Origin: Atherix ibis
Lineage: Eukaryota; Arthropoda; Insecta; Diptera; Athericidae
DNA: 64,000 nucleotides
Assembly (NCBI GenBank): GCA_958298945.1
Contig: OY282607.1
Location: 55,343,020 to 55,407,019, forward strand
Direction of reading: 5' to 3'
Shown here: piece after piece, positions 1 through 64,000 of the stretch
Position numbering within the stretch: position 1 is the stretch's first letter
Layout: each line of letters starts with the position of its first letter
Translations under genes and position numbers: made by a program
The notes under the pieces: generated by a model
Database searches by the model: none
The model's input: only the letters and a program-made list of their open reading frames with translations
Told to the model about the DNA's origin: nothing

Positions 1-544
1 CCCATGATTCGTCACCAGTTACGACCCTCCGGAGCAATTTACGGTCGTCGCGGACAGAGTCCAACAGTTCCTTAGCAATGTTAATGCGATGCTGTTTTTT
101 GTCGAAATTGAGCAATTTTGGTACGAATTTCGCGGCGACTTGTCTCACGCCCAAATCATTGGTAAAAATTGAATGACATGAGCCTATCGATATGTTTAAG
201 TCCTCAGCAACTACTCTAACGGTGATTCGACGATTGGACAATACTATTTTCTTCACTTCGGTCCAAGGTAGCTTCACCATATGGCACAGTTAATATTCGG
301 AATGTGTCCGTGCAATTAATTTTGTTTTTCACACAAAATTTGATACATATTATTTGTTCCATTTTTTGGAATGGGCAAAAATCGAAAACGAGCCAAAACA
401 CGTGAAAGCAAATCAGCTGTAAAAAATTAACTGAATATTCAAAATGGCCCAACTTATCGGCATAAGCCTCAAAAAAATCGAAAATCGAATACACGTAACC
501 CGCGGAAATTTAAAATTCGCGATACTTTTTGAACAGACCCCGTA
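1..544 (-). mobile_element. mariner element, 5' part (copy M1), cut by window edge
   Basis: Reads on the minus strand as the N-terminal part of an irritans-type mariner transposase. A Met start at 360-362 begins MEQIICIKF, and the helix-turn-helix region with EVKKIVLSNRR and ITVREVAEDL follows in another frame. The terminal inverted repeat is at about 521-544 and ends in TA (543-544), the usual mariner target duplication. Between the block ending in TLDR and the block EVKKIV, roughly 35 residues expected in the family are missing and the frame changes. The same internal deletion is present in the copies at 30717-31906 and 47335-48523, so all three descend from one dead insertion. The catalytic half lies outside the window. 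Confidence 0.88.
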
Positions 545-3438
545 TTCCCATTTTTCGAGAGGCTTTTTGAATTATCTCACGAACACACATGCATAGAAAT
601 AATTCGCTAATATACCCTCTTTGTTTCATTAGTTGTGATAGATTTGGCATTTTAATGATCGAAATCGGTGAAGGATCCATTATCCTAGAGCAAAAAATGC
701 GCTCGCTAGTCGAAAAATTGCTGATCGCCGATTTGTTGAGGAGAAGACCTCTCCCCAGGAACATTTTGGCCTTCATGGACACATATTTTGTTGCTATCAA
801 TATAAAATGTTGCCAGAAAGGCCACTTTCCGCAACATTTCGGACCATTTTTGGCGATTTCAACATTTACTGTCAACAATTTTTGTTGCTAGAAATATTTT
901 ATTGTCAACTTTTCGATTTCAAGAATTTTTTGTGACTGCGACCAATTATAGTTGCTTTTGGGCCAGTGCATTGCGAGGATTTTTCTCGTTTTCTCGTGAA
1001 CGGAGAGTGAGATCGGCTTGATTTTTTTTATATCTTCAGTTATTTACTGTTCTACCTTCTGAAGGTTATTTTTTTCACTTCCGTCCTTACAAGAATATAT
1101 TTTTTCCAATTCAATTTTAATTTTTCGAACAATTTTGAATAATTTTCGATAGAAAGCTTCGTGTAGCATTACCGATTGTCAGTTTTTAGTTTCGAAATAA
1201 TTACTTAATTATATAACAATGTTAGAGTATATTATCTTTGCAAGGTAATGTTTCGAAATATCACAATTCATTTGGTTTTTGCCAATATTTGTTGGATCTT
1301 GACAGTTTTTTCTGGTAGTTTCCAAAAATTTAAATTTGTTTGCGGAAAGAAGTAAAATGAATAATTAAAAAAGTCTTGTACTTTTTAGCTAAAAATTGTA
1401 GCTGTACCAATCTCAATAGAAGCTCTACCAAAAATCAAAAGAAGAAATAATAATAATAAATTAAATTCCAACTGAAATCGTAAGAGTTAAATTCTTCATT
1501 TTCGATTGCGTGCAAAAAATTTGCTGCCCAAAATCACTACTGAATTCGATCAGCAGAAATTTTACAGAAAAAAATTAAGTATAAAAAATTTTATTTAGAA
1601 AAAATTTTTGGGTTATTTTGGGCAGAATCATTTTAAAAAAATGAAACGAATTCATTCCAATCTAAACTTATAAAAATTAAATCAAATTCAAATCAATAAA
1701 ATTTAATTTTTTTCTAGTTTTTAAAATCCTTTTTGGCGACATTTTTGTTAGTTGAAATTCGGTTTAAATGTATAACCTGAAAAGATTAAAAAATACATGG
1801 ATAGGCCCGAACATCCGATTTTCGTATATGTATACGCAATTGTCTGTATGAATTATTGCAAAAGCGGCGATAAATTGTACTGCTTGCATATATTTGTGTA
1901 GTTTTTTTATGTAGACATGACAACCACTAACATCTAGTTTTCGTTACAGACATTTATTATATTCCAAAAGCACTATTAATATTCATATTAACTCATTTAT
2001 TCCAAACAAAAATATAATTTAACACAACAGTTTTAAAACACGTCAGTCTCCATTAAGTGGTGTAGCATACCGAAATGCCTAATATTGATATCTAGTTCAG
2101 ATGCTGTTTTATTAAATTTTAAATAGTTAACGAAAGAGTAAGCAAAAATTAATACATTTGCATAAATAGTTTTATTCTTCAAGATAGTAAAAAGGTAGTT
2201 TTTATTTCAGAATATGAAGTCTTTTGTGATAGGTGTGGTGCGTTCTGTCGAATGTATTTTTGAAAAAATTTGGACAGAATTTCAGTACTTTTGTAATCTA
2301 ATTGAAATACATCCTTTTCCAAAAAAAGGTTATGTAGATTATATTTTCTTGTTGACTTTTTAAATAATAAAAGAGCAATAAAATCGTTCCATTTGAGAGA
2401 AAAACAATATCAATAATAAGAAATTATAAATACCGCCACTTATTTTGGAATTCTTTTTATCTAAATTTCTCAATTGCAAGGTAACAAATGTTATGGCGTG
2501 TATACACAGTGAAACATTTTTTTGTTGAATGGTTTGAGCATTTTTATTAGATTAAATATTTTCGAATAGTCATCGGAAAATTAATATAACAGCAAAAAAT
2601 ATAGTCCGGCAGGTAAAAGAAAAAGTAAATACAGTTACTTTAGGAAATTCAGTAGTAAATAACCGAAAAAGGAAGAACCATCATCATATAACTTGGCTCG
2701 AATGGTCTCCTCGTAGCATTAACCATATTTGTCTTTGTTAAATAAATTAATAATAGCAGACCAAACTTCAATAATGATTTAAAGACTTTTTGGTAAAATA
2801 AATGATACTAAGCAAAAAAACATGATCAAATTAATTCTACTATATATAGAACACGGTCTATGAATCGTAAGACTTTTCAATATACTATCTTATAATTCTA
2901 CTGCAAACAGGGGTGGGGATTTGGTAGTTTTACTTAACCTTAAGAGGAAATAAATAACAGTTCTACAGGAATAATATAAATATTTGATTTCGTAAGATTT
3001 AAATAAGATATTTCTAGACAATATATGTTTAAGTCGTTATCAAGCTGCACACGTGACTTAAAATGTCAACAAAAAAAAATCAAATTAAGATTATACACAT
3101 ATTATGAATATTAATTTAAATAGATTAATAATATCTATTTTTGTGCGTTATTGTTTAATTTACTTACTACTTTTAGTAAAGTCTCCATATTCTGTTAAAA
3201 ATATATATTTTTCATGTTTTTGTTCTTCTTTTAAAAGCCTTAATTCTATTAAATAATAAATTGAGACTTTTAACTTTTTTTGGATCTTCAATTTTGTCAA
3301 TATTATTTTTTATTTTTTATTACAGTCGATTTAGAATTTATCATTTCTAAATTTCTCAATTAAAAATATATTTTTATAATACTAGATCTCCGGGGGGCGC
3401 CTATGTCAAACATTCTACTTAATAGAGGGAAAACATCA
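545..3438. other. AT-rich noncoding part of U1
   Basis: No open frame with recognisable homology on either strand and many homopolymer A/T runs. Positions 1140-1520 recur inverted at 56711-57060, which shows this stretch belongs to the amplified composite. A small open frame at 589-891 is conserved between copies only because the copies are near-identical; it matches nothing I know. Confidence 0.6.
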
Positions 3439-3769
3439 TCACACCAAAAATGCGTGACAATGTTCGCATTTTTTATTCATATCCCCTATGTCCAAATATT
3501 CTCCTTTTTTTCCCGCTCCATACAATCCTAACATCAATTTTTGCGCTTTGGCCATTTTTTAATCTTTAGTCGCATGGCTATATTCGCGAGCAGCTTTTCT
3601 CTTTTCAGGTTGGTTTTCGTTATAAATTTTCATTACATTTTTAATCTCCCTTTCTCGATTTTTTGCATAAACACGCTTCCTCGCAGTATTCTTTTGAATA
3701 CGCTTACGCTCTTTCATCTCTTCTTCACTCAAATTTAACTTTTTTCTACCTATGTCTATAACATCCTAC
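3439..3769 (-). pseudogene. Helitron-type N-terminal exon relic (U1)
   Basis: One minus-strand frame runs from a splice-acceptor-like pyrimidine tract plus TAG just above 3769 to a TGA at 3439-3441. It is broken by one in-frame TAA at 3559-3561. The first part is a basic, Lys/Arg-rich stretch (KKLNLSEEEMKERKRIQKN near its start). After the stop the frame gives YLDIGDMNKKCEHCHAF, which resembles the CxxC segment ahead of the Rep domain in Helitron proteins; the intact Helitrons here have MDKKCPHCHALKF. I read it as an old Helitron or Helentron N-terminal exon. A different K-rich host exon is possible. Copies are at 33870-34200 and 51417-51747. Confidence 0.45.
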
Positions 3770-4909
3770 AAAAAAAAAACTTTTTTATATAATAGAGGGA
3801 AAGATTTTTTCTTTTGAAATGATTTTTTTTTTAAATGTCTTTCATTTCGGATATTTTTTTTGTATATTTTAATTACTAAAACTCCATTTTTCTTTTAAAA
3901 TATTATTTTGCATTTTCTCAAATTTGTTTACCATTTTAGATTGCTTTTAAAATTTGCCTTCGTCTCCAAAACATAAATTTATACCAATAATTATAAATGT
4001 ATAAATTAATGGCTTTTATATAAATTTTATTAAATAATTCGATCGTCATTGTACCATACTCATAAGGATAATTGAATATTTTCTCATTGCATTCATTAGA
4101 ACAGAGTATATAATAGGTGGCCTTCAAAAATGTTCTTCCATAGATCCAAAAACGACCAAGTTATTTCAAAGAGTTTAACTCCATTTCTTCTATGATACTT
4201 CGTATTGTAAATTTTCACGACTGTTGCTTTTTATTTTGAAAATAATCATTTCATTGCTAAAAGTTCAAAAATAGTTGTTTGATCATTTCACTTACACATA
4301 TAGTATTTTATATATTGCGTTGTGCCATGGTAGCTTCCCCGTCGTTGTTTTAATTCATCTTATTTCAAATAATCTGAAATATGTCGCGAGCAGCATATTT
4401 TTAGCTGCCTATGGAAAGTGGCGGGGCTTTTGGTTATTCCACAGCTAAGATTTGATGATATTTTCGATCAATGACTTCTCAGTGCTTCGTAATTTTCTCC
4501 GATATTGTAGATATTTTCAGATTTTATTAAATTATCCGCAATATTCCAAGGGTGGATTATTAAATTATCCGCAATATTCCAAGGCTCAATTGTGAGAAAT
4601 CTTAATAAAGTGTTCAAATATTAACCGAATAATTATTGAAAACAATAAGTTTTTAGTATTAAAATCAGATAAATTGTCAGTAAAAATTAGTAACAAAATT
4701 TTCATTTAAATTTGACCACAATATTTTGGTTAAATTATTAGGATTTATTTAAAAAAATACATGATTTTTTCTAAATGTAAATAAACACTGCACCCATTTG
4801 GAGGAACATTTTGCAAATTCACTTCCGTAGTAACGCTATTGAAAATATTGAATTGATTATCCAGAATTAGTAGTCCGCTTCTACTGAATTCTTTGTTGGC
4901 AAAGTCGTG
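3770..4909. other. Degenerate intergenic part of U1 with 33-bp tandem duplication
   Basis: No convincing gene. At 4526-4584 a segment containing AAATTATCCGCAATATTCC occurs twice with a 33-bp period. Related sequence at 29372-29935 and 58560-59060 holds about 500-560 bp of extra DNA at this point. U1 therefore looks like a deletion derivative, with the short duplication at the scar. Confidence 0.55.
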
Positions 4910-4960
4910 GCATCAAAATAATTTCAACACGTTGTTGCGGCGTTAGATGCTCTATAATAA
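4910..4960 (-). pseudogene. Tc3-like transposase N-terminal scrap (U1)
   Basis: Minus-strand frame gives IEHLTPQQRVEIILM, matching the start of Tc3-like (DDE, Tc1/mariner superfamily) transposases, which typically open with a short HLTPQQRVEI-like block. Homology stops after about 15 residues. It lies downstream, on the same strand, of the catalytic-core relic at 5475-5905, so the order is scrambled or two elements are involved. Confidence 0.5.
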
Positions 4961-5474
4961 TTTGATATTGACAACTCTCTACAGCTGTCAAATGCCAATA
5001 GACGAGTGTCAGCCAAACAAAATCGACTAGGAGCATGAAAAGCTTCCTGCATATATATACATCACTACAGCCATCTAGCGAAAAAATATTCAGTGCAGAG
5101 ACACTGGGCATAGTGTCACGTGGTGCGGTAATTAATGTTATCACCGCATTGATATTAATTTTTTGACGTCGACCTTTATTTTGTACTCTTCACTTGCAAA
5201 AGTAAAAGTTCTAAAACAAAAAGAAAACGTAAACTTTGTAGAAGATCCTAATAGTGAGAACCAAGAAAAAGTAGTTTTTAACTATCCTTCCCTCCCCCAA
5301 TCCATGTGACGCCACTGACCCATGAGCTAGTACTAAAACAATTTATCAACAAAATTTTACCCATTTTTCAAAATTTACCATCACTGCTCTAGTTGGTGCT
5401 CATACCTCTCCGGTCTATCAAAGTTGAACTACTCAGAACATCTGACCAGGGTTGCCATAACATACACTTTGCCT

Positions 5475-5905
5475 TTAAAATAGCTTCAAAGAAAAAAGTC
5501 CAACGATATATCTTGGCGGCCAATTCACATTAGCGTTGCGATCACCGAATTTAGTGCCCCAGAAACCGGTATTGTTTTGATGATCGTATCGCTGTTTTGT
5601 TGAAATTAAAGTTTATTCACATTTATTTTATTTTATTTGGATCATGAAAAGTTTACTAATAAGTCGGCGATATTGCTCAGAATTCACATTGCAATGTCCT
5701 CTTTACGATTATTTCGAAGAAGAAGTGCCCAATAATTCCACCAGCCCATAAACCGTACCAAACAGTGACTTTTTTTTAGGATGTATCGATTTTTGTAAAT
5801 CAAATGATGATTTCCCATATCCCAGATTTGACAATTTTCTTAGTTAACGTAGCCGTCATTTTTTAATGTTTCCTTCATCGCTAAATATGATTTTTAAATA
5901 TGAAG
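5475..5905 (-). pseudogene. Tc3-like transposase catalytic-core relic, Tc3-B (U1)
   Basis: Read 5' to 3' on the minus strand in shifting frames, it shows four family blocks in the correct order. These are IIFSDEGN (first catalytic Asp region); DGYVN, stop, ENCQIW; KKVTVWYGLWAGGIIGHFFF; and SEQYRRLISKLF followed by KFGDRNANVNWPPR. These match the SDE...NGYVNKQNCRIW...VTVWCGLWAGG...NWPPR series of insect Tc3-like transposases. Several frameshifts and stops make it long dead. Equivalent copies are at 27925-28353 (+), 35905-36338, 41520-41947 (+) and 53454-53884. Confidence 0.75.
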
Positions 5906-6059
5906 TTTGGATGAACAGAATGCATTTCTCAATTATTAATAATAACTCATGACTAACATTTATAGTTGGCAGTCATGAAGAAAAACTTATGACACGTGTA
6001 TTTTGAAAGATATTGTAAAGCTGGGGAAAAAACCATATATAAGATCAGTCCTAGATATC

Positions 6060-6131
6060 GAACTTCAGTGTCTTGTGCTATCTCCCTGCCATTAAGGTAT
6101 GGCAGTGAGATAGCACAAGACACTGAAGTTC
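6060..6131. repeat. 72-nt near-perfect hairpin (U1)
   Basis: Arms 6060-6092 and 6099-6131 are 33 nt each, complementary with one mismatch, around a 6-nt loop. The left arm begins GAACTTCAGTGTCTTGTGCT. It sits inside the degenerate non-LTR reverse transcriptase region. Present in all five unit copies (27728-27799, 36493-36564, 41288-41359, 54039-54110). It could be a templated fold-back insertion or a small hairpin RNA precursor. Confidence 0.85.
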
Positions 6132-6134
6132 ACT

Positions 6135-6330
6135 GCTGAGAGTAAGGATAAATGGTATTGTCATCTTCATTGGAATATTGGATGTACTCGTATAAATATT
6201 GTAGGAGGATGGGGCCAAGTATTCTACCCTACGGTACACCAACGAATATTGGCGGAGAGATGTCTGTTAGTTTATTAGCTAAATTTACTTGAAAGTACCG
6301 GTTTTTCAAAAATAATTTAAAGTATTATGT
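6135..6330 (-). pseudogene. Non-LTR reverse transcriptase relic (U1)
   Basis: Minus-strand reading gives LKNRYFQVNLANKLTDISPP, then IFVGVP, stop, GRILGPILL, the hallmark GVPQGSxLGPLLF block of Jockey/CR1-type non-LTR reverse transcriptases with a nonsense codon replacing Gln. It continues with EDDNTIY, where the family has the ADD active-site region in a similar place. Just beyond the 72-nt hairpin, EVRYLGLIL resembles the later YLGxxLD block. Only about 60-90 residues survive. Equivalent copies lie at about 27540-27725 (+), 36568-36763, 41100-41285 (+) and 54114-54310. Confidence 0.6.
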
Positions 6331-6619
6331 GATGGAAAGAATCGTTTTGCGTTTCCAGAGTCAGTTGGTCGCGATTAAGAGCTTGACTTATACCTACAAA
6401 TACAAATAAATCTGAATAATATCATCTTCTTTCTAAAAAGGATGCAATAGAACAGATTGCAAGTTATTGAATGCTAAACAGAATAGAGTTTAGTACTTAC
6501 TGAAAATTGAATTTTTTTTAAAATTTCAATTATTTATTGTAAAAAAAATAATAAATAATAAATAGAAAAACCAACAAAAACTAAATAAACTACAATTGGA
6601 AGAATTCCATTTAAATAAA

Positions 6620-7000
6620 CAATTTGCAATGGTATGGAAATAACTTTATACGTAATAAAGTATATGAAAATACAAAGGACATGAAAGACAATTCTGTTGT
6701 TTATGTCATGAGATATAAAGATAAAAAGCGAACCCTTAAACACCATCGAATTATCCTTTTAAACAGTTCGAAATATACTCTGCCGATTTTGGATCGAATG
6801 GACAATGAATTTGCATATTTTGTTTGTTTGATTTTTGTTTTAAAAGTTTTACTCCAATTTTCGTTTGTGGGATATTATCTGTTTTATGTTTTGCATTTCA
6901 AAATATGTCAACAGTCACATTTGACAACGAATAAATGTACTTCGGGCAATAAAACCCATGCAGTTTCTTTCAATTTGCCTTTAATTTTATGACAAATTTG
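6620..7000 (+). other. Unassigned conserved open frame in U units
   Basis: An open frame of about 122 codons (6624-6992) recurs in every unit copy with few changes, but copy age alone explains this. The translation is not obviously related to any family I know, and the opposite strand is also open. I treat it as noncoding. Confidence 0.2.
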
Positions 7001-7074
7001 CCAAAAGAGGAGACTTTTGAGTTCTTGTCATTCAAAATAAAAATCAACACATATGAACACCAATAAATGCGAAA

Positions 7075-7300
7075 AATCATTATGAGCGACGAAGAACACT
7101 TCGACATGGCTGGCTTTGTCAATAAACAGAATAGCCGCTATTTGGGCACCTCTTGTAGACAGTTGGGCCGGCGACTTCATTGGGCCATATTTCTTTGAGA
7201 TGCTGGAGGCAATACTATCGGGACATTTTGCAAAACTTTCTTCTGCCCGAATTGGATTAATTAAGCCTACAGAACATGTGGTTCCACGAAAATTTTGAGA
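7075..7300 (+). pseudogene. Tc3-like transposase core relic, Tc3-A (U1)
   Basis: Plus-strand frames give KIIMSDEEHFDMAGFVNKQN and then, in another frame, WAGDFIGPYFFE, matching the catalytic core of Tc3-like transposases. Relative to 55057-55290, this copy has lost one base after PYFFE and about 36 bp containing a VTITDDCYRDIL block, and has gained or kept about 110 bp after the break. The copy at 55057-55290 is the least degraded. Confidence 0.7.
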
Positions 7301-7509
7301 GAAAAGACCTCATATTCCAAAAATAATGGTAAAACGCATCCTGTATATCCACAAATACGAGAGATATATGGTTAATACTTAATCCTCGGGGAAATATAGT
7401 GCTGCCAGTATTGAAACAACTTTATTTTTCGTAAATTTTCAAGCGCCTGCGTCATTTAATTTGTGAGAGACAGCCCTTTAAAATGGACAACTTTTGCGAT
7501 TTTACAACA

Positions 7510-7566
7510 ATGGAAAAAATCGATTATCGAGCAGTGATAAAATATTTTTTTGGCCCAAACGTTCTG
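7510..7566 (+). pseudogene. mariner-type N-terminal scrap (U1)
   Basis: ATG at 7510 opens MEKIDYRAVIKYFF, resembling the first residues of SETMAR/mariner-like transposases. The frame then leaves the family and stops. It lies between the core (7075-7300) and the C-terminal piece (7609-7743) of Tc3-A, suggesting a nested or recombined element. Also at 55400-55456. Confidence 0.35.
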
Positions 7567-7608
7567 TAAGTGTTTAAGATATCAGAAACACTTTACTTGA
7601 AGGAAAAG

Positions 7609-7743
7609 GTGTACACTAATAAACCAACCACAACCTCGATGCTTAAGAATAGCATTCGAAACGAAATATCTGACATAACAACAGAAGTTAGGGAAAATGT
7701 TATAAAAACTTTGATTAAAAGACACATCATATTTCATACATAA
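7609..7743 (+). pseudogene. Tc3-like transposase C-terminal piece (U1)
   Basis: Open frame from VYTNKPTTTSMLKNSIRNEI to a TAA at 7741-7743. It matches the VYxNKPxTxxxLKxNIRxEI segment that follows the last catalytic residue in Tc3-like transposases. Copies are at 26111-26245 (-), 38041-38175 and 55499-55633. Confidence 0.65.
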
Positions 7744-8382
7744 ATTTCAAAGGTCATATAATCAATCAATAAAATGGAAATTACGAAATTTTATTTTATT
7801 TAAAATTTATTGAATGAAAAGTTCGACCTAGAACATAAAACGCACCCTGTTTATACTGACTCTTAGTGGTCGATTTACTTGGTTGATGGTTAATTTTATT
7901 TTAATGGCTGCGATTATCTCGATAATAGTTGGAGATTGTCAATATAAAAAAATTGCAAAGCCATAACACTATAAAGCCAACCATACACAAAACTCATCCT
8001 AAAAAAATTGAAATAAATAAGAGATTATTGTTCTGCTAACAGTTTTAAACGTGAACATTTTATGTCAATAATTAAATTTGTTTGGTCATTTTTCCATATT
8101 GTACAAAATATTTCTAAACCGGCATTTGTGTTAAATTTTTGTTATTCATCGCTCGATAACGTTCCATATTTGTGACATATTGTACTTTTGTTAAAAATTT
8201 TCTATTTCGCCCGAATCAAGAAATTAAAGACAATTGCAAAGAGTAAAGAAACTGCACTGCATCGAAACATTCATGCTTTAATGTTCAATTGAATTTTTAA
8301 GTTAACCTAACCTCATATATGCGTTGAACTTGCGTTTGCTTTGGATTTCAAATGTCAAAAAATAATGCGGCGAACCTACAGT

Positions 8383-8400
8383 TTACAGTAACTACTGTAA
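8383..8400. repeat. 18-bp palindrome TTACAGTA-AC-TACTGTAA
   Basis: Perfect 8-bp arms around AC, located in the stretch upstream of the Usp7-like fragment. Conserved in U1, U1' and the 31907 copy, but lost in the 48524 copy. Could be a dimeric protein-binding site or chance in AT-rich DNA. Confidence 0.5.
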
Positions 8401-8832
8401 CTGCCTGTCATCGTAATTTTGAATAAACAGCAAGCCGCGAAATAGAAAAAGCAAGTCTAGCATATATATTCATAGTTCCAGTAATATTTGTAAATTAGTT
8501 CAGGTTGATCCGTGTGCCAAAGAAATAAGATTATTGAATTTTTCAAATTATTCTATTTTATCGGTTCTTTTCCATTTATAAAAATAATTTTATTTATTTA
8601 TTTTCGTTGGTTATTTGTCAAATTATTTGAATTTTTTAAAGTATTTCGTTTATTGGTAAGCATTTTTGCTTTTGTTCTTATAAATTGATAGTAATCAATT
8701 ATCGAATTTATGATCCAAAGTAGTCGATATTCTGCGTGTGCTTTTTTGTTTTGCTTCAAAATCATAACTATAAGTGATAAGTGATTTATTTATTTACAAC
8801 ACATTTGATACCAAATACATAACCACAAATGT

Positions 8833-9481
<649 letters not shown>

Positions 9482-9521
9482 TAAATATTTCTCTACAGAT
9501 ACGACAACGACTTCGATTAGT

Positions 9522-10145
9522 CATAAAATTTTATATTTTATGGAATTTTATTTAAAATAAGATGACAATAGCTCTGAAAAAAGTTTTCTATGAGTTGCAG
9601 TGTACTGATATCTTATTCGGAAATCAACTTTTCAAATTTATTTTCCATACTACTTCAATTTCAAATCATCGATATCCAGGCCATTTCATAAATTTTTAAA
9701 TCAAAATACGCGAATTTGTACTTATTTTAGTCTGTAGTTGGTATACAATTTTTAAATATAATAATTTATATCTAACCAGCTAAAGTTAATTAGGAACTTT
9801 AATTTGATATGTAAATGATCAGTATTGATGGGCAAATGTGGACTTACGGGCTTAAAACAAAATGAAAATTCCAAAATATTCCGAAGGCTTTTTAAATTAT
9901 CTCACCAACACATATGCATAGAAATAATTTGTCTATATGTCCTCTTTGCCCCATTAGTTGTGTTGGATTTGGCGGTTGAATGATCGAAATCGTTGAAGGT
10001 TCCATTATCCTAGAGCAAAAAATGTGCTCGCTAGACGAAAATTTTTTTCGAAACAATTTTGAATATTTTTCGATAGAAAGTTTCGTGTAGCATCACCGAT
10101 TGTCAGTTTTGTAGTTTCTGAATAATTACTTAATTATATAACAAT
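9522..10145 (+). repeat. Palindrome spacer: mariner-free linker copy
   Basis: This sequence separates the inverted arms of U1 and U1'. Its 9680-10145 part matches the flanks on both sides of mariner copies M2 and M3 (for example GTATACAAT, GGACTTACGGG, then AGGCTTTTTAAATTATCTCA) without the mariner. The target TA is at 9877-9878, so it is a pre-insertion allele. Part of the right flank is deleted near 10040. No coding content. Confidence 0.8.
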
Positions 10146-10185
10146 ACTAATCGAAGTCGTTGTCGTATCTGTAGAGAAATATTTA

Positions 10186-10834
<649 letters not shown>

Positions 10835-11255
10835 ACATTTGTTGTTATGTATTTGGTATCAAATGTGTTGTAAATAAATAAATCACTTATCACTTATAGT
10901 TATGATTTTGAAGCAAAACAAAAAAGCACACGCAGAATATCGACTACGTTGGATCATAAATTCGATAATTGATTACTATCAATTTATAAGAACAAAAGCA
11001 AAAATGCTTACCAATAAACGAAATACTTTAAAAAATTCAAATAATTTGACAAATAACCAACGAAAATAAATAAATAAAATTATTTTTATAAATGGAAAAG
11101 AACCGATAAAATAGAATAATTTGAAAAATTCAATAATCTTATTTCTTTGGCACACGGATCAACCTGAACTAATTTACAAATATTACTGGAACTATCTAAT
11201 ATATAAAATTCTCGTGTCACAGTTTTCGTTCCCATACTCCTCCGAAACGGCTTGA

Positions 11256-11355
11256 CCGATTCTCATGAAATTTTGTGAGCGTATTGAGTAGGTCTGAGAA
11301 TCGGCCAACATCTATTTTTCATCCCCCTAAATGTTAGGGGTAGTCCACCCCTGAA
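11256..11355 (+). promoter_or_regulatory. Helitron copy 1 5' subterminal stem-loops
   Basis: Three potential stems. The first is a 10-bp perfect inverted repeat, CCGATTCTCA at 11256-11265 with TGAGAATCGG at 11295-11304. The second pairs CCCCTAA (11324-11330) with TTAGGGG (11334-11340) around ATG. The third is a competing stem pairing AGGGGT (11336-11341) with ACCCCT (11347-11352). The last two share bases and cannot form together. They are candidates for transposase recognition or start-site structure. Copy 2 has the same at +7096. Confidence 0.55.
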
Positions 11356-11586
11356 TTTTTTTTTTTATTTTTTAGACAAAATTTTTAATTTCTATTTTTT
11401 TATGATACAACATACAAAAATACATACAATCCTTAATTTTTACCCTTCAACGATCAACCCTCATTTTTTAATAGCCATTTTAGTAATTTAATCATTTTTT
11501 ATCTCCGGTCGAAAACTGATCAATCGTCATTTAATTAGTTAACCTCGCCAGATGTCTTCAGGTGTCACTTCTGACCCAGTAAACAG

Positions 11587-13055
11587 CACGGAGTAGGGAT
11601 GAGAACGAAGCCGGTCTCCTTTCTTTCTCACTCCCTACACAGTTGTCGGCCATCATTATTGTTTATACATCAAGTGTAGTAGTAACGTTGACAATTATTA
11701 TTTTGCTATCTCAGTGTGCCGGTCTCCTTTCTTTCTCACTCCCTACACAGTTGTCGGCCATCATTATTGTTTATACATCAAGTGTAGTAGTAACGTTGAC
11801 AATTATCATTTTGCTATCTCAGTGTAACTCTCATATAAACTTTTAATCATTCCTATTTTATCAATAATAATTAAATTATCAATTTTGAGTGTATTTTGCA
11901 CGATTAGTTTATCAAGTGATTTTATAACCACAAAAGTACTCAACACGTGACACGAGCTTCCAATAACAACGGATTTTGTGTTGTAAGTATACTTTTTTTT
12001 ATTTATATCGAAAATGTTGTTGATCTTATGAAAATCTTAATTCACGGAGTAGGGATGAGAACGAAGCCGGTCTCCTTTCTTTCTCACTCCCTACACAGTT
12101 GTCGGCCATCATTATTGTTTATACATCAAGTGTAGTAGTAACGTTGACAATTATTATTTTGCTATCTCAGTGTGCCGGTCTCCTTTCTTTCTCACTCCCT
12201 ACACAGTTGTCGGCCATCATTATTGTTTATACATCAAGTGTAGTAGTAACGTTGACAATTATTATTTTGCTATCTCAGTGTGCCGGTCTCCTTTCTTTCT
12301 CACTCCCTACACAGTTGTCGGCCATCATTATTGTTTATACATCAAGTGTAGTAGTAACGTTGACAATTATTATTTTGCTATCTCAGTGTAACTCTCATAT
12401 AAACTTTTAATCATTCCTATTTTATCAATAATAATTAAATTATCAATTTTGAGTGTATTTTGCACGATTAGTTTATCAAGTGATTTTATAACCACAAAAG
12501 TACTCAACACGTGACACGAGCTTCCAATAACAACGGATTTTGTGTTGTAAGTATAATTTTTTTTATTTATATCGAAAATGTTGTTGATCTTATGAAAATC
12601 TTAATTCACGGAGTAGGGATGAGAACGAAGCCGGTCTCCTTTCTTTCTCACTCCCTACACAGTTGTCGGCCATCATTATTGTTTATACATCAAGTGTAGT
12701 AGTAACGTTGACAATTATTATTTTGCTATCTCAGTGTGCCGGTCTCCTTTCTTTCTCACTCCCTACACAGTTGTCGGCCATCATTATTGTTTATACATCA
12801 AGTGTAGTAGTAACGTTGACAATTATCATTTTGCTATCTCAGTGTAACTCTCATATAAACTTTTAATCATTCCTATTTTATCAATAATAATTAAATTATC
12901 AATTTTGAGTGTATTTTGCACGATTAGTTTATCAAGTGATTTTATAACCACAAAAGTACTCAACACGTGACACGAGCTTCCAATAACAACGGATTTTGTG
13001 TTGTAAGTATACTTTTTTTTATTTATATCGAAAATGTTGTTGATCTTATGAAAAT
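11587..13055 (+). repeat. Triplicated leader/promoter-like module, Helitron copy 1
   Basis: Three direct repeats start at CACGGAGTAGGGATGAGAAC: 11587-12042 (456 bp), 12043-12606 (564 bp) and 12607-13055 (449 bp). Within them a 108-bp subunit beginning CCGGTCTCC occurs 2, 3 and 2 times (11611, 11719; 12067, 12175, 12283; 12631, 12739). Each subunit ends CTATCTCAGTGT, close to the insect initiator consensus. Each long repeat also carries an E-box (CACGTG) and a splice donor GTAAGTAT (11983, 12547, 13003). I infer three alternative first exons splicing to one acceptor at 13386. Open frames in the 108-bp repeats are by-products of a period divisible by three. Confidence 0.75.
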
Positions 13056-13386
13056 GTAATTTTAATTTAATTTTATTAAAAAAATGTAATTGAACAATTA
13101 AGATTTTCATAGTTTCCAAAAATTCAATCATTATGAATCTTTATTTTGAAATGTCAATGGAAATATTGGTTGTATGAAAAAATTATAAGAGACAATGTTT
13201 TCATAAAATTTAATTTTTTAGTTTTGTTTGAAAAATTTTTCCATAAAACTTATATTTTTGTTAAACTTTCATAAATTAAAACTAATCATTTCAAAACTGT
13301 GGCAAAAATCCTGGCCCTAATTATACTTTTAACATTTTTCATCATTAAGTAATTTCAATAATTCTATTTATGTGTGTTTTGTACAG
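13003..13386 (+). other. Predicted 5'UTR intron, Helitron copy 1
   Basis: Donor GTAAGT at 13003 and acceptor TTTTGTACAG ending at 13386, six bases before the ATG at 13393. The intervening 384 bp are AT-rich and have no homology. The same donor occurs in the two upstream repeats. Copy 2 equivalent: 20099-20482. Confidence 0.5.
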
Positions 13387-13392
13387 TGAGCA

Positions 13393-16300
13393 ATGCCAAG
13401 AAAACGCAAAGGGGCTGATTTGAGCCGTAATACAAGTAAGTCTCGAAACTTGCGAAATAGAAGATCCGAAAGAAACGAAGAAGAAATCCAGCAACAAAAT
13501 ACTGATGCACGTGTCAGAATGGCGCAATTGCATCAAGAAGAGCCAGACGATACACGAGCTGAACGCAATGAAGTCAGAAGATTAGAACAACGACAATCAC
13601 GCCGTTTCACAGTCAATAGACGCAGAACAAATGACCAACAACGACAACAGGTACATCGAGCATTTATATCTGATTCGTTCCTGCGTCTAGCATTCCAGTA
13701 TGAGCCCGATATTGAATATTATGCTCATTCAAAAGTGGTAATTGGTGCTATGGACAAGAAATGTCCGCATTGTCATGCTCTAAAATTCAAAAATGAGCCA
13801 GCTGGGATGTGTTGCGCGTCAGGAAAAGTGCAACTACCTGAAATTGAAACACCACCTGAACCATTGAACGGCTTACTTATCGGCACGTATTCAGATTCTA
13901 ACGTGCTCCTGAAGTCAATTCGAAGATTCAATTCATGCTTTCAAATGACATCGTTCGGTGCAACAGAAATAGTTCGAAATACTAATGCAAATGCTCAACA
14001 ATTCAATTCTACATTCAAAATCAGAGGCCAAGTTTATCATAAAATGGGCTCACTGCTGCCAATGCCAAACGAACCACATAAATTTTTACAAATCTACTTT
14101 ATGGGCGGCGAGGATTCCGGAAACGCACTTGCCAATCGCGTGAATGCACGTTGTGATTATAATAACCTTGATTCACTTTATGCCAGGCGCATCGTCAGTG
14201 AGCTAGATGCTCTTTTGAACGAGCACAACGAGTTGTTGAAAATATTCAAATCACATATGCACCAATTACAAAGCGATAATCACGCTATCGTCATTAATCC
14301 TGATAAAACACCAGCTGGAGAGCATATTCGTAGATTCAATGCACCCGTTGTTGATGATGTTGCTGGAATCATGGTTGGCGATTGTACAGCTGCACGAGAA
14401 ATTGTGATTCGTAGAAGAAATAATAATCTTCAGTTCATTGCTGACACACATCGTTCATATGACGCTCTCCAATATCCGCTAATATTTTGGAAGGGACAAG
14501 ACGGATATTGCATAAACATAAAACAACGAGATCCCGTATCAGGTACTTCATTGATTATTAATTTGATCATTAATCATTTAACAAAACAATTAAATTATTG
14601 AACGTAATAAATTTAAATTAATTTTTATGAATAAATTACAGGAGCTGAAACAAACAAGAACGTTAGCTCAAAGGATTATTATGCGTACCGATTAATGATT
14701 AGACGTGGCCTGGACAACGTCATTTTACGATGTCGTGAGCTTTGTCAACAATTCATGGTCGACATGTACGCGAAGATTGAGAGCGAACGACTACGATACT
14801 TACGATATAATCAACAAAAGCTGCGCGCGGAAGAGTACATTCATTTGCGAGACGCTATCAACAACAACGCCGACGTCGCCGAAATTGGTAACCATGTCAT
14901 TTTACCATCATCGTACGTAGGCAGTCCACGTCATATGCAAGAATATATACAGGATGCTCTGACTTTCGTGCGCGAATATGGACGACCATGTTTATTTATC
15001 ACGTTCACATGTAATCCAAAATGGCCAGAGATTACATCTTTGCTACTGCCTGGCCAAAATGCAATACATCGCCATGACATTACAGCACGTGTGTTCAGAC
15101 AAAAGTTGAAGTCTTTAATAAGTTTCATTACTAAATCACATGTATTCGGTCCCACACGTTGCTGGATGTATTCGGTTGAGTGGCAAAAGCGAGGATTACC
15201 TCATGCACACATTTTGGTTTGGTTCATCGACAAAATCCGTCCTGAAGAAATCGATAGTATCATTTCTGCTGAAATTCCAGATCCATCCACTGACCAACTG
15301 CTGTTTGATATTGTTACAACAAACATGATTCATGGTCCATGTGGTACTCTTAATAGTTCATCGCCTTGCATGGCTGATGGAAAATGTACTAAAAATTTCC
15401 CTAAAGATTTTACCAATGATACGGTCACAAATGTCGACGGATACCCAATATATCGTCGAAGAAATCCTGAAAATGGCGGACAATCATTTATTAAAAATAT
15501 CATCAACACAGACATTGATATTGACAATCGTTGGGTGGTGCCATATTCGCCTCTGCTGAGCAAGACATATAATGCTCATATTAATGTTGAGTTCTGCAGT
15601 TCTGTGAAGAGCATCAAATACATTTGCAAGTATGTCCATAAAGGCAGTGATATGGCTGTGTTTAGAGTGGAAAATACTAATGTGAATGCTCCTCCAATGA
15701 ATAAAAACGATGAAATAACGCTCTACCAAATTGGTCGGTACATCAGCTCCAATGAAGCTGCTTGGCGTATCTTTGGTTTTCCAATTCATGAACGGGATCC
15801 AGCAGTTGTTCAGTTAGCCATCCATCTTGAAAACGGTCAGCGTGTATTTTTCACGAACGAGACAGCGATTGATCGTGCAATAAATCCACCTAAAACTACA
15901 CTCACTGCATTTTTTGAATTGTGTAATCGTGCGGATGATTTTGGTGCCTTTGCACGAACATTACTCTATTCACAAGTACCACGCTATTTCACATGGACTC
16001 AAATAAAAACATGGATGCCCCGCAAGCAAGGCTCACCAGTTGCTGCATGTCTCAATTTATTTAAATCAAACGCCTTGGGGCGATTATTTACAGTCAATCC
16101 AAGACACACTGAGTGCTTTTATCTTCGACTGTTGTTGGTTAATGTTACTGGCCCATTATCATTTCAAGATATACGTAAAGTGAATGGGCAACAATATCCA
16201 ACGTATAAAGATGCATGCCTTGCACTCGGCTTGCTGGAAGACGACAACCAGTGGGAATGCATGCTTGCTGAAGCTGCATTGAACTGTACAGCAATACAAA

Positions 16301-18003
16301 TTCGTCTACTATTCGCTATAGTGTTAACTACATGTTTCCCAGCCCGAGCACAGATATTATGGGAAAATCACAAAGATTCAATGACTGATGATATATTGCA
16401 TCAACATCGTATACGGTGCCACGATCTAACCATAACATTCAGCGACGAAATGTACAATGAAGCATTGATTGCTATTGAGGATCTTTGCATTGTCATTGCC
16501 AACTTACCACTTAGTAATTTCGGTATGAATTCGCCAAATCGAACTGCATCTGATTTAATGAATACTGAAATGAATCGTGAACTGCAGTACAGTACTGTAG
16601 AAATGGCAGCGATTGTTGCCCGCAATGTCCCACTAATGAATGAGGAACAAAGAACCATTTATGATCGCATTATGCTCGCAGTTTCAGCTGGACAAGGTGG
16701 GTTCTTCTTTTTGGATGCACCGGGTGGAACTGGCAAAACATTCGTTATTTCGCTAATTCTTGCTGAAATACGATCAAATAATGGCATCGCATTGGCCGTT
16801 GCATCATCGGGCATTGCAGCAACTTTATTGGATGGAGGTAGAACAGCTCATTCAGTATTTAAGCTGCCACTAAATATTCAGAATAACCCTGACGCAGTAT
16901 GCAACATTAAGAAACAATCGTCCATGGCCACTGTGCTGAAACGGTGTAAAATTATTATTTGGGATGAATGTACTATGGCACACAAACATTCACTTGAGGC
17001 GTTGAACAGGACATTGAAAGATATTAAAAACAGTGACAAACTATTTGGCGGAACTCTGTTGGTCCTTTCAGGTGATTTCAGACAAACACTTCCAGTCATT
17101 CCACGTTCAACATACGCTGATGAGATCAACGCTTGCTTAAAATCATCTCCATTGTGGCGTAATGTTGAAAAATTACAGCTAAAAATAAATATGCGCGTTC
17201 AAATGCTTCAAGATCCATCCGCTGAAACATTTTCAAAACAACTCTTAGATATCGGTGATGGAAAAGTTGCTATAGATGAAACTGGATACGTAAAATTACC
17301 GACCGATTTCTGCACAATCGCTGATTCGCAAGATACTCTCATTGAACAAATATTTCCCGATGTACACACACAGTACATAAATCATGAGTGGCTTGCAGAA
17401 AGAGCGATTTTAGCGGCAAAAAATGTAGACGTTGACAATTTAAATCTGAAGATACAAATGTTGTTGCCAGGGAACTTGGTATCATATAAATCTATTGATA
17501 CAGTTTGCGACGACAGCGAAGCAGTAAATTTTCCCACAGAGTTTTTGAACTCACTGGATTTGCCAGGCATGCCACCGCATAATTTACAATTAAAGGTTGG
17601 ATCTCCAATTATCTTGCTTCGTAATTTGAACCCGCCCCGGCTGTGCAACGGTACGCGATTAGTCATTCAAAAATTAATGAAAAACGTGATCGAAGCCAGA
17701 ATTTTAAATGGCAAGCTCAGAGGTGAAAATATACTCATACCACGGATTCCTATTATACCTACAGATGTGCCAATTCAATTCAAACGTATTCAGTTTCCGA
17801 TTAGATTGGCATTTGCAATGACTATCAACAAATCCCAAGGTCAAACGATGTCTGTTTGTGGATTAGATTTGAGAACACCATGTTTTTCACACGGACAATT
17901 ATACGTGGCATGCTCTCGAGTGGGTAAACCATCCAGTTTGTTTGTGTTAGCTAGAGATGGACTAACAAAAAATATTGTTCACGCTATAGCATTAAGAGAT
18001 TGA
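13393..18003 (+). CDS. Helitron Rep/PIF1-helicase transposase, copy 1
   Basis: Replicates and moves the element by rolling-circle DNA strand transfer. Two exons, 13393-14542 and 14642-18003, flank a 99-bp GT-AG intron (14543-14641). Splicing restores the conserved DPVSGAETNKN junction and gives about 1503 aa. In order: a basic N-terminus; a CxxC segment MDKKCPHCHALKF; a Helitron_like_N region; the HUH nuclease motif GLPHAHILVW near residue 570; the two-tyrosine motif KYICKYVHKG; Walker A APGGTGKT near 1075; Walker B IIWDECTMAH; SGDFRQTLPV; and the C-terminal INKSQGQT...VACSRVG of PIF1-like SF1B helicases. All key motifs are present and no stop or frameshift remains after splicing. ATG chosen because it follows the acceptor directly. 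Glycine and proline at ENGGQSF and YSPLL match the family consensus, unlike copy 2. Confidence 0.93.
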
Positions 18004-18258
18004 TATTGTTTAATAGTGTTACTGTCGTAATTGTTTAATTAATGATATATAATTTTAAGGAATAAATTATAATAACTTAAAAATAATGTTTGCCTTTTGT
18101 TATTTTTATATTCCCTCATCGTTCACAGCGCTCCATGCTTATTTCACGCATATACCACATTCTTACATATATACAATATACATATTCTAACATACATACA
18201 TACTTACAATAAGTAAGCTATTTTGTGTCTACACTAGAAATGACTAGGAAATTATTTA

Positions 18259-18290
18259 TATGGCAAAACAACGTTTACCGGGTCAGCTAG
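18259..18290 (+). terminator. Helitron copy 1 3' hairpin and CTAG terminus
   Basis: The stem GGCAAA (18262-18267) pairs with TTTACC (18274-18279) around ACAACG, with one C-A mismatch, then GGGTCAG and the terminal CTAG (18287-18290). In Helitrons this hairpin helps define the 3' cleavage point. The mismatch is shared by copy 2. Confidence 0.7.
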
Positions 18291-18682
18291 TCTAATATAT
18301 AAAATTCTCGTGTCACAGTTTTCGTTCCCATACTCCTCCGAAACGGCTTGACCGATTCTCATGAAATTTTGTGAGCGTATTGAGTAGGTCTGAGAATCGG
18401 CCAACATCTATTTTTCATCCCCCTAAATGTTAGGGGTAGTCCACCCCTGAATTTTTTTTTTTATTTTTTAGACAAAATTTTTAATTTCTATTTTTTTATG
18501 ATACAACATACAAAAATACATACAATCCTTAATTTTTACCCTTCAACGATCAACCCTCATTTTTTAATAGCCATTTTAGTAATTTAATCATTTTTTATCT
18601 CCGGTCGAAAACTGATCAATCGTCATTTAATTAGTTAACCTCGCCAGATGTCTTCAGGTGTCACTTCTGACCCAGTAAACAG

Positions 18683-20151
18683 CACGGAGTAGGGATGAGA
18701 ACGAAGCCGGTCTCCTTTCTTTCTCACTCCCTACACAGTTGTCGGCCATCATTATTGTTTATACATCAAGTGTAGTAGTAACGTTGACAATTATTATTTT
18801 GCTATCTCAGTGTGCCGGCCTCCTTTCTTTCTCACTCCCTACACAGTTGTCGGCCATCATTATTGTTTATACATCAAGTGTAGTAGTAACGTTGACAATT
18901 ATCATTTTGCTATCTCAGTGTAACTCTCATATAAACTTTTAATCATTCCTATTTTATCAATAATAATTAAATTATCAATTTTGAGTGTATTTTGCACGAT
19001 TAGTTTATCAAGTGATTTTATAACCACAAAAGTACTCAACACGTGACACGAGCTTCCAATAACAACGGATTTTGTGTTGTAAGTATACTTTTTTTTATTT
19101 ATATCGAAAATGTTGTTGATCTTATGAAAATCTTAATTCACGGAGTAGGGATGAGAACGAAGCCGGTCTCCTTTCTTTCTCACTCCCTACACAGTTGTCG
19201 GCCATCATTATTGTTTATACATCAAGTGTAGTAGTAACGTTGACAATTATTATTTTGCTATCTCAGTGTGCCGGTCTCCTTTCTTTCTCACTCCCTACAC
19301 AGTTGTCGGCCATCATTATTGTTTATACATCAAGTGTAGTAGTAACGTTGACAATTATTATTTTGCTATCTCAGTGTGCCGGTCTCCTTTCTTTCTCACT
19401 CCCTACACAGTTGTCGGCCATCATTATTGTTTATACATCAAGTGTAGTAGTAACGTTGACAATTATTATTTTGCTATCTCAGTGTAACTCTCATATAAAC
19501 TTTTAATCATTCCTATTTTATCAATAATAATTAAATTATCAATTTTGAGTGTATTTTGCACGATTAGTTTATCAAGTGATTTTATAACCACAAAAGTACT
19601 CAACACGTGACACGAGCTTCCAATAACAACGGATTTTGTGTTGTAAGTATAATTTTTTTTATTTATATCGAAAATGTTGTTGATCTTATGAAAATCTTAA
19701 TTCACGGAGTAGGGATGAGAACGAAGCCGGTCTCCTTTCTTTCTCACTCCCTACACAGTTGTCGGCCATCATTATTGTTTATACATCAAGTGTAGTAGTA
19801 ACGTTGACAATTATTATTTTGCTATCTCAGTGTGCCGGTCTCCTTTCTTTCTCACTCACTACACAGTTGTCGGCCATCATTATTGTTTATACATCAAGTG
19901 TAGTAGTAACGTTGACAATTATCATTTTGCTATCTCAGTGTAACTCTCATATAAACTTTTAATCATTCCTATTTTATCAATAATAATTAAATTATCAATT
20001 TTGAGTGTATTTTGCACGATTAGTTTATCAAGTGATTTTATAACCACAAAAGTACTCAACACGTGACACGAGCTTCCAATAACAACGGATTTTGTGTTGT
20101 AAGTATACTTTTTTTTATTTATATCGAAAATGTTGTTGATCTTATGAAAAT
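18683..20151 (+). repeat. Triplicated leader/promoter-like module, Helitron copy 2
   Basis: Same three-part architecture as in copy 1, shifted by 7096 bp: long repeats at 18683, 19139 and 19703, with 2, 3 and 2 of the 108-bp subunits. Two of the four inter-copy differences fall here (18819 and 19858). Splice donors lie at 19079, 19643 and 20099. Confidence 0.75.
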
Positions 20152-20488
20152 GTAATTTTAATTTAATTTTATTAAAAAAATGTAATTGAACAATTAAGAT
20201 TTTCATAGTTTCCAAAAATTCAATCATTATGAATCTTTATTTTGAAATGTCAATGGAAATATTGGTTGTATGAAAAAATTATAAGAGACAATGTTTTCAT
20301 AAAATTTAATTTTTTAGTTTTGTTTGAAAAATTTTTCCATAAAACTTATATTTTTGTTAAACTTTCATAAATTAAAACTAATCATTTCAAAACTGTGGCA
20401 AAAATCCTGGCCCTAATTATACTTTTAACATTTTTCATCATTAAGTAATTTCAATAATTCTATTTATGTGTGTTTTGTACAGTGAGCA

Positions 20489-23400
20489 ATGCCAAGAAAA
20501 CGCAAAGGGGCTGATTTGAGCCGTAATACAAGTAAGTCTCGAAACTTGCGAAATAGAAGATCCGAAAGAAACGAAGAAGAAATCCAGCAACAAAATACTG
20601 ATGCACGTGTCAGAATGGCGCAATTGCATCAAGAAGAGCCAGACGATACACGAGCTGAACGCAATGAAGTCAGAAGATTAGAACAACGACAATCACGCCG
20701 TTTCACAGTCAATAGACGCAGAACAAATGACCAACAACGACAACAGGTACATCGAGCATTTATATCTGATTCGTTCCTGCGTCTAGCATTCCAGTATGAG
20801 CCCGATATTGAATATTATGCTCATTCAAAAGTGGTAATTGGTGCTATGGACAAGAAATGTCCGCATTGTCATGCTCTAAAATTCAAAAATGAGCCAGCTG
20901 GGATGTGTTGCGCGTCAGGAAAAGTGCAACTACCTGAAATTGAAACACCACCTGAACCATTGAACGGCTTACTTATCGGCACGTATTCAGATTCTAACGT
21001 GCTCCTGAAGTCAATTCGAAGATTCAATTCATGCTTTCAAATGACATCGTTCGGTGCAACAGAAATAGTTCGAAATACTAATGCAAATGCTCAACAATTC
21101 AATTCTACATTCAAAATCAGAGGCCAAGTTTATCATAAAATGGGCTCACTGCTGCCAATGCCAAACGAACCACATAAATTTTTACAAATCTACTTTATGG
21201 GCGGCGAGGATTCCGGAAACGCACTTGCCAATCGCGTGAATGCACGTTGTGATTATAATAACCTTGATTCACTTTATGCCAGGCGCATCGTCAGTGAGCT
21301 AGATGCTCTTTTGAACGAGCACAACGAGTTGTTGAAAATATTCAAATCACATATGCACCAATTACAAAGCGATAATCACGCTATCGTCATTAATCCTGAT
21401 AAAACACCAGCTGGAGAGCATATTCGTAGATTCAATGCACCCGTTGTTGATGATGTTGCTGGAATCATGGTTGGCGATTGTACAGCTGCACGAGAAATTG
21501 TGATTCGTAGAAGAAATAATAATCTTCAGTTCATTGCTGACACACATCGTTCATATGACGCTCTCCAATATCCGCTAATATTTTGGAAGGGACAAGACGG
21601 ATATTGCATAAACATAAAACAACGAGATCCCGTATCAGGTACTTCATTGATTATTAATTTGATCATTAATCATTTAACAAAACAATTAAATTATTGAACG
21701 TAATAAATTTAAATTAATTTTTATGAATAAATTACAGGAGCTGAAACAAACAAGAACGTTAGCTCAAAGGATTATTATGCGTACCGATTAATGATTAGAC
21801 GTGGCCTGGACAACGTCATTTTACGATGTCGTGAGCTTTGTCAACAATTCATGGTCGACATGTACGCGAAGATTGAGAGCGAACGACTACGATACTTACG
21901 ATATAATCAACAAAAGCTGCGCGCGGAAGAGTACATTCATTTGCGAGACGCTATCAACAACAACGCCGACGTCGCCGAAATTGGTAACCATGTCATTTTA
22001 CCATCATCGTACGTAGGCAGTCCACGTCATATGCAAGAATATATACAGGATGCTCTGACTTTCGTGCGCGAATATGGACGACCATGTTTATTTATCACGT
22101 TCACATGTAATCCAAAATGGCCAGAGATTACATCTTTGCTACTGCCTGGCCAAAATGCAATACATCGCCATGACATTACAGCACGTGTGTTCAGACAAAA
22201 GTTGAAGTCTTTAATAAGTTTCATTACTAAATCACATGTATTCGGTCCCACACGTTGCTGGATGTATTCGGTTGAGTGGCAAAAGCGAGGATTACCTCAT
22301 GCACACATTTTGGTTTGGTTCATCGACAAAATCCGTCCTGAAGAAATCGATAGTATCATTTCTGCTGAAATTCCAGATCCATCCACTGACCAACTGCTGT
22401 TTGATATTGTTACAACAAACATGATTCATGGTCCATGTGGTACTCTTAATAGTTCATCGCCTTGCATGGCTGATGGAAAATGTACTAAAAATTTCCCTAA
22501 AGATTTTACCAATGATACGGTCACAAATGTCGACGGATACCCAATATATCGTCGAAGAAATCCTGAAAATTGCGGACAATCATTTATTAAAAATATCATC
22601 AACACAGACATTGATATTGACAATCGTTGGGTGGTGCCATATTCGACTCTGCTGAGCAAGACATATAATGCTCATATTAATGTTGAGTTCTGCAGTTCTG
22701 TGAAGAGCATCAAATACATTTGCAAGTATGTCCATAAAGGCAGTGATATGGCTGTGTTTAGAGTGGAAAATACTAATGTGAATGCTCCTCCAATGAATAA
22801 AAACGATGAAATAACGCTCTACCAAATTGGTCGGTACATCAGCTCCAATGAAGCTGCTTGGCGTATCTTTGGTTTTCCAATTCATGAACGGGATCCAGCA
22901 GTTGTTCAGTTAGCCATCCATCTTGAAAACGGTCAGCGTGTATTTTTCACGAACGAGACAGCGATTGATCGTGCAATAAATCCACCTAAAACTACACTCA
23001 CTGCATTTTTTGAATTGTGTAATCGTGCGGATGATTTTGGTGCCTTTGCACGAACATTACTCTATTCACAAGTACCACGCTATTTCACATGGACTCAAAT
23101 AAAAACATGGATGCCCCGCAAGCAAGGCTCACCAGTTGCTGCATGTCTCAATTTATTTAAATCAAACGCCTTGGGGCGATTATTTACAGTCAATCCAAGA
23201 CACACTGAGTGCTTTTATCTTCGACTGTTGTTGGTTAATGTTACTGGCCCATTATCATTTCAAGATATACGTAAAGTGAATGGGCAACAATATCCAACGT
23301 ATAAAGATGCATGCCTTGCACTCGGCTTGCTGGAAGACGACAACCAGTGGGAATGCATGCTTGCTGAAGCTGCATTGAACTGTACAGCAATACAAATTCG

Positions 23401-25099
23401 TCTACTATTCGCTATAGTGTTAACTACATGTTTCCCAGCCCGAGCACAGATATTATGGGAAAATCACAAAGATTCAATGACTGATGATATATTGCATCAA
23501 CATCGTATACGGTGCCACGATCTAACCATAACATTCAGCGACGAAATGTACAATGAAGCATTGATTGCTATTGAGGATCTTTGCATTGTCATTGCCAACT
23601 TACCACTTAGTAATTTCGGTATGAATTCGCCAAATCGAACTGCATCTGATTTAATGAATACTGAAATGAATCGTGAACTGCAGTACAGTACTGTAGAAAT
23701 GGCAGCGATTGTTGCCCGCAATGTCCCACTAATGAATGAGGAACAAAGAACCATTTATGATCGCATTATGCTCGCAGTTTCAGCTGGACAAGGTGGGTTC
23801 TTCTTTTTGGATGCACCGGGTGGAACTGGCAAAACATTCGTTATTTCGCTAATTCTTGCTGAAATACGATCAAATAATGGCATCGCATTGGCCGTTGCAT
23901 CATCGGGCATTGCAGCAACTTTATTGGATGGAGGTAGAACAGCTCATTCAGTATTTAAGCTGCCACTAAATATTCAGAATAACCCTGACGCAGTATGCAA
24001 CATTAAGAAACAATCGTCCATGGCCACTGTGCTGAAACGGTGTAAAATTATTATTTGGGATGAATGTACTATGGCACACAAACATTCACTTGAGGCGTTG
24101 AACAGGACATTGAAAGATATTAAAAACAGTGACAAACTATTTGGCGGAACTCTGTTGGTCCTTTCAGGTGATTTCAGACAAACACTTCCAGTCATTCCAC
24201 GTTCAACATACGCTGATGAGATCAACGCTTGCTTAAAATCATCTCCATTGTGGCGTAATGTTGAAAAATTACAGCTAAAAATAAATATGCGCGTTCAAAT
24301 GCTTCAAGATCCATCCGCTGAAACATTTTCAAAACAACTCTTAGATATCGGTGATGGAAAAGTTGCTATAGATGAAACTGGATACGTAAAATTACCGACC
24401 GATTTCTGCACAATCGCTGATTCGCAAGATACTCTCATTGAACAAATATTTCCCGATGTACACACACAGTACATAAATCATGAGTGGCTTGCAGAAAGAG
24501 CGATTTTAGCGGCAAAAAATGTAGACGTTGACAATTTAAATCTGAAGATACAAATGTTGTTGCCAGGGAACTTGGTATCATATAAATCTATTGATACAGT
24601 TTGCGACGACAGCGAAGCAGTAAATTTTCCCACAGAGTTTTTGAACTCACTGGATTTGCCAGGCATGCCACCGCATAATTTACAATTAAAGGTTGGATCT
24701 CCAATTATCTTGCTTCGTAATTTGAACCCGCCCCGGCTGTGCAACGGTACGCGATTAGTCATTCAAAAATTAATGAAAAACGTGATCGAAGCCAGAATTT
24801 TAAATGGCAAGCTCAGAGGTGAAAATATACTCATACCACGGATTCCTATTATACCTACAGATGTGCCAATTCAATTCAAACGTATTCAGTTTCCGATTAG
24901 ATTGGCATTTGCAATGACTATCAACAAATCCCAAGGTCAAACGATGTCTGTTTGTGGATTAGATTTGAGAACACCATGTTTTTCACACGGACAATTATAC
25001 GTGGCATGCTCTCGAGTGGGTAAACCATCCAGTTTGTTTGTGTTAGCTAGAGATGGACTAACAAAAAATATTGTTCACGCTATAGCATTAAGAGATTGA
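20489..25099 (+). CDS. Helitron Rep/PIF1-helicase transposase, copy 2
   Basis: Same gene as in copy 1: exons 20489-21638 and 21738-25099, intron 21639-21737, about 1503 aa, with HUH, two-Tyr, Walker A/B and C-terminal helicase motifs all unchanged. It differs by two amino acids between the HUH and two-Tyr motifs. Gly becomes Cys (ENCGQSF, base 22571) and Pro becomes Thr (YSTLL, base 22646). Both depart from residues usual in the family, so this copy may be weakened while copy 1 keeps the consensus. It is likewise free of stops and frameshifts. Confidence 0.92.
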
Positions 25100-25354
25100 T
25101 ATTGTTTAATAGTGTTACTGTCGTAATTGTTTAATTAATGATATATAATTTTAAGGAATAAATTATAATAACTTAAAAATAATGTTTGCCTTTTGTTATT
25201 TTTATATTCCCTCATCGTTCACAGCGCTCCATGCTTATTTCACGCATATACCACATTCTTACATATATACAATATACATATTCTAACATACATACATACT
25301 TACAATAAGTAAGCTATTTTGTGTCTACACTAGAAATGACTAGGAAATTATTTA

Positions 25355-25386
25355 TATGGCAAAACAACGTTTACCGGGTCAGCTAG
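25355..25386 (+). terminator. Helitron copy 2 3' hairpin and CTAG terminus
   Basis: Identical to the 3' end of copy 1, including the mismatched stem. Here the CTAG is followed by the target T, which marks correct termination. Confidence 0.7.
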
Positions 25387-26110
25387 TGAATATATATGCT
25401 AGACTTGCTTTTTCTATTTCGCGGCTTGCTGTTTGTTCAAAATTACGATGACAGGCAGTTACAGTAGTTACTGTAAACTGTAGGTTCGCCGCATTATTTT
25501 TTGACATTTGAAATCCAAAGCAAACGCAAGTTCAACGCATATATGAGGTTAGGTTAACTTAAAAATTCAATTGAACATTAAAGCATGAATGTTTCGATGC
25601 AGTGCAGTTTCTTTACTCTTTGCAATTGTCTTTAATTTCTTGATTCGGGCGAAATAGAAAATTTTTAACAAAAGTATATCACAAATATGGAACGTTATCG
25701 AGCGATGAATAACAAAAATTTAACACAAATACCGGTTTAGAAATATTTTGTACAATATGGAAAAATGACCAAACAAATTTAATTATTGACATAAAATGTT
25801 CACGTTTAAAACTGTTAGCAGAACAATAATCTCTTATTTATTTCAATTTTTTTAGGATGAGTTTTGTGTATGGTTGGCTTTATAGTGTTATGGCTTTGCA
25901 ATATTTTTATATTGACAATCTCCAACTATTATCGAGATAATCGCAGCCATTAAAATAAAATTAACCATCAACCAAGTAAATCGACCACTAAGAGTCAGTA
26001 TAAACAGGGTGCGTTTTATGTTCTAGGTCGAACTTTTCATTCAATAAATTTTAAATAAAATAAAATTTCGTAATTTCCATTTTATTGATTGATTATATGA
26101 CCTTTGAAAT

Positions 26111-26245
26111 TTATGTATGAAATATGATGTCTCTTTTAATCAAAGTTTTTATAACATTTCCCCTAACTTCTGTTGTTATGTCAGATATTTTGTTTCGAAT
26201 GCTATTCTTAAGCATCGAGGTTGTGGTTGATTTATTAGTGTACAC
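26111..26245 (-). pseudogene. Tc3-like transposase C-terminal piece (U1')
   Basis: Reverse copy of 7609-7743. Same block beginning VYTNKSTTT-like and ending in a stop. The Tc3-A core of this inverted unit follows at about 26556-26790 on the minus strand and shows WAGGFIGPYFFE. Confidence 0.6.
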
Positions 26246-26555
26246 CTCTTCCTTCAAGTAAAGTGTTTCTGATATCTTAAACACTTACAGAACGTTTGGG
26301 CCAAAAAAATATTTTATCACTGCTCGATAATCGATTTTTTCCATTGTTGTAAAATCGCAAAAGTTGTCCATTTTAAAGGACTGTCTCTCACAAATTAAAT
26401 GACGCAGGCGCTTGAAAATTTACGAAAAATAAAGTTGTTTCAATACTGGCAGCACTATATTTCCCCGAGGATTAAGTATTAACCATATATCTCTCGTATT
26501 TGTGGATATACAGGATGCGTTTTACCATTATTTTTGGAATATGAGGTCTTTTCTC

Positions 26556-26790
26556 TCAAAATTTTCGTGGAACCACATGTTCTGTAGGCTTAATTAATCC
26601 AATTCGGGCAGAAGAAAGTTTTGCAAAATGTCCCGATAGTATTGCCTCCAGCATCTCAAAGAAATATGGCCCAATGAAGCCGCCGGCCCAACTGTCTACA
26701 AGAGGTGCCCAAATAGCGGCTATTCTGTTTATTGACAAAGCCAGCCATGTCGAAGTGTTCTTCGTCGCTCATAATGATTTTTCGCATTTA
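26556..26790 (-). pseudogene. Tc3-A core relic (U1')
   Basis: Minus-strand reading includes the SDEEHFDMAGFVNKQN region and WAGGFIGPYFFE, as in 7075-7300. It has the same one-base and 36-bp losses as U1, so it groups with U1 rather than with the 55057 copy. Confidence 0.65.
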
Positions 26791-27539
26791 TTGGTGTTCA
26801 GATGTGTTGATTTTTATTTTGAATGACAAGAACTCAAAAGTCTCCTCTTTTGGCAAATTTGTCATGAAATTATAGGCAAATTGAAAGAAACTGCATTGGT
26901 TTTATTGCCCGAAGTACATTTATTCGTTGTCAAATGTGAATGTTGACATTTTTTGAAATGCAAAACATAAAACAAATAATATCCCACAAACGAAAATTGG
27001 AGTAAAACTTTTAAAACAAAAATAAAACAAACAAAATATGCAAATTCATTGTCCATTCGATCCAAAATCGGCAGAGTATATTTCGAACTGTTTAAAAGGA
27101 TAATTCGATGGTGTTTAAGGGTTCGCTTTTTATCTTTATATCTCATGACATAAACAACAGAAGTGTCTTTCATGTCCTTTGTATTTTCATATACTTTATT
27201 ACGTATAAAGTTATTTCCATACCATTGCAAATTGTTTATTTAAATGGAATTCTTCCAATTGTATTGTAGTTTATTTAGTTTTTGTTGGTTTTTCTATTTA
27301 TTATTTATTATTTTTTTTTACAATAAATAATTGAAATTTTAAAAAAGTTCAATTTTCAGTAAGTACTAAACTCTATTCTGTTTAGCATTCAATAACTTGC
27401 AATCTGTTCTATTGCATCCTTTTTAGAAAGAAGATGATATTATTCAGATTTATTTGTATTTGTAGGTATAAGTCAAGCTCTTAATCACGACCAACTGACT
27501 CTGGAAACGCAAAACGATTCTTTCCATCACATAATACTT

Positions 27540-27725
27540 TAAATTATTTTTGAAAAACCGGTACTTTCAAGTAAATTTAGCTAATAAACTAACAGACATC
27601 TCTCCGCCATTATTCGTTGGTGTACCATAGGGTAGAATACTTGGCCCCATCCTCCTACAATATTTATACGAGTACATCCAATATTCCAATGAAGATGACA
27701 ATACCATATATCCTTACTCTCAGCA
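27540..27725 (+). pseudogene. Non-LTR reverse transcriptase relic (U1')
   Basis: Plus-strand copy of 6135-6330. It reads KNRYFQVNLANKLTDISPP, then VGVP, stop, GRILGP, and runs into the 72-nt hairpin at 27728-27799. Confidence 0.6.
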
Positions 27726-27727
27726 GT

Positions 27728-27799
27728 GAACTTCAGTGTCTTGTGCTATCTCACTGCCATGCCTTAATGGCAGTGCGATAGCAGAAGACACTGAAGTTC
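27728..27799. repeat. 72-nt hairpin (U1')
   Basis: 33-nt arms with two mismatches around a 6-nt loop. Left arm GAACTTCAGTGTCTTGTGCT as in the other copies. The mismatch positions differ from U1. Confidence 0.8.
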
Positions 27800-27924
27800 G
27801 GTATCTAGAACTGATCTTATATATGGGTTTTTCCCCAACCTGTATAATATCATGACTGTCAACTATAAATGTTAGTTATGAGTTCTTATTAATAATAGAG
27901 AAACGCATTCTGTTCATCCAAACT

Positions 27925-28353
27925 TCATATTTAAAAATCATATTTAGCGATGAAGGAAACATTAAAAAATGACGGCTACGTTAACTAAGAAAATTGTCAA
28001 ATCTGGGATATGGGAAATCATCATTTGATTTACAAAAATCGATACATCCTAAAAAAAAGTCACTGTTTGGTACGGTTTATGGGCTGGTGGAATTATTGGG
28101 CACTTCTTCTTCGAAATAATCGTAAAGAGGACATTGCAATGTGAATTCTGAGCAATATCGCCGACTTATTAGTAAACTTTTCATGATCCAAATAAAATAA
28201 AATAAATGTGAATAAACTTTAATTTCAACAAAACAGCGATACGATCATCAAAACAATACCGGTTTCTGGGGCACTAAATTCGGTGATCGCAACGCTAATG
28301 TGAATTGGCCGCCAAGATATATCGTTGGACTTTTTTCTTTGAAGCTATTTTAA
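27925..28353 (+). pseudogene. Tc3-B catalytic-core relic (U1')
   Basis: Plus-strand copy of 5475-5905, with the same order of blocks from IIFSDEGN to KFGDRNANVNWPPR and the same stops. Confidence 0.7.
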
Positions 28354-28964
28354 AGGCAAAGTGTATGTTATGGCAACCCTGGTCAGATGTTCTGAGTAGT
28401 TCAACTTCGATAGACCGGAGAGGTATGAGCACCAACTAGAGCAGTGATGGTAAATTTTGAAAAATGGGTGAAATTTTGTTGATTAATTGTTTTAGTACTA
28501 GCTCATGGGTCAGTGGCGTCACATGGAATGGGGGAGGGAAGGATAGTTAAAAACAACTTTTTTTTGGTTCTCACTTTTAGGATCCTCTAAAAAGTTTACG
28601 TTTTCTTTTTGTTTTAGAACTTTTACTTTTGCAAGTGAAGAGTACAAAATAAAGGTCGACGTCAAAAAATTAATATCAATGCGGTGATAACATTAATTAC
28701 CGCACTACGTGACACTATGCCCAGTGTCTCTGCACTGAATATTTGAAAGAACGTCGATATCCAGGCCATTTCATAAATTCGGTTAGCTGCATTGTTTGGG
28801 GCGAGAAGGAATTAATTATTTTTTCGCTAGATGGCTGTAGTGATGTATATATATACAGGAAGCTTTTTATGCTCCTAGTCGATTTTGTTTAGCTACCATT
28901 TTGGTTTGGCTGACACTCGTCTATTGGCATTTGACAGCTGTAGAGAGTTGTCAATATCAATTTA

Positions 28965-29040
28965 TTATAGAGCATCTAACGCCGCAACAACGTGTTGAAA
29001 TTATTTTGATGCCAAGACTTTGCCAACAAAGAATTCAGTA
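28965..29040 (+). pseudogene. Tc3-like N-terminal scrap (U1')
   Basis: Plus-strand IEHLTPQQRVEIILM, the reverse copy of 4910-4960. It lies after Tc3-B on the same strand, confirming that the odd order is shared by all units. Confidence 0.5.
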
Positions 29041-29372
29041 GAAGCGGGCTACTAATTCTGGACAATAAACTCATAATTTTCAACAGCGTTACTACGGAAG
29101 TGAATTTGCAAAATGTTCCTCCAAATGGGTGCAGAGTTTATTTCCATTTAGAAAAAATCATATATCTTTTTTTAAATAAATCCTAACAATTTAACCAAAA
29201 TATTGTGGTTAAATTTAAATGAAAATTTTGTTACTAATTTTTACTAACAATTTATCTGATTTTAATACTAAAAACATATTGTTTTCAATAATTATTCGGT
29301 TAATATTTGAACACTTTATTAAGATTTCTTACAATTGAGCCTTGGAATATTATGGATAATTTAATAATCCAC

Positions 29373-30716
29373 TGTTGGTAGTGAACTCAACAAAACAAAC
29401 ACTCAACTTATAGTCCGCTCCAAGAGCGTGTAAGAATGCGAAAGAAGGATTATACTCCGTCCCTCTTCAGGTCATGAACTTTGAAAGTCGCATTCGCAAT
29501 TTGTGAGTCAGTAAAGAGACGATTTGTTCTCATTGTGGTTTCCTCTTTTTTCTCGGTATTTCTTTTTGTGAGAAAACCGCGACCATAGATCAGATTCAAC
29601 GTGTCAGTTTAGATTTGTGCTCCGTTTAAGAATTTTTAAAAACATTTTAATATCACCGTTTGTTAGTTGACATTCGGTCTAAGTTCAATCCAATGGAAAT
29701 ATGAGTCCAGATTTTTATAAATAAAAATTAGTAAAACTTTTTTCATCCACAGCACAAGTATTTGGGAAAATCCTCCCCATTCGGACAGTGTTTTGATGAA
29801 CTGTCGATGATCTACGAATCCCTTCCGTCTTCGAGGTAAGTTTCTAATCAATTTACGTGAAATGCCTGTGAAAGTTAAAAAAAGATTACATACTCATAAT
29901 TTTAGGATTGAATGACTAACTTTTGGGATAAAATCTCAAAATATCTATAATATCGGAGAAACTTACGAAGCACTGAGAAGTCATTGATCGAAAATGTACA
30001 ATGCGAAATCGAAGAAAAAGTGGGGTTGAGCTTTTTTGAATAACTTGGTCTTTTCTGAGTCTATGGAAAAACTTTGTTCTAAGGACACCTAGAATATATT
30101 TAGATCTACAGGATGCAGTAAGAAAATAATCAACTATCTTTAAGGATAAGGAACAAGGATGATCAACCTAAACAATATTTTGGAAACGCAAATTTTTCAA
30201 ATACCAATAAAAATTTTATTATTTTCCCAAATATGGATTGTTTTCAAAAACTATTTTTATATTAAGCAGGAAAAAATGGCTAAGCTATCGTTTAAGATAT
30301 AGTTTATGGAAAAAGATAAATTTAAACTTTTTTTATCTAAAATCCCCTATCAAATAATGTAATTACTGTTATCTGTTGAGTCTGAATAGATACTGAAAAT
30401 ATTATTCAATCAAATCCAAGAGCTCAGTAGGGCCTTTCATTTGTTATATAAAACATCGTATATAGTATCCTAATACAGCTCATAGGTGGGAAAGTACGAC
30501 GCATCTATTCGCAAAATTTTCATATTTCCAATCAAACTCCGCGAATTTGCAATTATTTTAGTCTGTAGTTGGTATACAATTATTAAATGTAATAATTTAT
30601 ATCTAGCCATCTAAAGTTATTTCGGACCTTTAATTTTATATGCAAATGATTGGTATTGATGGATAAATAATATGGACTAACGGGCTCAAAACAAAATGAA
30701 TATTCCAAAATACGAG
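29373..30716 (+). repeat. Linker L between U1' and mariner M2
   Basis: No convincing gene. It corresponds in reverse to about 57210-59060. The part 30536-30716 is nearly identical to 47153-47334, and 29373-29935 is extra DNA absent from the U copies. The minus-strand frame 29663-29851 matches nothing I recognise. A diverged reverse copy of the same stretch is at 58640-58760. Confidence 0.65.
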
Positions 30717-31906
30717 TACGAAGTCTGTTTAAAAAGTATTGGGAATTTTGTGTTTTTTCAAAAATTATTTATTTATTCATGAATATCTATTTTGTCCCCT
30801 TCAAAGCAATCCCCACCAGATATTATAAACTTGTGCCAACGTTTTTTCCAATTCTCGAAGCACTTCAAAAAATCATATTTTGTGATCTTGTTCAGCTCCT
30901 CCTTCGATGCCGTCTTTATCTACTCAATCGTAGTATAGCATCATCCTTTCATGGGGCTCTTCAGTTTCAGGAACAAGGAAAAGTCTCTGGAGGCCAGATT
31001 TGGGGAATACGGTGGCTGCGGCTTTATTAGTATGTTGTTTTTAGCCAAAAATTCGCGCACAAGCAACGATGCGTGATGAGGGGCGTTATCATGGTGCAAA
31101 AGACAATTTTTGTTCTTCCACAAATCCGGTCGTTTCTGGCGGATTGCTTCCGGCAACTTGCGCATAAATTGCAGGTAATATTCGTTATCGACCGTTCTAC
31201 CCTGTGGTAAGAACTCATGATGCACCACGCCCCTGCAATCGAAGAAAATTGTAAGCAAAACCGTCACATTCGACCGAACTTGGCACGCTTTTTTCGGTCT
31301 TGGTTCGTGTGGGAGCTTCCATTGGGATGATTGAGATTTGGTTTCCACGTCTTAACCATAAACCCATGATTCGTCACCAGTTACGACCCTCTGGAGCAAT
31401 TTACGGTCGTCGCGGACAGAGTCCAACAGTTCCTTAGCAATGTTAATGCGATGCTGTTTTTTGTCGAAATTGAGCAATTTTGGTACGAATTTCGCGGCGA
31501 CTTGTCTCACGCCCAAATCATTGGTAAAAATTGAATGACATGAGCCTATCGACATGTTTAAGTCCTCAGCAACTTCTCTAACGGTGATTCGACGATTGGA
31601 CAATACTATTTTCTTCACTTCGGTCCAAGGTAGCTTCACCATATGCCACAGTTAATATTCGGAATGTGTCCGTGCAATTAATTTTGTTTTTCACACAAAA
31701 TTTGATACATATTATTTGTTCCATTTTTTGGAATGGGCAAAAATCGAAAACGAGCTAAAACACGTGAAAGCAAATCAGCTGTAAAAAATTAACTGAATAT
31801 TCAAAATGGCCCAACTTATCGGCATAAGCCTCAAAAAAATCGAAAATCGGATACACGTAACCCGCGGAAATTCAAAATTCGTGATACTTTTTGAACAGAC
31901 CCCGTA
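30717..31906 (-). mobile_element. mariner element, copy M2 (complete ends, dead)
   Basis: Bounded by TA at 30717-30718 and 31905-31906. The inverted ends are of the type CGAAGTCTGTTTAAAAAGTA and GGGTCTGTTCAAAAAGTAT. The empty target CCAAAA-TA-TTCC survives at 9877-9878 and 57204-57205. The element is about 1.2 kb, slightly shorter than usual because of the shared internal deletion. Confidence 0.9.
30773..31724 (-). pseudogene. mariner transposase pseudogene (M2)
   Basis: DDD-type mariner transposase that would excise and insert its own element. The minus strand shows MEQIICIKF (start 31722-31724), then a deletion of about 35 residues with frame change, the HTH region ITVREVAEDL, and the first catalytic Asp in VTGDESWVYG. 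Next comes a stop, then WKLPHEPRPKKA, the second Asp in LLHHDNAPHH, and the third in YSPNLASRDF. The C-terminal ISGGDCFEGDKIDIHE region follows further stops. All three Asp are visible but the frame is broken at least three times. Confidence 0.88.
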
Positions 31907-33869
31907 TTCCCATTTTTCGAGAGGCTTTTTGAATTATCTCACGAACACACGTGCATAGAAATAATTCGCTAATATACCCTCTTTGTTTCATTAGTTGTAA
32001 AAGATTTGGCATTTTAATGATCGAAATCGGTGAAGGATCCATTATCCTAGAGCAAAAAATGCGCTCGCTAGTCGAAAAATTGCTGATCGCCGATTTGTTG
32101 AGGAGAAGACCTCTCCCCAGGAACATTTTGGCCTTCATGGACACATATTTTGTTGCTATCAATATAAAATGTTGCCAGAAAGGCCACTTTCCGCAACATT
32201 TCGGACCATTTTGTCGATTTCAACATTTACTGTCAACAATTTTTGTTGCTAGAAATATTTTATTGTCAACTTTTCGATTTCAAGAATTTTTTGTGACTGC
32301 GACCAATTATAGTTGCTTTTGGGCCAGTGCATTGCGAGGATTTTTCTCGTTTTCTCGGGAACGGAGAGTGAGATCGGCTTGATTTTTTTTATATCTTCAG
32401 TTATTTACTGTTCTACCTTCTGAAGGTTATTTTTTTCACTGCCGTCCTTACAAGAATATATTTTTTCCAATTCACTTTTAATTTTTCGAACAATTTTGAA
32501 TAATTTTCGATAGAAAGCTTCGTGTAGCATTACCGATTAGTTTTTTTATGTAGACATGACAGCCACTAACATCTAGTTTTCGTTACAGACATTTATTATA
32601 TTCCAAAAGCACTATTAATATTCATATTAACTCATTTATTCCAAACAAAAATATAATTTAACACAACAGTTTTTGGACAGAATTCTGTTCGTTGTGTTAA
32701 AATTATATTTTTGAAAAAATTTGGACAGAATTCCAGTACTTTTGTAATCTACTTGAAATACATCCTTTTCCAAAAAAAGGTTATGTAGATTATATTTTCT
32801 TGTAGACTTGTTAAATAATAAAAGAGCAATAAAATCGTTCCATTGGAGAGAAAAACAATATCAATAATAAGAAATTATAAATACCGCCACTTATTTTGGA
32901 ATTCTTTTTATCTAAATTTCTCAATTGCAAGGTAACAAATGTTATGGCGTGTATACACAGTGAAACATTTTTTTGTTGAATGGTTTGAGCATTTTTATTA
33001 GATTAAATATTTTCGAATAGTCATCGGAAAATTAATATAACAGCAAAAAATATAGTCCGGCAGGTAAAAGAAAAAGTAAATACAGTTACTTTAGGAAATT
33101 CAGTAGTAAATAACCGAAAAAGGAAGAACCATCATCATATAACTTGGCTCGAATGGTCTCCTCGTAGCATTAACCATATTTGTCTTTGTTAAATAAATTA
33201 ATAATAGCAGACCAAACTTCAATAATGATTTAAAGACTTTTTGGTAAAATAAATGATACTAAGCAAAAAAACATGATCAAATTAATTCTACTATATATAG
33301 AACACGGTCTATGAATCGTAAGACTTTTCAATATACTATCTTATAATTCTACTGCAAACAGGGGTGGGGATTTGGTAGTTTTACTTAACCTTAAGAGGAA
33401 ATAAATAACAGTTCTACAGGAATAATATAAATATTTGATTTCGTAAGATTTAAATAAGATATTTCTAGACAATATATGTTTAAGTCGTTATCAAGCTGCA
33501 CACGTGACTTAAAATGTCAACAAAAAAAAATCAAATTAAGATTATACACATATTATGAATATTAATTTAAATAGATTAATAATATCTATTTTTGTGCGTT
33601 ATTGTTTAATTTACTTACTACTTTTAGTAAAGTCTCCATATTCTGTTAAAAATATATATTTTTCATGTTTTTGTTCTTCTTAAATAATAAATTGAGACTT
33701 TTAACTTTTTTTGGATCTTCAATTTTGTCAATATTATTTTTTATTTTTTATTACAGTCGATTTAGAATTTATCATTTCTAAATTTCTCAATTAAAAATAT
33801 ATTTTTGTAATACTAGATCTCCGGGGGGCCCCTATGTCAAACATTCTACTTAATAGAGGGAAAACATCA

Positions 33870-34200
33870 TCACACCAAAAATGCGTGACAATGTTCGCAT
33901 TTTTTTTTCATATCCCCTATGTCCAAATATTCTCCTTTTTTTCCCGCTCCATACAATCCTAACATCAATTTTTGCGCTTTGGCCATTTTTTAATCTTTAG
34001 TCGCATGGCTATATTCGCGAGCAGCTTTTCTCTTTTCAGGTTGGTTTTCGTTATAATTTTTCATTACATTTTTAATCTCCCTTTCTCGATTTTTTGCATA
34101 AACACGCTTCCTCGCAGTATTCTTTTGAATACGCTTACGCTCTTTCATCTCTTCTTCACTCAAATTTAACTTTTTTCTACCTATGTCTATAACATCCTAC
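33870..34200 (-). pseudogene. Helitron-type N-terminal exon relic (U2)
   Basis: Copy of 3439-3769 with the same in-frame stop. The CEHCHAF motif is retained. Confidence 0.42.
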
Positions 34201-35339
34201 AAAAAAAAACTTTTTTATATAATAGAGGGAAAGATTTTTTCTTTTGAAATGATTTTTTTTTTAAATGTCTTTCATTTCGGATATTTTTTTTGTATATTTT
34301 AATTACTAAAACTCCATTTTTCTTTTAAAATATTATTTTGCATTTTCTCAAATTTGTTTACCATTTTAGATTGCTTTTAAAATTTGCCTTCGTCTCCAAA
34401 ACATAAATTTATACCAATAATTATAAATGTATAAATTAATGGCTTTTATATAAATTTTATTAAATAATTCGATCGTCATTGTACCATACTCATAAGGATA
34501 ATTGAATATTTTCTCATTGCATTCATTAGAACAGAGTATATAATAGGTGGCCTTCAAAAATGTTCTTCCATAGATCCAAAAACGACCAAGTTATTTCAAA
34601 GAGTTTAACTCCATTTCTTCTATGATACTTCGTATTGTAAATTTTCACGACTGTTGCTTTTTATTTTGAAAATAATCATTTCATTGCTAAAAGTTCAAAA
34701 ATAGTTGTTTGATCATTTCACTTACACATATAGTATTTTATATATTGCGTTGTGCCATGGTAGCTTCCCCGTCGTTGTTTTAATTCATCTTATTTCAAAT
34801 AATCTGAAATATGTCGCGAGCAGCATATTTTTAGCTGCCCATGGAAAGTGGCGGGGCTTTTGGTTATTCCACAGCTAAGATTTGATGATATTTTCGATCA
34901 ATGACTTCTCAGTGCTTCGTAATTTTCTCCGATATTGTAGATATTTTCAGATTTTATTAAATTATCCGCAATATTCCAAGGGTGGATTATTAAATTATCC
35001 GCAATATTCCAAGGCTCAATTGTGAGAAATCTTAATAAAGTGTTCAAATATTAACCGAATAATTATTGAAAACAATAAGTTTTTAGTATTAAAATCAGAT
35101 AAATTGTCAGTAAAAATTAGTAACAAAATTTTCATTTAAATTTGACCACAATATTTTGGTTAAATTATTAGGATTTATTTAAAAAAATACATGATTTTTT
35201 CTAAATGTAAATAAACACTGCACCCATTTGGAGGAACATTTTGCAAATTCACTTCCGTAGTAACGCTATTGAAAATATTGAATTGATTATCCAGAATTAG
35301 TAGTCCGCTTCTACTGAATTCTTTGTTGGCAAAGTCGTG

Positions 35340-35390
35340 GCATCAAAATAATTTCAACACGTTGTTGCGGCGTTAGATGCTCTATAATAA
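35340..35390 (-). pseudogene. Tc3-like N-terminal scrap (U2)
   Basis: Minus-strand IEHLTPQQRVEIILM, as in 4910-4960. Confidence 0.5.
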
Positions 35391-35904
35391 TTTGATATTG
35401 ACAACTCTCTACAGCTGTCAAATGCCAATAGACGAGTGTCAGCCAAACAAAATCGACTAGGAGCATGAAAAGCTTCCTCCATATATATACATCACTACAG
35501 CCATCTAGCGAAAAAATATTCAGTGCAGAGACACTGAGCATAGTGTCACGTGGTGCGGTAATTAATGTTATCACCGCATTGATATTAATTTTTTGACGTC
35601 GACCTTTATTTTGTACTCTTCACTTGCAAAAGTAAAAGTTCTAAAACAAAAAGAAAACGTAAACTTTGTAGAAGATCCTAATAGTGAGAACCAAGAAAAA
35701 GTAGTTTTTAACTATCCTTCCCTCCCCCATTCCATGTGACGCCACTGACCCATGAGCTAGTACTAAAACAATTTATCAACAAAATTTCACCCATTTTTCA
35801 AAATTTACCATCACTGCTCTAGTTGGTGCTCATACCTCTCCGGTCTATCGAAGTTGAACTACTCAGAACATCTGACCAGGGTTGCCATAACATACACTTT
35901 GCCT

Positions 35905-36338
35905 TTAAAATAGCTTCAAAGAAAAAAGTCCAACGATATATCTTGGCGCCCAATTCACATTAGCGTTGCGATCACCGAATTTAGTGCCCAAGAAACCGGT
36001 ATTGTTTTGATGATCGTATCGCTGTTTTGTTGAAACTAAAGTTTATTCACATTTATTTAATTTAATTTGGATCATGAAAAGTTTACTAATAAGTCGGCGA
36101 TATTGCTCAGAATTCACATTGCAATGTCCTCTTTACGATTATTTCGAAGAAGAAGAAGTGCCCAATAATTCCACCAGCCCATAAACCGTACCAAACAGTG
36201 ACTTTTTTTTAGGATGTATCGATTTTTGTAAATCAAATGATGATTTCCCATATCCCAGATTTGACAATTTTCTTAGTTAACGTAGCCGTCATTTTTTAAT
36301 GTTTCCTTCATCGCTAAATATGATTTTTAAATATGAAG
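35905..36338 (-). pseudogene. Tc3-B catalytic-core relic (U2)
   Basis: Copy of 5475-5905 with a 3-bp GAA gain near 36150. Same disrupted motif series from SDEGN to NWPPR. Confidence 0.7.
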
Positions 36339-36492
36339 TTTGGATGAACAGAATGCATTTCTCAATTATTAATAATAACTCATGACTAACATTTATAGTT
36401 GGCAGTCATGAAGAAAAACTTATGACACGTGTATTTTGAAAGATATTTTAAAGCTGGGGAAAAAACCCTATATAAGATCAGTCCTAGATATC

Positions 36493-36564
36493 GAACTTCA
36501 GTGTCTTGTGCTATCTCCCTGCCATTAAGGTATGGCAGTGAGATAGCACAAGACACTGAAGTTC
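36493..36564. repeat. 72-nt hairpin (U2)
   Basis: Identical arms and loop to 6060-6131. Confidence 0.85.
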
Positions 36565-36567
36565 ACT

Positions 36568-36763
36568 GCTGAGAGTAAGGATAAATGGTATTGTCATCTT
36601 CATTGGAATATTGGATGTACTCGTTTAAATATTGTAGGAGGATGGGGCCAAGTATTCTACCCTACGGTACACCAACGAATAATGGCGGAGAGATGTCTGT
36701 TAGTTTATTAGCTAAATTTACTTGAAAGTACCGGTTTTTCAATAATAATTTAAAGTATTATGT
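36568..36763 (-). pseudogene. Non-LTR reverse transcriptase relic (U2)
   Basis: Copy of 6135-6330 with the GVP-stop-GRILGP block. Confidence 0.58.
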
Positions 36764-37506
36764 GATGGACAGAATCGTTTTGCGTTTCCAGAGTCAGTTG
36801 GTCGCGATTAAGAGCTTGACTTATACCTACAAATACAAATAAATCTGAATAATATCATCTTCTTTCTAAAAAGGATGCAATAGAACAGATTGCAAGTTAT
36901 TGAATGCTAAACAGAATAGAGTTTAGTACTTACTGAAAATTGAATTTTTTTAAAATTTCAATTAATTATTGTAAAAAAAATAATAAATAATAAATAGAAA
37001 AACCAACAAAAACTAAATAAACTACAATTGGAAGAATTCCATTTAAATAAACAATTTGCAATGGTATGGAAATAACTTTATACGTAATAAAGTATATGAA
37101 AATACAAAGGACATGAAAGACACTTCTGTTGTTTATGTCATGAGATATAAAGATAAAAAGCGAACCCTTAAACACCATCGAATTATCCTTTTAAACAGTT
37201 CGAAATATACTCTGCCGATTTTGGATCGAATGGACAATGGATTTGCATATTTTGTTTGTTTTATTTTTGTTTTAAAAGTTTTACTCCAATTTTCGTTTGT
37301 GGGATATTATCTGTTTTATGTTTTGCATTTCAAAATATGTCAACAGTCACATTTGACAACGAATAAATGTACTTCGGGCAATAAAACCCATGCAGTTTCT
37401 TTCAATTTGCCTATAATTTTATGACAAATTTGCCAAAAGAGGAGACTTTTGAGTTCTTGTCATTCAAAATAAAAATCAACACATATGAACACCAATAAAT
37501 GCGAAA

Positions 37507-38175
37507 AATCATTATGAGCGACGAAGAACACTTCGACATGGCTGGCTTTGTCAATAAACAGAATAGCCGCTATTTGGGCACCTCTTGTAGACAGTTGGGC
37601 CGGCGACTTCATTGGGCCATATTTCTTTGAGATGCTGGAGGCAATACTATCGGGGCATTTTGCAAAACTTTCTTCTGCCCGAATTGAATTAATTAAGCCT
37701 ACAGAACATGTGGTTCCACGAAAATTTTGAGAGAAAAGACCTCATATTCCAAAAATAATGGTAAAACGCATACTGTATATCCACAAATACGAGAGATATA
37801 TGGTTAATACTTAATCCTCGGGGAAATATAGTGCTGCCAGTATTGAAACAACTTAATTTTTCGTAAATTTTCAAGCGCCTGCGTCATTTAATTTGTGAGA
37901 GACAGCCCTTTAAAATGGACAACTTTTGCGATTTTACAACAATGGAAAAAATCGATTATCGAGCAGTGATAAAATATTTTTTTGGCCCAAACGTTCTGTA
38001 AGTGTTTAAGATATCAGAAACACTTTACTTGAAGGAAAAGGTGTACACTAATAAACCAACCACAACCTCGATGCTTAAGAATAGCATTCGAAACGAAATA
38101 TCTGACATAACAACAGAAGTTAGGGAAAATGTTATAAAAACTTTGATTAAAAGACACATCATATTTCATACATAA
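37507..38175 (+). pseudogene. Tc3-A relic, core plus C-terminal piece (U2)
   Basis: Core at 37507-37730 (WAGDFIGPYFFE, truncated as in U1), the mariner-type MEKIDYRAVIK scrap near 37942, and the C-terminal VYTNKPTTTS block at 38041-38175 ending in TAA. Confidence 0.65.
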
Positions 38176-39259
38176 ATTTCAAAGGTCATATAATCAATCA
38201 ATAAAATGGAAATTACGAAATTTTATTTTATTTAAAATTTATTGAATGAAAAGTTCGACCTAGAACATAAAACGCACCCTGTTTATACTGACTCTTAGTG
38301 GTCGATTTACTTGGTTGATGGTTAATTTTATTTTAATGGCTGCGATTATCTCGATAATAGTTGGAGATTGTCAATATAAAAATATTGCAAAGCCATAACA
38401 CTATAAAGCCAACCATACACAAAACTCATCCTAAAAAAATTGAAATAAATAAGAGATTATTGTTCTGCTAACAGTTTTAAACGTGAACATTTTATGTCCA
38501 TAATTAAATTTGTTTGGTCATTTTTCCATATTGTACAAAATATTTCTAAACCGGTATTTGTGTTAAATTTTTGTTATTCATCGCTCGATAACGTTCCATA
38601 TTTGTGATATACTTTTGTTAAAAATTTTCTATTTCGCCCGAATCAAGAAATTAAAGACAATTGCAAAGAGTAAAGAAACTGCACTGCATCGAAACATTCA
38701 TGCTTTAATGTTCAATTGAATTTTTAAGTTAACCTAACCTCATATATGCGTTGAACTTGCGTTTGCTTTGGATTTCAAATGTCAAAAAATAATGCGGCGA
38801 ACCTACAGTTTACAGTAACTACTGTAACTGCCTGTCATCGTAATTTTGAACAAACAGCAAGCCGCGAAATAGAAAAAGCAAGTCTAGCATATATATTCAT
38901 AGTTCCAGTAATATTTGTAAATTAGTTCAGGTTGATCCGTGTGCCAAAGAAATAAGATTATTGAATTTTTCAAATTATTCTATTTTATCGGTTCTTTTCC
39001 ATTTATAAAAATAATTTTATTTATTTATTTTCGTTGGTTATTTGTCAAATTATTTGAATTTTTTAAAGTATTTCGTTTATTGGTAAGCATTTTTGCTTTT
39101 GTTCTTATAAATTGATAGTAATCAATTATCGAATTTATGATCCAACGTAGTCGATATTCTGCGTGTGCTTTTTTGTTTTGCTTCAAAATCATAACTATAA
39201 GTGATAAGTGATTTATTTATTTACAACACATTTGATACCAAATACATAACAACAAATGT

Positions 39260-39947
<688 letters not shown>

Positions 39948-41287
39948 TGACGCAGGCGCTTGAAAATTTACGAAAAATTAAGTTGTTTCAATACTGGCAA
40001 CACTATATTTGCCCGAGGATTAAGTATTAACCATATATCTCTTGTACTTGTGGATATACAGGATGCGTTTTACCATTATTTTTGGAATATGAGGTCTTTT
40101 CTCTCAAAATTTTCGTGGAACCACATGTTCTGTAGGCTTAATTAATCCAATTCGGGCAGAAGAAAGTTTTGCAAAATGTCCCGATAGCAATCATCAGTGT
40201 TACAGCACTGCCTCCAGCATCCTCAAAGAAATATGGCCCAATGAAGCCGCCGGCCCAACTGTTTACAAGAGGTGCTCAAATAGCGGCTATTCTGTTTATT
40301 GACAAAGGCAGTCATGTCGAAGTGTTCTTCGTCGCTCATAATGATTTTTCGCATTTATTGGTGTTCATATGTGTTGATTTTTATTTTGAATGACAAGAAC
40401 TCAAAAGTCTCCTCTTTTGGCAAATTTGTCATAAAATTATAGGCAAATTGAAAGAAACTGCATTGGTTTTATTGCCCGAAGTAGATTTATTCGTTGTCAA
40501 ATGTGAATGTTGACATTTTTTGAAATGCAAAACATAAAACAGATAATATCCCTCAAACAAAATTGGAGTAAAGCTTTTAAAACAAAAATAAAACAAACAA
40601 AATATGCAAATTCATTGTCCATTCGATCCAAAATCGGCAGAGTATATTTCGAACTGTTTAAAAGGATAATTCGATGGTGTTTAAGGGTTCGCTTTTTATC
40701 TTTATATCTCATGACATAAACAACAGAAGTGTCTTTCATGTCCTTTGTATTTTCATATACTTTATTACGTATAAAGTTATTTCCATACCATTGCAAATTG
40801 TTTATTTAAATGGAATTCTTCCAATTGTAGTTTATTTAGTTTTTGTTGGTTTTTCTATTTATTATTTATTATTTTTTTTACAATAATTAATTGAAATTTT
40901 AAAAAAATTCAATTTTCAGTAAGTACTAAACTCTATTCTGTTTAGCATTCAATAACTTGCAATCTGTTCTATTGCATCCTTTTTAGAAAGAAGATGATAT
41001 TATTCAGATATATTTGTATTTGTAGGTATAAGTCAAGCTCTTAATCGCGACCAACTGACTCTGGAAACGCAAAACGATTCTTTCCATCACATAATACTTT
41101 AAATTATTTTTGAAAAACCGGTACTTTCAAGTAAATTTAGCTAATAAACTAACAGACATCTCTCCGCCATTATTCGTTGGTGTACCATAGGGTAGAATAC
41201 TTGGCCCCATCCTCCTACAATATTTATACGAGTACATCCAATATTCCAATGAAGATGACAATACCATATATCCTTACTCTCAGCAGT

Positions 41288-41359
41288 GAACTTCAGTGTC
41301 TTGTGCTATCTCACTGCCATGCCTTAATGGCAGTGCGATAGCAGAAGACACTGAAGTTC
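41288..41359. repeat. 72-nt hairpin (U2')
   Basis: Same as 27728-27799: 33-nt arms, two mismatches, 6-nt loop. Confidence 0.8.
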
Positions 41360-41519
41360 GGTATCTAGAACTGATCTTATATATGGGTTTTTCCCCAACC
41401 TGTATAATATCTTTCAAAACACACGTGTCATAAGTTTTTCTTCATGACTGTCAACTATAAATGTTAGTTATGAGTTCTTATTAATAATAGAGAAACGCAT
41501 TCTGTTCATCCAAACTTCA

Positions 41520-41947
41520 TATTTAAAAATCATATTTAGCGATGAAGGAAACATTAAAAAATGACGGCTACGTTAACTAAAAAAATTCTCAAATCTGGGA
41601 TTCGAGAAATCCTCATTTGATTTACAAAAATCGATACATCCTAAAAAAAAGTCACTGTTTGGTACGGTTTATGGGCTGGTGGAATTATTGGGCACTTCTT
41701 CTTCTTCGAAATAATCGTAAAGAGGACATTGCAATGTGAATTCTGAGCAATATCGCCGACTTATTAGTAAACTTTTCATGATCCAAATTAAATTAAATAA
41801 ATGTGAATAAGCTTTAGTATCAGCAAAACAGCGATACGATCATCAAAACAATACCGGTTTCTTGGGCACTAAATTCGGTGATCGTAACGCTAATGTGAAT
41901 TGGCCGCCAAGATATATTCTGGACTTTTTTCTTTGAAGCTATTTTAA
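41520..41947 (+). pseudogene. Tc3-B catalytic-core relic (U2')
   Basis: Plus-strand copy of the disrupted SDEGN to NWPPR series, with additional point changes near 41581-41610. Confidence 0.65.
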
Positions 41948-42526
41948 AGGCAAAGTGTATGTTATGGCAACCCTGGTCAGATGTTCTGAGTAGTTCAACT
42001 TCGATAGACCGCAGAGGTATGAGCCCCAACTAGAGCAGTGATGGTAAATTTTGAAAAATGGGTGAAATTTTGTTGATAAATTGTTTTAGTACTAGCTCAT
42101 GGGTCAGTGGCGTCACATAGAATGGGGGAGGAAAGGATAGTTAAAAACTACTTTTTTTTTGGTTCTCACTTTTAGGATCCTCTAAAAAGTTTTAGTTTTC
42201 TTTTTGTTTTAGAACTTTTACTTTTGCAAGTGAAGAGTACAAAATAAAGGTCGACGTCAAAAAATTAATATCAATGCGGTGATAACATTAATTACCGCAC
42301 CACGTGACACTATGCCCAGTGTCTCTGCACTGAATATTTGAACGAACGTCGATATCCAGGCCATTTCATAAATTCGGTTAGCTGCATTGTTTTGGGCGAA
42401 AAGGAATTAATTATTTTTTCGCTAGATGGCTGTAGTGATGTATATATATACAGGAAGCTTTTCATGCTCCTAGTCGATTTTGTTTGGCTGCCATTTCGGT
42501 TTGGCTGACACTCGTCTATTGGCATT

Positions 42527-42781
42527 TGTTGAGATGAATTAATTTCACTTGCAATTATTTTTAAGTTATTATATAGAGTCAAAACAAAACTAAGTAGGCA
42601 GTAATTAGAAAATGAAGTTTTCGTTTATAGAATAATAAGAAAAATCTATTGTTTGATTATATGTCGAAGTGAAAGTGTGTTCCGAAAAATAAATAAAACT
42701 ACCACTGCCAAATTGGTGTGTTTGTTGTTTATTTGTCAAATCAGTGTGTTTAACTGGAGATCATCGAAATTATTCACAACA
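42527..42781 (+). repeat. copia 5' LTR (255 bp)
   Basis: Starts TGTTGAGATG and ends CAACA, directly followed by the primer site. The first 112 bp are identical to the 3' LTR remnant. Confidence 0.85.
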
Positions 42782-42797
42782 GGTTATGGGCCCAGAG
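42782..42797 (+). promoter_or_regulatory. copia primer-binding site
   Basis: GGTTATGGGCCCAG begins immediately after the LTR. This is the form used by copia-type elements primed by an initiator tRNA-Met fragment. Confidence 0.75.
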
Positions 42798-43001
42798 TTG
42801 TCGTAAGTCAGAATCTCCAGTTAAGGACAACGAAAGCAGAAAATCGACAGGACAAACAGCATGTAGGAGCAACCTAACCTCCAAATTCCCCGCAAACTGT
42901 CATCGAAAGTCAGAGCAGCCGTCGTAAGTGTCACCGAACTGTAAGTCTGAAAATTTTATAACTAGTCTAGAAAAATGGAAATTGTAAAGTCAGTTTGAAA
43001 A

Positions 43002-44348
43002 ATGGACACAGTCAAGTCAAAATTAGTAACACTGTGTGAAGATTCAGAAGGCAAGGTTAATTATGCGTCCTGGCGCTTAAAATTAAACTTAGTCTTAAAA
43101 ACAAAAGATGTGTATGAAGTCGCAATCGGCACAAAAGTCAAACCAGCAGGTGCCTCAACTGATGAAACAGTGAAAGCATGGGTCAAACAAGATCTCGAGG
43201 GCCAAACACTCATCGCACTCAACGTGAGCAGTCAGATAGCCAGCAAACTCGCACACTGTGTGACTTCAAAACAGATGTTGGACAAAATCATCAACCTGTA
43301 CGGAACTAAAACTGAAGTGACCAGAGAGACATTGCGACAGAAATTTTTCTCATTTGTCTACGACGAGACAAAGTCAGCTGCTGAAAATTGCATGGACATC
43401 ACCGCCATTGCCGAGGAACTAGCAAATGACATTGATCCAATTCGTCCAAGTTGGATGATATCGAGGATCCTGGGTGTGCTGCCACCCAAGTTGGCATACT
43501 TCAGGACATCATGGGACAACGTCGATGCAGGACAGCAGACAGTGGAAAGACTAGTTGAACGACTCAGACTTGAGGACGAGAGGCTGAAAGAAAATGGAAA
43601 TGGATATCAAACAAGCAATCAGAATGCACTTGTCACCAAGCACCACAACAAGAAAGGACAGCAACCAATGAGCAAGAGTGAGGCCAAATCGAAAATCTGT
43701 TTCAAGTGTGAGAAGAAAGGACACTTTGTGAGGGAATGCAAAGGCAAGCCAACACCAAAGTACTTAGAATATTGCATACGCAATTACGCCTGCAACAAGT
43801 GCGGAAAGAAGGGACACTTCAAAAATGAATGCAGATCACGTTCCAGTGAGCAGAGTAACCAGTCACCATTGGCACTTCTGAACACATCCCATGACACAAA
43901 CTCATTGCTGAGCAGCAATTTAGTGAGCAAGGACGAATGTTGGTTTCAGGACTGTGGAGCGAGCCAACATATGTCATCACACCGCAAGTGGTTCACCGAC
44001 ATGGTCGAACTGGACAAGCCTGTTCTAATCCTAATTGGAAATGGCACTCAGCTAAATGGCGTTGCTGTTGGAAATGTGAAATTGGAAGCATATGATGGCC
44101 AGAAGTGGAAGGAAGTGGTTCTCAAAAATGGTTTGTACGTGCCAAGTCTCGGATTTAACCTCGTCTCAGTGGGGCAAATCCTGGATAAAGGTTTTCAACA
44201 AAAGGCTGACCACAAAAGGTCAAAATTTGTCAACCCAAGGACAAATGAAGTAGCTGTCATGGCAGAACGAGAGGGCAACCTATTCAAGATGCTACTGAGG
44301 AGAGAAAAGAAAGTTGAATGCACTTTTATCACATCAATCAGGACATGA
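43002..44348 (+). pseudogene. copia gag-protease segment
   Basis: 448 codons. The N-terminal part is a UBN2-type copia capsid region (YASWRLKLNLVLKTKDVYEV). Two CCHC nucleic-acid-binding knuckles follow, CFKCEKKGHFVREC and CNKCGKKGHFKNEC, then the aspartic protease with DCGASQHMSSH as its active-site block. The frame ends in TGA at 44346-44348, just before the integrase zinc-binding region, which continues in another frame. Retroelements of this family normally encode one long polyprotein, so this is a disabling break. Knuckles and protease otherwise look complete. Confidence 0.85.
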
Positions 44349-45364
44349 CATGAGAGACTGGCGCATCAAAACATAAAGTACGTGAAAAACATTTTGAAAA
44401 GTCAAAATGTGAAGTATGTGGACGACTGGGATGGCACCAACTGCATAGGCTGTGACTATGGGAAGTACCATCGGATTTCTCACCCTCCAAACCCGAAGAA
44501 AGCGAAACAACCCCTGGACCTGGTGCACGTGGACATGCGTGAAATGGACGTTCCTTCTCTCGGAAACTCAAAGTATTTTCTCCTATTTAAAGACGACTAC
44601 ACACATTATCGCACGATATACTCCATGAAGTCCAAAGATGAAGCTTCAAGCAAACTTGAAAAGTACATCAACCTGGTAGAAAATCAATTCGGGAGGAAAA
44701 TAAAGAAACTCAGATCAGACAACGGAACCGAGATAAGGAACGCCCAAACAAGAAAGATGGTAGAAGAAAGAGGAATTTTCCACACAGTCACAAACACCCA
44801 CACACCAGAGCAAAATGGAAGGATCGAGAGCGAAATGCGAACCATCGTAGAAGCCGCTCGTACAGCAATTCACTCCAACGGACTAGACAAGAGACTATGG
44901 GCGGAGGCAGCAAACTACGCAGTCTTCACCATCAACCAGACTGGCACAAGCTCCGTTGAAGGAAAGACACCAGCACAACTTTGGTTTGGACGACAGGTCG
45001 ATATCAGCAACGTAGCACTCACATCCGAATGCTGCGTGCATTCGTATGTGAGTGCTACGTACTCAAACCAAATCACAAGAGAGGAAAGATGGATCGCAAG
45101 TCTGAAAAAGGAATCATGATAGGCTACGAATGGGACTCACCATGTTATAGAATTTACATTCCAAGCACAGGAAAAATCGTCAGCTCAGACAACGTAATCT
45201 TCCATGAAGCCAAGCATGAAGCAAGACCAAGGACAGAACTGAGCTACTCAAGCCCGCAAGAAGTGACTGCTGAAGAAAAAGAAGCGGATGAGGAAACGGA
45301 GCAAGCAGAATGCGAGTCAGACGAAGATGGACAGCATGAAAAACCGAAAGAAAGGGTCAACTAG
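44349..45364 (+). pseudogene. copia integrase segment, frame-broken
   Basis: Integrase inserts the cDNA into the host genome. The HHCC zinc finger is recognisable (HERLAHQN, then CIGCDYGKYHR), followed by catalytic residues in VHVDM, LRSDNGTE and GRIESEMRT, a D,D(35)E-type core. The frame open from 44382 stops at 45119 because of an inserted hairpin at 45010-45060. The distal part continues in the frame of 44981-45364 with ECYVLKPNHKRGKMDRKSEKG and ends in TAG at 45362-45364. Confidence 0.82.
45010..45060. repeat. 22-bp inverted repeat inserted in integrase
   Basis: Arms 45010-45031 and 45039-45060 are complementary except for one base, with a 7-nt loop. The right arm belongs to the native reading (FVCECYV). 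The left arm is extra and shifts the frame, the pattern of a fold-back, template-switched insertion. Confidence 0.8.
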
Positions 45365-45608
45365 ACACCACCAGCGAATCAGACACCAAGTCGAGAACTG
45401 AGAGTCCGCAACACTCTGAAACAACCCAAAAGATACGCCGACTACATCACCGACTTCCTGGGAAGAGGCAACATTGCACAATGTGCACTGATTGGTGAAG
45501 TTGGGGAAATCGCCGTCGAAAATGCACTGAAGGATCCTGATTGGAGAAAGGCGATGCAGGAGGAGTACGATTCGTTGATGAAAATAAGGACCTGGAAGTT
45601 GGAAGAAT

Positions 45609-45690
45609 GCCCGAAGGATGTCAAGCCATTATCTTGCAGAATGCCCGAAGGATGTCAAGCCATTATCTTGCCCGAAGGATGTCACTGCGT
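45609..45690 (+). repeat. 34-bp tandem duplication inside copia RT
   Basis: The segment beginning GCCCGAAGGATGTCA occurs at 45609, 45643 and 45670 (the last two shorter). Slippage expansion that disrupts the polyprotein frame. Confidence 0.75.
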
Positions 45691-47031
45691 GAGAAAGCGA
45701 ACGGTAAATTGAAAGCCAGACTTGTCGCAAGAGGTTTTGAGCAGAAAGAAGGTATAGACTATGCCGAGACATTTAGTCCAGTAGCTCGTCATGCCTCGAT
45801 ACGATTGATACTGAGTCATGCTGCAACTGAAAAGATGAAGTTGGTCGCATTCGACGTCAAAACTGCTTTTCTGTATGGGAAGTTGACTGAAGTTTTGCAC
45901 ATGACTCAACCCCAAGGATTCGAAGATGAAAGTAAAAAAGTATGCCATCTACTCAAAGCAATCTACGGTCTGAAAAAGGCTCCAAGAGTCTGGAACGAGG
46001 AAGTGTCAGGAAAATTTGAGGAACTTGGACTGCAGAGCACTGACGATGATCCTTGTGTTTATTATAATCAGGATAGGAGCATCCTGATGACACTCTTTGT
46101 AGATGATGGGCTTATCGCAGGAAAGGACGTGACTGAAATCTACAAGCTGTTGAAGAAAATTAGTCAAATATTTGAAATCACCTACAGTGAGACCGTGCAA
46201 GAGGAATTTTCATATCTGGGGATGGAACTGAAGGTGAAGACTGATGGGATATCTGTGAGCCAACCCAGGCTCGAGAAGATGCAACATGCCGACTGCAACC
46301 CCGTCTCAACTCCCATCGACATTGGAGCTGCGAAAGAAGTCATGGAGAAACCGAATGTCCAAGCAACAGCCACCAAAGCACCCTACCGAGAGGCAATTGG
46401 TAGCTTGCTGTATCTTGCGACAATCTCCAGGCCAGACATTAGTTTTGCGGTAAATATTCTCAGCAGATTCTGTGCACAACCAAAAGACACTCACTGGAAC
46501 ATGGTGAAGCGAGTATTCAAGTATCTGAGAGGCACGATGAACAGTGGAATCTTCTGCAATGGAGACAACAAAATGGAAGCTTACTCTGATTCGGACTTCG
46601 GAGGAGATCGAGAGACTATGCATTCGACGACTGGAGTGCTACTCATGCGAGGTGGACCACTGGTGTGGTACTCGCAAAAGCAACGACTAGTGGCAACCTC
46701 CACAGCCGAAGCCGAGTACCGGGCAGCAGTATTTGCCATTGATGACGTTTGTTGGATAAGAAGAATCGCTCGTGAGCTCAAAATTCTGCAGACTGATGAA
46801 CCCACCGACCTCTACGTGGATAACAGATCTGCAATCTACATGCTCAAGAATGTTCACGAAGGCAAAACCAATAAGGGCAAGAAACACATTGAAATTCCCC
46901 GTAAGTTTATCCAACAGCACATCGACAAAACTGTAAGTCCAAAACCAATTCGAAGTGAACAGCAATTAGCTGACATTTTCACCAAATCATTGAGTAAGAA
47001 AATCTTTGCAAAACTACGTAGTGAATTAATT

Positions 47032-47040
47032 CAGGAGGAG
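47032..47040 (+). promoter_or_regulatory. copia polypurine tract
   Basis: CAGGAGGAG abuts the TG of the 3' LTR at 47041, the position for plus-strand priming. Confidence 0.6.
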
Positions 47041-47152
47041 TGTTGAGATGAATTAATTTCACTTGCAATTATTTTTAAGTTATTATATAGAGTCAAAACA
47101 AAACTAAGTAGGCAGTAATTAGAAAATGAAGTTTTCGTTTATAGAATAATAA
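47041..47152 (+). repeat. copia 3' LTR, truncated to 112 bp
   Basis: Identical to the first 112 bp of the 5' LTR, then joins sequence otherwise found at 30536. About 143 bp of LTR and roughly 1.6 kb of U2'/L are missing. Confidence 0.88.
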
Positions 47153-47334
47153 AACTCCGCGAATTTGCAATTATTTTAGTCTGTAGTTGGTATACAATTA
47201 TTAAATGTAATAATTTATATCTAGCCATCTAAAGTTATTTCGGACCTTTAATTTTATATGCAAATGATTGGTATTGATGGATAAATAATATGGACTTACG
47301 GGCTCAAAACAAAATGAATATTCCAAAATACGAG
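47153..47334 (+). repeat. Linker L remnant before mariner M3
   Basis: Nearly identical to 30536-30716. Noncoding. Confidence 0.85.
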
Positions 47335-48523
47335 TACGAAGTCTGTTTAAAAAGTATTGGGAATTTTGTGTTTTTTCAAAAATTATTTATTTATTCATGA
47401 ATATCTATTTTGTCCCCTTCAAAGCAATCCCCACCAGATATTATAAACTTGTGCCAACGTTTTTTCCAATTCTCGAAGCACTTCAAAAAATCATATTTTG
47501 TGATCTTGTTCAGCTCCTCCTTCGATGCCGTCTTTATCTACTCAATCGTAGTATAGCATCATCCTTTCATGGGGCTCTTCAGTTTCAGGAACAAGGAAAA
47601 GTCTCTGGAGGCCAGATTTGGGGAATACGGTGGCTGCGGCTTTATTAGTATGTTGTTTTTAGCCAAAAATTCCCGCACAAGCAACGATGCGTGATGAGGG
47701 GCGTTATCATGGTGCAAAAGACAATTTTTGTTCTTCCACAAATCCGGTCGTTTCTGGCGGATTGCTTTCGGCAACTTGCGCATAACTTGCAGGTAATATT
47801 CGTTATCGACCGTTCTACCCTGTGGTAAGAACTCATGATGCACCACGCCCCTGCAATCGAAGAAAATTGTAAGCAAAACCGTCACATTCGAACGAACTTG
47901 GCACGCTTTTTTCGGTCTTGGTTCGTGTGGGAGCTTCCATTGGGATGATTGAGATTTTGTTTCCACGTCTAACCATAAACCCATGATTCGTCACCAGTTA
48001 CGACCCTCTGGAGCAATTTACGGTCGTCGCGGACAGAGTCCAACAGTTCCTTAGCAATGTTAATGCATTGCTGTTTTTTGTCGAAATTGAGCAGTTTTGG
48101 TACGAATTTCGCGGCGACTTGTCTCACGCCCAAATCATTGGTAAAAGTTGAATGACATGAGCCTATCGATATGTTTAAGTCCTCAGCAACTTCTCTAACG
48201 GTGATTCGACGATTGGACAATACTATTTTCTTCACTTCGGTCCAAGGTAGCTTCACCATATGCCACAGTTAATATTCGGAATGTGTCCGTGCAATTAATT
48301 TTGTTTTTCACACAAAATTTGATACATATTATTTGTTCCATTTTTTGGAATGGGCAAAAATCGAAAACGAGCCAAAACACGTGAAAGCAAATCAGCTGTA
48401 AAAAATTAACTGAATATTCAAAATGGCCCAACTTGTCGGCATAAGCCTCAAAAAAATCGAAAATCGAATACACGTAACCCGCGGAAATTTAAAATTCGCG
48501 ATACTTTTTGAACAGACCCCGTA
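47335..48523 (-). mobile_element. mariner element, copy M3 (complete ends, dead)
   Basis: TA at 47335-47336 and 48522-48523, with the same inverted ends and internal deletion as M2. Same neighbours on both sides, so it was duplicated with its flanks rather than independently inserted. Confidence 0.9.
47391..48341 (-). pseudogene. mariner transposase pseudogene (M3)
   Basis: Same protein remnants as M2: TGDESWVYG, LLHHDNAPHH and YSPNLASRDF carry the three Asp. The join after WVYG differs by one base from M2, giving a different frame there. N-terminal start at 48339-48341. Confidence 0.87.
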
Positions 48524-51416
48524 TTCCCATTTTTCGAGAGGCTTTTTGAATTATCTCACGAACACACATGCATAGAAATAATTCGCTAATATACCCTCTT
48601 TGTTTCATTAGTTGTGATAGATTTGGCATTTTAATGATCGAAATCGGTGAAGGATCCATTATCCTAGAGCAAAAAATGCGCTCGCTAGTCGAAAAATTGC
48701 TGATCGCCGATTTGTTGAGGAGAAGACCGCTCCCCAGGAACATTTTGGCCTTCATGGACACATATTTTGTTGCTATCAATATAAAATGTTGCCAGAATGG
48801 ACACTCCGCAATATTTCGGACCATTTTTGTCGATTTCAACATTTTCTGTCAACAATTTTTGTTGCTAGAAATATTTTATTGTCAACTTTTCGATTTCAAG
48901 AATTTTTGGTGACTGCGACCAATTATAGTTGCTTTTGGGCCAGCGCATTGCGAGGATTTTTCTCGATTTTCTCGTGAACGAAGAGTGAGATCGGCTTGAT
49001 TTTTTTTATTTCTTCAGTTATTTACTGTTCTACCTTCTGAAGGTTATTTTTTTCACTTCCGTCCTTACAAGAATATATTTTTTCCAATTCAATTTTAATT
49101 TTTCGAACAATTTTGAATAATTTTCGATAGAAAGCTTCGTGTAGCATTACCGATTGTCAGTTTTTAGTTTCGAAATAATTACTTAATTATATAACAATGT
49201 TAGAGTATATTATCTTTGCAAGGTAATGTTTCGAAATATCACAATTCATTTGGTTTTTGCCAATATTTGTTGGATCTTGACAGTTTTTTCTGGTAGTTTC
49301 CAAAAATTTAAATTTGTTTGCGGAAAGAAGTAAAATGAATAATTAAAAAAGTCTTGTACTTTTTAGCTAAAAATTGTAGCTGTACCAATCTCAATAGAAG
49401 CTCTACCAAAAATCAAAAGAAGAAATAATAATAATAAATTAAATTCCAACTGAAATCGTAAGAGTTAAATTCTTCATTTTCGATTGCGTGCAAAAAATTT
49501 GCGGCCAAAAATCACTACTGAATTCGATCAGCAGAAATTTTACAGAAAAAAATTAAGTATAAAAAATTTTATTTAGAAAAAATTTTTGGGTTATTTTGGG
49601 CAGAATCATTTTAAAAAAATGAAACGAATTCATTCCAATCTAAATTTATAAAAATTAAATCAAATTCAAATCAATAAAATTTAATTTTTTTCTAGTTTTT
49701 AAAATCCTTTTTGGCGACATTTTTGTTAGTTAAAATTCGGTTTAAATGTATAACCTGAAAAGATTAAAAAATACCTGGATAGGCCCGAACATCCGATTTT
49801 CGTATATGTATACGCAATTGTCTGTATGAATTATTGCAAAAGCGGCGATAAATTGTACTGCTTGCATATATTTGTGTAGTTTTTTTATGTAGACATGACA
49901 ACCACTAACATCTAGTTTTCGTTACAGACATTTATTATATTCCAAAAGCACTATTAATATTCATATTAACTCATTTATTCCAAACAAAAATATAATTTAA
50001 CACAACAGTTTTAAAACACGTCAGTCTCCATTAAGTGGTGTAGCATACCGAAATGCCTAATATTGATATCTAGTTCAGATGCTGTTTTATTAAATTTTAA
50101 ATAGTTAACGAAAAAGTAAGCAAAAATTAATACATTTGCATAAATAGTTTTATTCTTCAAGATAGTAAAAAGGTAGTTTTTATTTCAGAATATGAAGTCT
50201 TTCGTGATAGGTGTGGTGCGTTCTGTCGAATGTATTTTTGAAAAAATTTGGACAGAATTTCAGTACTTTTGTAATCTAATTGAAATACATCCTTTTCCAA
50301 AAAAAGTTTATGTAGATTATATTTTCTTGTTGACTTTTTAAATAATAAAAGAGCAATAAAATCGTTCCATTTGAGAGAAAAACAATATCAATAATAAGAA
50401 ATTATAAATACCGCCACTTATTTTGGAATTCTTTTTATCTAAATTTCTCAATTGCAAGGTAACAAATGTTATGGCGTGTATACACAGTGAAACATTTTTT
50501 TGTTGAATGGTTTGAGCATTTTTATTAGATTAAATATTTTCGAATAGTCATCGGAAAATTAATATAACAGCAAAAAATATAGTCCGGCAGGTAAAAGAAA
50601 AAGTAAATACAGTTACTTTAGGAAATTCAGTAGTAAATAACCGAAAAAGGAAGAACCATCATCATATAACTTGGCTCGAATGGTCTCCTCGTAGCATTAA
50701 CCATATTTGTCTTTGTTAAATAAATTAATAATAGCAGACCAAACTTCAATAATGATTTAAAGACTTTTTGGTAAAATAAATGATACTAAGCAAAAAAACA
50801 TGATCAAATTAATTCTACTATATATAGAACACGGTCTATGAATCGTAAGACTTTTCAATATACTATCTTATAATTCTACTGCAAACAGGGGTGGGGATTT
50901 GGTAGTTTTACTTAACCTTAAGAGGAAATAAATAACAGTTCTACAGGAATAATATAAATATTTGATTTCGTAAGATTTAAATAAGATATTTCTAGACAAT
51001 ATATGTTTAAGTCGTTATCAAGCTGCACACGTGACTTAAAATGTCAACAAAAAAAAATCAAATTAAGATTATACACATATTATGAATATTAATTTAAATA
51101 GATTAATAATATCTATTTTTGTGCGTTATTGTTTAATTTACTTACTACTTTTAGTAAAGTCTCCATATTCTGTTAAAAATATATATTTTTCATGTTTTTG
51201 TTCTTCTTTTAAAAGCCTTAATTCTATTAAATAATAAATTAAGACTTTTAACTTTTTTTGGATCTTCAATTTTGTCAATATTATTTTTTATTTTTTATTA
51301 CAGTCGATTTAGAATTTATCATTTCTAAATTTCTCAATTAAAAATATATTTTTATAATACTAGATCTCCGGGGGGCCCCTATGTCAAACATTCTACTTAA
51401 TAGAGGGAAAACATCA

Positions 51417-51747
51417 TCACACCAAAAATGCGTGACAATGTTCGAATTTTTTATTCATATCCCCTATGTCCAAATATTCTCCTTTTTTTCCCGCTCCATA
51501 CAATCCTAACATCAATTTTTGCGCTTTGGCCATTTTTTAATCTTTAGTCGCATGGCTATATTCGCGAGCAGCTTTTCTCTTTTCAGGTTGGTTTTCGTTA
51601 TAATTTTTCATTACATTTTTAATCTCCCTTTCTCGATTTTTTGCATAAACACGCTTCCTCGCAGTATTCTTTTGAATACGCTTACGCTCTTTCATCTCTT
51701 CTTCACTCAAATTTAACTTTTTTCTACCTATGTCTATAACATCCTAC
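51417..51747 (-). pseudogene. Helitron-type N-terminal exon relic (U4)
   Basis: Copy of 3439-3769. A base change gives a slightly altered CxxC neighbourhood near 51443. Confidence 0.42.
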
Positions 51748-52888
51748 AAAAAAAAAACTTTTTTTATATAATAGAGGGAAAGATTTTTTCTTTTGAAATG
51801 ATTTTTTTTTTAAATGTCTTTCATTTCGGATATTTTTTTTGTATATTTTAATTACTAAAACTCCATTTTTCTTTTAAAATATTATTTTGCATTTTCTCAA
51901 ATTTGTTTACCATTTTAGATTGCTTTTAAAATTTGCCTTCGTCTCCAAAACATAAATTTATACCAATAATTATAAATGTATAAATTAATGGCTTTTATAT
52001 AAATTTTATTAAATAATTCGATCGTCATTGTACCATACTCATAAGGATAATTGAATATTTTCTCATTGCATTCATTAGAACAGAGTATATAATAGGTGGC
52101 CTTCAAAAATGTTCTTCCATAGATCCAAAAACGACCAAGTTATTTCAAAGAGTTTAACTCCATTTCTTCTATGATACTTCGTATTGTAAATTTTCACGAC
52201 TGTTGCTTTTTATTTTGAAAATAATCATTTCATTGCTAAAAGTTCAAAAATAGTTGTTTGATCATTTCACTTACACATATAGTATTTTATATATTGCGTT
52301 GTGCCATGGTAGCTTCCCCGTCGTTGTTTTAATTCATCTTATTTCAAATAATCTGAAATATGTCGCGAGCAGCATATTTTTAGCTGCCCATGGAAAGTGG
52401 CGGGGCTTTTGGTTATTCCACAGCTAAGATTTGATGATATTTTCGATCAATGACTTCTCAGTGCTTCGTAATTTTCTCCGATATTGTAGATATTTTCAGA
52501 TTTTATTAAATTATCCGCAATATTCCAAGGGTGGATTATTAAATTATCCGCAATATTCCAAGGCTCAATTGTGAGAAATCTTAATAAAGTGTTCAAATAT
52601 TAACCGAATAATTATTGAAAACAATAAGTTTTTAGTATTAAAATCAGATAAATTGTCAGTAAAAATTAGTAACAAAATTTTCATTTAAATTTGACCACAA
52701 TATTTTGGTTAAATTATTAGGATTTATTTAAAAAAATACATGATTTTTTCTAAATGTAAATAAACACTGCACCCATTTGGAGGAACATTTTGCAAATTCA
52801 CTTCCGTAGTAACGCTATTGAAAATATTGAATTGATTATCCAGAATTAGTAGTCCGCTTCTACTGAATTCTTTGTTGGCAAAGTCGTG

Positions 52889-52939
52889 GCATCAAAATAA
52901 TTTCAACACGTTGTTGCGGCGTAAGATGCTCTATAATAA
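52889..52939 (-). pseudogene. Tc3-like N-terminal scrap (U4)
   Basis: Minus-strand IEHLTPQQRVEIILM, as in 4910-4960. Confidence 0.5.
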
Positions 52940-53453
52940 TTTGATATTGACAACTCTCTACAGCTGTCAAATGCCAATAGACGAGTGTCAGCCAAATAAA
53001 ATCGACTAGGAGCATGAAAAGCTTCCTCCATATATATACATCACTACAGCCATCTAGCGAAAAAATATTCAGTGCAGAGACACTGGGCATAGTGTCACGT
53101 GGTGCGGTAATTAATGTTATCACCGCATTGATATTAATTTTTTGACGTCGACCTTTATTTTGTACTCTTCACTTGCAAAAGTAAAAGTTCTAAAACAAAA
53201 AGAAAACGTAAACTTTGTAGAAGATCCTAATAGTGAGAACCAAGAAAAAGTAGTTTTTAACTATCCTTCCCTCCCCCAATCCATGTGACGCCACTGACCC
53301 ATGAGCTAGTACTAAAACAATTTATCAACAAAATTTTACCCATTTTTCAAAATTTACCATCACTGCTCTAGTTGGTGCTCATACCTCTCCGGTCTATCGA
53401 AGTTGAACTACTCAGAACATCTGACCAGGGTTGCCATAACATACACTTTGCCT

Positions 53454-53884
53454 TTAAAATAGCTTCAAAGAAAAAAGTCCAACGATATATCTTGGCGGCC
53501 AATTCACATTAGCGTTGCGATCACCGAATTTAGTGCCCCAGAAACCGGTATTGTTTTGATGATCGTATCGCTGTTTTGTTGAAACTAAAGTTTATTCACA
53601 TTTATTTTATTTTATTTGGATCATGAAAAGTTTACTAATAAGTCGGCGATATTGCTCAGAATTCACATTGCAATGTCCTCTTTACGATTATTTCGAAGAA
53701 GAAGTGCCCAATAATTCCACCAGCCCATAAACCGTACCAAACAGTGACTTTTTTTTAGGATGTATCGATTTTTGTAAATCAAATGATGATTTCCCATATC
53801 CCAGATTTGACAATTTTCTTAGTTAACGTAGCCGTCATTTTTTAATGTTTCCTTCATCGCTAAATATGATTTTTAAATATGAAG
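53454..53884 (-). pseudogene. Tc3-B catalytic-core relic (U4)
   Basis: Copy of 5475-5905 with the same frameshifts and stops. Confidence 0.7.
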
Positions 53885-54038
53885 TTTGGATGAACAGAAT
53901 GCATTTCTCAATTATTAATAATAACTCATGACTAACATTTATAGTTGGCAGTCATGAAGAAAAACTTATGACACGTGTATTTTGAAAGATATTGTAAAGC
54001 TGGGGAAAAAACCATATATAAGATCAGTCCTAGATATC

Positions 54039-54110
54039 GAACTTCAGTGTCTTGTGCTATCTCCCTGCCATTAAGGTATGGCAGTGAGATAGCACAAGAC
54101 ACTGAAGTTC
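54039..54110. repeat. 72-nt hairpin (U4)
   Basis: Same arms and loop as 6060-6131. Confidence 0.85.
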
Positions 54111-54113
54111 ACT

Positions 54114-54310
54114 GCTGAGAGTAAGGATAAATGGTATTGTCATCTTCATTGGAATATTGGATGTACTCGTTTAAATATTGTAGGAGGATGGGGCCAAGTA
54201 TTCTACCCTACGGTACACCAACGAATAATGGCGGAGAGATGTCTGTTAGTTTATTAGCTAAATTTACTTGAAAGTACCGGTTTTTCAAAAATAATTTAAA
54301 GTATTATGTG
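54114..54310 (-). pseudogene. Non-LTR reverse transcriptase relic (U4)
   Basis: Copy of 6135-6330 with the GVP-stop-GRILGP block. Confidence 0.58.
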
Positions 54311-55056
54311 ATGGAAAGAATCGTTTTGCGTTTCCAGAGTCGGTTGGTCGCGATTAAGAGCTTGACTTATACCTACAAATACAAATAAATCTGAATAATA
54401 TCATCTTCTTTCTAAAAAGGATGCAATAGAACAGATTGCAAGTTATTGAATGCTAAACAGAATAGAGTTTAGTACTTACTGAAAATTGAACTTTTTTAAA
54501 ATTTCAATTATTTATTGTAAAAAAAAAAAGTAATAAATAGAAAAACCAACAAAAACTAAATAAACTACAATTGGAAGAATTCCATTTAAATAAACAATTT
54601 GCAATGGTATGGAAATAACTTTATACGTAATAAAGTATATGAAAATACAAAGGACATGAAAGACAATTCTATTGTTTATGTCATGAGATATAAAGATAAA
54701 AAGCGAACCCTTAAACACCATCGAATTATCCTTTTAAACAGTTCGAAATATACTCTGCCGATTTTGGATCGAATGGACAATGAATTTGCATATTTTGTTT
54801 GTTTTATTTTTGTTTTAAAAGCTTTACTCCAATTTTGTTTGAGGGATATTATCTGTTTTATGTTTTGCATTTCAAAAAATGTCAATATTCACATTTGACA
54901 ACGAATAAATGTACTTCGGGCAATAAAACCAATGCAGTTTCTTTCAATTTGCCTATAATTTTATGACAAATTTGCCAAAAGAGGAGACTTTTGAGTTCTT
55001 GTCATTCAAAATAAAAATCAACACATCTGAACACCAATAAATGCGAAAAATCATTA

Positions 55057-55633
55057 TGAGCGACGAAGAACACTTCGACATGGCTGGCTTTGTCAATAAA
55101 CAGAATAGCCGCTATTTGGGCACCTCTTGTAGACAGTTGGGCCGGCGGCTTCATTGGGCCATATTTCTTTGAGGATGCTGGAGGCAATACTGTAACCATT
55201 ACTGATGATTGCTATCGGGACATTTTGGAAAACTTTCTTCTGCCCGAATTGGATCAATTAAGCATACAGAACATGTGGTTCCAAGAAGACGGAAGAAGTA
55301 TTGAAATAACTTTATTTTTCGTAAATTTTCAAGCGCCTGCGTCATTTAATTTGTGAGAGACAGCCCTTTAAAATGGACAACTTTTGCGATTTTACAACAA
55401 TGGAAAAAATCGATTATCGAGCAGTGATAAAATATTTTTTTGGCCCAAACGTTCTGTAAGTGTTTAAGATATCAGAAACACTTTACTTGAAGGAAAAGGT
55501 GTACACTAATAAACCAACCACAACCTCGATGCTTAAGAATAGCATTCGAAACGAAATATCTGACATAACAACAGAAGTTAGGGAAAATGTTATAAAAACT
55601 TTGATTAAAAGACACATCATATTTCATACATAA
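55057..55633 (+). pseudogene. Tc3-A transposase relic, best-preserved copy (U4)
   Basis: Reads SDEEHFDMAGFVNKQN, then WAGGFIGPYFFEDAGGNTVT, YRDILENFLLPELDQL and NMWFQEDG, the middle of a Tc3-like DDE transposase including the second catalytic Asp (in FQEDG). Next come a mariner-type MEKIDYRAVIK scrap at 55400 and the C-terminal VYTNKPTTTS piece at 55499-55633. About 60 residues between them, including the NWPPRSxDLTPLD-type block, are absent. Confidence 0.75.
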
Positions 55634-56608
55634 ATTTCAAAGGTCATATAATCAATCAATAAAATGGAAATTACGAAATTTTATTTTATTTAAAATTTAT
55701 TGAATGAAAACTTCGACCTAGAACATAAAACGCACCCTGTTTATACTGACTCTTAGTGGTCGATTTACTTGGTTGATGGTTAATTTTATTTTAATGGCTG
55801 CGATTATCTCGATAATCGTTGGAGATTGTCAACATAAAAATATTGCAAAGCCATAACACTATAAAGCCAACCATACACAAAACTGATCCTAAAAAATTGA
55901 AATAAATAAGCGATTCTTGTTCTGCTAACAGTTTTAAACGTGAACATTTTATGTCAATAATTAAATTTGTTTGGTCATTTTTCCATATTGTACAAAATAT
56001 TTCTAAACCGGCATTTGTGTTTAATTTTTGTTATTCATCTTTCGATAACGTTCCATATTTGTGACATATTGTACTTTTGTTAAAAATTTTCGACTATCGC
56101 CCGAATCAACAAATTAAAGACAATTGCAAAGAGTAAAGAAATGGCACTGCATCGAAACATTCATGCTTTAATGTTTAGTAGAATTTTTAAGTTAACCTAA
56201 CCTCCTATATGCGTTGAACTTGCGTTTGCTTTCAATTTCAACTGCCAAAAAACAATGCGGCGAAACTACACTTTACAGTAATTGCCTGTCATCCTAATTT
56301 TGAACAAACAGCAAGACGCGAAATAGAAAAAGTAAGTCTTGTTTATAAATTCATAGCTTCAGTCATATTTGTAAATTAGTTCAGGTTGACATATCGTATA
56401 AATATTGTGAAAATTTTTACATTATTGAATTTTTCAAATTATTCTATTTTATCGGTACTTTTCCATTTATAAAAATAATTTTATTTATTTATTTTCGTTG
56501 GTTATTTGTCAAATTATTTGAATTTTTCAAAGTATTTCGTTTATTGGTAAGCATTTTTGCTTTTGTTCTTATAAATTGATAGTAATCAATTATCGAATTT
56601 ATGATCCA

Positions 56609-56688
56609 ACCGCCATTTTCGCAAAAATTCATTCAAACATTCAACAAGTACATTTATTTCCAATTTTAACTGGTTTTGTATTTCTGAA
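56609..56688 (+). pseudogene. Usp7: Usp7-like scrap (U4)
   Basis: Only the end of exon a (PPFSQKFIQTFN) and the start of the intron remain after an internal deletion. Sequence leaves Usp7 after 56688. Confidence 0.7.
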
Positions 56689-56710
56689 TTTGAGGAACAA
56701 CTTTATTGTA

Positions 56711-59275
56711 CGCAATCGAAAATGAAGAATGTAACTCTTACGATTTCAGTTGGAATTTAATTTATTATTATTATTTCTTCTTTTGATTTTTGGTAGAGCT
56801 TCTATTGGGATTAGTTCAGTAACAAACTTAAATTTTTGGAAACTACCAGAAAAACTATCAAAATCAAAAAATATTGACAAAAACCAAATGAATAGTGATA
56901 TTTCGAAACATTACCTTGCAAAGATAATATGCCTTAATATTGTTATATAATTAAGTAATTATTCAGAAACTGAAAACTGACAATCGGTGATGCTACACGA
57001 AACTTTATCGAAAAATATTCAAAATTGTTTCGAAAAAAATGTTTCGACTAGCGAGCAACTTTTTTGCTCTAGAATAATGGACCCTTCACCGATTTCGATC
57101 ATTTAACTGCCAAATCCAACACAACTAAAGGGGCAAAGAGGACATGTAGACAAATTATTTTTATGCATATGGGTTGGTGAGATAATTTAAAAAGCCTTCG
57201 GAATATTTTGGAATTTTCATTTCGTTTTGAGGAAAAATCGGAATATTTTGGAATTTTCATTTTGTTTTAAGCCCTTAAGTCCACATTTGCCCATCATTAC
57301 TAATCATTTACATATCAAATTAAAGATCCTAAATAACTTTAGCTGGCTAGATATAAATTATTATATTTAAAAATTGTATACCAACTACAGATTAAAATAA
57401 GTGCAAATTCGCGCATTTTGATTTGAAATATGAAAATTTGCGAATAGATATGTCTTACTTTCCCACCTATGAGCTGTATTATGACATTATAGACGATGTT
57501 TTATATATCAAATAAAAGGCGCTACTGAGCTCTCAGATTTGATTGCATATTATTTTCGGTATCTATTCATAGTCAACAGATAACAGTAATTACATTATTT
57601 GATAGGGGATTTTAGATCAAAAAAGTTTAAATTTATCTTTTTCCATAAACTATATCTTAAACGATAGCTTAGCCATTTCTTCTACTTAATATGAAAATAG
57701 ATTTTGAAAACAATCCATATTTGGAAAAATAATAAAATTTGAAAAAAATTTGAAAAATATCGTTTCCAAAATATCGTTTAGGTTGATCATCCTTGTTCCT
57801 TATCCTTAAGGATAGTTGATTATTTTCTTACTGCATCCTGTAGATCTAAACATATTCTAGGTGTGCTTAGAACAAAGTTTTTCCGTAGACTTAAAAAAAG
57901 CCAAGTTATTCTGGAAAGCTCAACTCCACTTTTTCTGCGATTTCGCATTGTAAATTTTCACGAATTTATGATCTTGAGCGGTGGCACTGAACGTTGTCGA
58001 GTATTTCTTTTTATTCCGAAAATGAGCATTCCTTCCTAAAATTGATAAAATTAGTGAGCTTGACAATTAAACTTAAGTAATTTTATTTATTTGGATTTAG
58101 TGGTAGTTTGGTAGACCTTCCCCAATAATTTTCTTAATTCTTTTTGTTTTCCAAACATCGTTAAGGTTGATCGTTATTGTAACATACTCTTAAGGATAAT
58201 TAAACATTTTCTCATTGAATTCATTAGAATAGAGTATCGAACAATGTTCTTCTATAGATCCAAAAACGACCAAGTTATTTCAACATTGTAGATTTTCACG
58301 ATTTTTTCATTTTATTCCTAAAATAAGCTTTTTATTCCTAAAAGCTCAAAAATATTTGTTTGATCATTTGACCTACAATATTTTATTTATTGCATTATAC
58401 TTGGTACCTTCCCCATCGTTCTTTTAATTCATCTTAAATTCGCATATTTTGTGCTGCCGATGGAAAGTGGCGGGGCTCTTGGTTGCTCCACTGCTAAGGT
58501 TTGATTACATGTTCGATCAATTACTTTTCAGTACTTCGTCATTTTCTAGTAATTTTGAGATTTGTTCTAAAAAGTTAGTTATTCAATTCTAAAATTGAGA
58601 GGATGTAATCTTTGTCAACTTTCACACGCATTAAACGATTGGAAACTCACCTGGCAGACGGACAGGATTCGTAGATTTTCGTCAGTTCATCAAAACACTG
58701 TCCGAATGGGGAGATTTTTCTGAAAATTCACTGCAAATAGAAAGTTTCTCTCTTTTTCCATTGGTACGCTCTTAAACCCAATTTCAACTAACAAAACGTG
58801 ACATCAAAAATGTTCAAAAAATTCTAAAACGGTGCACACATCAAAACTAACACTTCGAATCTGATTAACAGTCTCAGTTTCCTCACAAAAAGAGATGCTC
58901 TCCGAGTAAAGAGAATGACTCGTCCGCTCATTCACTCACAAACTGCGAATTCAACGCTCAAAGCTCATGACCTGAAAAGGGGCGCAGCACAATCCTCCTT
59001 TCGCATTCTTATATGCTTTTAAAGCGGAGTATAAGTTGAGTGTTCATTTTGTTGAGTTCACTACCAATAGTGGATTATTAAATTATCCATAATATTCCAA
59101 GGCTCAATTGTGAAAAATCTTAATAAAGTGTTCAAATGTTTGCCGAATAATTATTGAAAACAATAAGTTTTTAGTATTAAAATCAGATAAATTGTTATTA
59201 AAAATTAGTAACAAAATTTTCATTTAAATTTGGCCACAATATTTCGGTTAGATTGTTAGGATTTATTGTGGGACT
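56711..59275 (-). repeat. Inverted, mariner-free copy of the U'/L/U junction
   Basis: 56711-57060 is the reverse of U1 545-1510 with gaps. The empty mariner TA is at 57204-57205, followed by a 40-bp tandem duplication (57199-57270). 57270-58100 is the reverse of linker L (30000-30700), and 58250-59275 matches the 4140-4780 part of U. More diverged than the other copies, so probably the oldest. No intact coding sequence. The segment around 57850-57960 is paralogous to 58245-58330, an internal duplication. Confidence 0.75.
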
Positions 59276-59970
59276 CCGTTTTGCACGCAGACAATGTCTG
59301 AGGTTAAATTAATTCTCGAAACAAAAATGTCCCCGAACCAGAAAATTACACTCAAAATGTTTAAGTTTCAAATTATGATGAATGAAAATTAGAAAAAAAA
59401 TCAAACTTTAATGATTCGAACTTAAAAGTTCTCAAATTAAGATACTTTTAAAAATAGTTTTTTAGTTAGTTTTCACATTTAAGGACTATTTTATTATTGT
59501 ATGAGTGGGTGGAAAGTGTAGGCGTTGCTCCAAACGATAAGACAAGACACTAAGTAATAAGAAGAATTTTTTTCTGTATCCGAAAACAAAGCGAACAAAA
59601 GTAAAACGAAGAACAAAGTAAATAAACATGTAGAAAAGGTGATGAGTTTTCCTTGTCAGAGCATAACTTAATAAAAAACAAAACAAAAGAAAAAATGATT
59701 ATTTCATGTTCAGGATTCTTGTCGAATCTTGGAATTTTTGAATAATGGCAAGCGAATTGGTAAACAGTTTCTTCCATTTTTCTCTAATAAATTTTGTCTT
59801 CTGCTCACACACTTTTGGTGTTTTGGTGCGTGTGCACACCTGCTCCTCCGTCTAGCATTCCATTTCACCAACGTTCAAATATTATTTTACCCCAAACAAA
59901 CGCATTCTAGAATCCTTTCTGCCACGAATTTCTCATCACACGGCAACACAGTTTCTCATATAAAATTTAG
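59276..59970. other. AT-rich sequence outside the repeat array
   Basis: Homology to U stops near 59275. Short open frames on both strands (59486-59989) have no recognisable similarity. I see no gene here. Confidence 0.5.
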
Positions 59971-60870
59971 GAGCTCAAATGGTAGTTAAGGGCTTAAATG
60001 GTAGTCACACGCTCAAATGGTAGTTGGGTCTTCAAATGGTAGTTGGGGGCTCAAATGGTATTTACGCGGTCAAATATTATTTGGACATTCACATGGTAGC
60101 TACAGGGCACAAATGGTAGCTGCGGGGCTCAAATGGTGGTTCGGAAATCTAATGGTAGTTGGGTGTTCACACAGAAGTTGGGGGGGTCAAATGGTAATTG
60201 GAGGCTCAACCGGTAGTTGGGGTCCTAAATTATAGTTGGACGTTCACATGGTAGTGAGGGGTCTCAAATTTTTATTGGGTCCTTAACCGGCAGTTGGGTC
60301 CTCAAATTATAGTTGCATGTTCACATGTTAGTTGAGGGCTCAAATGGTAATTGAACGCTCAACCGTTAGTTGGGGTCTCAAATGGTATTTGGTCGTTTAC
60401 ATGGTAGTTGGTGGTTCACATGATAGTTAGGTGCTCAAATGGTAGTTGGACATTGAAATAGTAATTCGGGGCTCAAATGGTAGCTGCGGAGCTCAAATGG
60501 TAGTTCGGGAATCAAATGGTAGATGGCTTTTCACATAGAAGTTGGTGGGCTCAAATGGTAATTGGAAGCTCAACCGGTAGTTGGGGTCTCAAATTGTAGT
60601 TGGACGTTCATACGGTAGTTAGCTGTTCATATGGCAGTTCAGTAATTAAATGGTAGTTTGCTGTTTATATAGTAGTTGGGACCTTAAATGGTAGTTGGGG
60701 ATTCAAATGGTTGCTGCGGGGCTCAAATGTTAGTTGGATGAGTGCCTACAATTTAGATGTGCTGCATATGTGGGCATTGAAATATTAGCCTCCTATCCAA
60801 ATTATAGCCACTCCTCCAAATAGTAGCCGGCTACCCGAATGGTAGTCGGTTATCTGAATGGTAACTTCTT
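59971..60870. repeat. Minisatellite 1, about 19-bp unit
   Basis: About 45 degenerate copies of a unit close to GGCTCAAATGGTAGTTGGG, varying from 17 to 21 bp. Drift is highest at the right end, where CGAATGGTAGTCGG variants appear. Long translations across it are repeats of the unit, not genes. Confidence 0.9.
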
Positions 60871-62270
60871 AGTAGAGACCAAGCTCACATGGGGCTTGTC
60901 TATTCAAATTGAGGCCCAATTGAATAATTTTATTTAATCGGTCTTTGTCTTCATGAGAAAAATGTAGTTTATTCCTAAACAGTCAATCATTAGCCAGAAC
61001 ACTCTTGCAATGGAAATTGTGCGAAAGTTCGTACCGACGTGCGATTTTGTTAAATTGAACTGCTCTTCTTTCCTGCCAACTTTAGACATTCCAATACCAA
61101 ATGCCACTATACATTTTTCGTTGGTTTTCAAATAAATTAAAAAAATTTCATTTGAAATTAAATGTTGACTTATATTTACCCAAAAGAATCCATAGAAGCG
61201 TTCGTCTATTAAAATTACAATAAATTCGATAAAAGTGTTCGGATCAATTCTGTCCCCATTAATTTGGAAAAAACCTTCGCTATAGTAAGAAGGAAAATTA
61301 AAATTTGAGGAAATGAAAAAATAGAAAAAAATTGTATAAATAGAAAAAGCCACACCCCAAAACCACGACAATTATAGAAATTTCAATATTTTTCTTATTG
61401 TAAACTTATTTAAAGGCGATTCATGGAATCATAAATAAATTAACCATTAAAATTATATAGAATCCATTCGGTTTTATTGGAATTAATTTCAGTACAAATA
61501 AATATAAGGACAATTGGCACGTTTTTCTTTATAATAAAATATAATCGAGAGTAACAACATGAAAATGAGAAAAAAAGGAGATTTTCCATCCATTTTGGTA
61601 TCGTTTAGTCGATATTAATCGGCATCGTTCATACGTGAGTTTTTTGTTATTGCACCAAAGCCGATTATAAAAATAGTTGATGAGGGGTCGAGGGGACTCT
61701 GATGCCGTTGTTCTATTGTATATGATTTCGACTCAAAGAATTTTAACTTCCTGGAATCACTTCTCGGATTCATATCGTTTTGAATTTGTATCCAACCATG
61801 CATCTACATTCTGACGGTCTCGATTTTTTAGTACTTTTTCCATTTTTTGTTTTCGTACTGTGGAGGTGCTAGAGCCTTTTTCAAATGCATACTCTGACAC
61901 CCCTTAAAACATGTGATTTCCTTTTCAATTTTTCAAGTACATACAAACAATCAAAAGCTCGAAATTAAATTTATTAAATTTTTTATTCTCTAAACAAGAG
62001 TGTAATTCGACAAAGTGTAACGACTAATTTACGTAATTATGAGTTCCCGATTGCTAATAAAAGTCGACTTAATGCAATTTATTTGCCTAAAAAAAGGTTA
62101 TTCAGAGCACAACAAAGTGGATTAACTTTCTTTACTCATATTTCTATACATTTTAAAGGTAATGAAAACCAAATTCTATCGATAATGTCTTAAAATTTAT
62201 ATTTAAGAGTAGCTGACGATTACTTAAAAATAATTTTGGGGCTAAAAGAACTTTCGATGGAAGCTAAACG
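60871..62270. other. AT-rich stretch with one unassigned open frame
   Basis: A minus-strand frame of 145 codons (60934-61371) begins with a hydrophobic segment (WGVAFSIYTIFFYFFISS). It shows no motif I recognise, and the region has no codon-use contrast that I can judge by eye. The rest (61372-62270) has nothing evident. Confidence 0.3.
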
Positions 62271-63110
62271 TAAAAATAGTTTTAGTAAAAATCGGTTCAG
62301 CAAAAATTAGTTCAGTAAAAATTGCTTAAGTAAAAATAGGTTCTCATAAAAATAGTTTCAGTAAAAATAATTTCAATAAAAATTTTCGATAAAATTTCGT
62401 TCAGTAAAAATTTGTTCAATAAAAATAATTTCAGTAAAAATTTTCAATAAAATTTCGTTAAGTAAAAATTGGTTCAGTAAAATTATTTTCATTAAAAATT
62501 GGATCAGTAAAAATTGGTTCAGTAAAAAGGGTTTTAGTAAAAATTGGTCAATAAAAATAGTTTCAGTAAGAAGAGTTTTAGTAAAAATTGGTTCAGTAAA
62601 AATTGCTTCAGTAAAAATTGGTTCAGTAAAAATTGGTTCACTAAAAATGGGTTCTCTAAAAATTGGTTCAGTAAAATTTGGTTCAGTAAAAATTTGTTCA
62701 GTAAAAAGAGTTTCAGTAAAAATTGGTTCAGTAAAAATTGTTTCATTAAAAATTGGGTCAGTAAAAATTGGGTCAGTAAAAATTTTCAATAAAATTTCGT
62801 TCAGTAAAAATTGGTTCACTCAAAATTGGTTCAGTAAAAATGATTTCATTAAAAACAGTTTCAGTGAAATTGATTTAGCAAAAATTGGTTAAGTAAAAAG
62901 GGTTTCAGTAAAAATTGGGTCAGTAAAAATTGGTTCAGTAAAAATTGGTTCAGTAAAAATTGGTTCAGTAAAAATTTGAGAAGTAAAAATTGTTTCAGTA
63001 AAATGCGTTTCAGTAAAAATTTGATCAGTAAAAAGAGTTTCAGTAAAAAAAGATTCAGTAAAAATTTGTTCAGTAAAACTTTTCGGTAAAAATTTTCAGT
63101 AAAAATTGAA
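62271..63110. repeat. Minisatellite 2, 15-bp unit
   Basis: About 55 copies of GGTTCAGTAAAAATT with substitutions mainly in the first five bases. Because 15 is a multiple of three, several frames remain open, giving artificial repeat proteins (NWFSK or FTEPI pentamers). Confidence 0.92.
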
Positions 63111-64000
63111 ATATTTAATTTAAGATGGAACCCAATAAATTTAATTCATGATGCTTTAAAAATGGTTCTTGCCAAAATAATCCGAAATTTCCTTCAAAAG
63201 GAAATTTTTGTTACTTAATTTTTTTTGTAAATTTTTTCTAACCGAATTTAGTTCTGATTCTTAGTAGCAAATTTTTTGGTGCTCAATTGATGTTAATAAC
63301 TGCGGGATAAGAGTCCAATTTTAGTTGCGATTTAAATTTAAAGTTGCGATTTAAAGCAATCGAGAAAAATTGTAAAACTTAAATTAATTTAAACTTCACG
63401 CATCCGTAAAAGTGGTGCGTGATAAAGTTTTAGTTTCTGTTCTTTTTCCTGCCTTTTTTCTGATTCTTAAATTTATTTATATTTTCATATCCTGCCGCGT
63501 ATACCAGAAGTCACATTATCACAACGTTATTGTTTGTTAAATCACATTAGCGACTTCCAGTTCGATTTGCTGAAGAAATTTACTTTATGGTAGGAACCCT
63601 TCATCAAAATTTTGGAATTAATTCTTTTTTTTGGGTTAATATTTTTACTATATATTTTCTGTGCGCGTTTAGATTTTCACAGAAAGTTGTTCGACAAATT
63701 TTTTTCGGAACGAATTCGTGACAAATTTTTTTCAGAACGAACACAAAAATGTGTTTGAGTAGACTGCATACGAGTACTAATCAAAGAATTTAAACGGATA
63801 TGGAGAAGCTCAAGCTTCTCCAAAAATTATTGTTATCTCCAACACAAAAATTATTGTTTATCTTCCGTAATTTCTAATCCTTAAATGCTCAGGTATAGAA
63901 ACTACATTGAACGTCATACATTTGTCACCTAATCCCAGTCAAATCCTACCTGAAAAAGCTGGTATTCGATGAATATTCCTGGTATCCATAACATGAATGT
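63111..64000. other. AT-rich right edge with small repeats
   Basis: No gene seen. A direct repeat around GACAAATTTTTTTC at 63693-63741 has a period of about 27 bp. A perfect 9-bp hairpin (TGGAGAAGC, loop TCAA) is at 63801-63822. Confidence 0.5.

Follow-up and report, generated by a model that had tools for sequence, protein, structure and literature searches.

The window, a 64,000-nucleotide stretch of the Atherix ibis assembly, holds two Helitrons fused head to tail, an upstream copy 1 (11195–18290) and a downstream copy 2 (18291–25386), the putative resident (positions refer to the forward strand unless stated otherwise). Direct comparison gives each unit 7096 nt without Ns, and the two differ by four substitutions (element positions 529, 1568, 4281 and 4356) and zero indels. 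Both carry Helitron termini, TC at the 5' end and CTRR (here CTAG) at the 3' end, and at the head-to-tail junction (18287–18292) the CTAG of copy 1 (18287–18290) is followed directly by the TC of copy 2 from 18291, with zero intervening bases. A sequence-only reading of this DNA had described two abutting 7096-bp copies with four substitutions, a perfect 3'-to-5' junction and full-length coding units, and in all three respects it is borne out.

The tandem as a whole lies between an A and a T, as is canonical for Helitrons: at the left boundary (11194–11195) a host A precedes the first T of copy 1, and at the right boundary (25386–25387) the CTAG of copy 2 is followed by a host T, without target-site duplication. 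The corresponding empty site is found on the reverse strand in two near-identical inverted array units (38839–38959, flanks joined near 38899; 8412–8532, flanks joined near 8472), where the flanks join without gap or duplication, and near 56360 a third unit, which has diverged further, is empty as well. The surrounding array at C3:55.08–55.38 Mb is palindromic and contains the exact empty site 32 times, these two included. Most likely the array was there first and the element inserted into one of its units, since empty sites abound while the filled left junction, searched with up to 3 mismatches, occurs once.

Each unit encodes a RepHel transposase, apparently in two exons. In copy 1 the predicted exon 1 (13393–14542, within the open reading frame 13393–14601) covers the N-terminal region, for which the alignments of most listed relatives end near residue 385. 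A predicted 99-nt intron with the borders CAG/GTACTT...TTACAG/GAG (14543–14641) follows, and then a predicted exon 2 (14642–18003, holding the open reading frame 14695–18003) with an HUH Rep domain (HAH and two tyrosines) and a Pif1-type helicase. Copy 2 has the same two reading frames, ORF1 (402 aa, 20489–21697) and ORF2 (1102 aa, 21791–25099), the latter differing from its counterpart in copy 1 by G261C and P286T. Together the two frames align to a single 1504-aa relative (P0001) with a stop-filled gap between them; the predicted intron fills this gap, and the spliced product would be ∼1503 aa. A broken transposase was considered and rejected, as the in-frame stops between the two frames resemble such a GT–AG intron. 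In ORF2 the HAH, Y..KY (two tyrosines) and GGTGKT (Walker) motifs, which we take to be catalytic, are in register with those of the Helraiser transposase. Residues 7–1081 align to that protein (PDB 7lcc) with E 1.9e-235, and the Pfam matches are Helitron_like_N, PIF1 and Pif1_2B_dom.

Outside the coding region, copy 1 has internal 108-nt/456-nt repeats with seven 108-nt units (11610–13055), which recur in copy 2 (18706–20151). Canonical Helitrons carry a hairpin 10–15 nt ahead of the 3' terminus. Eleven nt before the end of copy 1 stands an imperfect hairpin, GGCAAAACAACGTTTACC (18262–18279; in copy 2, 25358–25375), an imperfect 18-nt palindrome with a weak predicted fold (−1.1 kcal/mol for the last 40 nt, DNA parameters). 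The hairpin is unchanged at 37 family 3' ends in the genome, 36 of them exact and one changed outside the hairpin, although the search pattern contained the hairpin with one mismatch allowed, so that strongly altered ends would escape it. Place by place, the 37 ends account for the 38 family copies described below minus one truncated copy. The idea that a weak 3' hairpin caused failed termination was rejected, as the same hairpin was found at all 37 of these ends. Scanning the window for Rfam families and tRNAs gave no matches.

Kinship of the two units

A 351-nt probe gave 40 scored matches from 89 first-look candidates in the one assembly searched (repeat counts from this search being lower bounds), and 38 of the matches are at 98–100 per cent identity, which suggests a recent spread, at least as judged over the probe. 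The element presumably transposes by a rolling circle, as other members of its family do. Twenty genomic stretches were fetched, and in all 19 that contain both element ends an A stands at the left and a T at the right. The number of internal repeats varies among copies, and their lengths vary with it; a length of 7096 nt is common and recurs in five others. Relationships among the copies are star-like, in that most carry a small number of private bases and pairs have few in common; among 21 other copies, each deviates from the commonest base at 2–21 positions, few of which are common to other copies. The comparison of all 38 copies, which left the internal repeats aside, includes 14 that were read partly and a single truncated one, so that some sharing may be missed. 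A related locus outside the insect's own genome was sought, and none was found in the collections searched.

Against this background the window pair stands out. Copies 1 and 2 have eight bases in common (194, 2027, 2565, 2694, 2697, 4810, 6522 and 6976) that occur in none of the 21 other copies wherever these are covered. At position 4810, which could be followed through 38 copies, the pair has T, 35 copies have C and one has a deletion. A 180-nt probe spanning three of the eight bases matched at 100 per cent only in the window pair (two of 36 matches); the three together are in none of the other 34 probe-matched copies, each of which reaches at most 98 per cent. Five of the eight positions are coding, and there the residue of the pair is in no relative of at least 80 per cent identity (3, 3, 3, 11 and 5 such relatives cover the five sites), while at ORF1 codon 167 nine relatives below that identity do carry it. 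Because the close relatives and the other copies lack them, the eight bases are taken as derived. Among the copies compared, copies 1 and 2 are shown to be each other's closest relatives, that is, sisters (FastTree support 0.998, ultrafast bootstrap 98).

The later changes can be polarized as well. According to the other genomic copies, the derived base is in copy 2 at all four differing sites, and copy 1 has zero private changes beyond the eight common ones. For 529 and 1568 the ancestral base is in 13 of 14 internal repeat units; at 4281 the glycine (G261) is kept in 13 of 14 close relatives, the remaining one having a gap, and in 64 of 117 overall; at 4356 the proline (P286) is kept in 114 of 117 relatives. 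The eight common changes look like ones gathered by a single resident before it was doubled. The order of events would thus be about eight changes in one element, then the doubling, then four more changes in copy 2, and the doubling would fall late in the life of that element because the eight mutations are, among the copies compared, common to this pair only. That copy 2 is the older unit is only a hint, since under equal rates a 4:0 split of the later changes has a probability of 1/8.

A second tandem and a third sister pair

The sequence-only reading had proposed as a check a search of the same genome for CTAG–TC junctions. The exact 39-nt junction has a single match in the 670-Mb assembly, the window tandem itself, and one further match with 3 mismatches, at C3:57622731, is a lone 3' end adjoining host sequence. 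A gapped pattern that requires exact ends and allows at most 12 bases between them, and that decayed or deeper junctions would escape, found only two tandem junctions in the genome, the window and C1:88.90 Mb. The rarity claimed for such tandems therefore holds for this genome, with its two exact-ended junctions, but not in general, since tandems are reported from other organisms.

The tandem at C1:88.90 Mb reads CATTTA/TCTAA followed by a complete 7096-nt copy and, after it, TATATAAAATTC. The insertion point, TCTAA^TATAT, is five bases inside the 5' end of the resident, and the TCTAA of the resident stands on the far side of the inserted copy. By its bases this tandem is an insertion into the 5' end of a resident element, and a concatemer is excluded because it would not produce such a five-base offset. 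Its two units have three derived bases in common (FastTree support 0.883, ultrafast bootstrap 91). Outside the repeats the inserted copy has 12 later changes and the resident 3, an imbalance opposite to that in the window.

A third sister pair, on C3, is arranged tail to tail (inverted) with ∼2.5 kb between its members, which likewise have three derived bases in common; support is 0.936 in FastTree and 60–61 in ultrafast bootstrap, where a partly read copy intrudes. The 3' flanks of this pair (1517 and 654 nt) have only scattered AT-rich matches, those of at least 100 nt being 66–71 per cent identical. An inverted duplication of the flank was accordingly rejected for this pair, the flanks being unrelated.

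Among the 703 pairs that the 38 copies form, twelve have at least one derived base in common and three have at least two, and these three are exactly the ones whose members lie closest together, with 14 common derived bases in total. As no more than a rough guide, one divided by the number of ways to pick three of 703 pairs is 1.7e-8. A permutation with a cut-off of three common bases over the three pairs gave 266 of 20,000, a cut-off too lax for the result to be relied on.

Origin of the tandem

We hold with moderate confidence that the upstream unit is a rolling-circle copy of the resident copy 2, inserted between the host A and the first T of the resident. Copy 2, or its counterpart on the sister chromatid, would have acted as the donor; a new copy made by rolling circle would have entered the A/T site at which the host A meets the resident's first T, and would have landed upstream. 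The AT-rich 5' terminus, which the transposase would also nick, may have served as the target, and the nick may have aided capture. An upstream landing would be expected because only that side offers a canonical A/T, whereas a downstream landing would need G/T. The new copy would lie upstream in both tandems, the window fitting an insertion at the boundary itself and C1 one at TCTAA^TATAT.

The composition of the 5' end is consistent with such a target, if only modestly. There is an A/T at the boundary and there are more A/T sites just inside, and the first 15 nt are 93 per cent A/T, against a mean of 91 per cent on the right side of target sites that have been used. Over 15 nt this level is reached by 7 per cent of the A/T sites in the window; over 20 nt, 30 per cent of them equal the 5' end in A/T-richness. 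A resident that serves as donor also predicts equal numbers of later mutations in the two units, and against this stand the counts for the presumed new copy and resident, 0 versus 4 in the window and 12 versus 3 at C1. Gene conversion between neighbours could also be a source of the common bases, were it to cover the whole element.

The sequence-only reading had taken the tandem for a record of rolling-circle transposition in which termination was bypassed. The structure does fit the insertion, in one event, of a head-to-tail dimer that rolling-circle synthesis had produced from a circular intermediate: Helraiser circles contain a head-to-tail junction of this kind (PMC4778049), and a single donor molecule predicts sister units, as does self-insertion. 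An insertion at the resident's 5' end also gives this junction, however, and the exact A/TC boundary is expected equally from both. What weighs against the dimer is the history of the units. It would need a donor with the eight changes, of which there is none among the other 34 probe-matched copies, and the T at 4810 is absent from the 36 other copies that could be compared there, although an unsampled haplotype might contain such a donor. The other insertions in the genome seem to derive from a source that lacked nearly all the changes now private to them, and a fresh dimer from that source is disfavoured because it would lack the eight late, common mutations. The element is moreover unmarked for failed termination, since its 3' hairpin is the common form of the family at 37 ends, and the equal length of the units is uninformative, five other copies being 7096 nt as well. 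The other tandem in the genome, at C1, arose by insertion at a 5' end and is not a dimer. We therefore regard a single-event dimer as unlikely. A doubling in place would use no new A/T target; it might proceed through homologous recombination between the element and a double-stranded circle derived from it, or through several rounds of rolling-circle replication started at the donor nick. It too would yield sister units with a perfect junction, and circles with such a junction are known from Helraiser (PMC4778049). It leaves unexplained both the five-base offset of the C1 tandem and the inverted sister pair, whose members are separated by ∼2.5 kb and differ entirely in origin of their 3' flanks, and appears decidedly improbable.

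The palindromic array, with its 32 exact empty sites, is hard to assemble, and one real copy might have been doubled within it by the assembler. The four differences are interspersed, however, the break falls precisely at the element ends, the filled left junction occurs once, the contig (C3, 107.7 Mb) is large, and an independent second tandem lies elsewhere in the genome, so that an artefact is very unlikely. Two unrelated family members that inserted independently at the same A/T would be allowed by the A/T rule, and such an order of events has been inferred for dissimilar adjacent Helitrons in maize (PMC2267711), but the eight derived bases of the window pair are in no other copy where covered, and this explanation was dropped after the copy-by-copy comparison of kinship. 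Chance can be dismissed here because random insertion of 37 copies predicts, by a rough estimate, only ∼2e-5 same-orientation events at the 5' end of a resident, and we give independent insertion hardly any credence. Self-insertion at the resident's 5' end is thus the reading we prefer for the window. The broader proposal that Helitrons can target themselves, such that a fresh copy is captured at the 5' end of its own resident, arrays grow unit by unit from the front instead of through inserted rolling-circle concatemers, and local landing is a habit of the family, is put forward more tentatively.

Comparison with described Helitrons

The window elements resemble Helraiser and the Helibat elements in their RepHel transposase, TC/CTAG ends and A/T target (PMC4778049, PMC5876387; PDB 7lcc). 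In the sections available to us, the literature on tandem or head-to-tail Helitrons with which they were compared (PMC4778049, PMC5876387, PMC5148889, PMC13286980, PMC2267711) reports tandem arrays in bat and plant genomes (PMC5876387), and tandems more widely in bat, maize, rice, Drosophila and fungi (PMC5148889, PMC5876387). Head-to-tail Helitrons are thus already in print, and what is new here is the evidence on how this pair formed together with the pattern of local sisters.

The closest structural parallel is in maize, where adjacent head-to-tail Helitrons have the same perfect CTAG–TC junction (PMC2267711). Insertion between a host A and the 5' T of a resident is one of the two insertion orders proposed there, and the junction is not diagnostic because such a second insertion yields identical bases (PMC2267711). 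The maize elements are dissimilar and were read as consecutive insertions, whereas the window pair consists of sister copies. In Fusarium and Metarhizium, tandems and self-insertions have been described, among them a triple tandem for which repeated insertion at the 5' end or rolling-circle replication was offered as an explanation (PMC5148889). The Fusarium elements have non-canonical ends, unlike the window Helitrons, and in the parts of PMC5148889 covered here we found no copy-by-copy test of kinship for the fungal tandems.

Rolling-circle replication has been said to leave its traces in head-to-tail Helitrons; as their source, the literature, as far as it was available, offers both concatemers and repeated insertion. 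Where a family is young, as here with 38 near-identical copies of which most are tagged by their own mutations, kinship can separate the two explanations; here it favours a late doubling of a resident, and the offset tandem at C1 shows that a 5' end has been hit. In the same body of work on tandem, circular, local and self-inserting Helitrons, to the extent covered, we found no test of kinship by distance. In cell culture, 701 re-insertions of Helraiser did not cluster near donor sites (PMC4778049), in contrast to the present genome, where the three sister pairs are also the ones that lie closest together; because Helraiser lacks local clustering in the portion of that work available, Helitrons are not known to land locally as a general habit. 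Local self-insertion, if true, would depart from the cell-culture result and would explain how Helitron arrays start and how multiple 5' termini arise, and the window pair would offer a test of tandem-repeat formation. Compared by protein alone, Helitrons of Eumeta, Cotesia, Zeugodacus and Argiope, arthropods of different orders, have transposase stretches 93–99.7 per cent identical to that of the window elements.

Amino acid changes and internal repeats of the Helitron pair

Seven coding substitutions, five shared by the head-to-tail copies (11195–18290 and 18291–25386) and two private to copy 2, mark the lineage of the pair, and every one of them alters an amino acid. Such a pattern would be expected of a resident element on which selection is not acting. 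Internal repeats of 108 and 456 nt (11610–13055 in the window) differ in number between the genomic copies of the family (those on the sequence stretches L033–L052), and this variation explains a large part of the differences in length between elements, which measure, for example, 7096, 6987, 6533, and 6076 nt.

Relatives on the same contig and in other arthropods

The same contig, C3, also carries a pair of sister Helitrons in tail-to-tail orientation, with ∼2.5 kb between them (57614237–57627144; stretches L041, L031, and L002). Their 3' flanks are unrelated to each other, and it is possible that the arrangement arose through local transposition. Long stretches of the transposase (14695–18003 in the window) are 93–99.7 per cent identical to proteins from a moth (Eumeta), a wasp (Cotesia), a fruit fly (Zeugodacus), and a spider (Argiope), and this degree of protein identity suggests horizontal spread of the family among arthropods.

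The surrounding array and other repeats

The pair is surrounded by a palindromic array of long units in forward and inverted orientation (window 1–56610; C3:55.08–55.38 Mb), with identities mostly of 92–99.5 per cent among the longer matches within the window. Across the array, 32 empty target sites, in which the A and T are adjacent, occur mostly as minus/plus pairs with a spacing of 2.2–4.1 kb, commonly ∼2.7 kb. A Copia-type retrotransposon with matches to gag, integrase, and reverse transcriptase (43002–47046) is interspersed with the array units. Two degenerate tandem-repeat arrays are also present in the window, at 59967–60738 (period ∼19/77 nt) and 62270–63108 (period ∼15 nt).
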